Positions 1 through 64,000 of a DNA stretch of 64,000 nucleotides are shown here, one piece after another. The notes beneath the pieces are model-generated. The model searched no databases. It was not told the DNA's origin and saw only the letters and a program-made list of their open reading frames with translations. The translations under genes and the position numbers were made by a program. The DNA is from Caulobacter sp. (GTDB lineage: Bacteria; Pseudomonadota; Alphaproteobacteria; Caulobacterales; Caulobacteraceae), in contig JAQGIP010000032.1 of the NCBI GenBank assembly GCA_028291055.1, positions 124,001 to 188,000 of the forward strand, given 5' to 3'. Each line of letters starts with the position of its first letter. Positions within the stretch are counted from its first letter, which is position 1.

Positions 1-1007
1 GCGTGGAAGTTGCCGCCGGAGAGGGCCTCGTCGGCCCCCCCCTCTTCCGAGGAGACGAAGATCAGGGGATTGTCGGACACCCCGTTGGCCTCGAAGGCCA
101 GGGTGGCCGCCGCCTGGCGCAGGATGTCGAGCGCGGCGCCCATCACCTGGGGCTGGCAGCGCAGGCAGTAGGGGTCTTGGACCCGGTCGTCATGGTCGGC
201 GTGACTGGCCCGGATGGCCGAACCGGCCATCAGCTCGCGCAGGGCGTCGGCGGCCTCGATCTGGCCGGGCTGGCGGCGCAGGACATGGATGCGGTGGTCG
301 AAGGGGGTGTCGGAGCCCTTGGCCGCCTCGGTGGACAGCGCCCCGGTGACCAGGGCCGAACGGAACAGGACCTCCGCCTCGAACAGGGCCGCCAGGGCGT
401 TGGCGGTGGAGAACTGGGTGCCATTCAGCAGCGCAAGGCCCTCCTTGGGGCCGAGGATGAGCGGCTCCAGACCCGCCTGGGCCAGCGCGTCGGCGGCGGC
501 CACGCGCGCCTCGCCGACGAACATCTCGCCGACGCCGATCATCGTGGCCGCCATATGGGCCAGCGGCGCCAGGTCGCCCGAGGCGCCCACCGATCCCTTG
601 GCCGGGATGACGGGGGTCAGGCCCTTGGCCAACAGGGCTTCCAGCAGGGCGATGGTAGCCGGCGCGACGCCGGAGGCGCCCTGGGCCAGGCTGGCCAGCT
701 TCAGCGCCAGCATCAGCCGCACGATGGGGACCGGCGATGGCTCGCCCACCCCGGCCGCGTGCGACAGCACGATATTGCGCTGCAGGGCCGCCAGGTCACA
801 GGCCTCGATGCGCACGCTGGCGAGCTTTCCGAACCCGGTATTGATTCCGTAGACCGGTTCGCCCCGGGCCAGGATGCGCGCCACCGCCGCCGCGCTTTCC
901 GCGATGGCCGGCCCGGCCTCGGGCGACAGCCGCACGGCGCCGCCGCGATAGATCGCCCGCCACTGCGCCAAACCGACCTCGCCGGGATGCAGCACCACCT
1001 GGTTCAT
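1..1007 (-). CDS. hutH: Histidine ammonia-lyase, C-terminus cut off by window edge
   Basis: HutH removes ammonia from L-histidine to give urocanate, the first step of cytosolic histidine degradation. The minus-strand frame starts at the ATG whose complement is 1005-1007 and stays open to base 1, giving about 335 residues of a family usually near 510. The N-terminus reads [11 protein letters not shown], followed by [12 protein letters not shown] and the diagnostic [15 protein letters not shown], whose Ala-Ser-Gly forms the MIO prosthetic group. The start overlaps the hutI stop as ATGA, so the two genes are translationally coupled. The ORF track misses this gene because it has no stop inside the window; track entries at 3..1058 and 214..852 are antisense shadows. 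Confidence 0.95.
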
Positions 1008-2200
1008 CCCAGTCCTCCGAAAACCCGGGCATGCAGCGGGTTGAAGCCCATGCGGTAGACCAGCTCGGCCGGCCGCTCGATATCCCAGATGGCCAGGTCG
1101 CAACGCTTGCCGGCCTCCAGCGTCCCGATCTCGGCCCCTAGTCCCAACGCCCGCGCCGCCTCACGCGTCACCCCGGCCAGGCATTCCTCCACGGTCATCC
1201 GAAACAGGGTCGCGGCCATGTTCATCGCCAGCAGCGGCGAGGTCAGGGGCGAGGTGCCCGGGTTGCAGTCGGTGGCCAGCGCCATCGGCACGCCCGCCGC
1301 GCGCAGGGCCGCGATCGGCGGGGCCTGGGTCTCGCGCACGAAATAGTAGGCGCCGGGCAGCAGGGTCGCCACCGTTCCGGCCCTGGCCATGGCGGCGACG
1401 CCGGCCTCGTCGAGGTGTTCCAGATGGTCGGCCGACAGCGCGCCGAACTCGGCGGCGAGGGCGGCGCCGTGCAGGTTGGAGAGCTGTTCGGCGTGGAGCT
1501 TGACCGGCAGGCCGTGGGCGCGGGCCCCCTCGAAGACGCGGCGGGTCTGGGCGGGGGTGAAGCCGATGCCTTCGCAAAACGCGTCGACCGCATCGGCCAG
1601 GCCCTCGGCGGCCACGGCCGGCATCATCTCGCGGCAGACCAGGTCGATATAGCCGTCGGGATCGCCGGCATATTCCGGCGGCAGGGCGTGGGCGCCCAGG
1701 AAGGTCGTACGGATCGTCACCGCCCGGCGTTGGCCAAGCTCACGGGCGGCGCGCAGGGATTTCAGCTCGTCCTCCAGCGACAGGCCGTAGCCGGACTTCA
1801 CCTCCACGGTGGTCACCCCCTCCGCGATCAGCGCGTCCAGGCGCGGTAGCGCCGAGGCGACCAGCGCCTCCTGGCTCGCCGCGCGCGTCGCGGCCATGGT
1901 CGAGACGATGCCGCCGCCGGCCCGGGCGATCTCCTCATAGGAAGCCCCCGCCAGCCGCAGCTCGAACTCCCGCGCCCGGTCTCCCGCGTGAATGAGGTGG
2001 GTGTGGGGATCGATCAGCCCGGGGGTGATCCAGCGGCCTTCGCAGTAAAGCGTCTCGCCGCCCTCGAAGCCCGGCGCCTCGCCCGCCGCGCCGGCGTAGA
2101 CGATCCGGCCGTCGCGCGCGGCGATGACCCCGTCCTCCACCAACCCCGCGCCGGCCATGGTCGCCAAGCGGGCGTTTCGCCAGATCCGGTCGCAGCGCAC
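1004..2200 (-). CDS. hutI: Imidazolonepropionase
   Basis: HutI hydrolyses 4-imidazolone-5-propionate to N-formimidoyl-L-glutamate. Amidohydrolase-fold metal and substrate motifs are visible: [25 protein letters not shown] and [10 protein letters not shown]. The track ORF begins at 2368, but the extension has no family likeness and crosses the hutF promoter. I chose the GTG at 2198-2200 (protein [14 protein letters not shown]), which has a GGGAGA ribosome site just upstream and gives 398 residues, the usual family length. It is first in the minus-strand operon hutI-hutH and diverges from hutF across 82 bp. hutU and hutG are not in the window and may lie to the left. Confidence 0.93.
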
Positions 2201-2246
2201 GGACTCTCCCTTTCGATGACGGGGAGAGTTGGCCAAGCCCGCGATA

Positions 2247-2258
2247 ATGTCTAGACAT
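2247..2258. promoter_or_regulatory. Palindromic HutC-type operator between hutI and hutF
   Basis: A perfect 12-bp palindrome, ATGTCTAGACAT, lies between the divergent starts of hutI (2200) and hutF (2283). Its TGTNTANACA-like core matches what is known of GntR-family HutC operators, and hutC itself is the second gene of the plus-strand operon. Control of both transcription units is inferred from position and symmetry. Confidence 0.7.
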
Positions 2259-2282
2259 AATGCCTCAGCTCGGGAGACGCCC

Positions 2283-3641
2283 ATGTCGTCGCTATGGTTC
2301 GAACGTACTCTGGTCGGCGAAACCTGGGCGGACCGGGTGCGGCTCACCCTCGACGGCGGCCTCATCACCGGGATCGTCGCGGGGGCTGACCCCGAACCGG
2401 AAGACGAGCGTCACGCCACCGCCATTCCCGGCCTCAGCAACGTCCACAGCCACGGCTTCCAGCGCGGCATGGCCGGCCTCACCGAATATGGCGGCGCGGC
2501 CCAGGACGATTTCTGGAGCTGGCGGGAGCTGATGTACCGCTTCCTCGACCACCTCGACCCGGACGACGTCGAGGCGATCACCGCCCAGGCCTATGTCGAG
2601 ATGCTGCAGACCGGCTTCACCCGGGTCGGCGAGTTCCACTATCTGCACCACGACCCGGCCGGCCACCCATATGGCGACCTGGGCGAGATGGCCGGGCGCA
2701 TCGCCGCCGCCGCCGCCGCCACGGGCATCGGCCTGACCCTGCTTCCGGTCCACTACGCCCACGGCGGCTTCGGCGGCGCCCCCGCCGCGCCGGGCCAGCG
2801 GCGGTTCCTGAACACGGTCGATGCGTTCGCCGCGCTCTACGACCGCAGCCGGGCGGCGATCGCCGCCCTGCCCGACGCCAATCTCGGTGTGGCCCCCCAC
2901 AGTCTGCGGGCGGTGACGCCTGATGAACTGCGCGATGTCGTTAGCCTGGAGCCTACCGGACCCATCCACATCCACGCCGCCGAACAGGTGCGCGAGGTCT
3001 CCGACTGCATCGCCTGGTCGGGACGCCGCCCCGTGCAGTGGCTGCTGGACGAGATGGCGCTCGACCAACGCTGGTGCCTGGTCCACGCGACCCACTTGGA
3101 CTCCTCCGAGGTCGAGCGGCTCGCCGCCAGCGGTGCGGTCGCCGGCCTCTGCCCGGTGACCGAAGCCAATCTCGGCGACGGCATCTTTCCCGCGCAGGCC
3201 TACCTCGCCGCGTCCGGCGCCATGGGCATCGGCACGGACTCCAACATCCTCATCGACCCCGCCCAGGAACTGCGGATGATCGAATATGCCCAGCGCCTCA
3301 CCCTGCGCGCCCGCAACGTCCTGGGCTCTGACCGACCATCGACCGGCGCAAGGCTCTTCGTGAAGGCCCTCACCGGCGGAGCCCAGGCCCTCGGCCAGGC
3401 GAGCCACGGCCTCAACATCGGGGCCAGCGCCGACATCGTCTCCCTGGCGGCCGATCACCCCTCGACCTTCGGACGGCAGGGCGACGCCCTCCTCGACAGC
3501 TGGATCTTCGCCGGAACGGCCGGGGTCGTGGACACCGTCTGGCGGCGCGGCGCGAAGGTCGTGGTCGAAGGCCGCCACCACCAGGCGGACGCCGTCGCGG
3601 CGCGCTATCGCCGGACCCTGCGCAAGTTGCTGGCCGCATGA
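2283..3641 (+). CDS. hutF: Formimidoylglutamate deiminase
   Basis: HutF deiminates N-formimidoyl-L-glutamate to N-formyl-L-glutamate and ammonia, the first half of the two-step route that bypasses formimidoylglutamase. The amidohydrolase motifs [14 protein letters not shown] (metal-binding), [19 protein letters not shown] and GIGTDSN are in the right order over 452 residues. The track start at 2229 is rejected: the ATG at 2283 has CGGGAGA seven bases upstream and starts with the family-like [10 protein letters not shown]. The stop overlaps the hutC start (ATGA), so the two genes form an operon downstream of the shared operator. Confidence 0.93.
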
Positions 3642-4360
3642 TCTCCAAGCCCCCCGGCCTTGAGCGGCGCATCCGGGCCGAGCTTGAGGCGAAAATCCGC
3701 GCCGGAGACTGGCCCCCCGGTCACCGCCTTCCGACCGAAGCGGTGCTGATGGCCGACTACGGCTGCGCGCGCATGACCGTCCACAAGGCCATCCAGGGCC
3801 TGGTCGGCGAGGGCCTGGTGGTGCGCAACAAGAAGGCCGGCACGCTCGTCGCCAAGCCGCATGTGGTGACCGCCGTGCTCGAAATCCCCGACATCGCCGC
3901 CCTGATCACCGACCGGGGCGAGACCTACGCCTTCAAGCTGCTGTCGCGCGACATCGCCGATGCATCGCCGGACAACCCGGACGAGCGCGCCCTGGGCGCC
4001 GACGGCCGCCTGCTGATCCTCAAGGGCCTCCACATCGCCGACGGTGAGCCGTTCGCCTTCGAGCGCCGCATCCTCAACCTCGCCGCCACCCCCGAGGCCG
4101 AGGCCATCGATTTCAGCCACACGCCCCCCGGATCGTGGCTGCTCAACCACGTGCCCTGGTCGCAGGCCCGCCACCGGATCACCGCCGTCCCGGCCGACGC
4201 GTCCACCGCGCGGCTGCTGCATCTGCCGCCCCAGGCCGCTTGTCTCCAGGTCGAACGCTGGACCTGGCGCAACAGCCAGGGCGTCACCTTCGTGCGCCAG
4301 GTCTTCCCGGGCGACCGCTACGACCTCGTGGCGGAATTCTCCCCCTCGGCGGAGCCGTAG
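3638..4360 (+). CDS. hutC: Histidine utilisation repressor, GntR family (HutC)
   Basis: A 240-residue GntR/HutC regulator that normally represses hut genes until urocanate binds. The N-terminal winged helix-turn-helix spans about residues 8-75, with RLPTEAVLMADYGCARMTVHKAIQGL as the DNA-reading segment. The rest is a UTRA ligand-binding domain containing FAFERRILNL and a C-terminal VRQVFPGDRYDLVAEF. The start overlaps hutF by ATGA. The palindrome at 2247-2258 is the obvious target, which would give autoregulation together with control of hutIH. The next gene begins 72 bases downstream under a different operator. Confidence 0.92.
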   Translation: MISKPPGLERRIRAELEAKIRAGDWPPGHRLPTEAVLMADYGCARMTVHKAIQGLVGEGLVVRNKKAGTLVAKPHVVTAVLEIPDIAALITDRGETYAFKLLSRDIADASPDNPDERALGADGRLLILKGLHIADGEPFAFERRILNLAATPEAEAIDFSHTPPGSWLLNHVPWSQARHRITAVPADASTARLLHLPPQAACLQVERWTWRNSQGVTFVRQVFPGDRYDLVAEFSPSAEP

Positions 4361-4404
4361 GCGTGGCGGCCGCGGCTTGCTCAAGGCGATCGCGGCTCGT
4401 AGGA

Positions 4405-4418
4405 TGACAGCGCTGTCG
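4405..4418. promoter_or_regulatory. LacI-type operator upstream of GH87 gene
   Basis: TGACAGCGCTGTCG differs from a perfect 14-bp palindrome only at its last base. It ends 14 bases before the GH87 ATG, a position where a bound repressor would block initiation. It is one of six near-identical sites in the 4.4-24.8 kb region. Confidence 0.75.
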
Positions 4419-4432
4419 CCACGGGATCGCCG

Positions 4433-6157
4433 ATGCTCCTCACACCGCTGCGACTGCTGTCGGTCCTCCTGCTTTCGGCGATCGCCGCGCAACCGACGCC
4501 CGTGACCATCGCCGCCCTGCCGCCCGCCGCCGTCGCGGGCCGCGGCGCCCACGTCCCCTTCACCGAATATGAGGCGGAAGCCGCCGCCACCAACGCCGAC
4601 ATCATCGGGCCCGAGCGCACCTTTACCACCCTGGCCGCGGAAGCCTCCGGCCGCCGCGCGGTGCGCCTGAGCCGACCCGGCCACTATGTCGAATTCGTCC
4701 TGGCCGCCCCCGCCGACGCCATCACCCTGCGCTACGCCCTGCCCGACAGCGCCGACGGCAGGGGGCTGGACAGCCGCATCGTCCTCTACGCCGAGGGCCG
4801 CCGGCTCGGCGCCCTGTCCCTCACCTCGCGCTACAGCTGGCAGTACGGCGCCTACCCCTTCACCAACACGCCCGCCGACGGCAAACCCCACCACGCCTAT
4901 GACGAGGCCCGGCTGCGACTGGACCGCGACCTGCCCGCCGGAACCCGCGTGCGGCTCGTGCTGGAAGACCCCGTCCCCTGGCTGGTCGTCGACGTCGCCG
5001 ACTTCGAGCGCGTCGGTCCGCCCCTGATGCCGCCGCCGAACGCCCTGTCCATCCTCGCCTTCGGCGCCGACCCCACCGGCCGCAAGGACAGCGCCGGCGC
5101 CATCGACGCCGCCATCGCGGCGGGCCGCCGCGCGCACCGCCCGGTCTGGATCGACCCGGGCCGCTATCGGGTCACGCGCCACATCGTCGTCGACCAGGTC
5201 ACCCTGGCCGGGGCCGGCCCCTGGTATTCCGTGCTGCAGGGCGACGGCGTCGGCCTCTATGGCCGCAAGGCGCCCCACGGCAGCCACGACGTCCACCTGC
5301 GCGACTTCGCCATCCTCGGCGAGGTGCGCCGCCGCATCGACAAGCAGCAGACCGCCGGCGTCGGCGGGGCCATGAGCCGCTCCACCCTCACCAACCTGTG
5401 GATCCAGCATACCAAGGTGGGCGTGTGGTTCGACGGCCCGATGTCGGACATCACCATCACCGGCCTGCGCGTCCTCGATCAGGCCGCCGACGGCCTCAAC
5501 TTCCACCGCGGCGTCACCGACGCTCTTGTCGAAGATAGTTTCGTGCGCAACTCCGGCGACGACGGCCTGGCCGCCTGGTCGCACCATGCCGAGAACGCCC
5601 GCATCGTCTTCCGCCACAACACGGTGATCGCGCCCATCCTGGCCAACGGCATCGCCCTCTACGGCGGGCGCGATCTCACCGTCGAGGGCAACTTGGTGGC
5701 CGACACCGTGACCGAGGGCGGCGGCTATCACCTGGGCGCGCGCTTCTCGGCCACCCCCTTCGCGGGCCGGATCACCTTCCTCCACAACACCGCCGTGCGC
5801 GCCGGCGTCCTGGACCCCAACTGGCGCGTCGGCATCGGCGCCTTGTGGATCTACGCCCTCGACCGCCCCATCACCGGCGCCGACATCCGCATCGAGGACA
5901 TGGTCCTGATCGACAGTTCCTACGAGGCGATCCAGGTCATCGGCCGGCCGATCACCGGCCTGGCCTTCCGCCACATCCGCATCGAGAACGCCGGCTCCTA
6001 CGCCCTGCAGCTGCAGGCCCCCGGCGCGGCCAGTTTCGACGATGTGGTGGCCGCGGGCCTGGGCCTCGGCGGCGTCCACGACTGCGGCTCGGGCTTCACG
6101 CTCACGCGCGGGGTGGGAAACACCGGCTGGGACACCACCCTGTGCCCGGCGCCCTGA
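4433..6157 (+). CDS. GH87-like alpha-1,3-glucanase (mycodextranase type), secreted
   Basis: A 574-residue protein with a signal peptide (LLSVLLLSAIAAQP), a beta-sandwich carbohydrate-binding module of CBM35 type (about residues 40-200, FTEYEAEAA) and a right-handed parallel beta-helix. The helix part carries segments I recognise from GH87 alpha-1,3-glucanases: IQHTKVGVWFDGPM, ADGLNFHRGVT, NSGDDGLAAW (adjacent Asp 376/377, candidate catalytic residues), ILANGIALYGG and GVLDPNWRVGIGALW. It would cleave alpha-1,3-linked glucan outside the cell or in the periplasm. It has its own operator just upstream and converges with the halogenase operon, the two stop codons abutting as TGATCA. The exact linkage specificity is not proven. 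Confidence 0.8.
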   Translation: MLLTPLRLLSVLLLSAIAAQPTPVTIAALPPAAVAGRGAHVPFTEYEAEAAATNADIIGPERTFTTLAAEASGRRAVRLSRPGHYVEFVLAAPADAITLRYALPDSADGRGLDSRIVLYAEGRRLGALSLTSRYSWQYGAYPFTNTPADGKPHHAYDEARLRLDRDLPAGTRVRLVLEDPVPWLVVDVADFERVGPPLMPPPNALSILAFGADPTGRKDSAGAIDAAIAAGRRAHRPVWIDPGRYRVTRHIVVDQVTLAGAGPWYSVLQGDGVGLYGRKAPHGSHDVHLRDFAILGEVRRRIDKQQTAGVGGAMSRSTLTNLWIQHTKVGVWFDGPMSDITITGLRVLDQAADGLNFHRGVTDALVEDSFVRNSGDDGLAAWSHHAENARIVFRHNTVIAPILANGIALYGGRDLTVEGNLVADTVTEGGGYHLGARFSATPFAGRITFLHNTAVRAGVLDPNWRVGIGALWIYALDRPITGADIRIEDMVLIDSSYEAIQVIGRPITGLAFRHIRIENAGSYALQLQAPGAASFDDVVAAGLGLGGVHDCGSGFTLTRGVGNTGWDTTLCPAP

Positions 6158-7675
6158 TCAGGCCGGCGCCGTCGCCGACGCGCAGTTTCGCTCGATGAAG
6201 TCCTGGTGCGTCGGCATCCCCCGCACCCGCTCGACGATGCCGCCCCGGATCGCCGACAGCCGCAGCTTCAGCTCATCCTCGGCCACAACATCCGCCATCG
6301 GGTGATAGTCATCCGGCATGATCCCCTGGCCATAGAGGATGGCGAACCAGTTCACCTCCTTGAACAGCTCATGGTTCTCCACGAACACCTCGCCGCGCGA
6401 CTTAAACAGCTCCAGCCGGTCGGCCAGGCTGTCGGGCACGCTCATGTTCTTGCAATAGGCCCAGAACGGCGTGTCCTCCCGCTCGGTCACCTTGTAGTGG
6501 GCGATGATGAAGTCGCGGATCGAGGCATAGTCCTGGCTCATCTCCCTGTTGAACCGCGCCACCATCAGCGGATCGACGCCGTTCTTCGGGAACATGGCCA
6601 GCAGCTTGGAAATCCCCACCTGGACCATGTGGATGCTGGTCGATTCCAACGGCTCCAGGAACCCGCTCGACAACCCCAGCGCCAGGCAGTTCTTCACCCA
6701 CGAGGCTTTGCGCTGCCCGGTCACGAACTTCAGGATGCGCGGATCCGCCAGCGCCGCCCCATCCAGCCGCTGGGTCAGCAGGGTGGCCGCCTCATCCTCG
6801 CCGATGAAGTCGTTGCAGAAGACATAGCCGTTGCCCGTGCGGTTCTGCAGCGCGATGCGCCACTGCCACCCTGCCTCGCGCGCTGTCGAGCGGGTCAGCG
6901 GAACCGGCTCCTCCACCCGCGCGCACGGCATGGCCGCGGCCCGGTTGACCGGCAGCCACCGGCTCCAGTCGTCATAACCGGCGTGCAGCGTCTCCTCGAT
7001 CAGCAGCCCCCGGAAGCCGGAGCAGTCGATGAAGAAGTCGCCGCGCACCTCGCGCCCGTCCTTCAGGGTCACCGAGGTGATGAAGCCGCTCTGCGGATCC
7101 TGCGCCACCGACGTCACCTGCCCCTCGGTGCGCACCACGCCGCGCTTCTCGGCATAGCGGCGCAGGTAGGCGCCGTAGAGGCTGGCGTCGAAATGGAAGG
7201 CATAGTTGATCTTCGGCAGGTTGGCCGGCTTGGCCTCCGGCGTGCGCATGAACCTGCCCGCCAGCGCCGCCTGCGCCTCCGCTGAAAACTTCAGATTGTC
7301 CGGGTCGCCGCCCGCCTTCACCCAGCGCAGCCAATAGTGGGAGAAGTTGATGCCCCCCGCATCCACCCCCATCAGCCCGAACGGGTGCAGATAGCGGTGG
7401 CCGATCCGCCCCCAGTCGCGGAACTCGATACCCAGCTTGAAGGTGGCGTTGGTCTCGCGCACGAACTCGTTCTCGTCGATCCCCAGCACCGAATTGAACA
7501 GCTGGATGATCGGGATGGTCGCCTCCCCCACCCCCACCGTGCCGATCATGTCGGACTCGATCAGGGTGATCGAATAGCGCTGCGTGCCCATCACCTTCGA
7601 CAGCGCCGCCGCCGCCATCCACCCGGCGGTGCCCCCGCCGACGATGACGATGTTCCTGATCACCGGACCGGCCAT
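6158..7675 (-). CDS. Tryptophan 7-halogenase-like flavoprotein (copy 1, variant motif)
   Basis: A 505-residue member of the Trp_halogenase family, FADH2-dependent enzymes that halogenate aromatic rings. It keeps the nucleotide motif GGGTAGW, the catalytic lysine (K80 in NATFKLGIEFRDW) and the EPLES glutamate region. The signature WxWxIP reads WQWRIAL, with Ala replacing Pro. It is last in a tightly overlapping three-gene set (stop/start overlap at 7675). Such genes are common beside TonB receptors in Caulobacter and Xanthomonas carbohydrate loci, where no natural product cluster is present and the true substrate is unknown. It may be a halogenase, as shown for some relatives, or a flavin oxidoreductase of different purpose. 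Confidence 0.85.
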   Translation of the reverse strand: MAGPVIRNIVIVGGGTAGWMAAAALSKVMGTQRYSITLIESDMIGTVGVGEATIPIIQLFNSVLGIDENEFVRETNATFKLGIEFRDWGRIGHRYLHPFGLMGVDAGGINFSHYWLRWVKAGGDPDNLKFSAEAQAALAGRFMRTPEAKPANLPKINYAFHFDASLYGAYLRRYAEKRGVVRTEGQVTSVAQDPQSGFITSVTLKDGREVRGDFFIDCSGFRGLLIEETLHAGYDDWSRWLPVNRAAAMPCARVEEPVPLTRSTAREAGWQWRIALQNRTGNGYVFCNDFIGEDEAATLLTQRLDGAALADPRILKFVTGQRKASWVKNCLALGLSSGFLEPLESTSIHMVQVGISKLLAMFPKNGVDPLMVARFNREMSQDYASIRDFIIAHYKVTEREDTPFWAYCKNMSVPDSLADRLELFKSRGEVFVENHELFKEVNWFAILYGQGIMPDDYHPMADVVAEDELKLRLSAIRGGIVERVRGMPTHQDFIERNCASATAPA

Positions 7676-9180
7676 CAGTAGAGGGCGTTGGTGCGCGGCT
7701 GGGCGGGGCGCAGTTGGCTTTCCAGCGCCGGCATGGCCTTCACCTCCTGCGCGATGAAGCTCAGCATCCGCTTCAGCTGCATCACCTGGTCGTCGTGGGC
7801 CAGCATGTCGACCAGCGGGTCATAGGCCCGGGGCATCAGCCCGTGACCGATGAAGATCGAGGCCCAGTTCGAGGCCTGGAAGGCCTCGTCGTCATAGAGG
7901 GCGACCGCGCCGCGCGCCGAAAACAGCTGCATCTTGTAGTCCAGCGTCGGCGGCAGGCTCATCTCGCGCGCCCGGTCCCAGAAGGGCTCGTCGCGCCGCT
8001 GGTTCAGCCGGTAGTGGGCGATCTGGAAGTCGCGGATATTCTCGGCATGGCGCGCCAGGCCGGCGTTATAGACCCCCGCCTCCAGCATATGGTCCGCATC
8101 CACGGGGAAGAAGGAGATCAGGTGCGACAGCCCCGTCTGCACGATGTGCAGGCTGACTGCATCCAGCGGCTCCAGCGCCACCGCCGTCTCGCCGATGGCC
8201 ACGCAGTTGCCGATCCAGGGCCGGGGCCGATAGCCGGGCGCCAGCGCCGAGGCCACCGCCTCGCCCTGCAGCCGCATGCCGGTCAGCACCGGCAGGGTGT
8301 TCAGCATCTCCCCGTCCGACAACTTGCCGCTGTCGTAACAGGCGACGATGGCGGTGCGGTCCTGCAGCGGATAGAGGCCGATCCAACCGGCCTGGAAGGC
8401 GGCGATCTGCGCATAGGCCGGCAGCGGGTCCAGCCGCTGGCCCGACGCCGTCAACATCCGGTCGCAGGCCAGCCACCGGCTCCAGCTTTCGAAGCCGTCG
8501 CCGGGCATATGGCGCATCAGCACCGCCTCGGCTCCTGACGCATCGACGAACAGGTCGGCCTCGACGGTGCGCCCGTCCGCCAGGGTGATCGAGGTGATCC
8601 GCTCGCCCTCGACCTTCACCGCCCCCACGCCGCCGGCCATCACCGTGACCCCGGCCCGCAACGCCCGTTGCTTGATCATCGCCACATAGGCCACGGCGTC
8701 GAACTGATAGCCATGCGCCGGCCGCGAGAAGCTGTCGGAGACGTCGGCGTCCAGCTCGATACGCCCCTGCTTGGCCATGGTCGCGCCCAGGGAAAAGTCG
8801 TCGAAGGCGATGGCCAGGCCTTCGCCGCGCGCCTTCACCCAATATTGCAGCAGGCTGACGTTGTTGAGCCCGATCGGCTGGGTGTCATAGGCGTGCACGA
8901 AGGGCGCGCTGCCCCCCGACCAGTTGGCGAACCGCTGGCCCAGGCAATAGACGCCCGCGCAGGCCGCCACCGCCTCGCGCTCGTCCACGCCCAGCAGCCC
9001 GTGCAGGCCGCCCAGGGTCGGCAGGCTCGGATAGACGTCCACCGGCGACAGCATCGAGGGCAGTTCGACCACCGTCACCGCCACCCCCGTGCGCCCGAAG
9101 GCGTAGCGCAGCCCGAAGGCCGTCAACCAGGCCGCCGCGTCGCGGCCCACCACCACCACCGTGTTCACCGGCCGGCTCAC
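7675..9180 (-). CDS. Degenerate tryptophan-halogenase-like protein, probable pseudoenzyme (copy 2)
   Basis: An intact 501-residue ORF of the same family and length as its two neighbours, but with the functional motifs lost. The FAD-binding GGGTxGW is VVVGRDAAAW, the catalytic lysine is Cys79 (YCLGQRFANW in place of FKLGIxFRDW), WxWxIP is gone (AGWIGLYPLQ) and EPLES is EPLDA. The fold-level landmarks LQYWVKARG, DLFVDASG and the C-terminal IFIGHGLMPRAYDP remain. It starts with GTG overlapping the previous stop as GTGA, and its own stop overlaps the next start. The intact frame and coupled translation suggest it is retained, perhaps as a binding partner of the other two; catalysis by the known mechanism is unlikely. 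Confidence 0.82.
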   Translation of the reverse strand: MSRPVNTVVVVGRDAAAWLTAFGLRYAFGRTGVAVTVVELPSMLSPVDVYPSLPTLGGLHGLLGVDEREAVAACAGVYCLGQRFANWSGGSAPFVHAYDTQPIGLNNVSLLQYWVKARGEGLAIAFDDFSLGATMAKQGRIELDADVSDSFSRPAHGYQFDAVAYVAMIKQRALRAGVTVMAGGVGAVKVEGERITSITLADGRTVEADLFVDASGAEAVLMRHMPGDGFESWSRWLACDRMLTASGQRLDPLPAYAQIAAFQAGWIGLYPLQDRTAIVACYDSGKLSDGEMLNTLPVLTGMRLQGEAVASALAPGYRPRPWIGNCVAIGETAVALEPLDAVSLHIVQTGLSHLISFFPVDADHMLEAGVYNAGLARHAENIRDFQIAHYRLNQRRDEPFWDRAREMSLPPTLDYKMQLFSARGAVALYDDEAFQASNWASIFIGHGLMPRAYDPLVDMLAHDDQVMQLKRMLSFIAQEVKAMPALESQLRPAQPRTNALY

Positions 9181-10718
9181 GCGCCCACCTCCACGCGGGC
9201 CGGCGGCGCCGTCACGGCGCTGGGCGAAGGGCAGTAGTCGCGCACGAAGTCGTCGTGGCTGGGCATGGCGTCCACGCGGGTCTGGATACGCCCGCGCAGT
9301 TCCTCCATCCGCCCGATCAGGTCGGTGAACTCCATATTGTCGGCCAGCCGCTCATAGCCGTCCGGCACGACCCCCTGCCCGACCAGCACCGCCAGCCAGC
9401 TGGACGGCGCGAACAGGCCGTCCTTGTAGGCTTCGATGTGGCCGCGATGCTTGAAAATCTTCAGCTTGTGCTTGAGGCTGTCGGGCACCTCCATGTTGCG
9501 GGTGTAGCGCCAGAGCTCGGAATCATCGCGGCTGTTGGCGTGGTAGTGCAGGATCAGGAAGTCGCGCACCCGGTCGTATTCGACGTCCACCAGCCGGTTG
9601 AATTCGGCGGCCAGAACCGGGTCGAACGGAACGCGCGGAAACAGCCGGATCAGGTTCATCACCGCCACCTGCACCAGATAGATGCTGGTGGACTCCAGCG
9701 GCTCCAGGAAGCCGCTGGCCAGGCCGATGCCGATACAGTTCTTGAACCAGCTGTGCGTGCGCCGTCCGGCCTTGAAGCGCAGCATGCGCGGATCGGCCTG
9801 GGCCTTGCCGTCCAGGTTGGCCAGCAGGGTGGCGTGGGCCTCGTCCTCGCTGATGAAGCTTGAGGAGAAGCAGTAGCCGTTGCCCGTGCGGTGCTGCAGC
9901 GGGATGCGCCACTGCCAGCCGCCCTCGCGCGCCGTGGAGCGGGTATAGGGGTGGAAGTCCTCCGAGCGTTCGCAGGGCACGGCCCAGGCCCGGTCGCAGG
10001 GCAGCCATTTGCTCCAGTCCTCGAACGGAACCTCCAGCGTCTGGCCCATCAGCAGCGAGCGGAAGCCCGAGCAGTCGATGAACAGGTCGCCGGCGACGAC
10101 CTCCCCGGACTTCAGCGTCACCGAGGCGACGTTGCCGCTCTCGCCGTCCCGCGTCACGTCCACCACCATGCCTTCGGTGCGCACCACCCCGCGCGCCTCG
10201 GCGAAGCCGCGCAGGTATTTGGAATAGAGGTGGGCGTCGAACTGGTAGGCGTAGCTATAGGTGGCGTTGATGACCTTGGGGTCCTTGGCCGGGAACTCGA
10301 AGCGGTTGGTCCGGCAGGCCACGATCGGATAGCTGAAATCGTCCAGGTCGAAGGCGTGGCCGTTCTGGCGCGCCTTCACCCAGTGATGGTGGAAGGCCAC
10401 CCCCGACAGCGGCTGGCCGTGCTTGCCGAAGGGGTGGTTGTAGCGGCTGCCCTTGAAGCCCCAGTCGCGGAAGTCGATGCCCAGTTTGAAGGTGGCGTTG
10501 GAGGCCGCCATCATCTCCGGCTCGATGATGCCGATGGCCTCGTTGAAGTCGCGCATCTGCGGCAGCGTGGCCTCGCCCACGCCGACGATGCCGATCTCGT
10601 CGGATTCGATCAGCCGCACGCGGCAGATATTGGGCTTCAGCACGCCCACCAGGGCGGCGGCGCTCATCCAGCCGGAGGTGCCCCCTCCCACGATGACGAC
10701 GTCCAGCGGCTTGGCCAT
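9177..10718 (-). CDS. Tryptophan 7-halogenase-like flavoprotein (copy 3, canonical motifs)
   Basis: A 513-residue flavin-dependent halogenase-like protein with all motifs intact: GGGTSGW for FAD, catalytic K78 in NATFKLGIDFRDW, the WQWRIP signature in place of WxWxIP, and EPLESTS. It would need reduced flavin from a separate reductase, none of which is encoded nearby. It is first in the three-gene set and lies 353 bp behind the TonB receptor gene on the same strand. The start has GGAG eight bases upstream. Context points to a role in carbohydrate acquisition and not in antibiotic synthesis; this is inference. Confidence 0.88.
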   Translation of the reverse strand: MAKPLDVVIVGGGTSGWMSAAALVGVLKPNICRVRLIESDEIGIVGVGEATLPQMRDFNEAIGIIEPEMMAASNATFKLGIDFRDWGFKGSRYNHPFGKHGQPLSGVAFHHHWVKARQNGHAFDLDDFSYPIVACRTNRFEFPAKDPKVINATYSYAYQFDAHLYSKYLRGFAEARGVVRTEGMVVDVTRDGESGNVASVTLKSGEVVAGDLFIDCSGFRSLLMGQTLEVPFEDWSKWLPCDRAWAVPCERSEDFHPYTRSTAREGGWQWRIPLQHRTGNGYCFSSSFISEDEAHATLLANLDGKAQADPRMLRFKAGRRTHSWFKNCIGIGLASGFLEPLESTSIYLVQVAVMNLIRLFPRVPFDPVLAAEFNRLVDVEYDRVRDFLILHYHANSRDDSELWRYTRNMEVPDSLKHKLKIFKHRGHIEAYKDGLFAPSSWLAVLVGQGVVPDGYERLADNMEFTDLIGRMEELRGRIQTRVDAMPSHDDFVRDYCPSPSAVTAPPARVEVGA

Positions 10719-10850
10719 CCGGCTACTCCAAAAGAGCGCCCGACCTGCCGCTCCCCGGCCCGATGGTCGGCGGCGCGGAGTGGCTTGTCAAAGCGCCATA
10801 TCGACAGGGACCAAAACCAGCCAAGCCCCTGAATTATATACAGACGTCAT

Positions 10851-10869
10851 GGCCGGACCTGTTCCGGCC
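10851..10869. repeat. Extragenic palindromic repeat
   Basis: GGCCGG-acctgtt-CCGGCC, a 6-bp stem with 7-base loop. The wording resembles the dispersed extragenic palindromes of alphaproteobacterial genomes; only one copy is in this window, so family membership is inference. Confidence 0.4.
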
Positions 10870-10945
10870 ACCCAAGAACACCGTGGCTAAGGGAATAACG
10901 CTCGGCGGCTCAGCGATCTCCCTTGAAACCTCTGTGTGCATCGCT

Positions 10946-10964
10946 CCCCGCAACAAGTCCGGGG
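10946..10964. repeat. Extragenic palindromic repeat
   Basis: CCCCG-caacaagtc-CGGGG followed by ATGA. It is similar in style to the dispersed 'cccggacttgt' hairpin repeats of alphaproteobacteria and lies 77 bases from another such element. Confidence 0.4.
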
Positions 10965-11023
10965 ATGAGAACGATGGCGGTGATCGAGCTTCGATCTCAT
11001 CCGCCATACCGCTCAAAGCCAAA

Positions 11024-11052
11024 GCGCGCCGCCCGGTTTCCCGGGGGCGCGC
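11024..11052 (-). terminator. Strong hairpin behind the TonB receptor gene
   Basis: On the minus strand, 20 bases after the receptor stop, the RNA can fold a 12-bp stem (GCGCGCC/CCCGG against CCGGG/GGCGCGC, one bulged C) with a GAAA tetraloop, followed by TTTGGCTTT. It could be a partial terminator or a 3'-end stabiliser that lowers halogenase expression relative to the receptor. Confidence 0.6.
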
Positions 11053-11071
11053 CCTGACTTGGAACCTGAAC

Positions 11072-14000
11072 TCAGTATTTCATCCGGATCCCGAAGACGA
11101 TCCGGCGATCGTTCTGGAACCAGCTGCCGGGGCGAAGATTGCCGCCGCCGATGTTGGAGTCCGTGGTCTGTTGCAGCAGGATCGTGCGGGTGTTCAGCAG
11201 GTTGCTGCCCTGCAGGCTCAGCTCGACATTGTCGCTGACCCGGAAGCGGATCGACCCGTCGAGGAAGCCGGCCTCCTTCTGCCACATGGGCAGATAGATG
11301 CAGCAGTCGACCGCCGTCACCAGGAACTGCGAGCGCCAGTTGTAGGCCAGGCGAAGCGCCCAGGGGCCCTTCTCGTACATACCCACCAGGTTGTAGGAGG
11401 TCTTCGACAGCCCCTCCAGCGCATCGACCTGCAGCGCGGTGCCGTTGGTGCCCGGCTGGGGTGTGGCCCCAGACGCGCTGCCCGACGCGGTCTTCAGGTT
11501 GGCGTTGGTGATGCCGGTGTTGTCGACATAGGTGAAGTTGGCCTGCACCCCCAGCCCGCTCCAGGCCCCCGGCAGGAAGTCGAAGAAGCGCTGGTAGGCC
11601 ACTTCGAAGCCCTTGAGGCTGGCGCCGTCGCCGTTCATCGGCCCGCGGACCTGCACCGAACGGGTCACCCCGTTGGCGGTGACGTCGCGGTTGTAGAAGC
11701 CGTATTGGATGTAGTCCTCGAACTTCTTGTAGAACAGCGCGATCGAGAAGCTGCCCACGTCGCTGAAGTAGTATTCCAGCGAGATGTCGAACTGGTCGGC
11801 CGTGGTCGGCTTCAGGCTCGGGTTATAGCCGTCCGCCGTATAGGTCGGGTTGACCCCCGTCACCACGCCGCCCGTCTTGATGTAGCGCGGGTCGGAGATG
11901 TCCTGGGGCCCGGGGAAGGAGGTGGAGATGTTGATGTAGTTCTTCAGCAGCCCGATGTCGGGCCGCGACATGGCGCGCGACGCGGCGAAGCGCAGCACCC
12001 ACTGGTCGTTCAGGTCGAGCTTCAGGTTGAAGCTGGGCAGCCAGTTGCGATGGGTGGTGTCCACCGTGCTGCTGGCGCCGCCGCCCTGGTTGAAGGCGAT
12101 GTCCTGGGCCGACAGGTAGCAGCCGACGGTGCCCGGAATAGCGGGCGCGGGCGCCGGCGGCACGGTCGGAATGGGCGTGCAGGCCAGGGTCGAGGGCGAG
12201 AAGGGCGTCGGATAGGCCACCGAACCGGTGCTCGAGTCCTTGGTCTCGACGTAGCGGACGCCGACGTTGCCCGAAACCCGGATGCTGCCCCAGGTCGCTT
12301 CGGGGCCGCCGAACTTCAGCATCGCGTAGATGGCCTTGGTCTTCTCCTCCACGTGGTTCACTTCCACGGGCAGGTAGCAGCCTTCCGTCTCCCCGGTCCG
12401 CGTGCAGATCGGGTGCCACTGGTCCTGGCCCACGCCCAGGTTGGCGTAGCTCAGCGCGTCGGCGCCGTGCGCCGCCAGCTTGTCCATGTTGAAGAAGACG
12501 AAGTCGCGCGCCGCGCCGCCGAAGAAGTCGCCGCCGCCGAACGAGCGCACGTCATACAGCCCCTGCGGATAGCCGGTGAAGGCGCCGTTGGCCGTGTGCT
12601 TGTCGATGTTCCAGAAGACGTTCTGGTGCGCGCTCAGGTTCCAGTCGTTGGCGATATTGGCCCAGTTGAAGGTCGAATAGCGCACCGTCTGATCGCGGTC
12701 GGAGTAGCGCACCCCCACCTTCAGGCTGTCCATCCAGGTCGAGTGGAACAGGTACTGGGCGTCGGCGCGGATCGCGAACTCGTCACCCTCGCTGTTCTCG
12801 CGATGGTCCATCGCGTGGTTGTAACGGTAGTTGTCCGGATTGCTCAGGCCGCCCGGCGACTGGTTGATATTGGTCGGCGTCAGCAGCGTCATGCGCGGCA
12901 GGTCGCCGGTGGCGTCCAGCTTCAGGTCGGCGAAGGAATACTGGCCGACTTCGATGTCATAGTTCTCGACCGTGGAGTGGACCTTCTGGATGTCGGCGTT
13001 GAGCTTCCAGTTGTCGTTGGGGTTCCATTTGAGATTGATGGCCCCGTCTTCGGTCATGTTTTCGTTGTGGTTGTAGCGGGTGACCGCATTCACGTCCGGC
13101 CCGCGCCCGTCGATGGCGCAGGTGCCCTGCCAGACGTAACAGGGATGCAGCATCGACTGGCCGCTGGAGTTCAGCGCGATGTCGGCGGAGTCCGCGTCGG
13201 AGGCGCCCCACCAGCCGTTGTCCGTCTGCACGACGGTCATCACGCCGGTCTGGAAGTTGCCCTGCTGGTCGAAGGTGAAGGCGGGCGTGCCCAGGGCCGG
13301 TCGCGGCGCGGCCTGCGGCGTGGCGCCGGCGCCGTAGACGAAGCGCACGTCCTTGGCGAACATGTCGATGGGGTAGCTGATGACCCCATTTTCCTTCCAG
13401 GTGTTCTCATAGGTGGAGCGGTTGTACTGGCCGGTGACCAGCAGCTTGCCGCTCGGGTCCTGCCACTGGGCGGAGAAGGCCATGCCGTTGCGGACCCGGT
13501 CATAGGTCGTCACGCGCTGCGCCACGCTGGAAGGGATGTACTTCAGGCCCGGGCCATAGAGGCCGTCGAGCACGGCCATGCGGCCGTACTGGATGCCCTG
13601 CGACTGGGTCTCGACTTCCGAATAGGCCAGGTTGCCCATCAGGCCCACGTCGCCGAAGGGGGTTTCCCAACGGTCGCTGAGGATCATCGAGCCTTCGGGG
13701 GTGAACTTCTTCGACAGGTCGCCGTAGTTGCCGTTGATCCCCACCGAGAACAGGTGGCCGGAGCTGTCGAACGGCACCCGCGTGCGCAGGTTGACCGTGC
13801 CGGCGATGCCGCCCTCGATCAGTTCCGCCGTCTGGTTCTTGTAGGTGTCGACCCCGGCCATCAGCTCGGGCGAGACGTCGCCCCAGCCCAGGCCGCGCGA
13901 GGAGTTGGCGCTGAAGGTGTCGCGGCCGTTGAATTCGTTGCGGACCTGCGACAGGCCCCGCACCAGCACGCCGGAGGGTTCAGCCGAGAAGTGGGAGGTG

Positions 14001-14329
14001 TCGTCGCTGGCCGCCAGGCGGTTGACGGTGATGCCGGGCACCCGTTGCAGGGCCTCGGCGATGGACTTGTCGGGGAAGGCGCCGATGTCCGTGGCGGTGA
14101 TGGTGTCGACCACCGTGTCGGAGCTGCGCTTCAATTGCTGGGAGGTCTTCAGCGAGGCGCGGACCCCGGTGACCACCACTTCGTCGACGGCCGTGTTGTC
14201 GTTCGGCGCGTCGTCCCTGGCCAGGGCCAGCGACGGGGTCAGGGCCATCGTGGCGCCCGTCAGCACCAGCACCGAAGCGCCGTACCTCAGCGCCCGGCGC
14301 CACGACATCTTGTCAGCCGACATATTCAT
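11072..14329 (-). CDS. TonB-dependent receptor, large Caulobacter/Xanthomonas type
   Basis: A 1085-residue outer-membrane receptor that would import glucan oligosaccharides using TonB energy. It has a signal peptide (VLTGATMALTPSLALA), a TonB box region DEVVVTGVRASL, a plug domain (IAEALQRVPGITVNR, GVLVRGLSQVRNEFNGR, IAGTVNLRTR) and a beta-barrel ending in the aromatic terminus GIRMKY. This is the architecture of the TonB-Xanth-Caul group. GGGAGGG precedes the ATG at 14329. A LacI-type operator lies about 150 bp upstream. It is followed, after a hairpin, by three halogenase-like genes. The 1227-aa plus-strand ORF across it is a codon-bias shadow. Confidence 0.93.
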   Translation of the reverse strand: MNMSADKMSWRRALRYGASVLVLTGATMALTPSLALARDDAPNDNTAVDEVVVTGVRASLKTSQQLKRSSDTVVDTITATDIGAFPDKSIAEALQRVPGITVNRLAASDDTSHFSAEPSGVLVRGLSQVRNEFNGRDTFSANSSRGLGWGDVSPELMAGVDTYKNQTAELIEGGIAGTVNLRTRVPFDSSGHLFSVGINGNYGDLSKKFTPEGSMILSDRWETPFGDVGLMGNLAYSEVETQSQGIQYGRMAVLDGLYGPGLKYIPSSVAQRVTTYDRVRNGMAFSAQWQDPSGKLLVTGQYNRSTYENTWKENGVISYPIDMFAKDVRFVYGAGATPQAAPRPALGTPAFTFDQQGNFQTGVMTVVQTDNGWWGASDADSADIALNSSGQSMLHPCYVWQGTCAIDGRGPDVNAVTRYNHNENMTEDGAINLKWNPNDNWKLNADIQKVHSTVENYDIEVGQYSFADLKLDATGDLPRMTLLTPTNINQSPGGLSNPDNYRYNHAMDHRENSEGDEFAIRADAQYLFHSTWMDSLKVGVRYSDRDQTVRYSTFNWANIANDWNLSAHQNVFWNIDKHTANGAFTGYPQGLYDVRSFGGGDFFGGAARDFVFFNMDKLAAHGADALSYANLGVGQDQWHPICTRTGETEGCYLPVEVNHVEEKTKAIYAMLKFGGPEATWGSIRVSGNVGVRYVETKDSSTGSVAYPTPFSPSTLACTPIPTVPPAPAPAIPGTVGCYLSAQDIAFNQGGGASSTVDTTHRNWLPSFNLKLDLNDQWVLRFAASRAMSRPDIGLLKNYINISTSFPGPQDISDPRYIKTGGVVTGVNPTYTADGYNPSLKPTTADQFDISLEYYFSDVGSFSIALFYKKFEDYIQYGFYNRDVTANGVTRSVQVRGPMNGDGASLKGFEVAYQRFFDFLPGAWSGLGVQANFTYVDNTGITNANLKTASGSASGATPQPGTNGTALQVDALEGLSKTSYNLVGMYEKGPWALRLAYNWRSQFLVTAVDCCIYLPMWQKEAGFLDGSIRFRVSDNVELSLQGSNLLNTRTILLQQTTDSNIGGGNLRPGSWFQNDRRIVFGIRMKY

Positions 14330-14763
14330 CCAACTTCCCTCCCAGAAGGGCGGCGCTTCTCGGACGCCGGCCCCAACGTGTTGTTTCCCCCTCGGGCGCC
14401 CGCTCTAGTGGCGGCCACCTCCGGTAGTATCGGCCGGATCATCTGAAGGTCCGCCGCCCTTGGGGGAGGCCTTCAAACTTTCCGACAGCGCTGTCATTTC
14501 GGGTCAGAAAAAAAGGGGACGCCTTTGCGTCACTGCCCCTTAACCCCTGGCCCTCCCCTTCGAGCTTTGAAACATTAGTACGGACGAGTCTCCGATCCCG
14601 CCAGCCCCTTTCGACGGATCAGGGAAAGAATCTTCACCCCGACAGGAACGCCGTGTCATTTTCGACACTAGTTTGTCACTCCGCCCCTTTGATCCAGACG
14701 ATGCTATGTTATCGGACTTCCGGCGCATAGTTGTTCTCCTCCCTCTGGGGCCCAGTGCTGCTG
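14330..14763. other. Divergent control region between TonB receptor and cupin-8 gene
   Basis: 434 bp with no gene. It contains the LacI-type operator at 14483-14496. Nearer the cupin gene are additional TGTC/GACA dyads: GTGTCattttcGACAC at 14653-14668 and GACActagttTGTC at 14664-14677, sharing one arm. These might be sites for another regulator or mutually exclusive foldings; they differ from the LacI consensus. Confidence 0.5.
14483..14496. promoter_or_regulatory. LacI-type operator upstream of TonB receptor
   Basis: CGACAGCGCTGTCA contains the perfect 12-bp palindrome GACAGCGCTGTC and matches the GH87 site read on the other strand. It sits 154 bp before the receptor start and 268 bp before the cupin gene, so it may act on both. 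Confidence 0.75.
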
Positions 14764-15783
14764 ATGACAGAACCGATGACGCCCATCCGCGAGTGGACCA
14801 ACGTAACGCCCCAGGTATTCCACGACCAAATCCTGCCTGTGGGACAACCGGCGGTATTCAAGAGTTTTGTTGCAGACTGGCCCGTGGTGGCGGCCGCGCG
14901 CCAGTCGCCGGCCGCGCTCAGCGCCTATCTGAAGCGTTTCGACAGGGGCGCCAGCGTGCCGACCTTGCTGGGCCCGCCGAAAATCAACGGCCGCTTCTTC
15001 TACAACCATGACATGAGCGGGTTCAATTTCCAGCAGGGCAGCGCACGCATCGGCGCGGCCCTGGACTTCCTGCTGGCGCGGCTCGACGAAGAGCCGCCGC
15101 CCGCCTTCGCCATCCAGTCCGCGCCCATCCGGGGCTGCATGCCGGGATTCGAGGCCGAAAACCGGCTGACGCTGCTGGACCCGGCCATCGAGCCCCGCGC
15201 CTGGATCGGCAACCGGGTGATCGTCGCCGCCCATCACGACCAGTCCGAGAACATCGCCTGCGTCGTCGCCGGCCGACGCCGCTTCACCCTCTTCCCGCCC
15301 GACCAGGTGGCCAACCTCTACATGGGCCCCTTCGAACTGACCCCCGCCGGGGCCACCATCAGCATGGTCGACTTCGACGCCCCCGACCTGGGCCGCTACC
15401 CCAACTTCCCCCAGGCCCTGGACGCCGCCGTGGTCGCCGACCTCGAGCCCGGCGATGCGATCTACATCCCCTATCTGTGGTGGCACCACGTCCGCTCGAT
15501 GGACCGCCTCAACATGCTGGTGAACTACTGGTGGGCTCCGAGGGCCCCCGGCCGCCCTGAACCGAGAGAAGCCTTCGTCCACGCCATCGTGGCCTTGCGC
15601 GACCTGCCCAAGGCCCACCGCGAAGCCTGGCGCGCCATGCTGGCCCACTACGTCTTCCAGGATGAAGGCCCCGCCCCCGGCGCCCACCTGCCCAAATCCA
15701 GCCAGGGCATCCTCGGCGACCTCGATCCCCAACTGCTGCGCGAGATCAGAACCTCCCTCGCCCGCTCGCTAGGGAGGTCGTAA
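14764..15783 (+). CDS. Cupin-8 / JmjC-like putative Fe(II)/2-oxoglutarate oxygenase
   Basis: A 339-residue cupin-like protein of the Cupin_8 (Pass1-related) family. The double-stranded beta-helix region shows the metal-binding HxD (HHDQSENIACVV) followed by GRRRFTLFPP and a distal histidine in PYLWWHHV; together these form the 2-His-1-carboxylate iron site of hydroxylases. The N-terminal WTNVTPQVFHDQIL and PAVFKSFVADWP are typical of the family. The track start (TTG 14731) is not supported; ATG 14764 or 14776 is likely. The gene is divergent from the receptor and typical of TonB-receptor sugar loci with halogenases, where its target is unknown. Confidence 0.83.
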   Translation: MTEPMTPIREWTNVTPQVFHDQILPVGQPAVFKSFVADWPVVAAARQSPAALSAYLKRFDRGASVPTLLGPPKINGRFFYNHDMSGFNFQQGSARIGAALDFLLARLDEEPPPAFAIQSAPIRGCMPGFEAENRLTLLDPAIEPRAWIGNRVIVAAHHDQSENIACVVAGRRRFTLFPPDQVANLYMGPFELTPAGATISMVDFDAPDLGRYPNFPQALDAAVVADLEPGDAIYIPYLWWHHVRSMDRLNMLVNYWWAPRAPGRPEPREAFVHAIVALRDLPKAHREAWRAMLAHYVFQDEGPAPGAHLPKSSQGILGDLDPQLLREIRTSLARSLGRS

Positions 15784-16119
15784 TGGGGCGGTCCTCCCCA
15801 GGCGAGCCTGCAGCGAGCCGGTTGGGGAGGTGGTCCGACGGACCGGAGGGGTTTACCGACTCCCCGACTAGCCACGTTCTGGCGCAACCGCCCAACGACG
15901 GCACAAATCCCCACCGCCAAAACACGCCCACCCTTAGGCCCAGTAAACCCCTCCCTCCCTTCGGGAGGACCTCCCCGGCCGGGCCGCTTGGGCGGCCCTG
16001 GGGAGGCGACGCGCGGATCCCCGTTACCCACCCACCGCATTGACACCCGCCGTCCAAGCCTGCGTATTTCGCGCGAACTCGCGGCGCCCGATCACTCGGC
16101 ACATGCCCCTGGAGCCCTC
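15784..16119. other. Intergenic region with inverted repeat before GH97 gene
   Basis: 336 bp between the cupin-8 stop and the GH97 start. Its main feature is a long imperfect inverted repeat (see 15845-15954) made of GGGGAGG-rich blocks. The small track ORFs here are repeat-driven shadows. No LacI operator is present, so GH97 is either read through from the cupin gene or has an unseen promoter. Confidence 0.5.
15845..15954. repeat. Inverted repeat, arms GGAGGGGTTTAC / GTAAACCCCTCC
   Basis: Perfect 12-base arms lie at 15845-15856 and 15943-15954. The similarity continues outward imperfectly through GGGGAGGT blocks for roughly 30 bases per arm, enclosing an 86-base centre. This could fold as one long cruciform or RNA hairpin, or be a decayed mobile repeat unit of the kind found between alphaproteobacterial genes. 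Confidence 0.6.
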
Positions 16120-18183
16120 ATGAAATCCTGGATTATCGCCCTCGGCGCCGCCTCGGCCCTGACCGTCATGGCCGGCGGCCAGGCCCTCGCCGCCCCCGCC
16201 AAACCCAATCGGGCCGATTCTAATCGGGAATGCGTCGACTCACCCGGCCATGTGCTGACCATCTGCGTGGCCGCCGACGCCAAGGGGGCCTTCTACGAGG
16301 TCAGCCGCGGCAAGCGCAAAGTCATCGCCCGCTCGGCCCTCGGCCTGGTGCTCAAGGGCGATGGTCCCGCCCGCGCCGACCACATCACCGGCGCGGCGCG
16401 CGCCACCGCCGACGCCACCTGGGAGCAGCCCTGGGGCGAGCAGCACTTCATCCGCGACCACCATAACGAACTGCGTGTCCACCTGGCCGGGGCCAAGGGC
16501 GTGCGGCCCTACGACGTGGTGGTGCGCGCCTTCGATGACGGCTTCGGCTTCCGCTACGACGTGCGCGCCATCGGTTCCAAGACGCCCATCGTCATCACCA
16601 ACGAGCTGACCGAGTTCCGCTTCGTCGGCCACTATGACGCCTGGTGGTACGCCGCCCGCGAAAAGGAGCGCGACGAGTACCTCTATCACCGCTCGCCGCT
16701 GAACGACGTGGGCCTGGCCGAGACCCCCTTCACCATCCAGGGCGACGGCCTCTACCTGTCGGTCCACGAGGCCGCGCTGGTCGACTATTCCAGCATGAAT
16801 TTGCGGCGGGTCGCTGACAACGCTGTCAAGGCGGACCTGATGCCCTGGTCCGACGGCGCGCTGGTCAAGCGCACCGGCCCCTTCGTCACGCCCTGGCGCA
16901 CGGTGACCATCGGCGACCATGCCGGCGCCCTGGCCGACAGCCGCATCATCCTGAACCTCAACGAGCCGTCGAAGCTGAAGGACGTCTCCTACTTCAAGCC
17001 CAACAAATACATCGGCATCTGGTGGGAGATGCACCTCAACCGCTCCACCTGGGGCAGCGGCCCGACCCACGGCGCCAACAACGCCAACGTCCGAAAATAC
17101 ATAGACTTCGCCGCCAAATATCACTTCAGCGGCGTGCTGGTGGAGGGCTGGAACACCGGCTGGGACGGCGACTGGACCGCCAATGGCGACAGGTTCAACT
17201 TCACCCAGTCGGCCCCCGATTTCGACCTGCCGGCCCTGGCCAAATACGCCCAGTCCAAGGGGGTCAATCTGATCGGCCACAACGAGACCGGCGGCGCGGC
17301 CGAGAACTACGACAACCAGCTCGACGCGGCCATGAGCCTCTATGAGGCCAACGGCATCCATGCGGTGAAGACCGGCTATGTGAAGCCCAACGGGACCATC
17401 ATCCGCACCGGCGAGGACGGTAAGCCCCAGAGCGAATGGTTCGCCGGCCAGTACATGGTCCGCCACCACGCCCATGTGGGCCAGGTCGCCGCCGCCCACC
17501 GCATCGCCGTCGACGCCCATGAGCCGGTGAAGGACACCGGCCTGCGCCGCACCTGGCCCAACCTGGTCAGCCGCGAAGGCGCCCGGGGCCAGGAGTTCAA
17601 CGCCTGGGGCCGGCCGACCAACCCGCCCGAGCACCTGTCGATCCTGCCCTTCACCCGCCTGCTGGGCGGGCCGATGGACTTCACCCCCGGCATCTTCGAC
17701 CTGACCTTCGGCCACACCAAGGTGGAGGAGCGGGTGCAGTCGACCCTCGCCGTCCAGCTGGCCGAATATGTGGTCATCTACAGCCCCGTGCAGATGGCCG
17801 CCGACCTGCCGGAGAACTACGAGGCCAAGCGCGACGCCTTCCAGTTCATCCTCGACGTCCCCACCGACTGGGAAACCTCAAAGACCCTGGCCGGCGAGAT
17901 CGGCGACTATGTCGTCGTGGCCCGCAAACAGCGCGGCGGCGCCGACTGGTTCCTGGGCGCCATCACCGACGAGCACGCCCGCTCCGTGCCTATCTCGCTC
18001 AGCTTCCTCGACCCCAAGAAACACTACGAAGCCCAGATCTACCGCGACGGCCCCGGCGCCGACTACCTGACCAACCCCTACCCCCTGGTCATCGAAAAGC
18101 GCTTCGTCACCGCCCGTGACAAGCTGACCCTCGACCTCGCCCCCGGCGGCGGCCAGGCCATCCGCTTCAAGGCCCTCGACTAA
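16120..18183 (+). CDS. GH97 alpha-glucosidase, SusB-like inverting type
   Basis: A 687-residue secreted glycoside hydrolase family 97 enzyme that would release glucose from alpha-linked glucan oligosaccharides in the periplasm. A signal peptide (ALTVMAGGQALAAP) is followed by an N-terminal beta-sandwich, the TIM barrel (VLVEGWNTGWDGDW, VKTGYV) and MDFTPGIFD. Three glutamates match the SusB calcium/catalytic set: E389 in HNETGG, E468 in DAHEPVK and E492 in GARGQEF, the last two 24 apart as in SusB. I therefore place it in the inverting branch. The ATG at 16120 has GGAG five bases upstream; the track start at 15988 lies in the repeat. The coding sequence contains a perfect LacI-operator match at 16815. 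Confidence 0.9.
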   Translation: MKSWIIALGAASALTVMAGGQALAAPAKPNRADSNRECVDSPGHVLTICVAADAKGAFYEVSRGKRKVIARSALGLVLKGDGPARADHITGAARATADATWEQPWGEQHFIRDHHNELRVHLAGAKGVRPYDVVVRAFDDGFGFRYDVRAIGSKTPIVITNELTEFRFVGHYDAWWYAAREKERDEYLYHRSPLNDVGLAETPFTIQGDGLYLSVHEAALVDYSSMNLRRVADNAVKADLMPWSDGALVKRTGPFVTPWRTVTIGDHAGALADSRIILNLNEPSKLKDVSYFKPNKYIGIWWEMHLNRSTWGSGPTHGANNANVRKYIDFAAKYHFSGVLVEGWNTGWDGDWTANGDRFNFTQSAPDFDLPALAKYAQSKGVNLIGHNETGGAAENYDNQLDAAMSLYEANGIHAVKTGYVKPNGTIIRTGEDGKPQSEWFAGQYMVRHHAHVGQVAAAHRIAVDAHEPVKDTGLRRTWPNLVSREGARGQEFNAWGRPTNPPEHLSILPFTRLLGGPMDFTPGIFDLTFGHTKVEERVQSTLAVQLAEYVVIYSPVQMAADLPENYEAKRDAFQFILDVPTDWETSKTLAGEIGDYVVVARKQRGGADWFLGAITDEHARSVPISLSFLDPKKHYEAQIYRDGPGADYLTNPYPLVIEKRFVTARDKLTLDLAPGGGQAIRFKALD
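16815..16828. promoter_or_regulatory. LacI-type operator inside the GH97 coding sequence
   Basis: TGACAACGCTGTCA, identical to the sites at 18245 and 23627, occurs within codons for Ala-Asp-Asn-Ala-Val. An exact 14-base match arising by chance in one gene is improbable. It could serve as an auxiliary operator for looping or as a roadblock. Confidence 0.55.
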
Positions 18184-18190
18184 CGTTACC

Positions 18191-18219
18191 GGGGAGGCCG
18201 CGCCCCCGCGCGCCTCCCC
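18191..18219 (+). terminator. Hairpin after GH97 gene
   Basis: GGGGAGG at 18191-18197 pairs with CCTCCCC at 18213-18219, with an inner CGCG/CGCG extension. There is no U-tract, so it is either a factor-assisted terminator or an mRNA end stabiliser. Confidence 0.5.
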
Positions 18220-18236
18220 GCCCCCTGCATCCGCCC

Positions 18237-18266
18237 TTGCCAATTGACAACGCTGTCAATTATACC
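18237..18266 (+). promoter_or_regulatory. Probable GH3 promoter with embedded LacI operator (18245-18258)
   Basis: TGACAACGCTGTCA, extended to AATTGACAACGCTGTCAATT, is the best-conserved operator copy. Candidate promoter elements flank it: TTGCCA at 18237-18242 and TATACC at 18261-18266, 18 bases apart. The operator would then sit in the spacer, where repressor binding excludes RNA polymerase. The promoter assignment is inference. Confidence 0.7.
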
Positions 18267-18304
18267 TGTCCCAAGGCGGCCGAAGAGCCCCTTGGGAGGC
18301 TGCG

Positions 18305-20761
18305 ATGATCAAAAGTAAACCAGCAAATCTACTCTTCGGCCTGACCCTCCTGGCCCTGGCCCCCATGGTGCAGGCCGCGACCGCCCAGCCTGGCCTCGCC
18401 CACCCCGAGTCCTGGCCCGCCGCCCACAGCCCCGGCTTGATCGACCCCAAGACCGAAGCCTTCGTCACCGACCTGATGTCGAAGATGTCGGTCGAGGAAA
18501 AAGTCGGCCAGATGATCCAGGGCGACCTCTCCAACATCAAGCCGGAGGACCTGCGCGACTATCCGCTGGGCTCCGTCCTGGCCGGCGGCGACAGCCCGCC
18601 CGTCGGCCAGCCCGACCGCTCTGGCGCGCAAGCCTGGCTCGACACCGCCCGCGCCTTCCGCTCCGTCTCCGTGGAGGCGCGGCCGGGCCATACGCCGATC
18701 CCGGTGATGTTCGGGGTCGATGCGGTGCACGGCAACAACAACGTGGTCGGCGCCACCCTGATGCCCCACAACATCGGCCTGGGCGCCATGAACGACCCCG
18801 CCCTGATGCGCCGCATCGGCGAGGTCACGGGTGAGGAAACCGCCGCGACCGGCATCGACTGGGCCTTCGGTCCGACCCTGGCCGTGGTCCGCGACGACCG
18901 CTGGGGCCGCACCTACGAGGGCTATTCGGAGGAACCCCGGATCGTCGCCGCCTATGCCGGCCAGATGATCGGCGGGCTGCAGAGCGGCCGTGTCTCCGCC
19001 TCGGCCAAGCACTTCCTGGGCGACGGCGGCACCGACGGCGGCAAGGACCAGGGCGACAACCGCTATTCCGAGGCCGACCTGATCCGCCTCAACGCGCCGG
19101 GCTATGTGTCGGCCGTGAATGCCGGGACCATGACCATCATGGCCTCCTTCTCCTCCTGGCAGGGGGTGAAGATGCACGGCAACCGGAGCCTGCTGACCGG
19201 TGTGCTGAAGGGCAAAATGGGCTTCGACGGCTTCGTGGTCGGCGACTGGAACGCCCAGGGCCAGGTGCCCGGCTGCACCAACGAAAGCTGCCCCCAGGCC
19301 TTCATCGCCGGGGTCGACATGATCATGGCCGCCGACAGCTGGAAGGGCCTCTACAGGAACACCCTGGCCCAGGTCCGCTCCGGCGAGATCCCCATGGCTC
19401 GGGTCGACGACGCGGTGCGCCGCATCCTGCGGGTGAAGGTCAAGTCCGGCCTGTTCGGCCCGCGCCCCTGGGAGGGCCAGTTCGCCGCCATCGGCTCGCC
19501 CGCCCACCGTGCCATCGCCCGCCAGGCGGTGCGCGAGTCGCTGGTGCTGCTGAAGAACGACGGCGGCGTGTTGCCGATCCGGGGCGGGGCCCGCGTGCTG
19601 GTGGCCGGCGACGGAGCCGACAACGTCGCCAAACAGGCCGGCGGCTGGACGCTGAGTTGGCAGGGCACGGGCAACATGCCCGCCGACTTCCCGGGCGCCA
19701 CCTCCATCTGGTCGGGCATCCGCGATGCCGTGACGAAGGGCGGCGGCAAGGCTGAACTCAGCCCGGACGGGCGCTTCAAGACCAAACCCGACGTGGCCAT
19801 CGTGGTGTTCGGCGAGACCCCCTATGCGGAGTTCCAGGGCGACATCGCGACCCTGGAATACCAGCCCGGCGCCAAGGCCGACCTGGCCCTGCTGAAGTCG
19901 CTGAAGGCCAAGGGCATTCCGGTGGTGGCGGTCTTCCTGTCGGGGCGGCCCCTATGGGTGAACCCGGAGATCAACGCCTCGGACGCCTTCGTCGCCGCTT
20001 GGCTGCCGGGCAGCGAGGGGGCCGGGGTGGCCGACCTGCTGATCGGCGACGCCAAGGGCAAGGCCCGCCACGACTTCCGCGGCAGGCTCTCCTACAGCTG
20101 GCCCCGCACCGCCAACCAATTCCGCCTGAACCTCGGCGAGCCGGGCTACAATCCGCTGTTCCCGTACGGCTACGGCCTGACCTACCGCGACCACAAGCTG
20201 CTGCCGCGCCTCTCGGAAGTGTCCGGCGTCGCCGCCGCCTCGGCCCCCTCCGACCAGTATCTGATGGCCGGCAAGCCGGTCGCGCCCTGGAAGCTGATCC
20301 TGTCCGACGACGGCGGCGCGGCCACAACCGACACGGCCAGCCCGCGCGGTGCGCTCAGCGTCTCCCTGGTCGACGCCGACGGCCTGCAGGGCGGGGCCAG
20401 GGCCTTCACCTGGAGCGGCGCCGGCCGCGCGGCATGGACCATAGGCGGCCCGCCGGTCGACCTCACCCGCCAGGCCAACGGCGACATGGCGCTGCTGATC
20501 CGCTACCGCCTCGACGCGGCCCCCACGGGGCCGGTGCGGATGATGATCGGCAAGGGCGAAGCCTCCCTTGATGGCGTCCTGAAGGGCGCGCCCGTCGGCC
20601 AGTGGCGCACCGTGAAGATCAAGCTGTCGTGCCTGCGCGGCGCGGGCGAAGACCTGTCGGCGGTGGCCGCGCCCGTATCCATCGCCACCTCCGGTCGGCT
20701 AAGCCTGTCCGTCGCCGAACTTCGGCTGGTCAGCAACCAACACGACGCGATCTGCCCTTGA
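18305..20761 (+). CDS. GH3 beta-glucosidase / exo-1,4-beta-glucan glucohydrolase, ExoP type
   Basis: An 818-residue secreted GH3 enzyme that removes glucose from the non-reducing ends of beta-glucans or cello-oligosaccharides. A signal peptide (LLFGLTLLALAPMVQAATA) precedes the (beta/alpha)8 domain with PVMFGVDAVHGNNNV, SAKHFLGDGGTDGG and the nucleophile aspartate near residue 315 in FVVGDWNAQG. An alpha/beta sandwich domain (ESLVLLKNDGGVLPI, YPYGYGLTY at its end) and a C-terminal ExoP galactose-binding-like domain follow. GGGAGG lies five bases before ATG 18305. It is followed after 25 bases by an MFS carrier, so the two form an operon under the 18245 operator. Confidence 0.92.
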   Translation: MIKSKPANLLFGLTLLALAPMVQAATAQPGLAHPESWPAAHSPGLIDPKTEAFVTDLMSKMSVEEKVGQMIQGDLSNIKPEDLRDYPLGSVLAGGDSPPVGQPDRSGAQAWLDTARAFRSVSVEARPGHTPIPVMFGVDAVHGNNNVVGATLMPHNIGLGAMNDPALMRRIGEVTGEETAATGIDWAFGPTLAVVRDDRWGRTYEGYSEEPRIVAAYAGQMIGGLQSGRVSASAKHFLGDGGTDGGKDQGDNRYSEADLIRLNAPGYVSAVNAGTMTIMASFSSWQGVKMHGNRSLLTGVLKGKMGFDGFVVGDWNAQGQVPGCTNESCPQAFIAGVDMIMAADSWKGLYRNTLAQVRSGEIPMARVDDAVRRILRVKVKSGLFGPRPWEGQFAAIGSPAHRAIARQAVRESLVLLKNDGGVLPIRGGARVLVAGDGADNVAKQAGGWTLSWQGTGNMPADFPGATSIWSGIRDAVTKGGGKAELSPDGRFKTKPDVAIVVFGETPYAEFQGDIATLEYQPGAKADLALLKSLKAKGIPVVAVFLSGRPLWVNPEINASDAFVAAWLPGSEGAGVADLLIGDAKGKARHDFRGRLSYSWPRTANQFRLNLGEPGYNPLFPYGYGLTYRDHKLLPRLSEVSGVAAASAPSDQYLMAGKPVAPWKLILSDDGGAATTDTASPRGALSVSLVDADGLQGGARAFTWSGAGRAAWTIGGPPVDLTRQANGDMALLIRYRLDAAPTGPVRMMIGKGEASLDGVLKGAPVGQWRTVKIKLSCLRGAGEDLSAVAAPVSIATSGRLSLSVAELRLVSNQHDAICP

Positions 20762-20786
20762 GGGGCGTGGAAATCTGCCGGGGGGC

Positions 20787-22358
20787 ATGATGGGTAAATT
20801 CCTGATCGAGCGGAACAAGCTGGCCGCCTTCTGGCTCGGCTGCGCCGCGGTCACGGCCGGGGTGCTGCTGCACCTGCCGATGTTCCTGATGGCCCGCGAC
20901 ATGGGTTACCAACTGGCCGGCATGGAGATGGACAACGGCATGCTGGCCGGCATGGGCCTGATCGTGCTGGGCATCGCGCTGACCGCCTACGGCCTGCTGC
21001 CGTCCGCCGCCATCCGCCACAACGACCCGCACCTGAAGATGAGTCCGTCGGAGGAGGCGCCCCTCACCTCGGCCCACTGGCAGCTCATGGCCGTGCTGGT
21101 GGTGGCCCTGGTGGTGGACGTGATGAAGCCGGCCAGCCTGGGCTTCGTGGTGCCGGGCATGCGCGCGGAATACGGAGTCTCCAAGGCCTTCGTGGCCTGG
21201 CTTCCGTTCACCGCCCTGTTGGGCACCTTCGTGGGCTCCATCGTCTGGGGCGTCCTGGCCGACATCTACGGGCGGCGCGCCTCGATCCTGCTGTCGGCCA
21301 TCATGTTCGTGGGCACCTCAATCTGCGGGGCCATGCCATCGTTCAACTGGAACGTCATCATGTGCTTCCTGATGGGCGCCGCGGCGGGCGGGCTGCTGCC
21401 GGTGGCCTATGCCCTGCTGGCCGAGGCCATGCCGTCCAAACACCGCGGCTGGAGCCTGGTCATGGTCGGCGGCCTGGGCGCGGCGGGCGGCTATCTGGCG
21501 GCCAGTTCGCTGTCGGCGGTGCTGCAGCCGCTGTTCGGCTGGCGCATCATGTGGTTCCTCAACATGCCCACCGGCCTGCTGCTGATCGCCATGAGCGGCA
21601 TCATCCCCGAGTCCGCCAAGTTCCTCATGCAGAGCGGCCGGGTGGCCGAGGCTCGGGCCATCCTCAAGCGCTTCGGCTCGGTGCTGGTCCCTGTGACCGA
21701 AGCGACGATCGCCCGCGCCGCCATCGAAACGACCGGCGCCCACGTGGCCCGCAAGAGCGTCATCCTCTCCATCGTCGGCGTGACCTGGAGCCTGATCAAC
21801 TTCGGCATCCTGCTGTGGCTGCCCGCCGACCTGGTGGCCAAGGGCGCCAGCATCGGGCTGACCAGCAAGCTGCTGGCCCAGTCGGCCCTCATCGCCCTGC
21901 CCGCCGTGCTGCTGGCGGCGCTGCTCTACAGCCGCTGGAGCACCAAGGGTGCGCTGGCCGCCATGATGACGGTGTCGGGCCTGGGCCTGCTGGGGCTGAT
22001 CTTGATGGATACGCCCATCGCCGGCGTCACCCTGGGCCCGGTCCTTCCCGTGGCCCTGCTGATCTTCGGCAGCAACGGCATGCTGGCGGTGCTGCTGCCC
22101 TATACCGCCGAGCTGTTCCCGCTGCGGGTGCGCGGGCGCGCCACCGGCCTGGTGGCCGGCTGCACCAAGTTCGGAGGCCTGATCGCCCAGGGCCTGGGCC
22201 TGCTGGCCCTGATCCCCGCGCTCAGCGTCGCCGCCTGGAGCGTGGTCGCCCTGCTGGCCGTCTGCGTGGCCCTGATCAGCCTCTATGGCGAGGAGACGCG
22301 TGGGCGCGACCTGCGCGACATCGACGGCGAGCCGCTCGGCCTGCCCGCCGAGGCCTAA
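20787..22358 (+). CDS. MFS transporter, metabolite:H+ symporter type
   Basis: A 523-residue inner-membrane carrier of the major facilitator superfamily with 12 core membrane helices and two additional N-terminal ones (residues about 12-35 and 50-72). The loop 2-3 motif is ADIYGRRASILL, and PESAKFLMQSGRVAEA is typical of sugar or organic acid porters. GGGGG precedes a double ATG start. It follows GH3 by 25 bp and probably imports glucose or a short glucoside. The stop overlaps the stop of the convergent GH5 gene by two bases. The solute is inferred only from context. Confidence 0.8.
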   Translation: MMGKFLIERNKLAAFWLGCAAVTAGVLLHLPMFLMARDMGYQLAGMEMDNGMLAGMGLIVLGIALTAYGLLPSAAIRHNDPHLKMSPSEEAPLTSAHWQLMAVLVVALVVDVMKPASLGFVVPGMRAEYGVSKAFVAWLPFTALLGTFVGSIVWGVLADIYGRRASILLSAIMFVGTSICGAMPSFNWNVIMCFLMGAAAGGLLPVAYALLAEAMPSKHRGWSLVMVGGLGAAGGYLAASSLSAVLQPLFGWRIMWFLNMPTGLLLIAMSGIIPESAKFLMQSGRVAEARAILKRFGSVLVPVTEATIARAAIETTGAHVARKSVILSIVGVTWSLINFGILLWLPADLVAKGASIGLTSKLLAQSALIALPAVLLAALLYSRWSTKGALAAMMTVSGLGLLGLILMDTPIAGVTLGPVLPVALLIFGSNGMLAVLLPYTAELFPLRVRGRATGLVAGCTKFGGLIAQGLGLLALIPALSVAAWSVVALLAVCVALISLYGEETRGRDLRDIDGEPLGLPAEA

Positions 22359-23422
22359 GGAACCAGCGCCTTGCGGATCGGCTCGACCCACTGGCCCTTG
22401 TCGATGTCGTAGGCCACGAAGTCGCTGTCGAACTGCCAGTAGGCCCAGGCCCAGCCGCGCGCCTCCGCCCCGCGCGCGGCGGCGGCGGTGTAGCGGGCGC
22501 GGTAGACCATCTCGCCCTTGTCGTAGGCCCCGAATTCGCCGAGCAGGATCGGGCGCTTATGCTGGCGCGCCCACAGATCGACGCGGTTGAAGTCGGCGTC
22601 CATGCGGGCCAGGTCCGCCGCGCTGCCCCACTGCACCCCGGACATATGGGCCGTGGCTTCGTTCCAGCTGGCGCCCTGGTGGGTGAATTCCATGGGCGTG
22701 TAGTAGTGGAAGGTGACGATCAGGTGGTGATCGTCCGCCGGCAGATAGAGGTATTGCAGGTCGTCCAGGCTGTTCCAGTGGGCGGGACCGACGATCACAT
22801 TGCGGGTCGGGTTACTGGCCCGCACCACCGCCAGGGCGTCATGCATCAGCCCGTTCCAGAGGTTGGCGGTCAGCCCGCTGTTGGGCTCGTTGAGCAGCTC
22901 GAACACCACGGTGTTGGGGGTGTCGCGGTAGCGCTCCGCCACCTGCTTCCAGAAGGCCAGCAGGCGGGGCCGGCAGGCGCCCGGGTCCTTGCCGCAGTCG
23001 TTGAAATTGTGCTCGTCGAGGATGACGGTCAGGCCGGCCTTGGAGGCGGTGTCGACGATCCAGTCGAGGCGCTTCAGCCAGGCGGGATCCAGGCGGTGGT
23101 CCGCATCCATGTGGGAGAAGGCTTCCAGGTTCACGCGGACCGTATCGAAGCCGCCCTGGCGGATGATGGTGAAATGGGACGCCTGAAAGCGGGGCGCGCC
23201 GCCCTTCCAGGCCGGGTCGTAGCCCAGGACGTTGATGCCGCGCTTCATGGCGTCGACCTGGACGAAGGGATCGATGGGCGCAAAGCCCGTGGGGAAGGCC
23301 CGGGCCGGCGCGTCGGCGGCGAGCGCGCGCCCTGCCCCGCCCGATCCAACCAGGGCCAGGGCGCCGGCGGCGGCCATCAGGCCCAGCCGGAGCGCCGAAC
23401 GGCGCGAACCTTTGATGGTCAT
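22355..23422 (-). CDS. GH5 endo-beta-glucanase (cellulase family), secreted
   Basis: A 355-residue GH5 enzyme that would cleave internal beta-glucosidic bonds. A Tat-like signal (SRRSALRLGLMAAAGALALVG) precedes a TIM barrel with GFDTVRVNLEAF, the acid/base Glu in VVFELLNEPN (near residue 176), IVTFHYYTP and the nucleophile Glu in LLGEFGAYD (near residue 295). The start at 23422 is preceded by GGGAGGG; the track ORF begins far upstream inside the lacI-type gene and is wrong. It is divergent from the regulator gene, and the operator at 23627 lies 205 bp upstream of its start. The beta specificity contrasts with the GH87/GH97 pair in the same locus. Confidence 0.88.
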   Translation of the reverse strand: MTIKGSRRSALRLGLMAAAGALALVGSGGAGRALAADAPARAFPTGFAPIDPFVQVDAMKRGINVLGYDPAWKGGAPRFQASHFTIIRQGGFDTVRVNLEAFSHMDADHRLDPAWLKRLDWIVDTASKAGLTVILDEHNFNDCGKDPGACRPRLLAFWKQVAERYRDTPNTVVFELLNEPNSGLTANLWNGLMHDALAVVRASNPTRNVIVGPAHWNSLDDLQYLYLPADDHHLIVTFHYYTPMEFTHQGASWNEATAHMSGVQWGSAADLARMDADFNRVDLWARQHKRPILLGEFGAYDKGEMVYRARYTAAAARGAEARGWAWAYWQFDSDFVAYDIDKGQWVEPIRKALVP

Positions 23423-23728
23423 GGCAACCCTCCCGAACGGCCCTCTCAAACGGGGCCTCGCCAAAAAGAAGGGCGGCCGAAGCCGCCCCCTCAGTGCCCG
23501 CTCGCAAGGACGGCGGGAATGCGCATGCCACGGACCGGGAAGCAGGAGGAGAGGCGCTTCCAAGGGCAAGAACGGCCCGCGACATCGCCACCAGAACCCA
23601 ACGGCCGGGCAGACGCAAGCGAAAATTGACAACGCTGTCATACAAGCGGGACGATTTGCGCCTAGGCTGCGGCTGCCCGTTGCGGTGAAGCGGCTGGGCG
23701 GATACTCCGGAGAGGCGAACTTTGCGCC
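23423..23728. other. Divergent control region between GH5 and lacI-type gene
   Basis: 306 bp without a gene. The only clear element is the operator at 23627-23640. Base composition is lower in GC just around the operator (GAAAATTGACAAC), as expected for a promoter area. Confidence 0.5.
23627..23640. promoter_or_regulatory. LacI-type operator at the regulator gene
   Basis: TGACAACGCTGTCA, identical to the GH3 operator. It lies 88 bp before the TTG start of the LacI regulator and would give autoregulation; it may also control the divergent GH5 gene. Confidence 0.75.
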
Positions 23729-24763
23729 TTGCGACAGCGGACTGACCACTTGGCTTCGATCACCATCGACGATGTCGCCGACCTGGCGGGTGTTTCCATC
23801 AAGACCGTGTCGCGGGTGCTGAACCGCGAGCCCCATGTGAGGGCCGCGACGCGCGAGAAGGTGCTGGCGGCGGTCGAGCAGTTGAACTACCGGCCCAATG
23901 TCTCGGCCCGGGCCCTGGCGGGGTCGCGCTCCTATCTGCTGGGCCTGTTCTTCGACAACCCCAGTCCCGGCTACAACGGCCAGATCGAACAGGGCGCCAT
24001 GAGCGCCTGCCGCAACTCCGGCTACTATCTGATCGTCGAGCAGATGACCGAGATCGGCGACGATCTGCAAAAGCGCATCGCGGCCTTCCACGCCACGGTG
24101 CGGCTGGACGGGGTGATCCTGCCCCCTCCCCTGTGCGACAGGCCGGAACTGCTGGCCGCCCTGGACGCCGACCGCATCCCCTATGTGCGAATCGCCCCGA
24201 CCATCAGCCTGGAACGGGCGCCCTACGTCTACATGGACGACCGCAAGGCCGCCTATGAGATGACGGCCTATCTCCAGAGCCTGGGCCACAAGGATATCGC
24301 CTTCATCGCCGGCCCCTCCGACCACTATGCCGCCGCGCGGCGCCGGGAAGGATTCGACCAGGCCATGCGCGACGCGGGCCTGGCGGTGAAGCCGGGGCGG
24401 GTGCAGCAGGGCGCCTTCTCCTTCCGCTCGGGGTCGGAATGCGGGGAGAAGCTGCTGGATACCCGCGACCGGCCCACGGCCATCTTCGCCGGCAACGACG
24501 ACATGGCGCTGGGGGTGATGGCGGTGGCCAACCGGCTGCACATCGACGTGCCCGGCACGGTGACCCTGGCGGGGTTCGATGATTCGCCCAGCGCCCAGGT
24601 GGTGTGGCCGCAGTTGACCACCGTGCGCCAGCCGGTGGCCGACATGGCCCAGGTGGCGACGGAGCTGCTGATCAACGCCGACCGTGACGACGACATGCCC
24701 CGCGCGCGGCTGATGGATTTCGAAGTGATGGTCCGCCAGTCATCGGGGCCCCCATCGCGGTGA
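23729..24763 (+). CDS. LacI-family transcriptional regulator of the glucan locus
   Basis: A 344-residue LacI/GalR repressor. The N-terminal headpiece reads ITIDDVADLAGVSIKTVSRVLN followed by the hinge YRPNVSARALAGSRS; the rest is a periplasmic-binding-protein-like effector domain (GLFFDNPSPGYNGQIEQG, FIAGPSDHYAAARRREGF, AIFAGNDDMALGVM, TTVRQPVADMA). It has no ATG or GTG at a plausible place; the TTG at 23729, with GGAGAGG 13 bases upstream, is used, and a second TTG at 23750 is possible. Six operator-like palindromes from 4405 to 24804 are the likely targets. A glucose-type effector is expected from the genes controlled, but is not shown. Confidence 0.88.
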   Translation: MRQRTDHLASITIDDVADLAGVSIKTVSRVLNREPHVRAATREKVLAAVEQLNYRPNVSARALAGSRSYLLGLFFDNPSPGYNGQIEQGAMSACRNSGYYLIVEQMTEIGDDLQKRIAAFHATVRLDGVILPPPLCDRPELLAALDADRIPYVRIAPTISLERAPYVYMDDRKAAYEMTAYLQSLGHKDIAFIAGPSDHYAAARRREGFDQAMRDAGLAVKPGRVQQGAFSFRSGSECGEKLLDTRDRPTAIFAGNDDMALGVMAVANRLHIDVPGTVTLAGFDDSPSAQVVWPQLTTVRQPVADMAQVATELLINADRDDDMPRARLMDFEVMVRQSSGPPSR

Positions 24764-24790
24764 TCGTCGGCGTCGCGGCCGATGGCCATT

Positions 24791-24804
24791 TGACAGCGCT
24801 GTCT
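24791..24804. promoter_or_regulatory. LacI-type operator upstream of gluP-glk
   Basis: TGACAGCGCTGTCT lies 66 bases before the transporter start and matches the family consensus at 13 of 14 positions. It is just after the regulator stop codon. Confidence 0.75.
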
Positions 24805-24870
24805 TTTCGTCCTTAGGGTTCCGCAAAACCCGCACGCCGGTTGATGACGCGGGAAGCATCGAGGAAACAC

Positions 24871-26202
24871 ATGGCCCAGCCCGGTCCAGCGCCCACCTTC
24901 GCGCCCGACGCCAAGCAAACTTCCGCCGCCGGCGCCGCCACCGGCGTGCTGGTGGTCTTCGTGGTGGCCCTGTTCTTCGCCTGGGGCTTCGCCACGGTGA
25001 TGATCGACACCCTGATCCCGAAGCTCAAGGGGCTGTTCGCGCTCAGCTACGCCCAGGTGATGCTGACCCAGTTCGCCTTCTTCATCGCCTATTTCATCTT
25101 CTCCATCCCGGCCGGCATCCTGCTGTCGCGGATCGGCTACCTGCGCGGCATCGTGGTGGGACTGGTGGTCATGGCCGCGGGTTGCCTGATGTTCTCCCCT
25201 GCGGCGTCGGCGGGGGTCTATTGGGGCTTCCTGGTCGCCCTGTTCGTGATGGCGGCGGGGGTCACCACCCTGCAGGTGGCGGCCAATCCGCTGATCGCCA
25301 TCATCGGCAAGCCGGGGGCCTCGGCCTTCCGGCTGAACCTGGCCCAGACCTTCAATTCGCTGGGCACCTTCATCGGCCCCTTCGTGGGCGCGGCGATCAT
25401 CCTGAAGGGCGGGGTGACGCCCCCCGATCCCGCCAAGACGGCGCCGGACGTGATGGCCGTCTACCGGGTCACCGAGGCCCATGCGGTGCAGGCGCCCTTC
25501 CTGGGCATCGCCGCCGGCCTCGTGCTGCTGGGCGTGATCTTCTGGTTCCTGCGCAAGAGCGCCGGCGTGCCGACCCCGGCCAAGAATGAAACGAGCTTCG
25601 CCAGCTTCGCCCTGCTGGCCCGCCCCCGCTTGGCGTTCGGCGCGTTGTGCATCTTCCTCTATGTCGGCGCCGAGGTCTCCATCGGCAGCCTGATGGTCAA
25701 CTACCTGTCTCAGCCGCACGTGTTGGCCATCAGCGTTCAGGCGGCCGGCAAGCTGGTCGCCTTCTACTGGGGCGGGGCCATGGTGGGCCGGCTGATCGGC
25801 TCGCTGCTGCTCTATCTGAAGGCGCCGGCCGCACGGTTGCTCAGCCTCTGTGCGCTGGGGGCAATCGCCCTGGTCGTGCTGTCGTCGATGACCTCCGGCT
25901 CGGTGGCCGGCTATGCGATCATCGCGGTGGGCCTGGTCAATTCCATCATGTTCCCCACCATCTTCACCCTGGGCATCGAGGGCATGGGCGACAAGACGCC
26001 CCAGGCGTCCAGCCTGCTGTGCATGGCCATCGTCGGCGGGGCTATCATTCCGCTGATCACCGGCAAGGCGGCCGACATGGTCGGGTTGGGCCTGGCCCTG
26101 CTGGTCCCGGCGGCCTGCTACCTGGTGATCGCCGCCTATGGCCTGTATGCGCATTCGCGCAAGCTGACCGACGAAAACGCCCCGGTGGCGGTGGCTCCGT
26201 GA
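24871..26202 (+). CDS. gluP: Glucose/galactose MFS transporter, FucP/GluP family
   Basis: A 443-residue sugar:H+ symporter of the fucose permease/GluP group. It shows LFFAWGFATVMIDTLIPKLK in helix 1, the family-typical LQVAANPLIAIIGKPGASAFRLN and TFNSLGTFIGPFVG, and NSIMFPTIFTLGIEGMG near the C-terminus. GAGGAA lies four bases before ATG 24871; the track start at 24841 has none. The stop overlaps the glucokinase start, so imported glucose is phosphorylated by a co-translated enzyme. The operator at 24791 puts both under the LacI regulator. Confidence 0.9.
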   Translation: MAQPGPAPTFAPDAKQTSAAGAATGVLVVFVVALFFAWGFATVMIDTLIPKLKGLFALSYAQVMLTQFAFFIAYFIFSIPAGILLSRIGYLRGIVVGLVVMAAGCLMFSPAASAGVYWGFLVALFVMAAGVTTLQVAANPLIAIIGKPGASAFRLNLAQTFNSLGTFIGPFVGAAIILKGGVTPPDPAKTAPDVMAVYRVTEAHAVQAPFLGIAAGLVLLGVIFWFLRKSAGVPTPAKNETSFASFALLARPRLAFGALCIFLYVGAEVSIGSLMVNYLSQPHVLAISVQAAGKLVAFYWGGAMVGRLIGSLLLYLKAPAARLLSLCALGAIALVVLSSMTSGSVAGYAIIAVGLVNSIMFPTIFTLGIEGMGDKTPQASSLLCMAIVGGAIIPLITGKAADMVGLGLALLVPAACYLVIAAYGLYAHSRKLTDENAPVAVAP

Positions 26203-27197
26203 CATTGATTCTACGGCCCAACCTCAGGCTGGTCGGCGATGTGGGCGGCACCAATGTGCGCTTTGCCCTGGTCGACCTGGCGAGCGCCGAGCCCAGGCTG
26301 GTGGACCCCAGGGGCTTCCTCTGCGCCGACTTCCCCACCCTGGAGGCGGCCATCGAGCGCTATCTGGCGGAGCGGCCCCAGGCGACGCGGCCGGATTCGG
26401 CGGTGATCGCCGTGGCCGGCCCGGTCACCGACGGTGCGGCCAACCTGACCAACGGCCGCTGGGAGATGTCGGAAGCCGCGCTGCTCAAACGCGGGTTCGC
26501 CAGCGCGCGGCTGATCAATGACTATTGCGCGCTGGCCCTGGCGGTGCGGCGGCTGTCGCCGGCGGACCTGGGCGTGATCGGGCCGGATCATCCGGCCGAT
26601 GCGGGCTCCGTCGCCATCGTCGGCGCGGGCACGGGCCTGGGCGTCGGCGCCCTGATCCGCGACGGCGACAGCGAGGCGGTGGCGGTGACCGAGGGCGGCC
26701 ATATCGCCTTCGCGCCCGGCGACGACACCGAGGCCGAGATCCTGCATCACCTCGCCGGACGCTATGGCCGGGTGTCGCTGGAGCGCATCCTGTCGGGCCC
26801 CGGGCTGGTCAACCTGCGCTGGGCGCTGGGCCGGATCCGTGGCGTCGAGACTCCGCCGCTGGAGCCGCCGCAGATCGTCGAGCGGGCCGGCGCCGGAGGC
26901 GACCCCCTCTGCGCCGAGACGCTGGCGCGGTTCTGCGAGATCTATGGCGCGGCTTGCGGCGACTTCGCCCTGTCGTTCGGGGCCACCGGCGGCGTCTATC
27001 TGGGTGGCGGCATCCCGCCCCGCATCCTGGACGCCCTGCGCGCCGGCGGCTTCCGGGCCCGCTTCGAGGCCAAGGGGCGGTTCAAGCCCTATACCGCCCG
27101 GATCAACACCCAGGTGATTCTCTACCCCTATGCCGCCCTGCTGGGCGCCTCGGCCGCCCGGATGGACACCCCCGCGGCCAGCGCCGCCGCGCTTTGA
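26199..27197 (+). CDS. glk: Glucokinase
   Basis: A 332-residue ATP-dependent glucokinase of the proteobacterial Glk family, feeding glucose 6-phosphate to the Entner-Doudoroff or glycolytic routes. Visible motifs are the phosphate-binding LVGDVGGTNVRFAL, LINDYCALALAV, VGAGTGLGVGAL, TEGGHIAFAP, LERILSGPGLVNL and GGVYLGGGIPP. The start is GTG at 26199, overlapping the gluP stop as GTGA; the track start at 25647 is inside gluP. The gene ends the LacI-controlled region; the next operon has a different operator. Confidence 0.92.
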   Translation: MTLILRPNLRLVGDVGGTNVRFALVDLASAEPRLVDPRGFLCADFPTLEAAIERYLAERPQATRPDSAVIAVAGPVTDGAANLTNGRWEMSEAALLKRGFASARLINDYCALALAVRRLSPADLGVIGPDHPADAGSVAIVGAGTGLGVGALIRDGDSEAVAVTEGGHIAFAPGDDTEAEILHHLAGRYGRVSLERILSGPGLVNLRWALGRIRGVETPPLEPPQIVERAGAGGDPLCAETLARFCEIYGAACGDFALSFGATGGVYLGGGIPPRILDALRAGGFRARFEAKGRFKPYTARINTQVILYPYAALLGASAARMDTPAASAAAL

Positions 27198-27257
27198 CGC
27201 CGGCGCCCCTGCATAGGTATTGATGCCGGGCGGTTGCAATTCCCGCGACGCCATTTC

Positions 27258-27272
27258 ATCATATTATATGAT
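27258..27272. promoter_or_regulatory. AT-rich palindromic operator before the galactonate genes
   Basis: ATCATATTATATGAT is a perfect palindrome around a central base, within a longer shared stretch TTTCATCATATTATATGATTT. It stands 63 bases before the lactonase start and recurs at 29742. GntR/FadR-type regulators bind such sites, and a FadR-type gene lies downstream. Confidence 0.72.
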
Positions 27273-27335
27273 TTACAAAGACCCACGGGCGGTTCGGACC
27301 GGTTGGCGAGGTGGAGCGGCGAAGAGGTTGCCCCG

Positions 27336-28199
27336 ATGAGCGACGCCGTCTGTGTCTGGCCGGCCGGGGCGATCCTGGGCGAGGGGCCGCTCTGGTCGGA
27401 TCGCGACAACGCCGTCTACTGGGTCGACATCCTTGCGCCCGCCGTCCATCGCTATGGCCTCGGCGACGGCTCAACGCGGTCGTGGCCGATGCCGGAGCCG
27501 ATCGGCTGGCTGATCGAGCGGCGCGACGCGGCCGGCTTCATCGCCGGTTTCCGGTCCGGGTTCGCGCTGCTGGAGCTGGAGCCGCTCCGCATCCGCCCAT
27601 TGTTGAACCCCGAACCCGAGCGGCCCCAGAACCGCATGAACGACGCCAAGGCCGACGCGGCCGGGCGTATCTGGGCCGGCACCATGGACATGGCCATCGT
27701 CGAGGCGAGCGGCGCCCTCTATCGCTTCGACCCGACCGGCGCCTGCCGGCGCATGGACGACGGCTACCGCATCACCAACGGCCCGGCCTTCTCGCCGGAC
27801 GGCCGCAGCCTCTATCACACCGACAGCGAGCGCCGCAGCGTCTACCGTTTCGATCTGTCGCCGGACGGTGAATTGGGCGCGCGCTCGACCTTCATCAGCT
27901 TTCCGCCCCAGTGGGGCGGGCCGGACGGCATGACCACCGACGCCGAAGGGGGCCTATGGATCGCCCACTGGGGGGCGGGGCGGGTCAGCCGCTTCACGCC
28001 GGACGGGCGGCTGGACCGCTTCATCCCCTTGCCCGCCTCGCAGATCACCAGCTGCGTCTTCGCGGGCGACAAGCTCGACCGCATGTTCGTGACCAGCGCC
28101 GGCCAGGACCTGGCCGACGGCGCCGAACCCCTGGCCGGCGGCCTGTTCGAGGTGGACCCGGGTGTCACGGGCCTGCCCACCGGGCGGTACGCCGGATGA
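27336..28199 (+). CDS. SMP-30/gluconolactonase family sugar lactonase
   Basis: A 287-residue six-bladed beta-propeller of the SMP-30 family that hydrolyses aldonolactones, here most likely D-galactono-lactone, to the free acid. Metal and substrate residues lie in LGEGPLWSDRDNAVYWVDI, RMNDAKADAAGRIWAGTMD, ITNGPAFSPDGRSLYHTDS and GGPDGMTTDAEGGLWIAHWG. AGAGG precedes ATG 27336; the track's earlier TTG start is in the operator region. The stop overlaps the dgoK start (ATGA). The galactose assignment comes from the neighbours. Confidence 0.88.
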   Translation: MSDAVCVWPAGAILGEGPLWSDRDNAVYWVDILAPAVHRYGLGDGSTRSWPMPEPIGWLIERRDAAGFIAGFRSGFALLELEPLRIRPLLNPEPERPQNRMNDAKADAAGRIWAGTMDMAIVEASGALYRFDPTGACRRMDDGYRITNGPAFSPDGRSLYHTDSERRSVYRFDLSPDGELGARSTFISFPPQWGGPDGMTTDAEGGLWIAHWGAGRVSRFTPDGRLDRFIPLPASQITSCVFAGDKLDRMFVTSAGQDLADGAEPLAGGLFEVDPGVTGLPTGRYAG

Positions 28200-29101
28200 T
28201 GGGAAGCGCCGACACACCGCTGCTGGCCGGCGACTGGGGGTCCACCAACCTGCGGCTCTTCCTGATCGACGCCGACGGGACCGTGACGGCCACCCGCCAG
28301 TCGGCCCATGGGGTGCGCAACCTGCGGCCCGACCAGTTCCGCGCCGCGTTCGAGGACCTCGCGGTCGATCTGCTGGACGGCGCCACACCCGCCGCCATCC
28401 TGCTCTGCGGCATGGTCGGCGCCCGCCAGGGCTGGCTGGAGGCGCCCTATGCCGAGGCCCCCGCTGGCCCCGCCGAGATCGCCGCCCACTTCGCGCGAGT
28501 GGAGACACGCTGGGGCCCGGCCTGGATCGCGCCCGGCCTGATCGCCCGGCGGCCCGATGGCCGCGCCGACGTGATGCGCGGCGAGGAGACCCAGATCCTG
28601 GGCGCGGGCGCCGACGGCACGATCGTGACCCCCGGCACCCACAGCAAATGGGCGCGCACCGAGGGCGGCCGCATCACCGCCTTCACCACCTACATGACCG
28701 GCGAGTTGTTCGAGGTGCTCAAGCGCCACTCGATGCTGGGCGCCCTGATCGAGGACGGGCCGCGCGACGCCGCCGCCTTCGACCTCGGCGTGGCCCGCGC
28801 CAAGGCCGGCGAGGCGCTGCAATCGCTGCTGTTCAGCGTGCGCAGCGAGGGGCTGACCGGCGCCCTGCCCGCCCCCGCCCTTGCCTCCTACCTGTCGGGC
28901 CTGCTGATCGGCGCGGAGATCGCCGCGGGCCTCGCCGACGCGCCCGGCGCGGCCCCGACCCTGATCGGCGATCCCGCGCTAACCTCCCTCTATACGGCCG
29001 CCCTGGCCGGCTTTGGCCTCAAGCCCGCCTGCGTGATCGACGGCGGCGCGGCGGTGGCGGCGGGGCTGTGGCGCCTCTGGCGCGAACGGAGTTCCAGATG
29101 A
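28196..29101 (+). CDS. dgoK: 2-dehydro-3-deoxygalactonokinase
   Basis: A 301-residue kinase of the DgoK family that phosphorylates 2-keto-3-deoxygalactonate at C6 with ATP. The N-terminal LLAGDWGSTNLRLFLID is the ASKHA phosphate-binding segment; LLCGMVGARQGWLEAPYAEAP, MRGEETQILGA, VTPGTHSKWAR and FTTYMTGELFEVLKRHSMLG are characteristic of the family. ATGA overlaps link it to the lactonase before it and to dgoA after it, so the three are one operon under the palindrome at 27258. Confidence 0.93.
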   Translation: MMGSADTPLLAGDWGSTNLRLFLIDADGTVTATRQSAHGVRNLRPDQFRAAFEDLAVDLLDGATPAAILLCGMVGARQGWLEAPYAEAPAGPAEIAAHFARVETRWGPAWIAPGLIARRPDGRADVMRGEETQILGAGADGTIVTPGTHSKWARTEGGRITAFTTYMTGELFEVLKRHSMLGALIEDGPRDAAAFDLGVARAKAGEALQSLLFSVRSEGLTGALPAPALASYLSGLLIGAEIAAGLADAPGAAPTLIGDPALTSLYTAALAGFGLKPACVIDGGAAVAAGLWRLWRERSSR

Positions 29102-29718
29102 GCTGGTTTGACCGCATCGCCGACCTCCCGCTGGTCGCGATCCTGCGCGGCCTGAGGCCCGAGGAAGCCCTCGACATGGCGGGCGTCTTGCATGACGCGG
29201 GCTTCCGCTGCCTGGAGGTGCCGCTCAATTCGCCCGAACCGCTGGAGAGCATCCGCCGGATCAGCGAGGCCTTCGGCGATCGCCTGCTGGTCGGGGCCGG
29301 CACGGTGCTCACCGTCGCCGCCGTGGAAGCGGTGGCCGAAGCCGGCGGCAGGCTGATCGTCTCGCCCAACGCCGACATCACCGTCATCGCCGCCGCCAAG
29401 GCGCGCGGCCTGGTCAGCCTGCCCGGCATGTTCACGCCCAGCGAAGCCTTCGCCGCCCTGGCCGCCGGGGCCGATGGCCTGAAACTGTTCCCCGCCGAGG
29501 CCGCCTCGCCCACGGTGCTGAAGGCGATGAAGGCCGTGCTGCCGGCGGATGCCCCGGTGTTCGTTGTCGGGGGTGTGACGCCGGAGACGATGGCCCCTTG
29601 GCGCACGGCGGGGGCGCAAGGCTTCGGCCTGGGCTCGGCGCTCTACAAGCCGGGACGTCCAGTGGCCGAAGTCGAGGCGGCGGCGGCGGCCTTCGCGGCG
29701 GCTTGGCGCAAGGACTGA
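29098..29718 (+). CDS. dgoA: 2-dehydro-3-deoxy-6-phosphogalactonate aldolase
   Basis: A 206-residue class I aldolase splitting KDPGal into pyruvate and D-glyceraldehyde 3-phosphate. The small TIM barrel has PLVAILRGLRPEEAL (acid/base Glu nearby), LVGAGTVLTV, the substrate loop GLVSLPGMFTPSEAF and the Schiff-base lysine in ADGLKLFPAE. The length and sequence fit DgoA better than the KDPG aldolase Eda, and the adjacent dgoK supports this. The start overlaps the dgoK stop as ATGA. Confidence 0.93.
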   Translation: MSWFDRIADLPLVAILRGLRPEEALDMAGVLHDAGFRCLEVPLNSPEPLESIRRISEAFGDRLLVGAGTVLTVAAVEAVAEAGGRLIVSPNADITVIAAAKARGLVSLPGMFTPSEAFAALAAGADGLKLFPAEAASPTVLKAMKAVLPADAPVFVVGGVTPETMAPWRTAGAQGFGLGSALYKPGRPVAEVEAAAAAFAAAWRKD

Positions 29719-29741
29719 AGACGGTGAGAATTCCCGCTTTC

Positions 29742-29756
29742 ATCATATTATATGAT
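29742..29756. promoter_or_regulatory. Second AT-rich palindromic operator
   Basis: ATCATATTATATGAT, identical to the copy at 27258-27272 including flanking TTTC and TT, is found 109 bases upstream of the dehydratase start. The upstream words GAATTCCCGC/CAATTCCCGC are also similar, so the promoter areas themselves may be related. Confidence 0.72.
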
Positions 29757-29850
29757 TTGTTATTCAGAGCCCTGGCGCCGGGTCGCCGCTGGACCTCCAC
29801 CGAACGCGGGCGTCCAATAGTGCAGAACCGAAGCGTAGGGGGAAGTAGCC

Positions 29851-31571
<1,721 letters not shown>

Positions 31572-31572
<1 letters not shown>

Positions 31573-32336
31573 TGGCGTCCGCCGTCTATCCCAGCCTCAA
31601 GGACCGGCCCGTCTTCATCACCGGCGGCGCGGGCGGCATCGGCCAGGCCATGACCGAGGGCTTCGCGGCCCAGGGCGCGCGGGTGGCCTTCGTCGATCTG
31701 GACGCCGAGCGCGGCCACGCCCTGGCGCGTGAGCTGGCGGCCGGCGGCGCGACCGATCCCCTCTTCATCCCCTGCGACCTGCGGGACGTGGATGCGCTGA
31801 AGGCCGCGATGGCAGCGGCCAACGCCCGCCACGGCGACCTCTCGGTCCTGGTCAACAACGCGGCTAACGACACCCGCCACGCCCTGGCCGACCTGACACC
31901 GCAAGCGTGGGACGACCGCATGGCCGTCAACCTGCGCCCCATGGTCTTCGCCGCCCAGGGCGCGGCGCCCCAGATGCGCCGGCGCGGCGGCGGTTCGATC
32001 ATCAACCTCGGCTCGATCAGCTGGAAGACGGCCACAGCCGGGATGGTCGGCTACACCACCGCCAAGGCGGCCGTGCACGGCCTGACCCGGACCCTGGCCC
32101 GCGAGCTGGGTCCCGACGGCGTGCGGGTCAATACGCTCAGCCCCGGCTGGGTGATGACCGAGCGCCAGCTGGCGCTGTGGGTCGACGCTAATGCCGAGGC
32201 CGAGATGGACCGGGCCCAGTGCCTGAAGATCCGCCTGCAACCGGCCGACATCGTGGCCATGGTGCTCTTCCTGGCCGCCGACGATGCGCGCGGCTGCACG
32301 GCCCAGGACTTCACGGTGGATGCGGGATGGGCCTGA
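31572..32336 (+). CDS. SDR sugar 1-dehydrogenase (probable galactose dehydrogenase)
   Basis: A 254-residue classical short-chain dehydrogenase with the cofactor motif TGGAGGIG, aspartate D46 region FVDLDAE that suggests NAD preference, the structural NNAAND, the catalytic serine in NLGSISW and YTTAK as the YxxxK pair. It would oxidise D-galactose to galactono-1,5-lactone, the only step missing from the other genes of this operon; L-arabinose is a possible alternative substrate for such enzymes. It is translationally coupled to the dehydratase (TGATG). The GntR gene follows 87 bases later. Confidence 0.83.
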
Positions 32337-32423
32337 CGCGCGCGCCTCCGCCGGCCCCGGACGGCCCATGCTGGTCTTGCGCCGCGAGCGGTGTAATACC
32401 CTTCATAGAAGAAGACCCATGCC

Positions 32424-33188
32424 ATGGACGAGCGACGCGGGACGAGCCGGGACCATCCGATGAGAAGCCCGCCACGAATGCAGAACCTGACCTACGGGAT
32501 CGCCTCCGATCTCGGGGTGGCGATCGTCACCGGCCACTATTCCAAGGCCAATCCCTTCCCGATCGAGGGCGAGCTTTGCACCCAGTACGGGGTCAGCCGC
32601 TCGATCGTGCGCGAGGCGGTCAAGATGCTGACCGCCAAGGGATTGCTTGGGGCCAGGCCCCGGCAAGGCACCTGGGTGCAGCCGGAAGAGACCTGGAACC
32701 TGCTGGATCCGGACGTCCTGCGCTGGACGCTGGAGCGCAAATTCTCCCTGCCCCTGCTGATCGAGTTCGCGCAGATCCGTCTGGGTATCGAGCCGGCGGC
32801 CGCAGCCATGGCGGCGCGGGTGGGCGACCCCAAGGCCAAGGCGCTGATCGGCGCGGCGGTGGAACGCATGCAGGCGGCCGACCGGGGCGAGGACGATCCG
32901 CTGGAGTCCGACATCGCCTTCCATGTCTCCGTGCTGGAGGCGACCGGCAACCGCTTCTTCCTGCAACTGCGCCAGCTGATCGAGACGGCGCTGCGCTTCT
33001 CCATCCGCATGACCAACGAGCGCAAGGGCGTGCGCCTGGCCAGCGTGGCCGACCACAACAAGGTGGCCGAGGCCATCCTGGCGGGCGATCCGGCGGCGGC
33101 GGAAGCGGCGATGCGCGCCATGATGGAAGAGACCCTCATGCTGCTGCACGAGACCCAGGCCACAGGGCGCTACGCCCGGAGCGCCTGA
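32424..33188 (+). CDS. GntR/FadR-type regulator of galactonate genes
   Basis: A 254-residue regulator with an N-terminal winged helix (LCTQYGVSRSIVREAVKMLTAKGLL) and a C-terminal all-helical FCD domain whose metal-binding residues fit ESDIAFHVSVLEATGNRFF and SVADHNKVAEAILAGD. This arrangement matches DgoR-like repressors responding to sugar acids. The two ATCATATTATATGAT palindromes in this locus are its likely targets. ATG at 32424, 32460 or 32478 could be the start; 32460 has GGGA at good spacing and 32424 is kept only as the longest. It lies downstream of the SDR gene and may be co-transcribed. Confidence 0.87.
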   Translation: MDERRGTSRDHPMRSPPRMQNLTYGIASDLGVAIVTGHYSKANPFPIEGELCTQYGVSRSIVREAVKMLTAKGLLGARPRQGTWVQPEETWNLLDPDVLRWTLERKFSLPLLIEFAQIRLGIEPAAAAMAARVGDPKAKALIGAAVERMQAADRGEDDPLESDIAFHVSVLEATGNRFFLQLRQLIETALRFSIRMTNERKGVRLASVADHNKVAEAILAGDPAAAEAAMRAMMEETLMLLHETQATGRYARSA

Positions 33189-33247
33189 ACGACCCGCGCT
33201 CAGCTTCGCCGAGCCCTGCCCGCCAGCCCCTCTCCTTCCCCAACGCC

Positions 33248-33275
33248 CGCTCTTCCCCGCGCAGGCGGGGATCCA
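33248..33275 (+). repeat. Dispersed palindromic repeat, left copy
   Basis: A 28-base unit built around CCCCGCgcaGGCGGGG, itself a small hairpin. It is inverted relative to the copy at 33358-33385, with one mismatch between them (C/T in the loop). A related hairpin occurs at 49445-49476. Confidence 0.65.
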
Positions 33276-33357
33276 AGCTGGATATGAGGAAGAGCGTGGG
33301 CGAAGGCGACAGGCGCCGCGCCGCGTGGCGCCGCATCGGCCAACCCCACAGGCCGCA

Positions 33358-33385
33358 TGGATCCCCGCCTACGCGGGGAAGAGCG
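33358..33385 (-). repeat. Dispersed palindromic repeat, right copy (inverted)
   Basis: The reverse complement of this unit matches the left copy at 27 of 28 bases. Together the two can form a long stem with an 82-base loop. Confidence 0.65.
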
Positions 33386-33582
33386 GATCGTGGAAATAGC
33401 GCCAGGCGTTCCGGAAACCAGCGCGGATCATTCTTTCAGGTCGCCCCGCTCTTCACCCTCGCGGGGGAAGGCGGAGGTTGGGGTCGCCTGATGGCGTCTG
33501 GCCAGAGCCGCTACGTTTGGCCAGGCGACTCATTCAAACTGATAACAGAAGCGGCGAAGCCCGCTCGGTGGGGAGGCGTGCG

Positions 33583-35400
33583 ATGCATCTAGGATTCGTG
33601 GACTGGGCGATCATCGCCCTCTATCTGCTGTTCGTGCTGGCGATCGGCATCCTGGCCTCGCGGCGCACCAAGACCGGCAGCGACTTCTTCCTGGCCGGGC
33701 GCTCGATCCCCGCCTGGGTGGCGGGCCTGGCCTTCATTTCCGCCAACCTGGGCGCCCAGGAAGTCATCGGCATGGGCGCGTCCGGCGCCAAATACGGCAT
33801 CGCCACGGCCCACTTCTATTGGGTGGGCGCCATCCCCGCGATGATCTTCATCGGCATCTTCATGATGCCCTTCTACTACGGCTCCAAGGCTCGCTCCGCG
33901 CCGGAATACCTGCGCATGCGTTTCGACGAGAAGACGCGCGGCTTCAACGCCATCACGTTCGCGGTGATGACCATCTTCTCCTCGGGCATCTCCATGTACG
34001 CCCTGGCCAAGCTGATCGGCATCCTGCACGTGCTGGACGCGCCCATCCACGCCATGGGCCTGCCGCCCAGCGCCGCCTTCCACGCCGCCATCATCCTCTC
34101 GGCCGCCGTGGTGCTGGCCTACATCTACCTGGGGGGGCTGAAGGGCGCGATCTACAACGAGGTCCTGCAATTCTTCCTGATCGTGGCGGGCTTCGCGCCC
34201 CTGGTCTGGCTCGGCCTGAAGTCGGTCGGCGGCTGGGACGGCATCAAGGCCCAGCTGGTCCCCACCTACACCCACGCCTGGCAGGGCATGGCGCACGCCT
34301 CCACCAACCCGCTCGGCGTCGACTGGTTCGGGCTCGTGATGGGGCTCGGGTTCGTGCTGTCGTTCGGCTACTGGTGCACCGACTTCCTGATCGTCCAGCG
34401 GGCCATGGCGGCCGACTCCATGGGCGCGGCGCGGCGCACGCCGATCATCGCCGCCTCGATCAAGATGTTCTTCCCCTTCCTGGTCATCCTGCCCGGCCTG
34501 ATCGCGCTCAGCCTCACCGCCAGCGCCATGAAGGGCCATGTGCCCGGCGCCGTGGCCCATCCGGCGGGCGTCTCCTCCACCGTCGCCCAGGGCAGCGCGG
34601 AGGCGCCGCTAATCCCGGTCAAGATCGATTCGGCCAGCGGCAAGCCGATGGTGGACAGCACGGGCCAGCCGGTGCTCGACTACGATCTGGCCGTGCCCAA
34701 CATGCTGCTGAAGTTCTTCCCCACCGGGATGCTGGGCCTGGGCCTGACCGCGCTGCTGGCCAGCTTCATGTCGGGGATGGCCGGCAACGTCACCGCCTTC
34801 AACACCGTGTGGACCTATGACATCTACCAAGCCTACATCCGCAAGGAGGCCAGCGACGACCACTACCTGCTGGTCGGCCGGCTCGCGACCTTCGGGGGCA
34901 TCGCGCTGTCCGTCGCCGCCGCCTATCTGGCGACCCGGTTCAACAACATCATGGACATGTTGCAGCTGGTCTTCGCCTTCATCAACGCGCCGGTCTTCGC
35001 CACCTTCCTGCTGGGCATGTTCTGGAAGCGCACCACCGGCCACGGGGCCTTCGTGGGCCTGGTCTGCGGCACGGCCGCCGCCGCCATCCACCATGGCCTG
35101 ACCCTGCCCGCCGGGGCGCTCGCCGGCTTCAAGGGCGGCTGGATCAGCGTGCTGCATACCTATCCCAGCGAGATGGCCCAGAACTTCTACACCGCCATCG
35201 TCGCCTGGAGCGCCTGCTTCGTGATCACCATCGCGGTCAGCCTGATGACCAAGGCGCATGCCGAGAAGGACCTGGAAGGTCTGGTCTACTCCCTGACCCC
35301 CAAGATCACCGAGACCACATCCGCCTGGTACGCCCGGCCGGTGTTCGCGGGTCTGGTCGTTCTGACCGGCGCCCTGATCCTCAACATCCTGTTCCGCTAG
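33583..35400 (+). CDS. Sodium:solute symporter, SGLT-like sugar carrier
   Basis: A 605-residue inner-membrane carrier of the SSS family related to the Vibrio galactose transporter vSGLT. Family segments include DFFLAGRSIPAWVAGLAFISANLGAQEVIGM, YLGGLKGAIYNEVLQ, GYWCTDFLIVQRAMAAD and ASFMSGMAGNVTAFNTVWTYDIYQ. A soluble insert of about 45 residues (VKIDSASGKPMVDSTG) lies before helix 9, making it somewhat long. GGGGAGG precedes ATG 33583; the track start is inside the repeat region. It probably brings galactose into the cytoplasm for the dgo enzymes. A small membrane protein gene follows after 9 bases. Confidence 0.88.
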   Translation: MHLGFVDWAIIALYLLFVLAIGILASRRTKTGSDFFLAGRSIPAWVAGLAFISANLGAQEVIGMGASGAKYGIATAHFYWVGAIPAMIFIGIFMMPFYYGSKARSAPEYLRMRFDEKTRGFNAITFAVMTIFSSGISMYALAKLIGILHVLDAPIHAMGLPPSAAFHAAIILSAAVVLAYIYLGGLKGAIYNEVLQFFLIVAGFAPLVWLGLKSVGGWDGIKAQLVPTYTHAWQGMAHASTNPLGVDWFGLVMGLGFVLSFGYWCTDFLIVQRAMAADSMGAARRTPIIAASIKMFFPFLVILPGLIALSLTASAMKGHVPGAVAHPAGVSSTVAQGSAEAPLIPVKIDSASGKPMVDSTGQPVLDYDLAVPNMLLKFFPTGMLGLGLTALLASFMSGMAGNVTAFNTVWTYDIYQAYIRKEASDDHYLLVGRLATFGGIALSVAAAYLATRFNNIMDMLQLVFAFINAPVFATFLLGMFWKRTTGHGAFVGLVCGTAAAAIHHGLTLPAGALAGFKGGWISVLHTYPSEMAQNFYTAIVAWSACFVITIAVSLMTKAHAEKDLEGLVYSLTPKITETTSAWYARPVFAGLVVLTGALILNILFR

Positions 35401-35409
35401 GAGAGCGCC

Positions 35410-35607
35410 ATGAGCTTCGACATCCGTCTGCCCATCGGCCTGCTGTTCCTGGCCATCGGGGTGATCCTGGTGGGCTATGGCCTTTCCAGCGACGCCGAAA
35501 TCTACCGGGTCCATTCGCTGGGGACCAACATCAACCTGCTGTGGGGCGGCGTGCTTGTTGTCTTCGGCCTTTTGATGCTGGCCCTTACCTTGCGGAAGAA
35601 GACCTAG
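35410..35607 (+). CDS. Small two-helix membrane protein paired with the symporter
   Basis: A 65-residue protein with two predicted membrane helices (LPIGLLFLAIGVILVGYGL and LWGGVLVVFGLLMLALTL), a short periplasmic loop SSDAEIYRVHSLGTNIN and a basic tail RKKT. GGAGAG sits before ATG 35410, nine bases after the symporter stop, so it is co-translated. I do not know a characterised homologue. Position and size suggest an accessory subunit or stability factor of the symporter; this is inference. Confidence 0.7.
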   Translation: MSFDIRLPIGLLFLAIGVILVGYGLSSDAEIYRVHSLGTNINLLWGGVLVVFGLLMLALTLRKKT

Positions 35608-35801
35608 ACTTCGCGGACAGGTCGACAGAGTCCGCTCGCCCCTGAGCCACGCAAAAGGGCGCGGCTTTGCGATGGCGTGCGCGCCGTCTTAGAGCGCCGC
35701 ATGACTTCACGTCATCCCATTGGCAACATTAGGATTTTCAGGAATTTCGGAGCCCGCCCAGTCCGGCGCGGGGCGGCGGCGCAACGCCGCCAAACAGCGC
35801 A

Positions 35802-35834
35802 TTGACAGGATAAGTCTTATTTATATGATAATCG
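35802..35834 (+). promoter_or_regulatory. Promoter of TonB receptor/GH53/GH2 with overlapping GntR half-site
   Basis: TTGACA at 35802-35807 and TATGAT at 35824-35829 are spaced by 16 bases, close to sigma-70 consensus and unusual in this GC-rich DNA. The -10 overlaps TTATATGATAA, whose ATATGAT half is identical to one arm of the palindromes at 27258 and 29742; the other arm is degenerate. The GntR regulator may therefore occlude the -10 box. Confidence 0.62.
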
Positions 35835-35879
35835 CAAAAGCGCGTCGGACCGGCGCGATACGGGAGGGGGACTAGGCTC

Positions 35880-38540
35880 ATGCGCCAATTCGATTTGAGG
35901 CTCGCCTGCGGCGTCAGCGCGCTGGCGCTCGGCATCGCCGCCGGCCTGCCCGCCTTCGCGCAGTCCACGGGCGATCGGGCGACTTCCGACAAGGGGACCC
36001 AGGTCGACGAGGTGGTGGTCACCGGCATCCGCAAGAGCCTGCAGACCGCGCTGGCCGTAAAGCAGACCTCCGACAAGGTCATCGAGGCGATTTCCGCCGA
36101 CGACATCGGCGCCCTGCCCGACGTCACCATCGCCGAATCCATCGCGCGGCTGCCCGGCGTCAACGCCACCCGCGACCGGGGCAACGACAGCCAGGCCGTG
36201 GTGCGCGGCCTGGGCCCGCGCCTGGTGCTGGGCACGGTCAACGGCCGCGAGGTCGCCTCCTCCGAGCCCGACCGCAACGTGCGCTGGGAAATCTATCCCT
36301 CGGAAGTCGTCAGCGGCGTCCAGGTCTACAAGTCGCAGTCTGCTGACCTGATCGCCGGCGGCGTGGCCGCCACCATCAACATCTCCACGGTCAGCCCGCT
36401 CGAGTACAAGGGCCCGACCTTCGTGTTCCGGGGCGGGGCGGTCTATTACGACAAGGCCGCCGACATCCCCAACTACAGCCCCTGGGGCTATCGCGGCAGC
36501 GGCGCCTTCGTGGGCAGGGTCAACGACGACCTGGCCGTGGCGCTCGGCGTCAGCATCCAGAAGCAGAAGAACGCCTACCCCTCGCTCCAGGGCTGGGGCT
36601 ACAACGACAGCACCATCCGCGCCGGCGACAACAGCGGCGACCTGAACGGCGACGGCCATGTGGACGCCACCCCCTGGGGCGCCCAGACCGAGGTCAAGAA
36701 GCTGGACGAGGACCGGCTGGGCCTGATGGGCGCGATCGAGTGGGCGCCCAGCGACAACTTCACCCTGAAGTTCGACGGCCTCTATTCCAAGATCAGGATC
36801 TCCGAGGACCAGGACCAGACCTGGTTCGGCAACAACGGCGTCACCGGCAACTGGGGTAACGGCAATTTCGGCGCCTACAACGGCGCGGGCTCGTCCTACA
36901 CCCTGGTCAACAACACCGTGGTGGCGGCGACCCTGAACAACGCCTTCACCTCCGTGACCAACGTCATCGCCCACTACAGCGAGGACAAGACCCTGACCGT
37001 GCTGGGCCTGAACGGCCGCTGGCGCGGGGACGGCTGGACGATCGCGGGCGACATCTCCTATTCGAAGGCCGAGCGCGACAACACTTGGCAGGCCGTGCTG
37101 ACCGAGCTCTATCCCAACACCCTATCCTTCGACTGGCGCGACGGGGTCACCCCCTTCGTCACCGTCAGCTCCAACACCGCCGACCCGACCATCCAGTTCG
37201 CGCCGGGCTATCGCCCCGGCATCCACGACGGGCCCGAGCATCTGGGCGATGAGCTGACCGCCGTGGCCTTGGACTTCAAGCGCGACTTCGGCGACGAGGG
37301 CTTCACCAGCGCCGAGTTCGGCCTGCGCGGTTCGGACCGCACCAAGGACCATACGCGCACCAGCTGGAACCAGCCGGTGCTCGGCGGCGGCGTGCTGCTG
37401 CCGGCCAACCTGCTCTACAGCTACAATGCGCCGGGCCTGAACGTGCCTGGCGTACTGACCACGAACAACTTCGGCGCCCTGGTCACCGCGGCTTATGGCC
37501 CCGGCGGCTTCAACAGCGCGCTGGCCTTCAACGATCCGCTGCAGGCCTGGAGCGTGCAGGAGCGCGACTACGAAGGCTATGCCAAGCTCAACTTCCGCCA
37601 TGACGCCTTCGGCGTGCCGATGAGCGGCAACATCGGCGTGCGCGTGGTCAATGTGCGCAACACCAGCGACGGCAACCAGAGCGTGGCCGGGGTGGTCACA
37701 CCCGCCTCCGTGTCCAGCAGCTACACCGAGGTCCTGCCCAGCGCCTCGCTCAACTTCGACGTCGCCGACCATCAGATCCTGCGCGTGGGCCTGGCCCGGG
37801 TGATCGCGCGCCCGCCGCTGGACGAACTGCGGGTCAGCCGCAACCTGTCCGATCCCCTCGTGCCGCCCCGCACCGGCAGCGACGGCAACCCGCATCTGGA
37901 GCCCTTCAAGGCCACGCAGCTGGACGTGTCGTGGGAGTGGTACTTCCACCCCGAAAGCCTGCTGGCGGTGTCGACCTACTACAAGGATGTCGACAGCAAC
38001 ATCGGCTACCAGCAGCAGAATGTGACCGTGAATGGGATCAGTTACCTGATCACCGGCCCCTTCAACGGCCAGGGTGGGTCGATCAAGGGCGTGGAGCTGA
38101 CCTTCCAGACCCCCTTCTACTTCGTGCCGGGCCTGAAGAACTTCGGCATCTATGCCAACTACGCCTTCGTGGATTCCTCCATCAAGGAGTTCTCGCCCAT
38201 CGGCCATCCGCTGAGCGCCAACGGCCTGGCCAAGAACACCGCCACGGTGGACCTGTGGTACAACAACGGCCCGCTGGAATTGCGCCTGGGCTACAAATAC
38301 CACAGCGCCTTCACCGTCATTTACGGCTGGAACGGCGCGGACCTTCAGACCCTGCAGTCGGAATCGACCCTGGGCTTCAGCGCCTCCTACCAGGTGACCA
38401 AGTCGATCCAGGTCCGCTTCCAGGCCGACAACCTGACCGACGAGCCCCTGCGCATCTTCCGCGACAACGACCCCAACCGGCTGGGCCGCTACGACACCTA
38501 TGGCCGGCGCTACCTCCTCGACGTCTCCTTCAAATACTGA
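35880..38540 (+). CDS. TonB-dependent receptor of the galactan locus
   Basis: An 886-residue outer-membrane receptor with a signal peptide (VSALALGIAAGLPAFAQS), TonB box DEVVVTGIRKSL, plug (IAESIARLPGVNATRDRG, VRGLGPRLVLGTVNGRE, GVAATINI) and beta-barrel ending YLLDVSFKY. GGGAGGGGG precedes ATG 35880. It is followed by GH53 and GH2 genes, so the ligand is most likely a galacto-oligosaccharide from beta-1,4-galactan or arabinogalactan. It is distinct from the glucan receptor at 11-14 kb in length and barrel sequence. Confidence 0.93.
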   Translation: MRQFDLRLACGVSALALGIAAGLPAFAQSTGDRATSDKGTQVDEVVVTGIRKSLQTALAVKQTSDKVIEAISADDIGALPDVTIAESIARLPGVNATRDRGNDSQAVVRGLGPRLVLGTVNGREVASSEPDRNVRWEIYPSEVVSGVQVYKSQSADLIAGGVAATINISTVSPLEYKGPTFVFRGGAVYYDKAADIPNYSPWGYRGSGAFVGRVNDDLAVALGVSIQKQKNAYPSLQGWGYNDSTIRAGDNSGDLNGDGHVDATPWGAQTEVKKLDEDRLGLMGAIEWAPSDNFTLKFDGLYSKIRISEDQDQTWFGNNGVTGNWGNGNFGAYNGAGSSYTLVNNTVVAATLNNAFTSVTNVIAHYSEDKTLTVLGLNGRWRGDGWTIAGDISYSKAERDNTWQAVLTELYPNTLSFDWRDGVTPFVTVSSNTADPTIQFAPGYRPGIHDGPEHLGDELTAVALDFKRDFGDEGFTSAEFGLRGSDRTKDHTRTSWNQPVLGGGVLLPANLLYSYNAPGLNVPGVLTTNNFGALVTAAYGPGGFNSALAFNDPLQAWSVQERDYEGYAKLNFRHDAFGVPMSGNIGVRVVNVRNTSDGNQSVAGVVTPASVSSSYTEVLPSASLNFDVADHQILRVGLARVIARPPLDELRVSRNLSDPLVPPRTGSDGNPHLEPFKATQLDVSWEWYFHPESLLAVSTYYKDVDSNIGYQQQNVTVNGISYLITGPFNGQGGSIKGVELTFQTPFYFVPGLKNFGIYANYAFVDSSIKEFSPIGHPLSANGLAKNTATVDLWYNNGPLELRLGYKYHSAFTVIYGWNGADLQTLQSESTLGFSASYQVTKSIQVRFQADNLTDEPLRIFRDNDPNRLGRYDTYGRRYLLDVSFKY

Positions 38541-38550
38541 TTGCGCAACT

Positions 38551-38586
38551 GGCAGGGGCGGCCCCGCGTCGCCCCTGCCAATTTTT
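38551..38586 (+). terminator. Intrinsic terminator between receptor and GH53
   Basis: GGCAGGGGCG at 38551-38560 pairs perfectly with CGCCCCTGCC at 38570-38579 and is followed by AATTTTT. This is a textbook rho-independent terminator placed only 14 bases before the GH53 start, so downstream genes depend on read-through. Confidence 0.8.
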
Positions 38587-38599
38587 CAGAGATTCACCG

Positions 38600-39742
38600 A
38601 TGCCGCGTTGGTCCTTCCGGCTTGCCGGCCTGGTTTCCGCCCTCTGCGCCGCCTTGAACGCCGCGCCCTCCACAGCCGCGCCGCTCGGCCACGCGCCCTA
38701 TCTCGGCGCCGACCTGTCCTCCACCAACGAGATGGACGACTGCGGCGCGGTGTTCCGCCAGAACGGCAAGGCCTACGACCTGTTCACGCTCGTTCGCGGT
38801 CACGGCGGCAACCTGGCGCGCATCCGCATCTGGAACGATCCGGACTGGACCCGTTACAGCAACCTGGCCGACGTCAAGAAGTCCATCCGACGCGCGCGCG
38901 CCGCCCACCTGCTGGTGCTGCTCGACTTCCACTATTCCGACACCTGGGCCGACGGCGACAAGCAGATCATCCCCAAGGCCTGGGCCGGCATCAAGGACGA
39001 CCAGGCGCTGGCCGACGCCCTCTACCGCTTCACCTTCGACACTCTCATGGCGCTCGACGCCGAAGGCCTGATGCCGGACCAGGTCCAGGTGGGCAATGAG
39101 ATCAACCAGGAACTGCTGGGCCAGGCCGACTGGAGGGGCCGCCCCATCAACTGGAAACGCAACGCTCTGCTGCTCAACGCCGGCATCAAGGCCGTGCGCG
39201 ACGCGGGCGCCAGGTCCGTCATCAAGCCGAAGGTGATGCTGCACATCGCCCAGCCCGAAAACGTCGAACCCTGGTTCAAGGCGGCCACGGCCGCCGGCGT
39301 CACCGACTTCGACATGATCGGCATCAGCTACTATGCAAAGTGGTCGAAATATTCGATGTCCGAGATGGGCGCGACGATCAAACGCCTGACCCTCGCCTAT
39401 CCGAAAACCGAGGTGGTGCTGGTGGAAACCGCCTATCCCTGGACCACCGACTACGCCGACCCGCTGGGCAATGTGCTGGGCGAGGACGCGTTGATGAAGG
39501 CCTACCCCGCCACGCCGCTCGGCCAGAAACAATACATGACCGACGTCACCCGCACGGTGCTGGAGAACGGCGGCGTGGGCATCGTCTATTGGGAGCCGGG
39601 CTGGGTCTCGACCCGCTGCAAGACCCCCTGGGGCGTCGGCTCCAGCTGGGAAAACGCCACCTTCTTCGACTTCCATCGCGACAACGAGGTCCTGCCCGCC
39701 ATCGACTTCATGCGCACGCCCGTTCCCCCGGCCGCCCCATGA
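38600..39742 (+). CDS. GH53 arabinogalactan endo-1,4-beta-galactosidase
   Basis: A 380-residue secreted GH53 enzyme cutting internal beta-1,4 bonds of galactan side chains of pectin. A signal peptide (LVSALCAALNAAPSTAA) precedes the family TIM barrel: LGADLSSTNEMDDCG, LARIRIWNDP, LLDFHYSDTWADGDKQ, the acid/base Glu in VQVGNEINQE (near residue 165), DMIGISYYAKWSK and the nucleophile Glu in VVLVETAYPWT (near residue 275). The stop overlaps the GH2 start (ATGA). Acting before GH2, it would provide oligosaccharides for receptor uptake or periplasmic trimming. Confidence 0.94.
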   Translation: MPRWSFRLAGLVSALCAALNAAPSTAAPLGHAPYLGADLSSTNEMDDCGAVFRQNGKAYDLFTLVRGHGGNLARIRIWNDPDWTRYSNLADVKKSIRRARAAHLLVLLDFHYSDTWADGDKQIIPKAWAGIKDDQALADALYRFTFDTLMALDAEGLMPDQVQVGNEINQELLGQADWRGRPINWKRNALLLNAGIKAVRDAGARSVIKPKVMLHIAQPENVEPWFKAATAAGVTDFDMIGISYYAKWSKYSMSEMGATIKRLTLAYPKTEVVLVETAYPWTTDYADPLGNVLGEDALMKAYPATPLGQKQYMTDVTRTVLENGGVGIVYWEPGWVSTRCKTPWGVGSSWENATFFDFHRDNEVLPAIDFMRTPVPPAAP

Positions 39743-42255
39743 CGGAGGTCACCCGGCGTGGCCTGATCAACACCGCCGCGCTCGGCGCCGCCCTGGCCGC
39801 CGCGCCCGTGGCCAAGGCCGCCGCTCCCTCGCCCGCCCCCACGCCGGCGCCCACCGGGTCTCCACTCAGCGATCGCCTGCTGCTCGACCTCGGCTGGCGC
39901 TTCGCCCTTGGTCACGCTCAGGATCCGGCTCGCGACTTCGGCTTCGGCCTCGAACAGCGCACCTTCGCCAAGGCCGGGACCAAGGTCGCCGCCGCCGCCG
40001 CGCCCGAATTCGACGACAGCGCCTGGAGCGCCGTGCGCCTGCCCCACGACTGGGCCGTCGATCTGCCCTTCACCCAGACCGCCAACCTCGATCCCAAGCT
40101 GGAAGACGACCCCCGCGCCGCCCACGGCTTCAAGCCGCTCGGCCGCGAATACCCCGCCACCAGCGTCGGCTGGTACCGCCGAACCTTCGACCTGCCCGCC
40201 GCCGACGCCGGCAGGCGGCTGTCGCTGGAGTTCGACGGCGTCTTCCGCGACGCCCTGGTGATGGTCAACGGCTACGTCCTGCACCGCAACGAGAGCGGCT
40301 ACGCCCCCTTCCGCGTCGACTTCACCGACGTGGCCGTCATCGGGGGCAAGAACCTGATCACCGTGCGCGTCGATGCGAGCCTGGGCGAAGGCTGGTTCTA
40401 CGAGGGCGCGGGCATCTACCGCCACGTCTGGCTGATGAAGACCAATCCGCTCCACATCCCCCAGCACGGTGTCTTCGTGCGCAGTGAGGTGGCCGGCGAT
40501 GCGGCCTTGGTCAGCGTCTCCGTCGAGGTGGCCAACGAGAGCGACACGCCGCGGAATGCCGAGCTGATCGGCAGTATCTGGCACGATGACTACAGGGTCA
40601 CACGCAGCAACACCTTCTCGCCCGTCACCATCGCGCCGTGGAGCACGGTCACGATCGAACTGTCGATGAAGATCGACAATCCGACGCTTTGGTCCCCGGA
40701 TGACCCTTGGCTCTACGTCTTGGGGGTCAATCTGTTCTCCGGTGAGGTCCAGCACGACCAGCAGACCGTCCGCTTCGGCGTGCGCACCCTCCGCTTCGAC
40801 GCCGAACAGGGCTTCTTCCTCAACGGCGAGCCCGTGAAGCTCAAGGGAACCTGCAACCACCAGGACCACGCCGGCCTCGGCGTGGCGCTCCCCGATCGCA
40901 TGCACGCGTTCCGCATCGAGCGGCTGAAGGAGATGGGTTCCAACGCCTACCGCGCCGCCCACGATCCGCCCGCCCCCGAGCTGCTGGACGCCTGCGATCA
41001 GCTGGGCATGCTGGTCATCGACGAGACCCGGCGCATGTCCTCCGACCCCCAGTCCCTGGACGAACTGGAGCGGATGGTCCGGCGCGACCGCAACCGGCCG
41101 AGCGTCATCCTCTGGTCCATCGGCAACGAGGAACAAGCCCAGCAGGGCACGGAGCGCGGCGCCGCCATCGCGCGCACCATGCGCCGGCTGGTCGATCGGC
41201 TGGACGGCACACGCCCGATCACCGCCGCCCTGGACGGCGGCTGGGGCGACGGCGTCTCCAAGGTCGTCGATGTGCTGGGCTTCAACTACCGCACCGACAA
41301 GATGGAAGCCTATCACCGCCGCGTGCCGGGCCAGCCGATCATCGGCACCGAAACCGGCAGCACCGTCTCCACGCGCGGAGCCTACATCCACGATGATGCC
41401 AAGTATGTGGTCGTGGCCTATGACCGCGAACACCCCTGGTGGGCGTCCACGGCCGAGGAATGGTGGACCATCGCCGCCACCCGCCCCTACATCGCCGGCG
41501 GCTTCATCTGGACCGGCTTCGACTATCGCGGCGAGCCCACCCCCTTCAACAAGTGGCCCTCCGTCGCCTCCTACTTCGGCGTCATGGACAGCTGCGGGTT
41601 CGCCAAGGACAACTACCACTACTACCGCGCCTGGTGGCGGCCCGAGCCGGCCCTGCACCTGCTGCCCCACTGGACCTGGCCGGGGCGCGAGGGCCAGGAG
41701 ATCGAGGTCTGGGCCCACTCCAACCTCGACCGCGTCGAGCTCTTCCTCAACGGCCGCCCCCTCGGCGCGCGCGACGTGGCCCGTAACCGCCATGTCGAAT
41801 GGCGCGTGGCCTACCAGCCCGGCGTGCTGGAGGCCCGGGGCTGGAAGGACGGGCGCATGGTCCTGACCGAGCGGCGCGAAACCGCCGGGCCAGCGGCGCG
41901 CATCGTGCTGACCCCGGACCGCCAACTCATCTCAGCCGACAGCGAGGACGTCAGCGTCATCGAGGCCCACATCGTCGACGCCAAGGGCCGCCCGGTTCCC
42001 GACGCCGGCCACCCGATCACCTTCATGCTCACCGGCGACGCCGCCCTGATCGGCGTGGGCAATGGCGACCCCACCAGCCTGGAGCCCGACAAGGCCGCCT
42101 CGCGCCGCGCTTTCAACGGCCTGGCCATGGCCATCCTCCAGGCCGGCGGCGCGCCCGGCCCGATCCGCGTCTTGGCCACCTCGCCCGGCCTCAAGCCGGG
42201 GTTGGCGATCCTTCAAGCCGAGTCGCGCGGGTCACGCTTCGTCCCCGGCATGTGA
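39739..42255 (+). CDS. GH2 beta-galactosidase, exported
   Basis: An 838-residue GH2 enzyme that would release galactose from the oligosaccharides made by GH53. A Tat-type signal (TRRGLINTAALGAALAAAPVAKA) and a Pro-rich linker are followed by the jelly-roll domain (LPHDWAVDLPF, SLGEGWFYEGAGIYRHVWL), an Ig-like domain, the TIM barrel with acid/base Glu in ILWSIGNEEQA (near residue 464) and nucleophile Glu in IIGTETGST (near 537), and C-terminal Ig-like domains. ATG 39739 overlaps the GH53 stop; the track start is inside GH53. It is the last gene of the galactan operon. Confidence 0.92.
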   Translation: MTEVTRRGLINTAALGAALAAAPVAKAAAPSPAPTPAPTGSPLSDRLLLDLGWRFALGHAQDPARDFGFGLEQRTFAKAGTKVAAAAAPEFDDSAWSAVRLPHDWAVDLPFTQTANLDPKLEDDPRAAHGFKPLGREYPATSVGWYRRTFDLPAADAGRRLSLEFDGVFRDALVMVNGYVLHRNESGYAPFRVDFTDVAVIGGKNLITVRVDASLGEGWFYEGAGIYRHVWLMKTNPLHIPQHGVFVRSEVAGDAALVSVSVEVANESDTPRNAELIGSIWHDDYRVTRSNTFSPVTIAPWSTVTIELSMKIDNPTLWSPDDPWLYVLGVNLFSGEVQHDQQTVRFGVRTLRFDAEQGFFLNGEPVKLKGTCNHQDHAGLGVALPDRMHAFRIERLKEMGSNAYRAAHDPPAPELLDACDQLGMLVIDETRRMSSDPQSLDELERMVRRDRNRPSVILWSIGNEEQAQQGTERGAAIARTMRRLVDRLDGTRPITAALDGGWGDGVSKVVDVLGFNYRTDKMEAYHRRVPGQPIIGTETGSTVSTRGAYIHDDAKYVVVAYDREHPWWASTAEEWWTIAATRPYIAGGFIWTGFDYRGEPTPFNKWPSVASYFGVMDSCGFAKDNYHYYRAWWRPEPALHLLPHWTWPGREGQEIEVWAHSNLDRVELFLNGRPLGARDVARNRHVEWRVAYQPGVLEARGWKDGRMVLTERRETAGPAARIVLTPDRQLISADSEDVSVIEAHIVDAKGRPVPDAGHPITFMLTGDAALIGVGNGDPTSLEPDKAASRRAFNGLAMAILQAGGAPGPIRVLATSPGLKPGLAILQAESRGSRFVPGM

Positions 42256-42358
42256 ACCCCACGACAAGCAGCTTGTCCGCCGCCACGCCCCTTGCCGGTG
42301 GCGGCCCGCCCCGCCCCGCGCCAACCTTCGCCGCACGCCCGCTACGAAGGAACCCGCC

Positions 42359-43198
42359 ATGCTCGAAGGCGCCTATGCCGGATTTGACCTGAAGATCGAG
42401 GGTCCGGGGATCGCGGTGATCACCTTCAACCGCCCCGAGCGGCTGAACAGCTTCAACATCGCCATGAAGCGCGACCTGATCGAAGCGGTCACCCAGCTTC
42501 AGTATGACGACGACAGCAAGGTCGTCCTTTTCACCGGCCAGGGCCGCGCCTTCAGCTCCGGCGACGACGTCGGCGGCGCCTTCAACGAGGACCACTGGAG
42601 GGACGCCCGCTCCAACCCGGTCATCAAGGGCCGCCACGACGCCCTGGGCACCTACAGCTCCATGCGCACCATATCCCAGGGGCTGACCCGGGCCGTGCGC
42701 AACCTCGACAAGATCACCATCGCGGCCATCAACGGCGCGGCCGTGCAGTCCGGCTTCTCCCTCGCCCTGGCCTGCGACTTCCGCCTCAGCGTGCCCGACG
42801 CCAAGCTGGGCAGCGGCACCATGCGCATGGCCTTCCTGCCCGACGAGGGCGGCCACCATCTGATCGTGCGCATGCTGGGCGTCGCCCGCGCCAAGGACTT
42901 CCTGCTTCGCGGCCGCATCGTCGATGGCCGCCAGGCGCTGGAGATGGGCCTGGTCAGCGACCTGGCCGAACCGGACCAGTTGATGGAGCGCGCCATGGCG
43001 CTCGCCACCGAACTGGCCGAGGGGCCGCAAGTGGCCCTGCGCATGCTCAAGCACGCCATCGACAACGCCGACGACCTGACCTTCGAACAGGCGGGCATGG
43101 ATATCGCGGTGCGCACCGCCGTGTCGGACCATCATCCGGATGCGAAGGAAGGCTGGCGGGCCTTCGCCGAGAAGCGCAAGCCGAAGTTCACGGGGTGA
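42359..43198 (+). CDS. Enoyl-CoA hydratase/isomerase (crotonase family)
   Basis: A 279-residue crotonase-fold protein acting on acyl-CoA thioesters. Residues forming the oxyanion hole lie in RAFSSGDDVGGAF and AAINGAAVQSGFSLALACDFRL; LPDEGGHHLIVRMLG holds the acidic residue expected at the second catalytic position, while the first is not clearly Glu. It has AAGGA before the ATG at 42359, while the track start at 42062 is inside GH2. It stands alone on the plus strand between the galactan operon and the acyl-CoA ligase set and probably belongs functionally with the latter. Substrate not deducible. Confidence 0.88.
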   Translation: MLEGAYAGFDLKIEGPGIAVITFNRPERLNSFNIAMKRDLIEAVTQLQYDDDSKVVLFTGQGRAFSSGDDVGGAFNEDHWRDARSNPVIKGRHDALGTYSSMRTISQGLTRAVRNLDKITIAAINGAAVQSGFSLALACDFRLSVPDAKLGSGTMRMAFLPDEGGHHLIVRMLGVARAKDFLLRGRIVDGRQALEMGLVSDLAEPDQLMERAMALATELAEGPQVALRMLKHAIDNADDLTFEQAGMDIAVRTAVSDHHPDAKEGWRAFAEKRKPKFTG

Positions 43199-43311
43199 GG
43201 CGACGAAGCGTCCGATCCCCATGATGAGAGGGAGGAAACCGGGCGGGTAACCGGTTGAGCGACAACAGCTAGTTCACGATAGGCGCGTACCATGGGTATG
43301 TCCCGGCCCCC

Positions 43312-44979
43312 TCACCCCTCGTCCCACTCCATCGCCGCCGCGCGCAGCCGGGCCTTGTCCACCTTGCCGGAATGGGTGCGCGGCAGGTCTTCGTCGGCGC
43401 GGATATAGAGGCGTTTGGGGACCTTGTAGGACGACAGCGCGGCCTTCAGCTCCGCCTTGATCGCCGCCGCGTCCAGCGTCTCGCCGGGCGCCGGCACGAC
43501 CACTCCGGCCACCACCTCGCCGCGCAGCTCATCCGCCATCCCGAACACCACCGCCTCGCGCAGCCGCCCGGTCTTCATCAGCGCCAGCTCGACCTCGCGC
43601 GGCGACACGTTGGCCCCGGTGGTCTTGATCATCTCGAACCGGCGCCCCTGGAACCACAGGAAGCCGTCCTCGTCCTCGCGACAGAGGTCGCCGGTGGCGA
43701 AGAAGCCGTCGGCGGTGAAGCAGTCGCGGCGCTCCCGTCCGTAATAGCCCTGCATCAGGCTGTGGCCGCGCAGCTGCAGCTCGCCGACCTCGCCGCGCGG
43801 CAACGGCGCGCCGGTCTCGCGGTCGACGATGCGGCGTTCCACCCCAGGTAACGTCAGGCCCATGGAGCCCGCCTTGCCCGGCGGCGCGGGCTCGTCCAGC
43901 GGCCACAGGCTGTGCATGCCGAAGGTCTCGGTCATGCCGAAGACGCCGCCCATCCGCTCGGCCGGCGGGATGACCCGGCCGCTCCGCTCGCGCGGTTCGA
44001 ACAGGCCCCAGCGCACGCCGCTCAGGTCGCGACCCTCGGCGGCGGCCGCCTCGATGACGCCCTTGGCCTGGGCCGGCCACATCGCCACGCGGTTGACGCC
44101 CTCGCGCTCGAACATCGCCGCGAGATCCGCAGCCTTCGGCGAGGCCGAACAGACGCTGCAGCCGCCGGTGAACAGGATTGGCAGCAGGTTCACGTTCAGC
44201 CCGCCGATCCAGAAGAAGGGATGGCCGCTGTAGGCGCGGTCGTCGATGCGCCAGTCGTAGTGCGGCAGGAACTGCCAGGTCGCGCGCGCCGCCGCGCCAT
44301 GGCTATGCACCACGGCCTTGGGCTCGGCCGTCGAGCCGGAGGTGCAGATGGTGATCAGGCTGTCGTCCGGCGTCACCGCCGCCTCGACGGCGGCCAGCAG
44401 GGCTGCATCGAAGGCCGGATACGCCCTGGCGGCGGCGACCAGATCGTGCGGCCCCTTCATCGCCCAAGGCCGGTCGCAGTCGCCCCACACGATGATGTGG
44501 CGCAGATACGGGTGGCTGGGCAGCGTCAGGTCCGGCGAGGTCGCCTGGGCCAACCCCGGCACGGCGCGCTCGAGACGCTCTATATAGTCGGCGCCGAGAT
44601 AGGCGGCGCCGACCAGCAGCACGCCGACGTCGTTGTGGCGCAGGCCCCAGGACAGCTCCGGCGCCTGGAAGAAGGTCGACAGCGCCACGGTCAGCGCCCC
44701 CGTCCGCGCCGAGGCGAACCAGCCCACGATCCAGTCGGGGCCATTGGGCATCAGCAGGGCGACCCGCGAGCCCTTGCCTACGCCCAGCGCCAGCAGCCCG
44801 CGCGCCCACAGCGCCGATTCCTCTTCGGCCTGGGAATAGGTCACCCGCCGCTCGCCCAGCGCCGCCAGTTCGCGCGGGCCGTATTGGCGGGCGGCCGAAC
44901 GGATCAGGTTGGGCAGCGTCGGCGCCCTGGCCTCGCCGTCGGGCATCGGAACGGTGGTGGCGATCTCCGCCGGGATCAT
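43312..44979 (-). CDS. Acyl-CoA synthetase (AMP-forming)
   Basis: A 555-residue ANL-superfamily ligase that activates a carboxylic acid to its CoA thioester via an acyl-AMP. The P-loop is ICTSGSTAEPKAVV, the adenine/Thr motif is GVFGMTETFG, the hinge region is GDLCREDEDGFLWFQGRRFEMIK and the catalytic C-terminal lysine is in RTHSGKVDK. The start at 44979 shares one base with the stop of the upstream dehydrogenase; the track ORF to 45498 is an overextension. It is the third gene of a minus-strand operon with two acyl-CoA dehydrogenases and is divergent from a LysR gene. Substrate class unknown (medium-chain, branched or aromatic acid). Confidence 0.9.
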   Translation of the reverse strand: MIPAEIATTVPMPDGEARAPTLPNLIRSAARQYGPRELAALGERRVTYSQAEEESALWARGLLALGVGKGSRVALLMPNGPDWIVGWFASARTGALTVALSTFFQAPELSWGLRHNDVGVLLVGAAYLGADYIERLERAVPGLAQATSPDLTLPSHPYLRHIIVWGDCDRPWAMKGPHDLVAAARAYPAFDAALLAAVEAAVTPDDSLITICTSGSTAEPKAVVHSHGAAARATWQFLPHYDWRIDDRAYSGHPFFWIGGLNVNLLPILFTGGCSVCSASPKAADLAAMFEREGVNRVAMWPAQAKGVIEAAAAEGRDLSGVRWGLFEPRERSGRVIPPAERMGGVFGMTETFGMHSLWPLDEPAPPGKAGSMGLTLPGVERRIVDRETGAPLPRGEVGELQLRGHSLMQGYYGRERRDCFTADGFFATGDLCREDEDGFLWFQGRRFEMIKTTGANVSPREVELALMKTGRLREAVVFGMADELRGEVVAGVVVPAPGETLDAAAIKAELKAALSSYKVPKRLYIRADEDLPRTHSGKVDKARLRAAAMEWDEG

Positions 44980-46016
44980 CAGGTCAGGGCGGGATCGAGA
45001 TGCCGCGCCATTCCCGGCGTCTTGGCCGCCCCGCCCTTGCGCCGCGCGGCCTCGCGCAACGCCGGCGTATCGGGCGTACGCGGCGCCTCCACCGGCCCCC
45101 ACAGCAGGTCGGCGATCTCGTGCGCCGCGCCGTTGGCGCCGCCCAGTTCCGATTGCAGCGCCCGGAACCGGTAGGTCCAGAAGTGCAGCTTGTGCTCGTT
45201 GGTCACGCCCATGCCGCCGTTGAACTGGTGCAGGTCGAAGGTCAGCTTCTGGATGTGCTGCTGGGCGAAACAGGCGGCAGCCGAGGCGTCCATGGGGTCG
45301 CCGCTCCAGGCGGCCTTCATGGCCAGATAGTGGGTGGCCCTGGCGATCTGGTGGCACTGGGCGAGCCGGTGCTGCACCGCCTGATAGGTCCCAAGCGTGG
45401 TGCCGAACATGCGCCGCTGCTTCACATAGTCGACCGTGAAATCCACCGCCGTGCGCATCAGGCCCGCACATTCGGCGGCCAGCGCCACGCGCGACCACTG
45501 ACGGAACGGCGCGACCGCCGCCTTGCCCAGCCGCTGCGCCTTCGACAGGTCGGGCGGGGTGATGAAGCGGCCGTAGGGGTAGGCATAGATGGTGTCGACC
45601 GCCTCGACGTTGGCGGCCTCGACCGCGATCACCAGGATGTCGTCGCCCACGTCCATCAGCGCGGTCTTGGCCACGTTCAGATACCGCTGCGCCTTGCCGA
45701 GATCACCGCTGATCAGGACGATCGGCCGGGGCAGGATGGCGTCGGTGATGTGGGGCGCGATCAAGGCCGAGGCGCCCACCTCCACGCTGACCGGCGCGGT
45801 CGCCGCCTCCGCGATCACCAGGGCGGCCTCCAGCGCGCCCATGCCCGGCGTGCGCACCGCGTCGAGGAAGCCGTTGGTCAGCAGCTGGTTGTCGAGGTCG
45901 AGCGAATAGAAGCTGCGGTCGCGGCGGTGCTCGCTGGGCAGTTCGCGATAGCGGTCCAGGATCGACTGCAGAGCCGAAATCAGCATGCTCTGGTCTTCGT
46001 TGAGTTCGAGATCCAT
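44979..46016 (-). CDS. Acyl-CoA dehydrogenase, small subunit type
   Basis: A 345-residue acyl-CoA dehydrogenase-fold protein, shorter than the usual 380-400. The N-terminal helical domain is MDLELNEDQSMLISALQSIL; the FAD/CoA-binding middle domain is poorly conserved (VLISGDLGKAQRYL), and the C-terminal domain has MFGTTLGTYQAVQHRLA and QFNGGMGVTNEHKLHFW. This pattern resembles the partner subunit of heteromeric dehydrogenases (FadE pairs). It follows the larger dehydrogenase by four bases, which supports an alpha2beta2 complex. Confidence 0.86.
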   Translation of the reverse strand: MDLELNEDQSMLISALQSILDRYRELPSEHRRDRSFYSLDLDNQLLTNGFLDAVRTPGMGALEAALVIAEAATAPVSVEVGASALIAPHITDAILPRPIVLISGDLGKAQRYLNVAKTALMDVGDDILVIAVEAANVEAVDTIYAYPYGRFITPPDLSKAQRLGKAAVAPFRQWSRVALAAECAGLMRTAVDFTVDYVKQRRMFGTTLGTYQAVQHRLAQCHQIARATHYLAMKAAWSGDPMDASAAACFAQQHIQKLTFDLHQFNGGMGVTNEHKLHFWTYRFRALQSELGGANGAAHEIADLLWGPVEAPRTPDTPALREAARRKGGAAKTPGMARHLDPALT

Positions 46017-46020
46017 CGTT

Positions 46021-47160
46021 CTACCTCCCGCGCGGCAGGGTGAGACCGCGTTGGGCGATCAGGTCGAGTTGCAGCTCATAGGTCCCCGCCGCGATCGTGG
46101 CCGGGATGTTGTGGCGGTAGAAGAGTTCCAGATACCGCTCGCCGCCCGACAGGCAGTCGGGCAGGTATTCCATCAGGAAGTTCATCAGCTCGCAGCAGGC
46201 GTCGGCCGCCGTGATGCGCTGGACATTGGGGTCGGTCGTATCGGGCGTGCGCTTCACCCGCTGGTCGACCACGAGGTAGGTCAGCACCCGCGCCGCCTCG
46301 AACTTCGAGACGATGCGGCCGGCATGGGCGCGTACCATCGGGTCGTCGAAGCGCCCCTCGGCCTGCAGCTGCGCCACCGCCGTATCGAGCACCTTGCGCC
46401 CCCAGTGGTAGCGCGGCAGACCGACCCGCTCGTAGCTGAGCGCGTAGGTGATCACCTCCCAGCCCTTGCCCTCCTCGCCGACCAGGTTGCCCAGCGGAAC
46501 CTCGACGTCCTCGAAGAAGACCTCGTTTAAGTGCCCGTATTCGGGAAGCCCCGGGAAGGGCACGACGGAAACGCCCTTCGAATTCATCGGCACGAGGAAG
46601 CAGGAGATGGCCTTGCGTTCCGGCCCCGTGCGGGCCAGCAGGAAGCACCAGTCGGCCTTGTAGGAATAGGAGGTCCAGATCTTCATGCCGTTGATCAGGT
46701 AGTGGTCGCCGATCCGCTCGGCCTTTGTCTGCAGGGCGGCCAGGTCGGTGCCGGCCTGGGGCTCGGAGAAGCCCTGGCACCAGATCACCTCGCCCGTGGC
46801 GATGCGGCTCAAATGCTCGGCCTTCTGCTCGGCGGTGCCGAAGCGCATCAGGGCCGGGCCGATCCAGTTGACGTTCATGTACTGAGGGCCGCGCGGCTCG
46901 CCCCAGCTCCACAGCTCCTCGGCCAGGATGAACTGCTCCCAAGGCTCGCCGTCGCGCCCGCCGTATTCGGCCGGCCATTGCGGCGTCAGCAGGCCGGCCT
47001 TGGCCAGCTTGGGGCAGAAGATGCGCGCATAGTCGATCTGCTGGGGCGAGCCCAGCCCGTGACAGTAGGTGTCGAACCAGTCGTCGGGCAGGTTGTCTTC
47101 GAGGAAGGTCGCGACCTGCTCGCGGTAGCGCTGTTGCGATTCCGTCCAGGCGAATTCCAT
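46021..47160 (-). CDS. Acyl-CoA dehydrogenase, large subunit type
   Basis: A 379-residue flavoprotein that introduces a C2-C3 double bond into an acyl-CoA. WCQGFSEPQAGTDLAALQTKA is the flavin-binding strand region, INGMKIWTSYSYKADW and VEVPLGNLVGEEGKGW follow, and the C-terminus reads ATIAAGTYELQLDLIAQRGLTLPR. The usual catalytic Glu of the YEGT motif is Ala here, as in several dehydrogenases where the base lies elsewhere or in the partner. GGGAG precedes ATG 47160. It is first in the operon and divergent from LysR; the track extension to 47376 covers the promoter. Confidence 0.88.
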   Translation of the reverse strand: MEFAWTESQQRYREQVATFLEDNLPDDWFDTYCHGLGSPQQIDYARIFCPKLAKAGLLTPQWPAEYGGRDGEPWEQFILAEELWSWGEPRGPQYMNVNWIGPALMRFGTAEQKAEHLSRIATGEVIWCQGFSEPQAGTDLAALQTKAERIGDHYLINGMKIWTSYSYKADWCFLLARTGPERKAISCFLVPMNSKGVSVVPFPGLPEYGHLNEVFFEDVEVPLGNLVGEEGKGWEVITYALSYERVGLPRYHWGRKVLDTAVAQLQAEGRFDDPMVRAHAGRIVSKFEAARVLTYLVVDQRVKRTPDTTDPNVQRITAADACCELMNFLMEYLPDCLSGGERYLELFYRHNIPATIAAGTYELQLDLIAQRGLTLPRGR

Positions 47161-47260
47161 GGCGCGTCTCCCGGCTGACTGTCCGCCCTCGTTGGACGCG
47201 GGGCGGTATCGCAAGCTACGGCGAGGCCGGCCGGGGATCGTGATCGACTTTGTCGGTTCA

Positions 47261-47278
47261 CATATCGGTTTTGATATG
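47261..47278. promoter_or_regulatory. LysR-type binding site in divergent promoter
   Basis: CATATC-ggtttt-GATATG has perfect 6-base arms and AT-rich halves typical of LysR boxes. It lies 13 bases before the LysR start and about 100 bases before the dehydrogenase start, so it could serve autoregulation and activation of the acyl-CoA operon. Confidence 0.6.
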
Positions 47279-47290
47279 CAAGCGTGATGC

Positions 47291-48211
47291 ATGTCCGGCG
47301 ACCTGCAACTCTGGAAGGCCTTCCTGGCGGCGAGCCAGACCCTGTCCTTCACCCGCGCCGCCGAACGGCTGGGCATTTCCCAGCCACGCCTGTCGCTGCT
47401 GATCCGCCAATTGGAGGACCGGCTGGGCCTGCGCCTGTTCGAGCGCAGCCATCGCCGCGTCGAACTGACCAGCGAGGGCGAGCGGCTGCACGAGAAGGCC
47501 GAGGCCCTGGTCGGGGCCTATCGCGGCCTGGACGATACGGTCTGGGAGCTGCGCCAGATGGGCCGCACACGCCTGCGCCTGGGCTCGCCCCGCTATACGC
47601 TGGAGATCCCCGAGCGCCTGGACTTCATGGGCGACTTCCATGAGCAGCGGCCCTCGGTGAAGCTGGAGATCGACAGCAACGGCAACAGCCCGCCCCTGCT
47701 GGAGCGGCTGCGCGCAGGCGAACTCGACCTGGTGTTCGCCACCGAGCCCTTCGACGAGACCGGACTGATCACCGTGCCCTTCGCGGCCTGCCGCACCCTG
47801 GTGGTGATCCCCGCCGAGGACCCGGCCGCCTCCATGGTCCAGATCCCGTTGGCCATGGTGGCCGGCAAGACCATGGCCACCTACCCGGTCGACGTCGGCG
47901 CGGCCTACTACGAGGCCTGGTTCGGTCCGCTGGAGAAGGCGGGCGCCACCCTGGTCCAGGCCCACGACGATCATCCGGCCAGCCTGTTGAAGTTCGCCGC
48001 CCGTCACCGGTATTGGACGGTCGCCCACGAATGGGCCGGCCACGAGGTGCGCGTCGATCCGGAAGACCGCATGGTGCTGCGCCGGCTGGTGGCGGGCGAG
48101 GCCGCGCGGATCTCCATCCTGCTGACCCGGCGCGCCGGCCCCCTGCCCCCGGCCGCCCAGGCGCTGTGGGACATGGCCGTGGCGCGGCACGATCGCCGGG
48201 CGTCGGCCTAA
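47291..48211 (+). CDS. LysR-family regulator of the acyl-CoA ligase/dehydrogenase operon
   Basis: A 306-residue LysR-type regulator. The N-terminal helix-turn-helix is FLAASQTLSFTRAAERLGISQPRLSLLIRQLEDRLGLRLF with the usual ELTSEGERL after the wing; residues 90-300 form the effector-binding domain (GSPRYTLEIPERLDFMGDF, ELDLVFATEPFDE). It is divergently arranged with the ACAD-ACAD-ligase operon, the common layout for LysR activators and their targets, with a dyad in between. The inducer is probably the acid or its CoA ester. Confidence 0.9.
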   Translation: MSGDLQLWKAFLAASQTLSFTRAAERLGISQPRLSLLIRQLEDRLGLRLFERSHRRVELTSEGERLHEKAEALVGAYRGLDDTVWELRQMGRTRLRLGSPRYTLEIPERLDFMGDFHEQRPSVKLEIDSNGNSPPLLERLRAGELDLVFATEPFDETGLITVPFAACRTLVVIPAEDPAASMVQIPLAMVAGKTMATYPVDVGAAYYEAWFGPLEKAGATLVQAHDDHPASLLKFAARHRYWTVAHEWAGHEVRVDPEDRMVLRRLVAGEAARISILLTRRAGPLPPAAQALWDMAVARHDRRASA

Positions 48212-48473
48212 GCGATTTGGGGAGCCGATCCTCAACCGCGAATGGGGCCTCACGTACGCATAGGCGCACTCGCGTAGTTATTCACCCCGCGAAGCATTCA
48301 ATCACAACCAATACGTTTGGATTGTTTCGTAATCTACACGTAAGGGCACCGACCAACCACGACGACTTGACGAAAGCCCACTTCGGAGAGATTAATATTG
48401 CACGCGGCCGACCTGCAATTGAGCCGCATTGCCCATTTTCCGGTCAGCGGAAAGCGGGCGGAGGAGAATGAAC

Positions 48474-49433
48474 ATGGACCGTTTCAGCGAGATGGAAGTC
48501 TTCGCTCGGGTGGTGGAGGACGGCGCCTTTTCGTCGGCCGCTCGCACCCTCAACCTCACCCCCTCGGGCGTCAGCAAGCTGATCGCGCGGCTCGAAGACC
48601 GTCTGGGCACGCTGCTGTTCAAGCGCAATTCCCGCAGCATGGCGCTGACCGCCGAAGGCCAAGCCTACTATGAGCGGGTGCTGGAGGTGCTGGCCGCGCT
48701 CGGCGAGGCCGAGGCGAGCGTCAGCAGCGCGGCGAGAGACAGCTCCGGCGTGCTTCGCGTCTACACGACGCTGAGCCTGGCCTGCCATCAGATAGCGCCC
48801 CTAATGCCCGAATTTCATGAGCGTTTTCCGAATATGCAAGTGGAGTTCCACACCGGCTCCGGACCGCTGCGCAGCCTGGATAGCGCCATGGACCTGGCCA
48901 TCTATCCCTATGACATGCAGGACTGCTCCATGGTCGCCCGGCGCATCGCCGCGACGCGGTGGCTGCTGGTCGCCTCGCCCGAATACCTGGCCAAGCACGG
49001 CACGCCCACCTCACCGGCTGAACTCGCCGACCACACCTGCATGAACTTCGCCATGGAAGTGCCCTGCAACAACTGGCCGGTCTGGGACGCCCAGGAAGAG
49101 AAGTTCACCCGCTTCCAGGCCACCCCCGCCACCGCCGCAACCGACGCGGAGATGCTGCTGCACATGGCCCGGGCCGGCGCCGGCATCGTAAGAATGCACG
49201 ACTACCACGTCTCGCGAGATCTTGCGGAAGGCCGGCTGGTCAAGTTGTTCTTTAATGATCAGGACAATCACAAACAGAACATCTACGCCATCTACCAGAG
49301 CCGCCGTCACCTGGCGCCCCGCGCCCGGATCTTCCTCGACTTCCTGGAAGAAAAGTTCGCCCCCTTCCGGGATTCATGGGAACTGCCGGCCGTGACGCCG
49401 GAGCCCGCGCGGCGGCTGGCGCGGGTGGCTTAG
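48474..49433 (+). CDS. LysR-family regulator, second
   Basis: A 319-residue LysR regulator of the CrgA/AphB-like group: MDRFSEMEVFARVVEDGAFSSAARTLNLTPSGVSKLIARLEDRLGTLLF is the DNA-binding part, and DLAIYPYDMQDCSMVARRI lies in the effector domain. GGAGGAG is seven bases before the ATG at 48474, which is preferred over 48429 and 48468. It lies tail-to-tail with the duplicated acyl-CoA operon and is not divergent from any of its targets, so what it controls is not evident. A strong hairpin follows the stop. Confidence 0.9.
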   Translation: MDRFSEMEVFARVVEDGAFSSAARTLNLTPSGVSKLIARLEDRLGTLLFKRNSRSMALTAEGQAYYERVLEVLAALGEAEASVSSAARDSSGVLRVYTTLSLACHQIAPLMPEFHERFPNMQVEFHTGSGPLRSLDSAMDLAIYPYDMQDCSMVARRIAATRWLLVASPEYLAKHGTPTSPAELADHTCMNFAMEVPCNNWPVWDAQEEKFTRFQATPATAATDAEMLLHMARAGAGIVRMHDYHVSRDLAEGRLVKLFFNDQDNHKQNIYAIYQSRRHLAPRARIFLDFLEEKFAPFRDSWELPAVTPEPARRLARVA

Positions 49434-49444
49434 GCCTCCTTAAA

Positions 49445-49476
49445 CCGCTCGTCCCCACGCAGGCGGGGACGAGCGG
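49445..49476. terminator. Bidirectional hairpin between converging genes
   Basis: CCGCTCGTCCCC pairs fully with GGGGACGAGCGG around an 8-base loop. It lies between the LysR stop (49433) and the dehydrogenase stop (49484), which come from opposite directions, so it can end both transcripts. The core resembles the dispersed repeat at 33248. Confidence 0.7.
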
Positions 49477-49483
49477 AGTTAGG

Positions 49484-50665
49484 TTACCGGTCCCTCGGCA
49501 ATCCCAGCACCCGTTCCCCGATGATGTTGCGGCGGATCTCCGACGTGCCGCCGCCGATCGTGGTCATGATCGAGCGGTGATATTCATAGACCCAGTTCTC
49601 GTCGGAACTGTCGCGGTCCAGCATCTCCGGTCCCAGCAGGTCGGCGGCCATGCGGAAGATGCGTTGCAGCATCTCGGAATTGTAGCAGCCGATGATGGTG
49701 CCTTCCGACCCGGGCACGAAGTTGCGCTGGGCCCGCGAGATCGAGGTGTAGCTCATCGCCTTCAGGGCCGCGACCTCGGCCCTCAGCGTCGCCAGGCGCG
49801 TGGCGATCTCGTCGTCCTGGATGGCCGGACGCACGCCGTCGGGGCCCAGCTCCGTGTGGGCCAGCTCGATCAGCCGCTCGACAACGCGTGACATCATGAT
49901 CTGTTCTGCCAGGCTCGCCGTGCCCCGCTCGAAGCCCAGGGTAGCCATGGCGACGTTCCAGCCGTCGCCGATCTCGCCGACCACATGTTCCAATGGAATC
50001 CGTACGTTATCGTAGAAAACCTGACAGAAGTGCGAGGCTCCGTGCATGCACGGGATCGGCCGGATATCGATGCCCGGCAGGGTCATGTCCCCGATAACCC
50101 AGGTGATGCCGCTGTGCTTTGAGCCCGCGTCCGGATCGGTGCGCACCAGAAGCTCCTGGTACTTGGCGTGCTGGGCGCGGCTGGTCCAGATCTTTGAGCC
50201 GTTGACCACCAGATGGTCACCATCGACCACCGCGCGCGTGCGCAGGCCGGCCAGGTCCGACCCCGCGCCGGGCTCGGAGAAGCCCTGGCACCACACCGTC
50301 TCGCCGGTCAGGATCTTGGGCAGGAAGAAACTCTTCTGCCATTCGCTCCCGCGCGCGATCACCGTCGGGCCCGCGTGGCTCAAGGCCACGAAATAGGCGC
50401 TGGCCACCGGCAGGGGCGCGTCCGCGCGGGCGTATTCCTCATACCAGATCAGCTGCTGGATCAGCGACAGCCCGCGCCCGCCATACTCCACCGGCCATGA
50501 CACGCCCGCCCAGCCGCCGGCGTACTGGCGCTGCTGCCATTCGCGGTCGAACTCCAGCATGTGCTCGCCGTCGGTGGCGCGCCCGCCACGCGGGACATTG
50601 TCCTGCAGCCAGGCGCGGGCCTCGGCCCGGAAGGCGCTCTCGTCGGGGGTAAAATCAAGGTTCAT
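49484..50665 (-). CDS. Acyl-CoA dehydrogenase (duplicated operon, copy 1)
   Basis: A 393-residue acyl-CoA dehydrogenase with the full three-domain layout: MNLDFTPDESAFRAEARAWL at the start, WCQGFSEPGAGSDLAGLRTRA for flavin, VNGSKIWTSRAQHAKYQELL, and TTIGGGTSEIRRNIIGERVLGLPR at the end. The GGGT in place of YEGT is shared with steroid- and branched-acid-type FadE proteins. It is closely similar throughout to the gene at 55183-56358. It is the last gene of the operon amidohydrolase-ligase-MFS-ACAD and has no small-subunit neighbour, unlike copy 2. Confidence 0.9.
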   Translation of the reverse strand: MNLDFTPDESAFRAEARAWLQDNVPRGGRATDGEHMLEFDREWQQRQYAGGWAGVSWPVEYGGRGLSLIQQLIWYEEYARADAPLPVASAYFVALSHAGPTVIARGSEWQKSFFLPKILTGETVWCQGFSEPGAGSDLAGLRTRAVVDGDHLVVNGSKIWTSRAQHAKYQELLVRTDPDAGSKHSGITWVIGDMTLPGIDIRPIPCMHGASHFCQVFYDNVRIPLEHVVGEIGDGWNVAMATLGFERGTASLAEQIMMSRVVERLIELAHTELGPDGVRPAIQDDEIATRLATLRAEVAALKAMSYTSISRAQRNFVPGSEGTIIGCYNSEMLQRIFRMAADLLGPEMLDRDSSDENWVYEYHRSIMTTIGGGTSEIRRNIIGERVLGLPRDR

Positions 50666-50690
50666 CGATGCCTACTCTCGCAATGTCATG

Positions 50691-52031
50691 TCATGCGGCG
50701 GCGGCGCGCGCGTCCGCCTCGTCCAGCATCCGGCGCTTCACGCGCGCGGCGATCCACAGCAGGCCCACGCCCACGGGGGCGCAGGCGGCCACGACGATGG
50801 CCATGGCCACGCCGATCTTCTGAGGATCATGGAAGACGAAGTCGGTCAGCGCCCCGACCGCCGTGGGGCCCACGGCCAGGCCCACGAGGTTCAGATAGGT
50901 GAAATAGAGGGACGACATCCGCCCGCGGAAATGGGCCGGCGTGACCAGCTGCAAGCCCGCGATCGAATAGCCCTGAAAGGCGTAGGTGAAGAGGTAGAAG
51001 AGCCCCATCAGCGCCAGGAAGGCGACGGGGCTGCCCACGAAGAAGGCGGCGATCACCGCCGGCAGGCTGATCGCCCAGGCCAGCATGTGGAAGCGCACAT
51101 GGGCGTCGCGCACGCCGCGCGCATAGAGCCGGTCGACCACCAACGACCACAACACCTGGCCCACGCCCGTCGCCAGGAACATGGTCAGGCCATAGCCCGC
51201 GCCGACCTGGGCCATGGGCAGGCCGAAGTGGCGCGACATGTAGGTGGGGGTGAAGCTGGTCAGGGCGTAGACGGCGATCGAGGTCATGCCGAAGCCCGCG
51301 TAGTAGGGCGCCAGCAGCTTCCAGTGGCTGGCGATGAAGGCCCGGCCGCCGCCCATGGCCGCGCCCGCCCGGGCCTGTTTCTTGGAGCGGGTCTCGGTGA
51401 TCAGGAAGACGCAGGGCGCCACCACGACGGTGGGCAGCGCCACCAGCAGGAAGACCACCTGCCAGGGCCGGAAGTGGCCGATGATGGGCGCGAGCTGGGT
51501 GGCGAGCCTGCCCGCGGTGTCGATCAACAGGCCGCTGAAGCCCAGGGCCAAGCCGGTGCCGAAAGTCACCCCCAGCATATAGACTGACATGGCCAGCGAC
51601 AGCCGCTTGGGCGGGAACTGGTCGGCGATCATCGACTGGGCGGCCGGGGTCAGGGTCGCCTCCCCCACGCCCACCGAAAGCCGCGCCATCGCCAGCTGCG
51701 GGAAGGTGCCCGCCAGGCCGCTGCAGGCCGTGGCGATCGCCCACAGCACCGAGCCCACGAAGATCAAACCCTTCCTGCTGTAGCGGTCGGAGATCCAGCC
51801 CGCCGGGATGCCGAGCGTGGTGTAGAAGATGGCGAACACCGGCCCGATCAGCAGGCTGATGTCGAAGTCGGAGATGTGCAGGTCGGCCTTGATCGGCCCG
51901 ACCATCATCGTCAGCACCTGCCGGTCCATGTAGGAGCAGATGTAGAGGGCCATCAGCACCACGACCGTGAACCAGGCCACGCGGGCCGGCGGGTAGGCGA
52001 TGGCCGGGACCGCCTGGGCGGGTTCCGTCAT
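50691..52031 (-). CDS. MFS transporter (duplicated operon, copy 1)
   Basis: A 446-residue inner-membrane carrier with 12 predicted helices; the loop motif is GWISDRYSRKGLIF and the helix 4-5 region is ARLSVGVGEATLTPAAQSMIADQFP, features of the spinster-like/organic anion branch of MFS. It probably imports the acid later activated by the ligase. Its start overlaps the ligase stop (ATGA). It is clearly paralogous with 58231-59604. Confidence 0.88.
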   Translation of the reverse strand: MTEPAQAVPAIAYPPARVAWFTVVVLMALYICSYMDRQVLTMMVGPIKADLHISDFDISLLIGPVFAIFYTTLGIPAGWISDRYSRKGLIFVGSVLWAIATACSGLAGTFPQLAMARLSVGVGEATLTPAAQSMIADQFPPKRLSLAMSVYMLGVTFGTGLALGFSGLLIDTAGRLATQLAPIIGHFRPWQVVFLLVALPTVVVAPCVFLITETRSKKQARAGAAMGGGRAFIASHWKLLAPYYAGFGMTSIAVYALTSFTPTYMSRHFGLPMAQVGAGYGLTMFLATGVGQVLWSLVVDRLYARGVRDAHVRFHMLAWAISLPAVIAAFFVGSPVAFLALMGLFYLFTYAFQGYSIAGLQLVTPAHFRGRMSSLYFTYLNLVGLAVGPTAVGALTDFVFHDPQKIGVAMAIVVAACAPVGVGLLWIAARVKRRMLDEADARAAAA

Positions 52032-53689
52032 GAAGCCACGGCGGGTTCTAGCCTGGCCTGCACGGTGCGCTTGGCGCCCTGGATGTCGGACTTGCCGTTG
52101 GGCGAGCGGGGGAAGTCGTCGGTGATGACGATGTGGCGCGGGACCTTGTAGCCGGCCAGCTCCGTGCGCACCCAGTCCTGGATGGCCTTGTGGGTGAGCT
52201 CCACGCCCTCAGCGGCCTTGACCACCGCCGCCACGCTCTCGCCGAACCGCTCGTCCGGCACGCCGACCACGATGGCGTCGGCCACCCCTGGCATGCGCAG
52301 GATCAGGTTCTCCACCTCCTCGGCGAACACCTTCTCCCCACCCGTGTTGATGCAGCTCGAGTCGCGCCCCAGGAACCGGATCGACCCGTCCGCCTCGATG
52401 GTCGCCCAGTCGCCCGCCATCACATAGTTGACGCCCCCGATCGCCTTGTAGGTCTTGGCGCTCTTCTCCGGATCCTTGTGATAGCCCGTGCCCGTGATCG
52501 GCCCGGCGCAGGCCAGCAATCCCCGCTCCCCCGACCCCGGCGCGATCTCGCTGCCGTCCGCCCGCAACACCTTGGTCGTGGCGTTGGGCGTGAAGACGCC
52601 CGTGTCCGGGATATTGTCCCGCGTGGCGAAGCTGGTCCCCACATGCCCTTCCGACGAGCCCACCACATCGATCAGGGTGGCGTCCGGCGCATATTTCAGG
52701 ATCACGCGCTTGGTCGGCGCGGTCCAGATCATGCCCGCCGAATAGACCGCCCGCAGCGAGGATATGTCATAGGGCCGCCCCGCCGCCGCGGCCGCCTCCA
52801 GCTCGGCGCTGATCGGCCGCGCCATCACATCGCCGGCGATGGTCAGGCTGGTGGCCCGCTCGCGCTGGATCAGGCTCAGCGTCTCTTCCGCCGTGAACGA
52901 CCAGTCGTCCAGCATCACGCAACAACCGCCCGCCATCATCGGCGCCATCGAGCCATAGACCATGCCCGTCGCGTGCATGAAGGGCGGGGTCACCACACTG
53001 ACCGGCAACCGGCCCTCATCTCTCAACCGTTTCGCCAAATCGCCTGCTTGCGCGTGCGTCCGCGCCACCGCCGCACCCAGCCCGCCGGCGGCGATCATCA
53101 TCACCCCGCCCGCCATCTTGCCGATGGCGTTGCGCACCCCCTTGGGCATGCCCGTGGTGCCGCCCGTGTAGGTCATGTGCAGATCGTCGGGCGAGCGCTC
53201 GATGCGCGCCATCTTGCCGTTGGCGGCGATCAGCTCTTCCAGGGTGTGGGAGCCCGGCGCCGCGCGGCTATCGCCCACCTCGATCAGCAGCTTCAGCTTC
53301 GGCAACTTCCCCGCCACCGCCGCCACGCGATCGGCCAGCTCCCCGTCGTAGATCACCGCCTCGGCGTCGCAGTTGTCGAGCAGATAGGCCAGCTCGTCGG
53401 CCACATAGCGGTAGTTGGCGTTGATCGGCGTGCCGCGGAACTTCAGCGTCGCGAACTGTCCCTCCAGATAGGCCGGGCTGTTGTGGAGGTAGAGGGCCAC
53501 CACGCTGCCCCGCGTGAGCCCCGCCGCCGTCATCGCCTGGGCCAGCCGCGCCGCGCGGTCTTCGAACTCAGCCCAGGTGCGCTCCACGCCGCGCCAGGCC
53601 ATCACCCGCGCATCGGGAATGGCGTCAGCCACCGCCTCATAGACGTCGGCCAGATGCAGCAGGGGGGCGCCCAGGGGCTTGTCCATCAT
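52028..53689 (-). CDS. Acyl-CoA synthetase (duplicated operon, copy 1)
   Basis: A 553-residue AMP-forming acyl-CoA ligase with YTGGTTGMPKGV as P-loop, VVGSSEGHVGTSFATRDN in the substrate/adenine region, GDWATIEADGSIRFLGRDSSCINTGGEKVF and the catalytic lysine in SPNGKSD. It begins at a double ATG (53689/53686) behind GGAGGA; the longer track ORF runs into the amidohydrolase gene in a wrong frame. The sequence is a close paralogue of 59618-61276, and both are unlike the ligase at 43312. Confidence 0.9.
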   Translation of the reverse strand: MMDKPLGAPLLHLADVYEAVADAIPDARVMAWRGVERTWAEFEDRAARLAQAMTAAGLTRGSVVALYLHNSPAYLEGQFATLKFRGTPINANYRYVADELAYLLDNCDAEAVIYDGELADRVAAVAGKLPKLKLLIEVGDSRAAPGSHTLEELIAANGKMARIERSPDDLHMTYTGGTTGMPKGVRNAIGKMAGGVMMIAAGGLGAAVARTHAQAGDLAKRLRDEGRLPVSVVTPPFMHATGMVYGSMAPMMAGGCCVMLDDWSFTAEETLSLIQRERATSLTIAGDVMARPISAELEAAAAAGRPYDISSLRAVYSAGMIWTAPTKRVILKYAPDATLIDVVGSSEGHVGTSFATRDNIPDTGVFTPNATTKVLRADGSEIAPGSGERGLLACAGPITGTGYHKDPEKSAKTYKAIGGVNYVMAGDWATIEADGSIRFLGRDSSCINTGGEKVFAEEVENLILRMPGVADAIVVGVPDERFGESVAAVVKAAEGVELTHKAIQDWVRTELAGYKVPRHIVITDDFPRSPNGKSDIQGAKRTVQARLEPAVAS

Positions 53690-53736
53690 CGTCCTCCGTC
53701 CGCGGCGGCTCTGATGGCCGCCTGCCCCATGCCGCC

Positions 53737-54927
53737 TCAGGCCGCCTTGTCGGCCGCGCGGCGCGCCGGCTCGGGCGCGGGCCCGCCCATCAGAACATCG
53801 AAGTTGCCGGTATAGAACTGCTCCTTCTCGGCCTCCGTGACCCCCGCCGCCTGCATGCTGGTCTCGAACCGGCCGATCGGATCGCGCCCGCCTTCCTTGT
53901 GGGGATAGTCGGAGGAAAACAGCACCACTTCGGCGCCGGCCTGTTTGATGATCCAGCCGGTGTCCTCGAAGTGGAAGGGCGCGAACTTCACCTGGCGTCG
54001 CACATAGTCGCTGAGCGGCATGGAGAGCAGCTGCAGCCGCTCCTCGGCCTTGCGATAGGCGGACATCGCCGAATCCAGGAACCGCATCCAGCCCGGCGCC
54101 CAGTTGGCCCCATACTCCACCACGCCGATCTGCAGGCTCGGGTGGCGGTCCAGGACCCCGTCGATGATCAGCACGTTCAGGGTCTCGATGAAGGGCAGCG
54201 GCGCGGCCAGATATTCCACCGAGGTGAACGACCCGTCGCCGCCGGCGTATCCCTTGTCCACCCGCCGCCCGGTCACCGAGAAGGCGGGGCTGGGTTTGCG
54301 CCCGCCGCCCAGGTGATACATGACCGGCACGCCGGCCTCCGCCGCCATCGCCCACATCGGCTCCAGCGCCTCGTGGCTGGGCGAATGCCGCCGCGGACAA
54401 TCGACCGCCATGGTCACGGCCTTGCAGCCGCTCTCCAGCGCGAACTTCATCGCCTTTACCGACCGCGCCGGGTCGGCCAACGGCACATAGCCCGCCGCGA
54501 TCAGCCGCTCGTCCTCCGAGCAGAAGTCGAGCATGGCCCGCACATGCGCCTCGGCCAGGCCGTAGAGGAAGTCCATGTCGTCGCCCTGCTCGTACTGGCG
54601 CAGTTGCAGACGCAGGAAGCTGTCGTAGACGATCTGGCGCTTGAACCCGAGCAGGTCGAGGGCCTTGGGCCGCTCATGCTTGTCGAAGGCGCCCCAGGCC
54701 TCCCACAGCTTGCGCTGCATCAGCTCCGGCTCGCGCGCGGCCACGAAGGCCGCATCGCCGTGGTGGGCCGTCATCTGGCCGAAGTCCTCGGCCGTGAAGC
54801 CGCTGGAGCCGGCGTAGAGGAACTCCCGCTTGGCCTTCACCGCCTCGCTCATGAAGGGCACGTAGAAGTCGGGCGTCTCGAAGATGTGGCTGTCGGCGTC
54901 CTGCATATCGCGGGTGGCGTAGGTCAT
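53737..54927 (-). CDS. Amidohydrolase-2 family metal-dependent hydrolase/decarboxylase (copy 1)
   Basis: A 396-residue TIM-barrel metalloenzyme of the Amidohydro_2 (ACMSD-like) family, whose members include hydrolases and decarboxylases. Metal ligands are expected in MQDADSHIFETP, MYHLGGGRKPS and SSDYPHKEGGRDPI. The start MTYATRD at 54927 has GGAG at good spacing; the track's 24 added residues are rejected. It is the first gene of the operon behind the conserved promoter block at 55023-55090. The copy at 61327 has exactly the same length and most residues identical by eye. The reaction is unknown; ring cleavage or decarboxylation of a cyclic acid is possible. Confidence 0.87.
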   Translation of the reverse strand: MTYATRDMQDADSHIFETPDFYVPFMSEAVKAKREFLYAGSSGFTAEDFGQMTAHHGDAAFVAAREPELMQRKLWEAWGAFDKHERPKALDLLGFKRQIVYDSFLRLQLRQYEQGDDMDFLYGLAEAHVRAMLDFCSEDERLIAAGYVPLADPARSVKAMKFALESGCKAVTMAVDCPRRHSPSHEALEPMWAMAAEAGVPVMYHLGGGRKPSPAFSVTGRRVDKGYAGGDGSFTSVEYLAAPLPFIETLNVLIIDGVLDRHPSLQIGVVEYGANWAPGWMRFLDSAMSAYRKAEERLQLLSMPLSDYVRRQVKFAPFHFEDTGWIIKQAGAEVVLFSSDYPHKEGGRDPIGRFETSMQAAGVTEAEKEQFYTGNFDVLMGGPAPEPARRAADKAA

Positions 54928-55022
54928 GGTCTTACTCCGTGTCGCGGCGGACTCGGGCCGCCGGCGCGCCTTGCAAATCCGGTCGCGCCCGTCCTTCACA
55001 TGGTCGGTTTCGCCCCCTGCCC

Positions 55023-55090
55023 GGTCAAGTAAATGAGGCCCGTTTCGCCATGACCGACAGTATAATCAGCTTGGACCGCCCGTCATCGCG
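55023..55090 (-). promoter_or_regulatory. Conserved promoter/operator block of duplicated operon (copy 1)
   Basis: Read on the minus strand this block has ATGACG-like and TTATACT-type promoter boxes, then GGTCATG and, about 20 bases on, TTGACC, making an inverted GGTCA/TGACC pair. The same words in the same order occur at 62634-62702 before the second operon. Conservation of a noncoding stretch this way suggests a shared regulator. Confidence 0.62.
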
Positions 55091-55182
55091 GGCCCGAAGC
55101 ATGTGCCCGCGCGTCACAAGCCAAAGCAGGGGCGAAGGATAGCCCTTCGCCCACCGCCCTCATCTCACCTACCGCGCCGCGC

Positions 55183-56358
55183 CTATCGGTCGCGCGGCAG
55201 TCCCAGCAGTCTTTCACCGATGATGTTGCGCCGGATTTCAGAGGTGCCGCCCGCGATCGTCTGCAAGGTCGAGCGGTAATACTCATAGGTCCAGCGGTCC
55301 TCGCTGGCATCCAGGTCCAGCATCTCGTCGCCCATCAGGTCGGCGCCCATGCGATAGACCCGCTGCAGCATCTCCGAATTATAGGTGGCGATCAGCGTCC
55401 CCTCCGCGCCGGGCACGAAGTCGCGCTGGGCCCGCGAAATCGACGCATAGCTCATCGCCTTCAGCGCCGCGCATTCGGCCCGCAGCGTGGCCAGGCGCGC
55501 GGCGATCAGATCGTCCTTGATTGCCGGCCTCACCCCGTCGGGCCCCAGCCGCGTCTTCGACAACTCGATCAGCCGCTCGATTTCCCGCGCCATGGCGATC
55601 TGTTCGGCCAGCGCCGCCGTGCCCCGCTCGAAGCCCAGCGTGGTCATCGCCACGCTCCAGCCAGCGTTCAGGTCGCCGACCACATTCTCCAACGGAATCC
55701 GCACGTTATCATAGAACACCTGACAGAAGTGCGAGGCCCCATCCATGCACGAGATCGGCCGCACATCGACGCCGGGCAGATGCATGTCGCCGATCACCCA
55801 GGTGATGCCGCTGTGCTTGGAGCCGGCGTCCGGATCGGTGCGCACCAGCAGTTCCTGATAGTCCGCATGCTGGGCGAAACTGGTCCAGATCTTCGACCCA
55901 TTGACCACCAGATGCTCGCCGTCGACGTAGGCGCGCGTGCTCAGCGAGGCCAGGTCCGACCCCGAGTTGGGCTCGGAGAAGCCCTGGCACCAGGGGCTCT
56001 CACCTTTCAGGATACGCGGCAGGTGATAGGCCTTCTGCCGCTCCGTCCCCCGCGCGATCACCGTCGGTCCCGCATGGCTCAAGGCCACGAAGAAGTTGCC
56101 CAGATAGGGCGCCTGGGCCTTGGCATACTCCTCGAACCAGATCAGCTGCTGGATCAGCGACAGCCCCCGGCCGCCATACTCCACGGGCCAGGAAATCCCC
56201 GCCCAGCCGGCGTCATACTGCTTCTTCTGCCAGGCCTTGTCGTAGACCAGCGTCTCATCGCCGATGATCGGCCGCTTCTCCTTGGGCACATTGTCGTGCA
56301 GCCAGTCGCGGACCTCGGCGCGGAATACGTCCTGCTCGGCGGTGAAATCGAGGTTCAT
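55183..56358 (-). CDS. Acyl-CoA dehydrogenase, large subunit type (duplicated operon, copy 2)
   Basis: A 391-residue paralogue of the gene at 49484: MNLDFTAEQDVFRAEVRDWLHDNVP, WCQGFSEPNSGSDLASLSTRA, VNGSKIWTSFAQHADYQELL and QTIAGGTSEIRRNIIGERLLGLPR. GAAGG precedes ATG 56358. It lies 10 bases after a small dehydrogenase-fold gene, and the two probably form a heteromeric enzyme. It is last in its operon. Confidence 0.9.
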   Translation of the reverse strand: MNLDFTAEQDVFRAEVRDWLHDNVPKEKRPIIGDETLVYDKAWQKKQYDAGWAGISWPVEYGGRGLSLIQQLIWFEEYAKAQAPYLGNFFVALSHAGPTVIARGTERQKAYHLPRILKGESPWCQGFSEPNSGSDLASLSTRAYVDGEHLVVNGSKIWTSFAQHADYQELLVRTDPDAGSKHSGITWVIGDMHLPGVDVRPISCMDGASHFCQVFYDNVRIPLENVVGDLNAGWSVAMTTLGFERGTAALAEQIAMAREIERLIELSKTRLGPDGVRPAIKDDLIAARLATLRAECAALKAMSYASISRAQRDFVPGAEGTLIATYNSEMLQRVYRMGADLMGDEMLDLDASEDRWTYEYYRSTLQTIAGGTSEIRRNIIGERLLGLPRDR

Positions 56359-56368
56359 GATCGCCTTC

Positions 56369-57391
56369 TCACGCGGCCGGCTGGGCCAGCAGGTCCATCT
56401 GCTGGCGGCGCACCGCGCCCCCGAAATGGTCCAGCACATGGGCGCGCTTCAAAAACAGATGCGCCGGCAGGTCGGTGGTGAAGCCGATCGCCCCATGCAC
56501 CTGGATATTCTCCTTGGCGTTCAGCAGCGCGTATTGCGCGCCCAGCAGCTTGGCCGCCGCCACCTGGAAGTCGGCGTCGGCGCGCCTGTCCCTCACCGTG
56601 ATCGAGGCAAAGGCCACCAGGGCGTTCACCGCATCGGCCCGGATCGCCATGTCGGCGCACTTGTGCTTCACCGCCTGGAACTTGCCGATCGGTTGGCCGA
56701 ACTGCTCGCGGATCTTGGCATAGGCCGAGGCCATGTCGCGGGTCGCCTCGCACATCCCGGCCAGCATGGCGGCGGCCAGCAGCAGGCCGTTGCGGCGGAT
56801 GCCCGCGTCGGCCCCAACATAGGCCACGGTCGGCGCGCCGTTGAGGTCCGCCAGCTCCAGCGACAGCGCGTCATCGCCGCTGCGGCTCACCTTCAGGTCG
56901 TTCAACGCCCGGCGTTCGACCAGGGCCGCGCCGTCCGCCGACAGGAACAGCGCCAGGTCCGCCTCCGCCCCGTCGAACAGTTGATAGCGCCCGCTGACCC
57001 GCGGCCCGACCTCGCCCACGCTCGTCGCAATGGTGATGGCGGGGCGCACCTCGCCCGAGATGATCGCGGCGGCCAGCTCGCCATTGCCCGCGCCGGCGGC
57101 CACCCGCGCCCCCAGGCTGGCGGCGATGGCGCTGGGCGTCACCAGCAGCCGGCCCATCTCGCGATAGAGGAAGGCCTCCTCCACCTCGCTATAGCCGATG
57201 CCGCCCTGCTCCTCGGGCAGGCCCAGCCCGAACCAGCCCAGTTCGGCCATCGCCTTCCACTTGGCGTGGTCGGTGTCGGAGTTGGCCTTGCCCTTCTTGG
57301 TCAGGCGATCGAGCGGCAGTTCGGCGCGCAGATACTCCGCCACGCTGTTGGCGATCTGCTGTTGTTCGTCGGTGGCGACCAGGTCGACCAT
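56369..57391 (-). CDS. Acyl-CoA dehydrogenase, small subunit type (copy 2 only)
   Basis: A 340-residue dehydrogenase-fold protein with MVDLVATDEQQQIANSVAEYLR, a degenerate middle domain, then REQFGQPIGKFQAVKHKCADMAI and VHGAIGFTTDLPAHLFLKRAHVLDHFGG, the pattern seen in partner subunits of FadE pairs. It is preceded by a hydratase gene two bases away and followed by the large subunit. The first duplicated operon lacks this gene. The track ORF to 57892 overextends into the hydratase in another frame. Confidence 0.87.
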   Translation of the reverse strand: MVDLVATDEQQQIANSVAEYLRAELPLDRLTKKGKANSDTDHAKWKAMAELGWFGLGLPEEQGGIGYSEVEEAFLYREMGRLLVTPSAIAASLGARVAAGAGNGELAAAIISGEVRPAITIATSVGEVGPRVSGRYQLFDGAEADLALFLSADGAALVERRALNDLKVSRSGDDALSLELADLNGAPTVAYVGADAGIRRNGLLLAAAMLAGMCEATRDMASAYAKIREQFGQPIGKFQAVKHKCADMAIRADAVNALVAFASITVRDRRADADFQVAAAKLLGAQYALLNAKENIQVHGAIGFTTDLPAHLFLKRAHVLDHFGGAVRRQQMDLLAQPAA

Positions 57392-57393
57392 GC

Positions 57394-58185
57394 TCAGCGT
57401 CCCTCGAAATTGGGTTCGCGCTTCTCCAGGAAGGCGTTGGCCGCCTCCTCGTGATCGCGCGACAATTGACTGTAGGTTTCCAGGCCCATGTGGGCGTCCA
57501 TCGCCCCTTGAGCCTGCTGGCGGATGGCCATGTTGAGCGCGCGCTTGGTGCCCGCGAGCGCCACCGTGGCGCCGGTCTCGAAGCGCTTGACCCATCCGTC
57601 GACGACGCCGTCGAGCTCCTCGGCGGTGCAGGACTGCGTCACCAGCCCGATCTCGGCCGCCTGCTTGCCGGTCAACAGGTCGCCGGTCAGCAGGTAGCGC
57701 CGCGCCAGGGTGATGCCGACCAGATGCGGCCACAGCAGCGCACCGCCGTCGCCGGCCACCAGGCCGATCTTCACATGGGTGTCGCCGATCTTGGCGGTGT
57801 CGACCATCACCGTGATGTCGCTGCACAGGGCGATGGTCGCGCCCACCCCCATGGCGTGGCCGTTGATGCGCGCCACCACCGGCTTGTCGCACTCCAGCAT
57901 GTTGAGCACGACCTCACGGGCCTCTGTGGCGCCCTTCACCCACCGGGCGTGGTTTTTGATATTGTCCTTCATGCTCTGGATGTTGCCTCCGGCCGAGAAG
58001 GCGCGGTCGCCGGCCCCGGTGATCACCACCACCCGCACGGCCGGATCGCGCGAGATGGTGCGGAACACATGGCTCAGCTCGTGGTGGGCCTCGTCGTTCA
58101 TCGCGTTCATCGGCGGATCGTTGAAGGTGATCCACAGGGCCGCGCCCCGCATCTCGATCTTCAACGCCTTATACTGGTCGTACAT
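57394..58185 (-). CDS. Enoyl-CoA hydratase/isomerase (copy 2 operon)
   Basis: A 263-residue crotonase-fold enzyme: AFSAGGNIQSMKD and VARINGHAMGVGATIALCSDI shape the oxyanion hole and LVAGDGGALLWPHLVG carries an Asp where hydratases often have Glu. It should hydrate or otherwise process the enoyl-CoA made by the neighbouring dehydrogenase. GGAGG precedes MYDQYKALK at 58185; the track start 12 codons earlier lacks one. There is no counterpart in the first duplicated operon. Confidence 0.88.
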   Translation of the reverse strand: MYDQYKALKIEMRGAALWITFNDPPMNAMNDEAHHELSHVFRTISRDPAVRVVVITGAGDRAFSAGGNIQSMKDNIKNHARWVKGATEAREVVLNMLECDKPVVARINGHAMGVGATIALCSDITVMVDTAKIGDTHVKIGLVAGDGGALLWPHLVGITLARRYLLTGDLLTGKQAAEIGLVTQSCTAEELDGVVDGWVKRFETGATVALAGTKRALNMAIRQQAQGAMDAHMGLETYSQLSRDHEEAANAFLEKREPNFEGR

Positions 58186-58230
58186 CGATAGCCTCCGTTG
58201 TTCGTCACCCGGGCCCGGCAAAGGGCGCGG

Positions 58231-59604
58231 TCAGGCGGCGGCCTCTTCGGCGCCGGGTGGAAAGAGATTGGGGTCGAGGGCCTGGGCCGGTTCGCGGGCG
58301 CGCAGGGCCAGGGTCTGGCGCGAGGCGATCCACAGCGACAGCATGCCGAGCGGTGCGCAGCAGAGGACGACGATGGTCAGGGACACGCCCAATTTAAGCG
58401 GGTCCTTAAATACATATTCGGTGAGGTAGCCGACGCTGGTCGGTCCCACCATCATGCCGATCAGCATGGTCCAGGCCAGGAAGGCGGCCGACATCCGGCC
58501 CCGGAACCGCGGCGGCGTCACCAGCTGCAGCCCGGCATTGGCATAGCCCTGGAAGGCGAAGGTGAAGAAGAAGAACAGCCCCGTCAGCACCAGGAAGGCC
58601 AGCGGCGTGCCCATCACGAAGGCGGCCGCGATGGCCGGCGCGCTGATCAGCCAGGTGAAGATGTGGAAGCGCGGGTGGATGTCCCTGGCCCCACCCGCAT
58701 AGAGCTTGTCGACGATCACCGACCACAGCAGCTGGCCCGCCCCGGTGGCGATGAAGGTCATGGCGCCGTAGCCCAGCCCCACCTGCGCCATCGGCAGATG
58801 GAAGTGACGGCCCATATAGGTGGGGATCCAGGCGATCAGGGCGTTGACGGCGATGGAGGTGATGCCGAAGCCCAGGAAATAGGGAACCAGCAAACGCCAG
58901 TATTTGCTCAGGAAGGCGCTCAGCCGGAACGGCGCCTCGTCGGCAGCCGCCTCATGCACCCAGCCGCCCTTGGGCCGGTTGTCGCGCACGGTGAAGACCA
59001 GGGGCGCCAGCACCAGGGTCGGCGCGGCGACCATGAAGAACACCACCTGCCAGGGCCGCATGCCTTCCAGGAAGGGCAGCGCGCGGATGATCGCCCCCGC
59101 CCCATCGATCAGCAGGCCGACCCCGGCCAGCGCCATGCCGTTGCCGATGGTCACGCCCAGCATGTAGACCGAGATGGCCAGCGACAGCCGCTTGGGCGGA
59201 AACTGGTCGGCGATCATCGAATGCGCGGCGGGCGTCAGCGTCGCCTCCCCCACCCCGATCGACAGCCGCGCCAGCGCCATCTGGCCATAGTTGGCCGCCA
59301 GCCCGCTGCCCATGGTGGCCAGGCCCCACAGCACCGCGCCCACCGCCACCAGGATGCGGCGGCTGTAGCGGTCGGCGATCCAGCCGGCGGGAAGACCCAG
59401 CAGGGTGTAGAAGAGGGCGAAGGCCGGCCCCAGCAGCAGGCTCATGACGAAGTCGCCCGCGCCCATGTCCTTCTGGATGGTGGACACCAGCATGGTAAGC
59501 ACCGTCCGGTCCGCGAAGGAACAGACGTAGAGCAGCGTCATGATGGCGACCGTGTACCAGGCCGTCAGCCGCGACGGATAGGCATGGCCCACCGCCCCGT
59601 TCAT
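58231..59604 (-). CDS. MFS transporter (duplicated operon, copy 2)
   Basis: A 457-residue 12-helix carrier closely similar to that at 50691: AGWIADRYSRRILVAVGAVLW and ARLSIGVGEATLTPAAHSMIADQFPPKRLSLAISVYMLGV. The middle loop DNRPKGGWVHEAAADEAPF differs, so solute preference may have shifted. The ATG at 59604 is used although its ribosome site is weak; a GTG at 59640 would overlap the ligase stop. Confidence 0.87.
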   Translation of the reverse strand: MNGAVGHAYPSRLTAWYTVAIMTLLYVCSFADRTVLTMLVSTIQKDMGAGDFVMSLLLGPAFALFYTLLGLPAGWIADRYSRRILVAVGAVLWGLATMGSGLAANYGQMALARLSIGVGEATLTPAAHSMIADQFPPKRLSLAISVYMLGVTIGNGMALAGVGLLIDGAGAIIRALPFLEGMRPWQVVFFMVAAPTLVLAPLVFTVRDNRPKGGWVHEAAADEAPFRLSAFLSKYWRLLVPYFLGFGITSIAVNALIAWIPTYMGRHFHLPMAQVGLGYGAMTFIATGAGQLLWSVIVDKLYAGGARDIHPRFHIFTWLISAPAIAAAFVMGTPLAFLVLTGLFFFFTFAFQGYANAGLQLVTPPRFRGRMSAAFLAWTMLIGMMVGPTSVGYLTEYVFKDPLKLGVSLTIVVLCCAPLGMLSLWIASRQTLALRAREPAQALDPNLFPPGAEEAAA

Positions 59605-59617
59605 GGCGCCCACACGC

Positions 59618-61276
59618 TCATTGCGCCGCCACGGCTTCACGTGGGGCGGACCTGTCCTGGATCACCTGCTTGGCGCCGGCGATGTCGGACTTGCCGTTGG
59701 GCGAACGGGGGAAGTCGTCGGTGATGACGATGCGGCGCGGGATCTTGTAGCCGGCCAGTTCGGTGCGCACCCAATCCTGGATGGCGCGGTCGCTCAGGGT
59801 CACGCCGGGATGGGCCTTCACCACCGCCCCGACGCTCTCGCCCCAACGCTCGTCCGGCACGCCGACCACGATGGCGTCGGCCACGCCCGGCATGCGCAGG
59901 ATCAGCTGCTCCACCTCCTCGGCGAACACCTTTTCCCCGCCCGTATTGATGCAGCTTGAATCGCGGCCCAGGAAACGGATCGAGCCGTCCACATCGATGG
60001 TCGCCCAGTCGCCGGCCATGGCATAGGGCACGCCGCCCAGCACCCGGTAGGTCTTGGCCGACTTGACCGGATCCTTGTGATAACCGGCGCCGACCGTGGC
60101 CCCGGCACAGGCCAGCATGCCCCGCTCACCGGAGCCCGGCGCCACTTCGCTGCCGTCCTCGCGCAGCACCTTGGTCGTCGCATTGGGGGTGAAGACGCCG
60201 GTGTCGGGAATGTTGTCGCGGGTCGCATAGCTGGTGCCCACATGGCCTTCCGACGAGCCCACCACATCGATCAGGGTGGCGTCGGGGGCATGGGTCAGCA
60301 GGATGCGCTTAGTCGGCGCGCTCCAGATCATGCCGGAGGAATAGACGGTCTTCAGCGAGGCGATGTCATAGGGCGTTCCCGCCGCCTGCGCCCGCTCCAG
60401 TTCGGCCGTCAGAGGCCGCGCCACCACGTCGCCGACGATGGTCAGGCTCGTCGCCTTCTCGCGCTCGATGGTGGCCAGGGTCTCGCCCGGATCGAAGGAC
60501 CAGTTGTCCAGCATCACGCAGGCCCCGCCGCTCATCAGCGGCACCTGGGCGCCGTAGGCCAGGCCCGTCGAATGCATGAAGGGCGGCGCCACCACGCTGA
60601 CCGGCGCGCGGCCCTCGTCGTGCAGCCGCCTGGCCTGCCCCGCCGCATCGGCGAGCGACACCGGCGCGCTCGCGCCCAGCGCCTGGGCCGCGATGTTCAT
60701 GATGCCCCGCGCATAGGGGCCGATGGTGCGCATCACCCCCTTGGGCATGCCCGTGGTGCCGCCCGTATAGGTCAGCTGGCGGTCCAGCGGCGAGCGTTCG
60801 ATGCGCGGCATCGGCTGATAGTTGGCCACCACATCGTCGAAGGTGATCGAGCCCGGCACGACGCGGCTGTCGCCGAACTCCACCATCAGCTTCAGGTTCG
60901 GCAGGCGGCCGGCCACGGCGGCCACGCGCGGCGCCATCTCCTCGTCGAAGATCACGGCTTCCGCGTCGGCATTGTCGAGCAGGTAGAGGAGCTCGTCCTC
61001 CACATAGCGGTAGTTGGCGTTGACCGGCACGCCGCGCATCTTCACCGCGGCCAGATGGCCCTCGAGATAGGCCGGGCTGTTGTGCAGATACAGCGCCACG
61101 CGGCTGCCTTCGGTCAGGCCCGCGTCGCTGAGCGCCTGGGCCAGGCGCGCGGCGCGGTCCACATACTCGCGCCACGGTCTGCGAACGTCGCGCCAGATCA
61201 GCGCCGGCGCGTCGGGAATGGCGTCGCTGATCGCCTCCAGGATATCGGCCACGTGCAGGAAGGCGGGCTCCGCCAT
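59618..61276 (-). CDS. Acyl-CoA synthetase (duplicated operon, copy 2)
   Basis: A 552-residue AMP-forming ligase, paralogous to 52028: YTGGTTGMPKGVMRTIG, VVGSSEGHVGTSYATRDN, GDWATIDVDGSIRFLGRDSSC and SPNGKSDIAGAK. GGAGG stands five bases before ATG 61276. The two ligases keep nearly the same residues around the acid-binding pocket region (MIWSAPTKR/MIWTAPTKR), which suggests related substrates. Confidence 0.9.
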   Translation of the reverse strand: MAEPAFLHVADILEAISDAIPDAPALIWRDVRRPWREYVDRAARLAQALSDAGLTEGSRVALYLHNSPAYLEGHLAAVKMRGVPVNANYRYVEDELLYLLDNADAEAVIFDEEMAPRVAAVAGRLPNLKLMVEFGDSRVVPGSITFDDVVANYQPMPRIERSPLDRQLTYTGGTTGMPKGVMRTIGPYARGIMNIAAQALGASAPVSLADAAGQARRLHDEGRAPVSVVAPPFMHSTGLAYGAQVPLMSGGACVMLDNWSFDPGETLATIEREKATSLTIVGDVVARPLTAELERAQAAGTPYDIASLKTVYSSGMIWSAPTKRILLTHAPDATLIDVVGSSEGHVGTSYATRDNIPDTGVFTPNATTKVLREDGSEVAPGSGERGMLACAGATVGAGYHKDPVKSAKTYRVLGGVPYAMAGDWATIDVDGSIRFLGRDSSCINTGGEKVFAEEVEQLILRMPGVADAIVVGVPDERWGESVGAVVKAHPGVTLSDRAIQDWVRTELAGYKIPRRIVITDDFPRSPNGKSDIAGAKQVIQDRSAPREAVAAQ

Positions 61277-61326
61277 GTATCCTCCGAGGGTAAGACGGCT
61301 TCTGGCGGCCGCCTTGGGTACTGTTG

Positions 61327-62517
61327 CTAGCTGGCCAGCGCGGTGATGCGGCGCGCGGATTCCGGAGCCGGTCCGCCCATCAGAACATCGAAGTTGCCGG
61401 TGTAGAACTTTTCCTTCTCGGCTTCCGTGACGCCCGCCGCCTGCATCGAGGACTCGAAGCGCGAGATCGGATCGCGCCCGCCCTCCTTGTGGGGATAGTC
61501 GGATGAAAACAGCACCACCTCGGCGCCCGCCTGTTTGATGATCCAGCCGGTGTCCTCGAAGTGGAAGGGGGCAAACTTGACCTGGCGGCGCACATAGTCG
61601 CTGAGCGGCATGGAGAGCAGCTGCAGCCGCTCTTCCGCCTTGCGGTAGGCGGCCATGGCCGAATCCAGGAACCGCATCCAACCGGGAACCCAGTTGGCCC
61701 CATATTCCACCACGCCCATCTGCAGCTTGGGGTGACGGTCCAGGACGCCGTCGATGATCAGCACGTTCAAGGTTTCGATGAAGGGCAACGGCGCGCCCAG
61801 ATACTGGACGGAGGTGAAGGTGCCGTCGCCGCCGGCATAGCCCTTGTCCTGCCGCCGCCCGGTGACGCTGAACACATCGCTCGGCTTACGTCCGCCGCCC
61901 AGGTGATACATGATCGGGATGCCGGCCTCCGCCGCCATCGCCCACATGGGCTCCAGGCCCTCGTGGCTCGGCGAATGATGGCGCGGGCAATCCACCGCCA
62001 TGGTCACCGCCCTGCAGCCGCTCTCGATGGCGAACTTCATCGCCTCCACCGAGCGCGCCGGATCGGCCAGGGGCACATAGCCCGCCGCGATCAGCCGCTC
62101 GTCCTCGGAACAGAAGTCCAGCATGGCGCGGACGTGGGCGCGGGCCAGGCCATAGAGGAAGTCCATGTCGTCGCCCTGCTCGTACTCGCGCAGCTGCAGG
62201 CGAAGGAAGCTGTCGTAGACGATCTGGCGCTTGAACCCGAGCAGGTCCATGGCCTTGACCCGGTCATGCTTGTCGAAGGCGCCCATGGCGTCCCACAGCT
62301 TGCGCTGCATCAGTTCCGGCTCGCGGGTGGCGACGAATTCCTCGGTCTTGTGGCGCGCCACCATCTCGCCGAAGTGGGCGGCGGTGAAGCCGCTGGAGGC
62401 GCCGTACAGGAACTGAGCCTTGTCCTTCACCGCCTTCTCCATGAAGGGGTGGTAGAACTCGGGCGTCTCGAAGATATGGCTGTCGGCGTCCTGCATGTCT
62501 CGGGTGGCGTAGGTCAT
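61327..62517 (-). CDS. Amidohydrolase-2 family metal-dependent hydrolase/decarboxylase (copy 2)
   Basis: A 396-residue close paralogue of 53737-54927, same length, with MQDADSHIFETPEFY, MYHLGGGRKPSDVF and SSDYPHKEGGRDPISRF. The start MTYATRDMQ at 62517 matches copy 1; the track ORF to 62916 extends through the promoter. It is the first gene of the second operon. Differences cluster in the N-terminal third (FLYGASSGFTAAHFGEMVARH against FLYAGSSGFTAEDFGQMTAHH). Confidence 0.87.
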   Translation of the reverse strand: MTYATRDMQDADSHIFETPEFYHPFMEKAVKDKAQFLYGASSGFTAAHFGEMVARHKTEEFVATREPELMQRKLWDAMGAFDKHDRVKAMDLLGFKRQIVYDSFLRLQLREYEQGDDMDFLYGLARAHVRAMLDFCSEDERLIAAGYVPLADPARSVEAMKFAIESGCRAVTMAVDCPRHHSPSHEGLEPMWAMAAEAGIPIMYHLGGGRKPSDVFSVTGRRQDKGYAGGDGTFTSVQYLGAPLPFIETLNVLIIDGVLDRHPKLQMGVVEYGANWVPGWMRFLDSAMAAYRKAEERLQLLSMPLSDYVRRQVKFAPFHFEDTGWIIKQAGAEVVLFSSDYPHKEGGRDPISRFESSMQAAGVTEAEKEKFYTGNFDVLMGGPAPESARRITALAS

Positions 62518-63052
62518 CGTCTCACTCTCCGTTCCTGCCGGCGGGGCGCCCGCGCCTCCTGTCCGGTCCGATCCTTGGCGGCGGGCCAGCCGGTCTGCGC
62601 CTTCATCCTCATGGTGAGTTCGGCGCCCCCAAGGGTCAAGTAAATGAACCCCAACCGCGCATGACCCTGAGTATAACCAGCTTGGACACGGCGTCACCGC
62701 GCGTATGTATAGAGAGCCGTCCGGCGCGCGCCAAAGCCGGATATCCATGACCGGAAAGCCTGGACATGGCCGCTCCATATCATTGTTTTTTCTACCATTT
62801 TCCACGCCTCTGGGGCAAGATTGGCGACCGACGCCACCTGTGCCCACGCCGACATGATGGCCCTGCCCGAAGGCCTCGCCGCCTCGGAATGGGCCGAGCA
62901 GGCGTATTGACGCCAAATCATCAGCGTAGTGTCATGACCTCGGATAGGGCCAGGAAGGCGCCGGAACATTTCGGCGACCTGGACGAACAAATAAAAGAGC
63001 CGGGTTAGACGTAGCCAATACGTCACCCTTCAAGAAATCGGGAGGAGAAGCT
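62518..63052. other. Divergent region between operon copy 2 and third TonB receptor
   Basis: 535 bp without a convincing gene; the 80-aa and 110-aa track ORFs have no domain features. It includes the conserved promoter block at 62634-62702, an AT-richer stretch CCATATCATTGTTTTTTCTACC near 62781, which may hold the receptor promoter, and the receptor ribosome site GGGAGGAG at 63040-63047. Confidence 0.5.
62634..62702 (-). promoter_or_regulatory. Conserved promoter/operator block of duplicated operon (copy 2)
   Basis: This shares with the block at 55023 the words GGTCAAGTAAATGA, CATGACC, AGTATAA-CAGCTTGGAC and CACCGCG/CATCGCG in the same order and spacing. On the minus strand GTGACG and TATACT are spaced by 16 bases and could be -35 and -10 boxes for the amidohydrolase operon. 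Confidence 0.65.
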
Positions 63053-64000
63053 GTGATTCTAGTTCAGAAGGCGAAGCGGGCCGCCACGACCAGGAATGCC
63101 CTGCTGGTGTCTACCGCCGTGCTGATGCTGGCGCCGACCCTGGCCCTGGCCGACGCGCCCCCGCCGGCGGCCGACGACAGCACGTCCGTCGGCGAAGTCA
63201 TCATCACCGCCCAGCGCCGGGCGGAACGTCTGCAGGACGTGCCCCTGGCGGTGTCGGCCTTCACCGGCCAGCAGCTGGAGAAGATGAACATCAACGAGAG
63301 CGAGGATCTCACCAAGATCACGCCCGGCCTGTCGTTCGCCCAGACCGGCTACACGCCCCAGCCCACCATCCGCGGCGTCGGCACCCGCGGCGTCTCGGCC
63401 GGTGAAGAGTCCACCGTCTCCCTCTACATAGACGGCATCTACCAGCCCTACATGACCAACGGCTCGTTCAAGCTGAACAGCATCGAGCGCATCGAGGTGC
63501 TCAAGGGTCCGCAGAGCGCGCTGTACGGGCGCAACTCCACGGGCGGCGCCATCAACGTGATCACCCGCGATCCGCCGGTCGGCTTCGACGTCCGCGCCCA
63601 GGCCAGCTACGGCACCTTCAACGAGTCGACCGAGAAGCTCTATGTGGGCGGCGGCACCGAGAAGTTCGGGGCCGACATCTCCGCCGTGCTCTGGCACGCC
63701 GATGGCTATCTGAACGACATCGTCTCCCACACCACCCGCGGCGACCAGGACGACGCCACCGTGCGGGTGAAGTTCCAGTGGCGGCCCACCGAGGACCTGA
63801 AGTTCACCCTCTCGGCCGCGCACGACATGACCAAGGACTTCACGGCCAACCTCGGCCGGCCCTTGAACGGCAACACCATCTCCGCGCGCTACCTGCCCGC
63901 GCCGGTGCTGCCGACCGGCGACTATGACATCGCCACCGGCCATGACATCCCGTTCAAGACCATCACCGACAACCTGGCCCTGTCGGGGGCCTACAACTTC
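63053..64000 (+). CDS. TonB-dependent receptor, C-terminus beyond window edge
   Basis: The first 316 residues of an outer-membrane receptor, open to the last base and so missing from the ORF track. The start is GTG behind GGGAGGAG. A signal peptide (LVSTAVLMLAPTLALADA) is followed by the TonB box GEVIITAQRRAERLQDVPLAV, the plug with TIRGVGTRGVSAGEE, VSLYIDGIYQPY, IEVLKGPQSALYGRNSTGGAINVITRDP, and early barrel strands. This VIITAQRR type is common in sphingomonad and Caulobacter receptors beside genes for aromatic or terpenoid acid degradation, which fits the adjacent acyl-CoA operon. Confidence 0.92.
   Translation, partial: MILVQKAKRAATTRNALLVSTAVLMLAPTLALADAPPPAADDSTSVGEVIITAQRRAERLQDVPLAVSAFTGQQLEKMNINESEDLTKITPGLSFAQTGYTPQPTIRGVGTRGVSAGEESTVSLYIDGIYQPYMTNGSFKLNSIERIEVLKGPQSALYGRNSTGGAINVITRDPPVGFDVRAQASYGTFNESTEKLYVGGGTEKFGADISAVLWHADGYLNDIVSHTTRGDQDDATVRVKFQWRPTEDLKFTLSAAHDMTKDFTANLGRPLNGNTISARYLPAPVLPTGDYDIATGHDIPFKTITDNLALSGAYNF

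Follow-up and report, generated by a model that had tools for sequence, protein, structure and literature searches.

Three adjacent genes with a Trp_halogenase domain (PF04820) lie on the minus strand of the window, the whole 64,000-nucleotide stretch of Caulobacter sp. DNA that was analysed, and these are the only three PF04820 genes in the whole genome. Read along the minus strand, the array consists of a TonB-dependent receptor (TBDR) followed by FDH1, PSEUDO and FDH3. The genes of the array and its surroundings are listed below.

4433..6157 (+), alpha-1,3-glucanase-like beta-helix protein (CatAgl; PF22815/PF22816), convergent with the array
6158..7675 (-), FDH3 (position 3), motif-bearing flavin-dependent halogenase (PF04820, 629 bits)
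7675..9180 (-), PSEUDO (position 2), motif-stripped halogenase homologue (open reading frame, PF04820, alignment of 26 orthologues)
9177..10718 (-), FDH1 (position 1), motif-intact flavin-dependent halogenase (PF04820, 622 bits; GGGTSGW, K78, WQWRIP, EPLEST)
11072..14329 (-), TBDR, directly upstream of the halogenase array (TIGR01782, 627 bits)
14731..15783 (+), Cupin_8 (JmjC-like) protein, divergent from the TBDR (PF13621)
15988-18183 (+), GH97 (Pfam)
18305-20761 (+), GH3 (Pfam)
20787-22358 (+), MFS sugar transporter (Pfam)
22355-23998 (-), GH5 (Pfam)

FDH1 has all halogenase motifs, and FDH3 keeps them save for WQWRIA in place of WQWRIP. The stop codon of FDH1 overlaps the start of PSEUDO by 4 nt (GTGA, 9177-9180), and the stop codon of PSEUDO overlaps the ATG of FDH3 by 1 nt (TGATG, 7675). 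With GH97, GH3, GH5, the alpha-1,3-glucanase-like protein, the sugar MFS transporter and Cupin_8, the surroundings of the array look like a carbohydrate-uptake locus. A Cupin_8 homologue was found in 15 of the 21 loci with 20 kb of context, the window counted, and the gene may belong to the halogenase system. Inspection by eye revealed no obvious signal peptide in FDH1 or PSEUDO; a cytoplasmic substrate is therefore likely.

PSEUDO encodes 501 aa from a GTG start with zero internal stops. The Pfam profile matched residues 8-461 with 325 bits, as compared with 622 and 629 bits for the flanking genes. An earlier note had described a motif-stripped gene between two motif-bearing paralogues, and the open reading frames, the Pfam matches and the aligned motifs bear this out. 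The FAD motif, GGGT(A/S)GW in both neighbours, is GRDAAAW in PSEUDO and no longer conforms to GxGxxG. The segment with the catalytic lysine, NATFKLGIEF in the neighbours, reads AGVYCLGQRF, which places Cys79 at the lysine site. GWQWRI(A/P)L is replaced by GWIGLYPL, leaving WIGLYP where WxWxIP is expected, and EPLEST is replaced by EPLDAV, a conservative change of Glu to Asp at 340 together with Ser-Thr to Ala-Val. That note had reported each of these losses correctly, along with the retained length, frame and overlap with both neighbours. An additional loss that it did not mention was found in the GEATxP segment, PVDVYPSLP versus VGVGEATIP. In total, five motifs have been lost: GxGxxG, GEATxP, WxWxIP, the catalytic Lys, and Glu, Ser and Thr of EPLEST. 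The catalytic Lys corresponds to K79 of PrnA, and we take the second Glu of EPLES to be the catalytic residue that corresponds to E346 of PrnA. PSEUDO belongs to PF04820 by sequence and fold, and it lacks four features that define active flavin-dependent halogenases; it should therefore not be filed as a halogenase.

The AlphaFold (AF2) model of PSEUDO has a mean pLDDT of 91.2 and a pTM of 0.90, and its predicted full-length PF04820 fold matches known halogenases. Foldseek gave TM values of 0.92-0.94 to BrvH (0.92) and Xcc4156, the best PDB matches being BrvH (Brevundimonas BAL3, 6FRL), a Pseudoalteromonas halogenase (9LUQ) and Xcc4156 (Xanthomonas campestris, 6Y1W). BrvH and Xcc4156, which resemble PSEUDO in fold and size at about 28-32% identity, are flavin-dependent halogenases with open sites, and for BrvH and the Xanthomonas halogenases the native substrates are reported to be unknown. 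As at the PSEUDO locus, another halogenase gene lies immediately upstream of BrvH, but BrvH keeps the GxGxxG, Lys and WxWxIP that PSEUDO has lost (PMC5945002). Likewise, Xcc4156 keeps residues matching the catalytic residues of RebH, whereas PSEUDO has lost them (PMC7336383). The tryptophan halogenases PrnA, RebH and PyrH share the PF04820 fold at 21-24% identity, but their cofactor and catalytic residues are absent from PSEUDO. The best partial NCBIfam match was to QhpG, a flavin monooxygenase of the same superfamily, at 33.9 bits (1.6e-08), far under the curated cut-off of 240 bits. Since the QhpG profile also matches both motif-bearing neighbours, the match reflects the shared fold.

A search of 149 Caulobacteraceae genomes with PSEUDO returned 35 matches of at least 334 bits in 31 genomes, the window's own counted. 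Below a gap, ordinary paralogues start at 285 bits; some matches under the gap, such as L163, are also divergent stripped forms. With one genome scanned per species, 80 loci were found, including some in Phenylobacterium, Brevundimonas, Asticcacaulis, Aquisalinus, Parvularcula, Sphingomonas, Niveispirillum and a few Gammaproteobacteria. The orthologues, present in 31 of the 149 Caulobacteraceae genomes, in further Alphaproteobacteria and in Gammaproteobacteria, are 37-59% identical to PSEUDO, and the 26-orthologue alignment showed full length across genera. The catalytic residues are lost in the whole orthologous clade of 52 members to which the window belongs. The Lys is absent from every member, with A, V, S, T, C or M in the sampled orthologues; the GxGxxG position carries GRD, GSD or GAG variants and the catalytic Glu position D, H, G, F or V. 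Most members share the new signatures LGQRF and (E/D)P(L/I)D. Two position-2 copies among the loci examined are split by frameshifts (L160:5905-7418 (-) and L123:5902-7451 (+)), with intact neighbours, from either sequencing error or recent loss.

Selection was estimated by the Nei-Gojobori method in 22 close pairs, which are not independent and among which five lineage pairs are given separately. The omega of PSEUDO ranged from 0.076 to 0.182 with a median of 0.149 (dS 0.17-0.57), and the medians for FDH1 and FDH3 were 0.086 and 0.126, so that PSEUDO is constrained, somewhat more loosely than its neighbours. Distant pairs were discarded because dS was saturated in these GC-rich genes. Mean pairwise identity is 44% for PSEUDO versus 61% for the neighbours. 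PSEUDO has an intact frame under purifying selection, the two frameshifted copies aside, and decay or sequencing error is rejected as the origin of the missing motifs on account of its intactness in many genera and an omega well below 1. The proposal of a retained pseudoenzyme stands up to these data: the orthologues show no neutral decay (dN/dS 0.08-0.18 in the 22 close pairs), loss is infrequent, with two frameshifted copies among the loci examined, and the fold is confidently predicted.

Forty positions at which at least 95% of 169 motif-intact relatives have one residue are released in the 52-member clade (within 13-17, 37-50, 79, 157, 180-182, 214-218, 242-258, 268-270, 277-279, 296, 308, 331-344 and 446), and 28 other invariants are kept. 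Many of the released positions fall in the FAD, GEATxP, Lys, WxWxIP and EPLES segments, and the pattern as a whole is more than chance. The kept invariants include Gly12, Trp18, Glu39, Asp213, Trp266 and Pro271; Asn325 is also kept. Outside the old motifs, Gln82, Arg118, Phe129 and Glu432 are newly conserved. Positions 13, 15 and 17 of the FAD motif and the Lys site vary within the clade (RASCG, AEIVP, LAVPC and STVAC, respectively). Since PSEUDO lacks two of the GxGxxG glycines, a normal FAD site is probably absent, though Glu39 and Asp213, presumably near the flavin, remain.

The three array positions form three separate clades, and the TBDR-linked array is colinear: active at position 1, stripped at position 2 and active at positions 3/4. 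In a mixture-model tree of 99 proteins with SH-aLRT support, position 1 (20 rows) was supported at 98, position 2 (46 rows) at 86 and positions 3/4 (30 rows) at 93; within position 2 the Lys-less part received 88 and the window clade 100. In FastTree, support was 1.0 for the 52-member window clade and 0.968 for a group uniting all Lys-less position-2 proteins. Because the Lys-less proteins group together in both trees (0.968; SH-aLRT 88), a single origin is favoured, though not proven, over convergent losses that arose independently in each lineage. The early-branching position-2 proteins (L112, L105, L094, L097 and L164-L166) keep the Lys, or Arg in L164, and have altered FAD or EPLES motifs. 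These forms may be intermediates, which suggests a stepwise erosion; the order of loss is uncertain because the deepest position-2 branch is moderately supported and some branches are long. Partly eroded homologues were seen at L164:9592-11079, L165:7707-9317, L166:7545-9146, L112:4439-5977 and near 7464 in L105. Two further position-2 homologues (L171:4721-6166 and L172:4996-6441) have GSGVAAW and a His at the Lys site and score low against the window clade; the position-1 gene of L172 has EPLKST instead of EPLEST. Extremely degenerate homologues adjoin position 1 in L202 and L203 (GAGQVGV / GDGQLGS and RLVSRY / RLVLRY).

The genomic pairing of PSEUDO with the upstream halogenase is stable and specific. 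A motif-intact halogenase lies directly upstream on the same strand in 51 of the 52 clade members, and the 52nd (L051) is at a contig end. A motif-intact halogenase lies directly downstream in 39 of 52, position 3 being absent from 13 arrays, and a TBDR is present in 50 of the 52 loci. The genes overlap or nearly abut across the PSEUDO loci. For 20 of the 21 position-2 genes sampled, the preceding gene belongs to a single position-1 clade; conversely, all members of this clade that the tree contains are followed by a position-2 gene. Reciprocal searches were started from FDH1 to avoid the bias of PSEUDO as starting point. Within the family, all 41 matches of at least 619 bits had a motif-eroded homologue as the next gene, which in one case is frameshifted (G114, L160); for part of these loci adjacency was read from match coordinates. 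In the order and class samples, which overlap partly with the family sample, 32 of 35 position-1-type loci were followed by an eroded homologue, including all 29 of at least 596 bits. The three exceptions are L204 and L206, with no eroded neighbour, and L211, with an intact gene. In L204 and L206 the position-1-type halogenase stands by a TBDR, and a second halogenase was not seen in the 1.5 kb flanks. The partial correlation of evolutionary distances was 0.62 for FDH1-PSEUDO versus 0.27 for FDH1-FDH3, which is weak evidence because a faster-evolving protein gives less noisy distances. A fusion of positions 1 and 2 was considered as a sign of contact and rejected, as the frames of about 1000 aa at the listed loci each had one halogenase domain.

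The Lys-less clade, the pairing, the purifying selection, the fold and the retained invariants support the reading that PSEUDO is an old, maintained, non-halogenating family member that serves as a dedicated partner subunit of FDH1, to which we assign a probability of roughly 0.55. The earlier note had suggested a structural or substrate-binding subunit; such a role may hold, and it is made likelier by the near-obligate pairing with one particular neighbour, the upstream halogenase, rather than with both. FDH1 and PSEUDO would form a heteromer in the manner of the homodimers seen in crystals of motif-intact family members, and the recurring family crystal dimer, found also in Xcc4156 crystals as in the tryptophan halogenases (PMC7336383), would offer a ready geometry. 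The stripped chain would not halogenate and, judged from its residues, would probably not bind FAD; it may shape the site of the active chain or hold the substrate. Together with the position-3 halogenase and Cupin_8, the FDH1-PSEUDO unit could modify a substrate tied to the carbohydrate-uptake receptor. Several points temper the partner reading. Colinearity of the array might instead be due to co-expression or to a pathway that the proteins share, Glu39 and Asp213 could leave room for nucleotide binding, Xcc4156 is possibly a monomer in solution (PMC7336383), support for the deep position-2 branch is moderate and its branches are long, and among the 35 position-1-type loci two are unpaired and one has an intact gene.

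A stand-alone non-catalytic protein, binding a TBDR ligand, a peptide or a small molecule as sensor, carrier or chaperone outside any complex, would account for a predicted fold kept around replaced pocket residues and for the new conserved residues beyond the old motifs. By itself, however, it fails to explain a near-constant upstream halogenase when position 3 is dispensable, and we regard it as unlikely. We find it quite unlikely that PSEUDO is a neofunctionalised flavoenzyme that binds FAD or another nucleotide differently and catalyses another reaction such as monooxygenation. The kept Gly12, Glu39, Asp213 and Asn325, the partial QhpG match and the loss of WxWxIP, a motif thought to suppress monooxygenase activity (PMC5945002), are in its favour, but positions 13, 15 and 17 and the Lys site vary freely, unlike a conserved new active site. 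Halogenation by other residues is very improbable: the change at 340 is conservative, but Lys is gone in all sampled orthologues along with the other motifs, and Lys and Glu are regarded as central to catalysis (PMC5945002, PMC7336383). A decaying duplicate retained solely through overlapping reading frames, which the faster evolution of PSEUDO and the two frameshifted loci might suggest, is barely credible given its low omega, full length across genera, clade-specific conserved residues and constant array slot across Alpha- and Gammaproteobacteria.

A wider form of the partner reading, that Proteobacterial TBDR-linked halogenase systems contain a heteromer of active and stripped paralogues with one origin, in the same array slot and eroded stepwise from Lys-retaining forms, is advanced tentatively, at somewhat under even odds. 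A loose parallel to the proposed pair is the type II polyketide KS-alpha / chain-length factor, in which a catalytically dead paralogue is paired with an active one. The two cases share adjacent genes, active and stripped paralogues, fixed order and an old pairing; fold and chemistry are unrelated, and the analogy is one of mode of action, not homology.

Among the openly licensed PMC papers searched, none dealt with halogenase pseudoenzymes or with arrays of TBDR-linked halogenases, a weak sign of novelty, and none described halogenase-fold proteins linked to carbohydrate uptake via a TBDR; halogenases are absent from the paper on the Xanthomonas carbohydrate-utilisation (CUT) locus (PMC1790865). 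The array of the window ties such proteins to carbohydrate uptake via TonB-dependent receptors. If the partner reading is true, a pair of active and dead paralogues would be added to a family studied as homodimers; under its wider form, assays of the active member alone would miss the native substrate. BrvH and the Xanthomonas halogenases were assayed as single proteins; a stripped partner encoded by the next gene would be a testable reason why such assays might miss their biology and could help to account for the lack of known natural substrates for BrvH- and Xcc-type halogenases.

Two minor observations were also made. In one Asticcacaulis-group genome the position-3 halogenase is split across two frames (L037:10734-12424). 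Adjoining the array in the window, positions 1004-4360 hold histidine-utilisation-type genes, namely a GntR/UTRA regulator and two amidohydrolases, of which one matches HutF_N and the other is probably an imidazolonepropionase.

Follow-up and report, generated by a model that had tools for sequence, protein, structure and literature searches.

A glucan-utilization cluster with a perfect operator copy inside GH97

The window analysed here, a 64,000-nucleotide stretch of a draft Caulobacter genome, contains a glucan-utilization cluster that comprises an alpha-1,3-glucanase-like gene, three tryptophan-halogenase-like genes, genes for a TonB-dependent receptor, a cupin_8 protein, GH97, GH3, an MFS protein, GH5, a LacI-family regulator, a FucP-like transporter and glucokinase, and Entner–Doudoroff genes (names without Pfam support were read from the translations). 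The glucanase-like gene, which has CatAgl domains, adjoins the three consecutive halogenase-like genes and the receptor gene (window 4433-10718), an order conserved in Caulobacter sp. RYN_457 (hereafter G014) and Caulobacter sp. 17J80-11.

A word search of the window located the palindrome TGACAACGCTGTCA with 0 mismatches at 16815-16828, 18245 and 23627, and palindromic variants with one mismatch at 4405, 14483 and 24791 (Table 1). Five of these six cluster sites are intergenic, and the sole in-gene site is the one at 16815. It starts at base +696 of GH97, 695 bp past the first base of the ATG at 16120, and lies 1430 bp from the GH3 operator. The preliminary description, which placed a perfect operator copy within the GH97 coding sequence about 700 bp into the gene and 1.43 kb before the GH3 operator, is thus borne out. 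The site is read in frame as GC[T GAC AAC GCT GTC A]AG, which encodes A232-D-N-A-V-K. Identity among the exact copies is limited to 14-15 bp, and the A/T flanks of both promoter copies (GH3 and regulator) are absent around 16815. An origin of the internal site as a duplicate of the GH3 operator region was considered and rejected, because the identity stops at 14-15 bp.

Table 1 Positions in the window of the operator-like sites, genes and repeat discussed in the text
Feature	Position	Strand	Basis or detail
Intragenic operator-like palindrome TGACAACGCTGTCA	16815..16828	+	Exact match; GH97 codons 232-237
GH97 (alpha-glucosidase-like) gene, host of the internal site	16120..18183	+	Pfam PF10566, PF14508, PF14509
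Operator identical to TGACAACGCTGTCA, 60 bp 5′ of GH3 start codon	18245..18258	+	Matrix score 32.5
GH3 gene	18305..20761	+	PF00933, PF01915, PF18559
Operator identical to TGACAACGCTGTCA, between GH5 and regulator gene	23627..23640	+	Matrix score 31.3
LacI-family regulator, 337 aa, likely dimer	23750..24763	+	PF00356, PF13377; alignment to LacI, PurR and CcpA chains
Variant operator between TonB-dependent receptor gene (minus) and cupin gene (plus)	14483..14496	+	G014 counterpart at 27879
Variant operator 5′ of FucP-like transporter gene	24791..24804	+	G014 counterpart at 37722
Variant operator 5′ of alpha-1,3-glucanase-like gene	4405..4418	+	Sequence match, matrix scan
219-bp dispersed self-complementary repeat, cupin–GH97 gap	15788..16006	none	Matches on both strands, own genome

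The presumed cognate regulator carries DNA-binding and sugar-binding domains (Pfam), lies beside sugar-utilization genes and has an autoregulatory-type site at 23627 ahead of its own gene, as is typical of BglR/GluR-type repressors; there are Caulobacter relatives that share 55-61% identity with it. The protein (337 aa) can be aligned with LacI over residues 2-329 and stops at about the place of residue 334 of E. coli LacI. The tetramerization tail of LacI, a helix, is formed by residues 340-360, and no counterpart of these residues was found in the alignment to the LacI chain. The regulator is therefore likely, as judged from its sequence, to be dimeric. Ravcheev et al. 2014 (PMC4052901) described the BglR1-3 and GluR regulons of Caulobacterales, whose LacI-family repressors control glucoside and central sugar genes through palindromic operators. 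The regulator studied here appears BglR/GluR-like in type, and its predicted regulon resembles the BglR/GluR group predicted for that order.

The internal site exceeds chance expectation

Three exact copies of TGACAACGCTGTCA are present in the 4.99-Mb genome, all of them within the cluster. When up to one mismatch to TGACARCGYTGTCA was allowed, six of the seven places in the genome fell in the cluster and the seventh preceded zwf; the reversed control of this search gave 1 match. The only operator-like site outside the cluster (AGACAGCGCTGTCA; L205:4217-4230, on contig C50 of the same genome) stands before a zwf-pgl-edd-like operon, the place expected for the GluR regulator of PMC4052901, and two regulators, paralogous to each other, may recognise almost the same operator. 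Across 75 Caulobacter genomes the exact word occurs 64 times, compared with 1 match for the reversed control, and 59 of the 61 copies outside the source genome are intergenic (calls from a simple codon-usage gene caller and the G014 map). The word therefore behaves as an operator throughout Caulobacter.

An independent-codon model trained on the window genes predicts 3e-5 exact copies in the approximately 28 kb of cluster coding sequence. Given the real proteins and the codon usage of the window, the expected number rises to 4.6e-4, to which this GH97 position is the sole contributor. The same improbability appears in another form, and not as independent evidence, in the alanine codons of GH97, of which only 2 of 81 are GCT, both inside the site. 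The core matrix score at 16815 (24.2) equals that of the GH3 and regulator operators, whereas the 22-bp score is 17.3, compared with 31-32 at those two sites and 18.8 at the intergenic site at 4405. Its flanks score lowest among the exact copies compared (−4.3; others, −4.1 to 8.5) and thus resemble a promoter least.

These data bear on whether the word is simply a coincidence of codon choice, neither bound nor functional. Peptides containing DNAV do approach the word by default codons (RDNAVY at 27404, for example, comes within 3 mismatches), but the chance expectation is tiny, the core equals the strongest promoter sites and, as described below, ADNAV is missing from the GH97 orthologues and is thus not a requirement of the protein; we regard such a coincidence as highly improbable. 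That the internal site is a real operator copy, beyond what chance and protein requirement would give, is well supported by these sequence comparisons, and the repressor very probably binds it.

The site is specific to one lineage and encodes a variable turn

At the site, the GH97 orthologues with 76, 73 and 66% identity have TGQNAFK, TGPGAFK and TGENQFK, and GxGAG(T/G)x predominates among those more distant. Both the DNA word and ADNAV are absent from all of roughly 50 aligned orthologues, and none of the GH97 orthologues in 390 genomes searched across the family exceeded 76% identity. The G014 counterpart, GGC CAG AAT GCT TTC A, differs at five bases within the 14-mer. Because the orthologues carry other residues here, the site is lineage-specific and unconserved. 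The preliminary description had considered that orthologues might keep ADNAV in different codons; instead, they lack ADNAV altogether. It had also looked to conservation among orthologues as a sign of function, and none is forthcoming, since no orthologue has the site. In a structure model (mean pLDDT 85.9), residues 226-240 form a strand–turn–strand with D233-N234 at the turn, and on this model the hairpin turn encoded by the site is a tolerant position. Whether private amino-acid changes are enriched at the site was also considered: two fall in residues 231-237, compared with 43 of 647 overall, and one of the two lies outside the operator, so the enrichment is not convincing.

The surroundings of GH97 differ from those in G014

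The G014 cluster is syntenic with the window from the glucanase-like gene through glucokinase. Its regulator shares 80% identity over the full length, with an identical recognition-helix stretch (VSIKTVSRVLN), and its operators precede the TonB-dependent receptor, cupin, GH97, regulator and FucP genes. In G014, GH97 and GH3 are separated by an 11-bp gap without an operator (L031 17307-17317) and apparently form one operon, whereas in the window the gap is 121 bp (18184-18304), with a perfect operator between the two genes. It seems that this operon was split in the window lineage or fused in that of G014.

Upstream of GH97 in the window, a matrix scan found no operator above threshold, in agreement with the preliminary description of a gene without a visible upstream operator. 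A candidate relict of an ancestral GH97 operator at 16041 (TTGACACCCGCCGTCC, at −79; the G014 operator is at −78) was rejected as a half-site coincidence: the upstream alignment scored 35.4 (shuffles: mean 21.9, sd 6.9, maximum 43), and the matrix score was −19.9.

The cupin–GH97 gap also holds the 219-bp repeat, which occurs at about 40 places in its own genome and only as 30-bp fragments in 40 relatives. Its predicted RNA fold has an energy of −120 kcal/mol (z = −3.4), and it is a MITE-like expansion, specific to this lineage and predicted to form a strong hairpin. An Rfam search of 14000-25000 gave no match.

Alternatively, the repressor may bind the site with hardly any consequence for transcription, the perfect match then being a rare, inert event in a hairpin loop that tolerates change. 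No orthologue shares the site, which is confined to one lineage; its flanks are poor, it codes for a hairpin turn with variable residues, and intragenic PhoB sites in E. coli, likewise unconserved matches to a regulator motif, are mostly transcriptionally inert (PMC10294691). However, those sites are many and degenerate, whereas GH97 holds a single perfect 14-mer that occurs nowhere in the genome but in the cognate cluster, where the probability of an exact copy by chance is about 1e-4, and it sits in the sole enzyme gene that lacks its promoter operator relative to G014. We consider inertness possible, if somewhat doubtful.

A possible transcriptional roadblock

In the reading that we prefer, and to which we give an even chance, the internal site is an intragenic operator that works as a transcriptional roadblock in the manner of PurR at purB. 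On this view the site serves the LacI-family repressor of the cluster as an operator and came into being within GH97 only recently. In the absence of the inducing sugar, a bound repressor dimer would halt RNA polymerase after about 0.7 kb of the gene, and little full-length GH97 mRNA would therefore be made despite the lack of an operator at the GH97 promoter; inducer would release the block. The block would also lower read-through from GH97 into GH3, and it would give back control to a gene with an operator-free promoter. We infer that the regulator binds, that bound repressor stalls the polymerase and that this affects fitness.

LacI halts elongating polymerase in vivo, and the extent of readthrough varies with the strength of the promoter, the affinity of the operator and Mfd (PMC4132739), and PurR is described as repressing purB by a roadblock from within the gene (He and Zalkin 1992, as cited in PMC4132739). 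A bound dimer suffices for such a block and the regulator looks dimeric, which fits a roadblock. The presence of a GH97 promoter operator in G014 and its absence in the window also argue for it; the poorest flanks, the lower 22-bp score, the absence of the site from every orthologue and the inertness of many in-gene sites of other regulators, such as PhoB (PMC10294691), argue against it. The GH97 promoter itself was not located.

The preliminary description had offered a looping aid as the other role. Repressors at 16815 and 18245 (or 14483) would then loop the DNA and tighten repression of GH3, as suggested by the two perfect sites 1430 bp apart and by the auxiliary operators of lac and gal. 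Lac-type looping over this long distance is nevertheless disfavoured, because the regulator lacks the C-terminal tetramerization helix, and no such pair of sites surrounds GH97–GH3 in G014. We therefore think looping unlikely; of the two roles, the roadblock fits the sequence evidence.

An internal promoter under operator control, reading towards GH3 or antisense, would be another role for the site, and the copies before GH3 and the regulator gene do contain the −35-like word TTGACA. The internal copy reads CTGACA, with no A/T-rich sequence 3′ of it, and no sigma-70-type or Caulobacter-type promoter scored above shuffle level at the site, which leaves an internal promoter very improbable.

A second in-gene site in the genus

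The other two intragenic exact copies in the genus (genomes G012 and G018) occupy identical codon positions in a single glucokinase-like gene. All nine Caulobacter orthologues (L208-L216; 75-79% identity to the G012 gene) keep AAT GAC AAC G(T/C)T (A/G)TC AT there, so that the words read TGACAACGTTATCA, TGACAACGTTGTCA or TGACAACGCTGTCA; one example is L225:6718-6731 (gene 6071-7063), and a more distant case is L229:7101. The site accounts for 7 of the 10 GTT codons and 9 of the 13 AAT codons of the nine genes together, and these rare GTT/GCT and AAT codons are kept while adjacent codons vary. No LacI gene was recognised, from N-terminal sequences inspected by eye, within about 5-7 kb on each side in four of these neighbourhoods. 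From this pattern, the glucokinase-like site is a candidate conserved intragenic LacI-family operator, and its existence makes coding-sequence operators in Caulobacter more plausible.

Relation to known intragenic operators

Intragenic LacI-family operators make up under 1% of catalogued sites, with lacZ and purB among them (PMC4052901). The search span of that survey, −400 to +100 bp around gene starts, would have missed the internal site, and coding-region sites of this family are rarely reported partly because searches end near the start codon.

In the manner of lacZ O2 and purB, the GH97 site has a word that matches, here exactly, the cognate promoter operators, a position inside the coding sequence of a regulon gene and an occurrence beyond chance and coding; conservation in orthologues, a usual although not strictly defining mark, is absent. 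By these sequence characters it would join the known rare class, as a member new to this lineage.

The likeness to the purB system consists of a LacI-family repressor without the LacI tail, a single operator well inside the coding sequence, no need for a promoter operator and a block to elongation, the last proposed here. The GH97 site differs in lying about 700 bp into the gene and in being absent from the closest relatives.

The lacO2 site of E. coli lacZ is likewise a LacI-family intragenic operator; it too lies within a glycosidase gene and has a stronger operator close by at a promoter. It acts by looping with a tetrameric repressor, whereas the regulator here lacks the C-terminal tetramerization that lac-type looping calls for and the GH97 promoter is without an operator.

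A wider scenario, which we offer tentatively and consider rather unlikely as a whole, is that GH97 passed from control at initiation to control at elongation in one lineage: the promoter operator, which G014 retains, was lost, the 219-bp repeat arrived, GH3 gained an operator, and amino-acid replacements in a tolerant hairpin loop produced the coding-sequence operator; we infer the order of these events. If true, the origin of an operator within a coding sequence would here be both recent and traceable. A perfect copy deep in the gene, with relatives that lack it, one of them with a promoter operator, offers a compact test of roadblock function. The same contrast is a test of operator relocation during regulon rewiring, with G014 as the comparison without an internal site.
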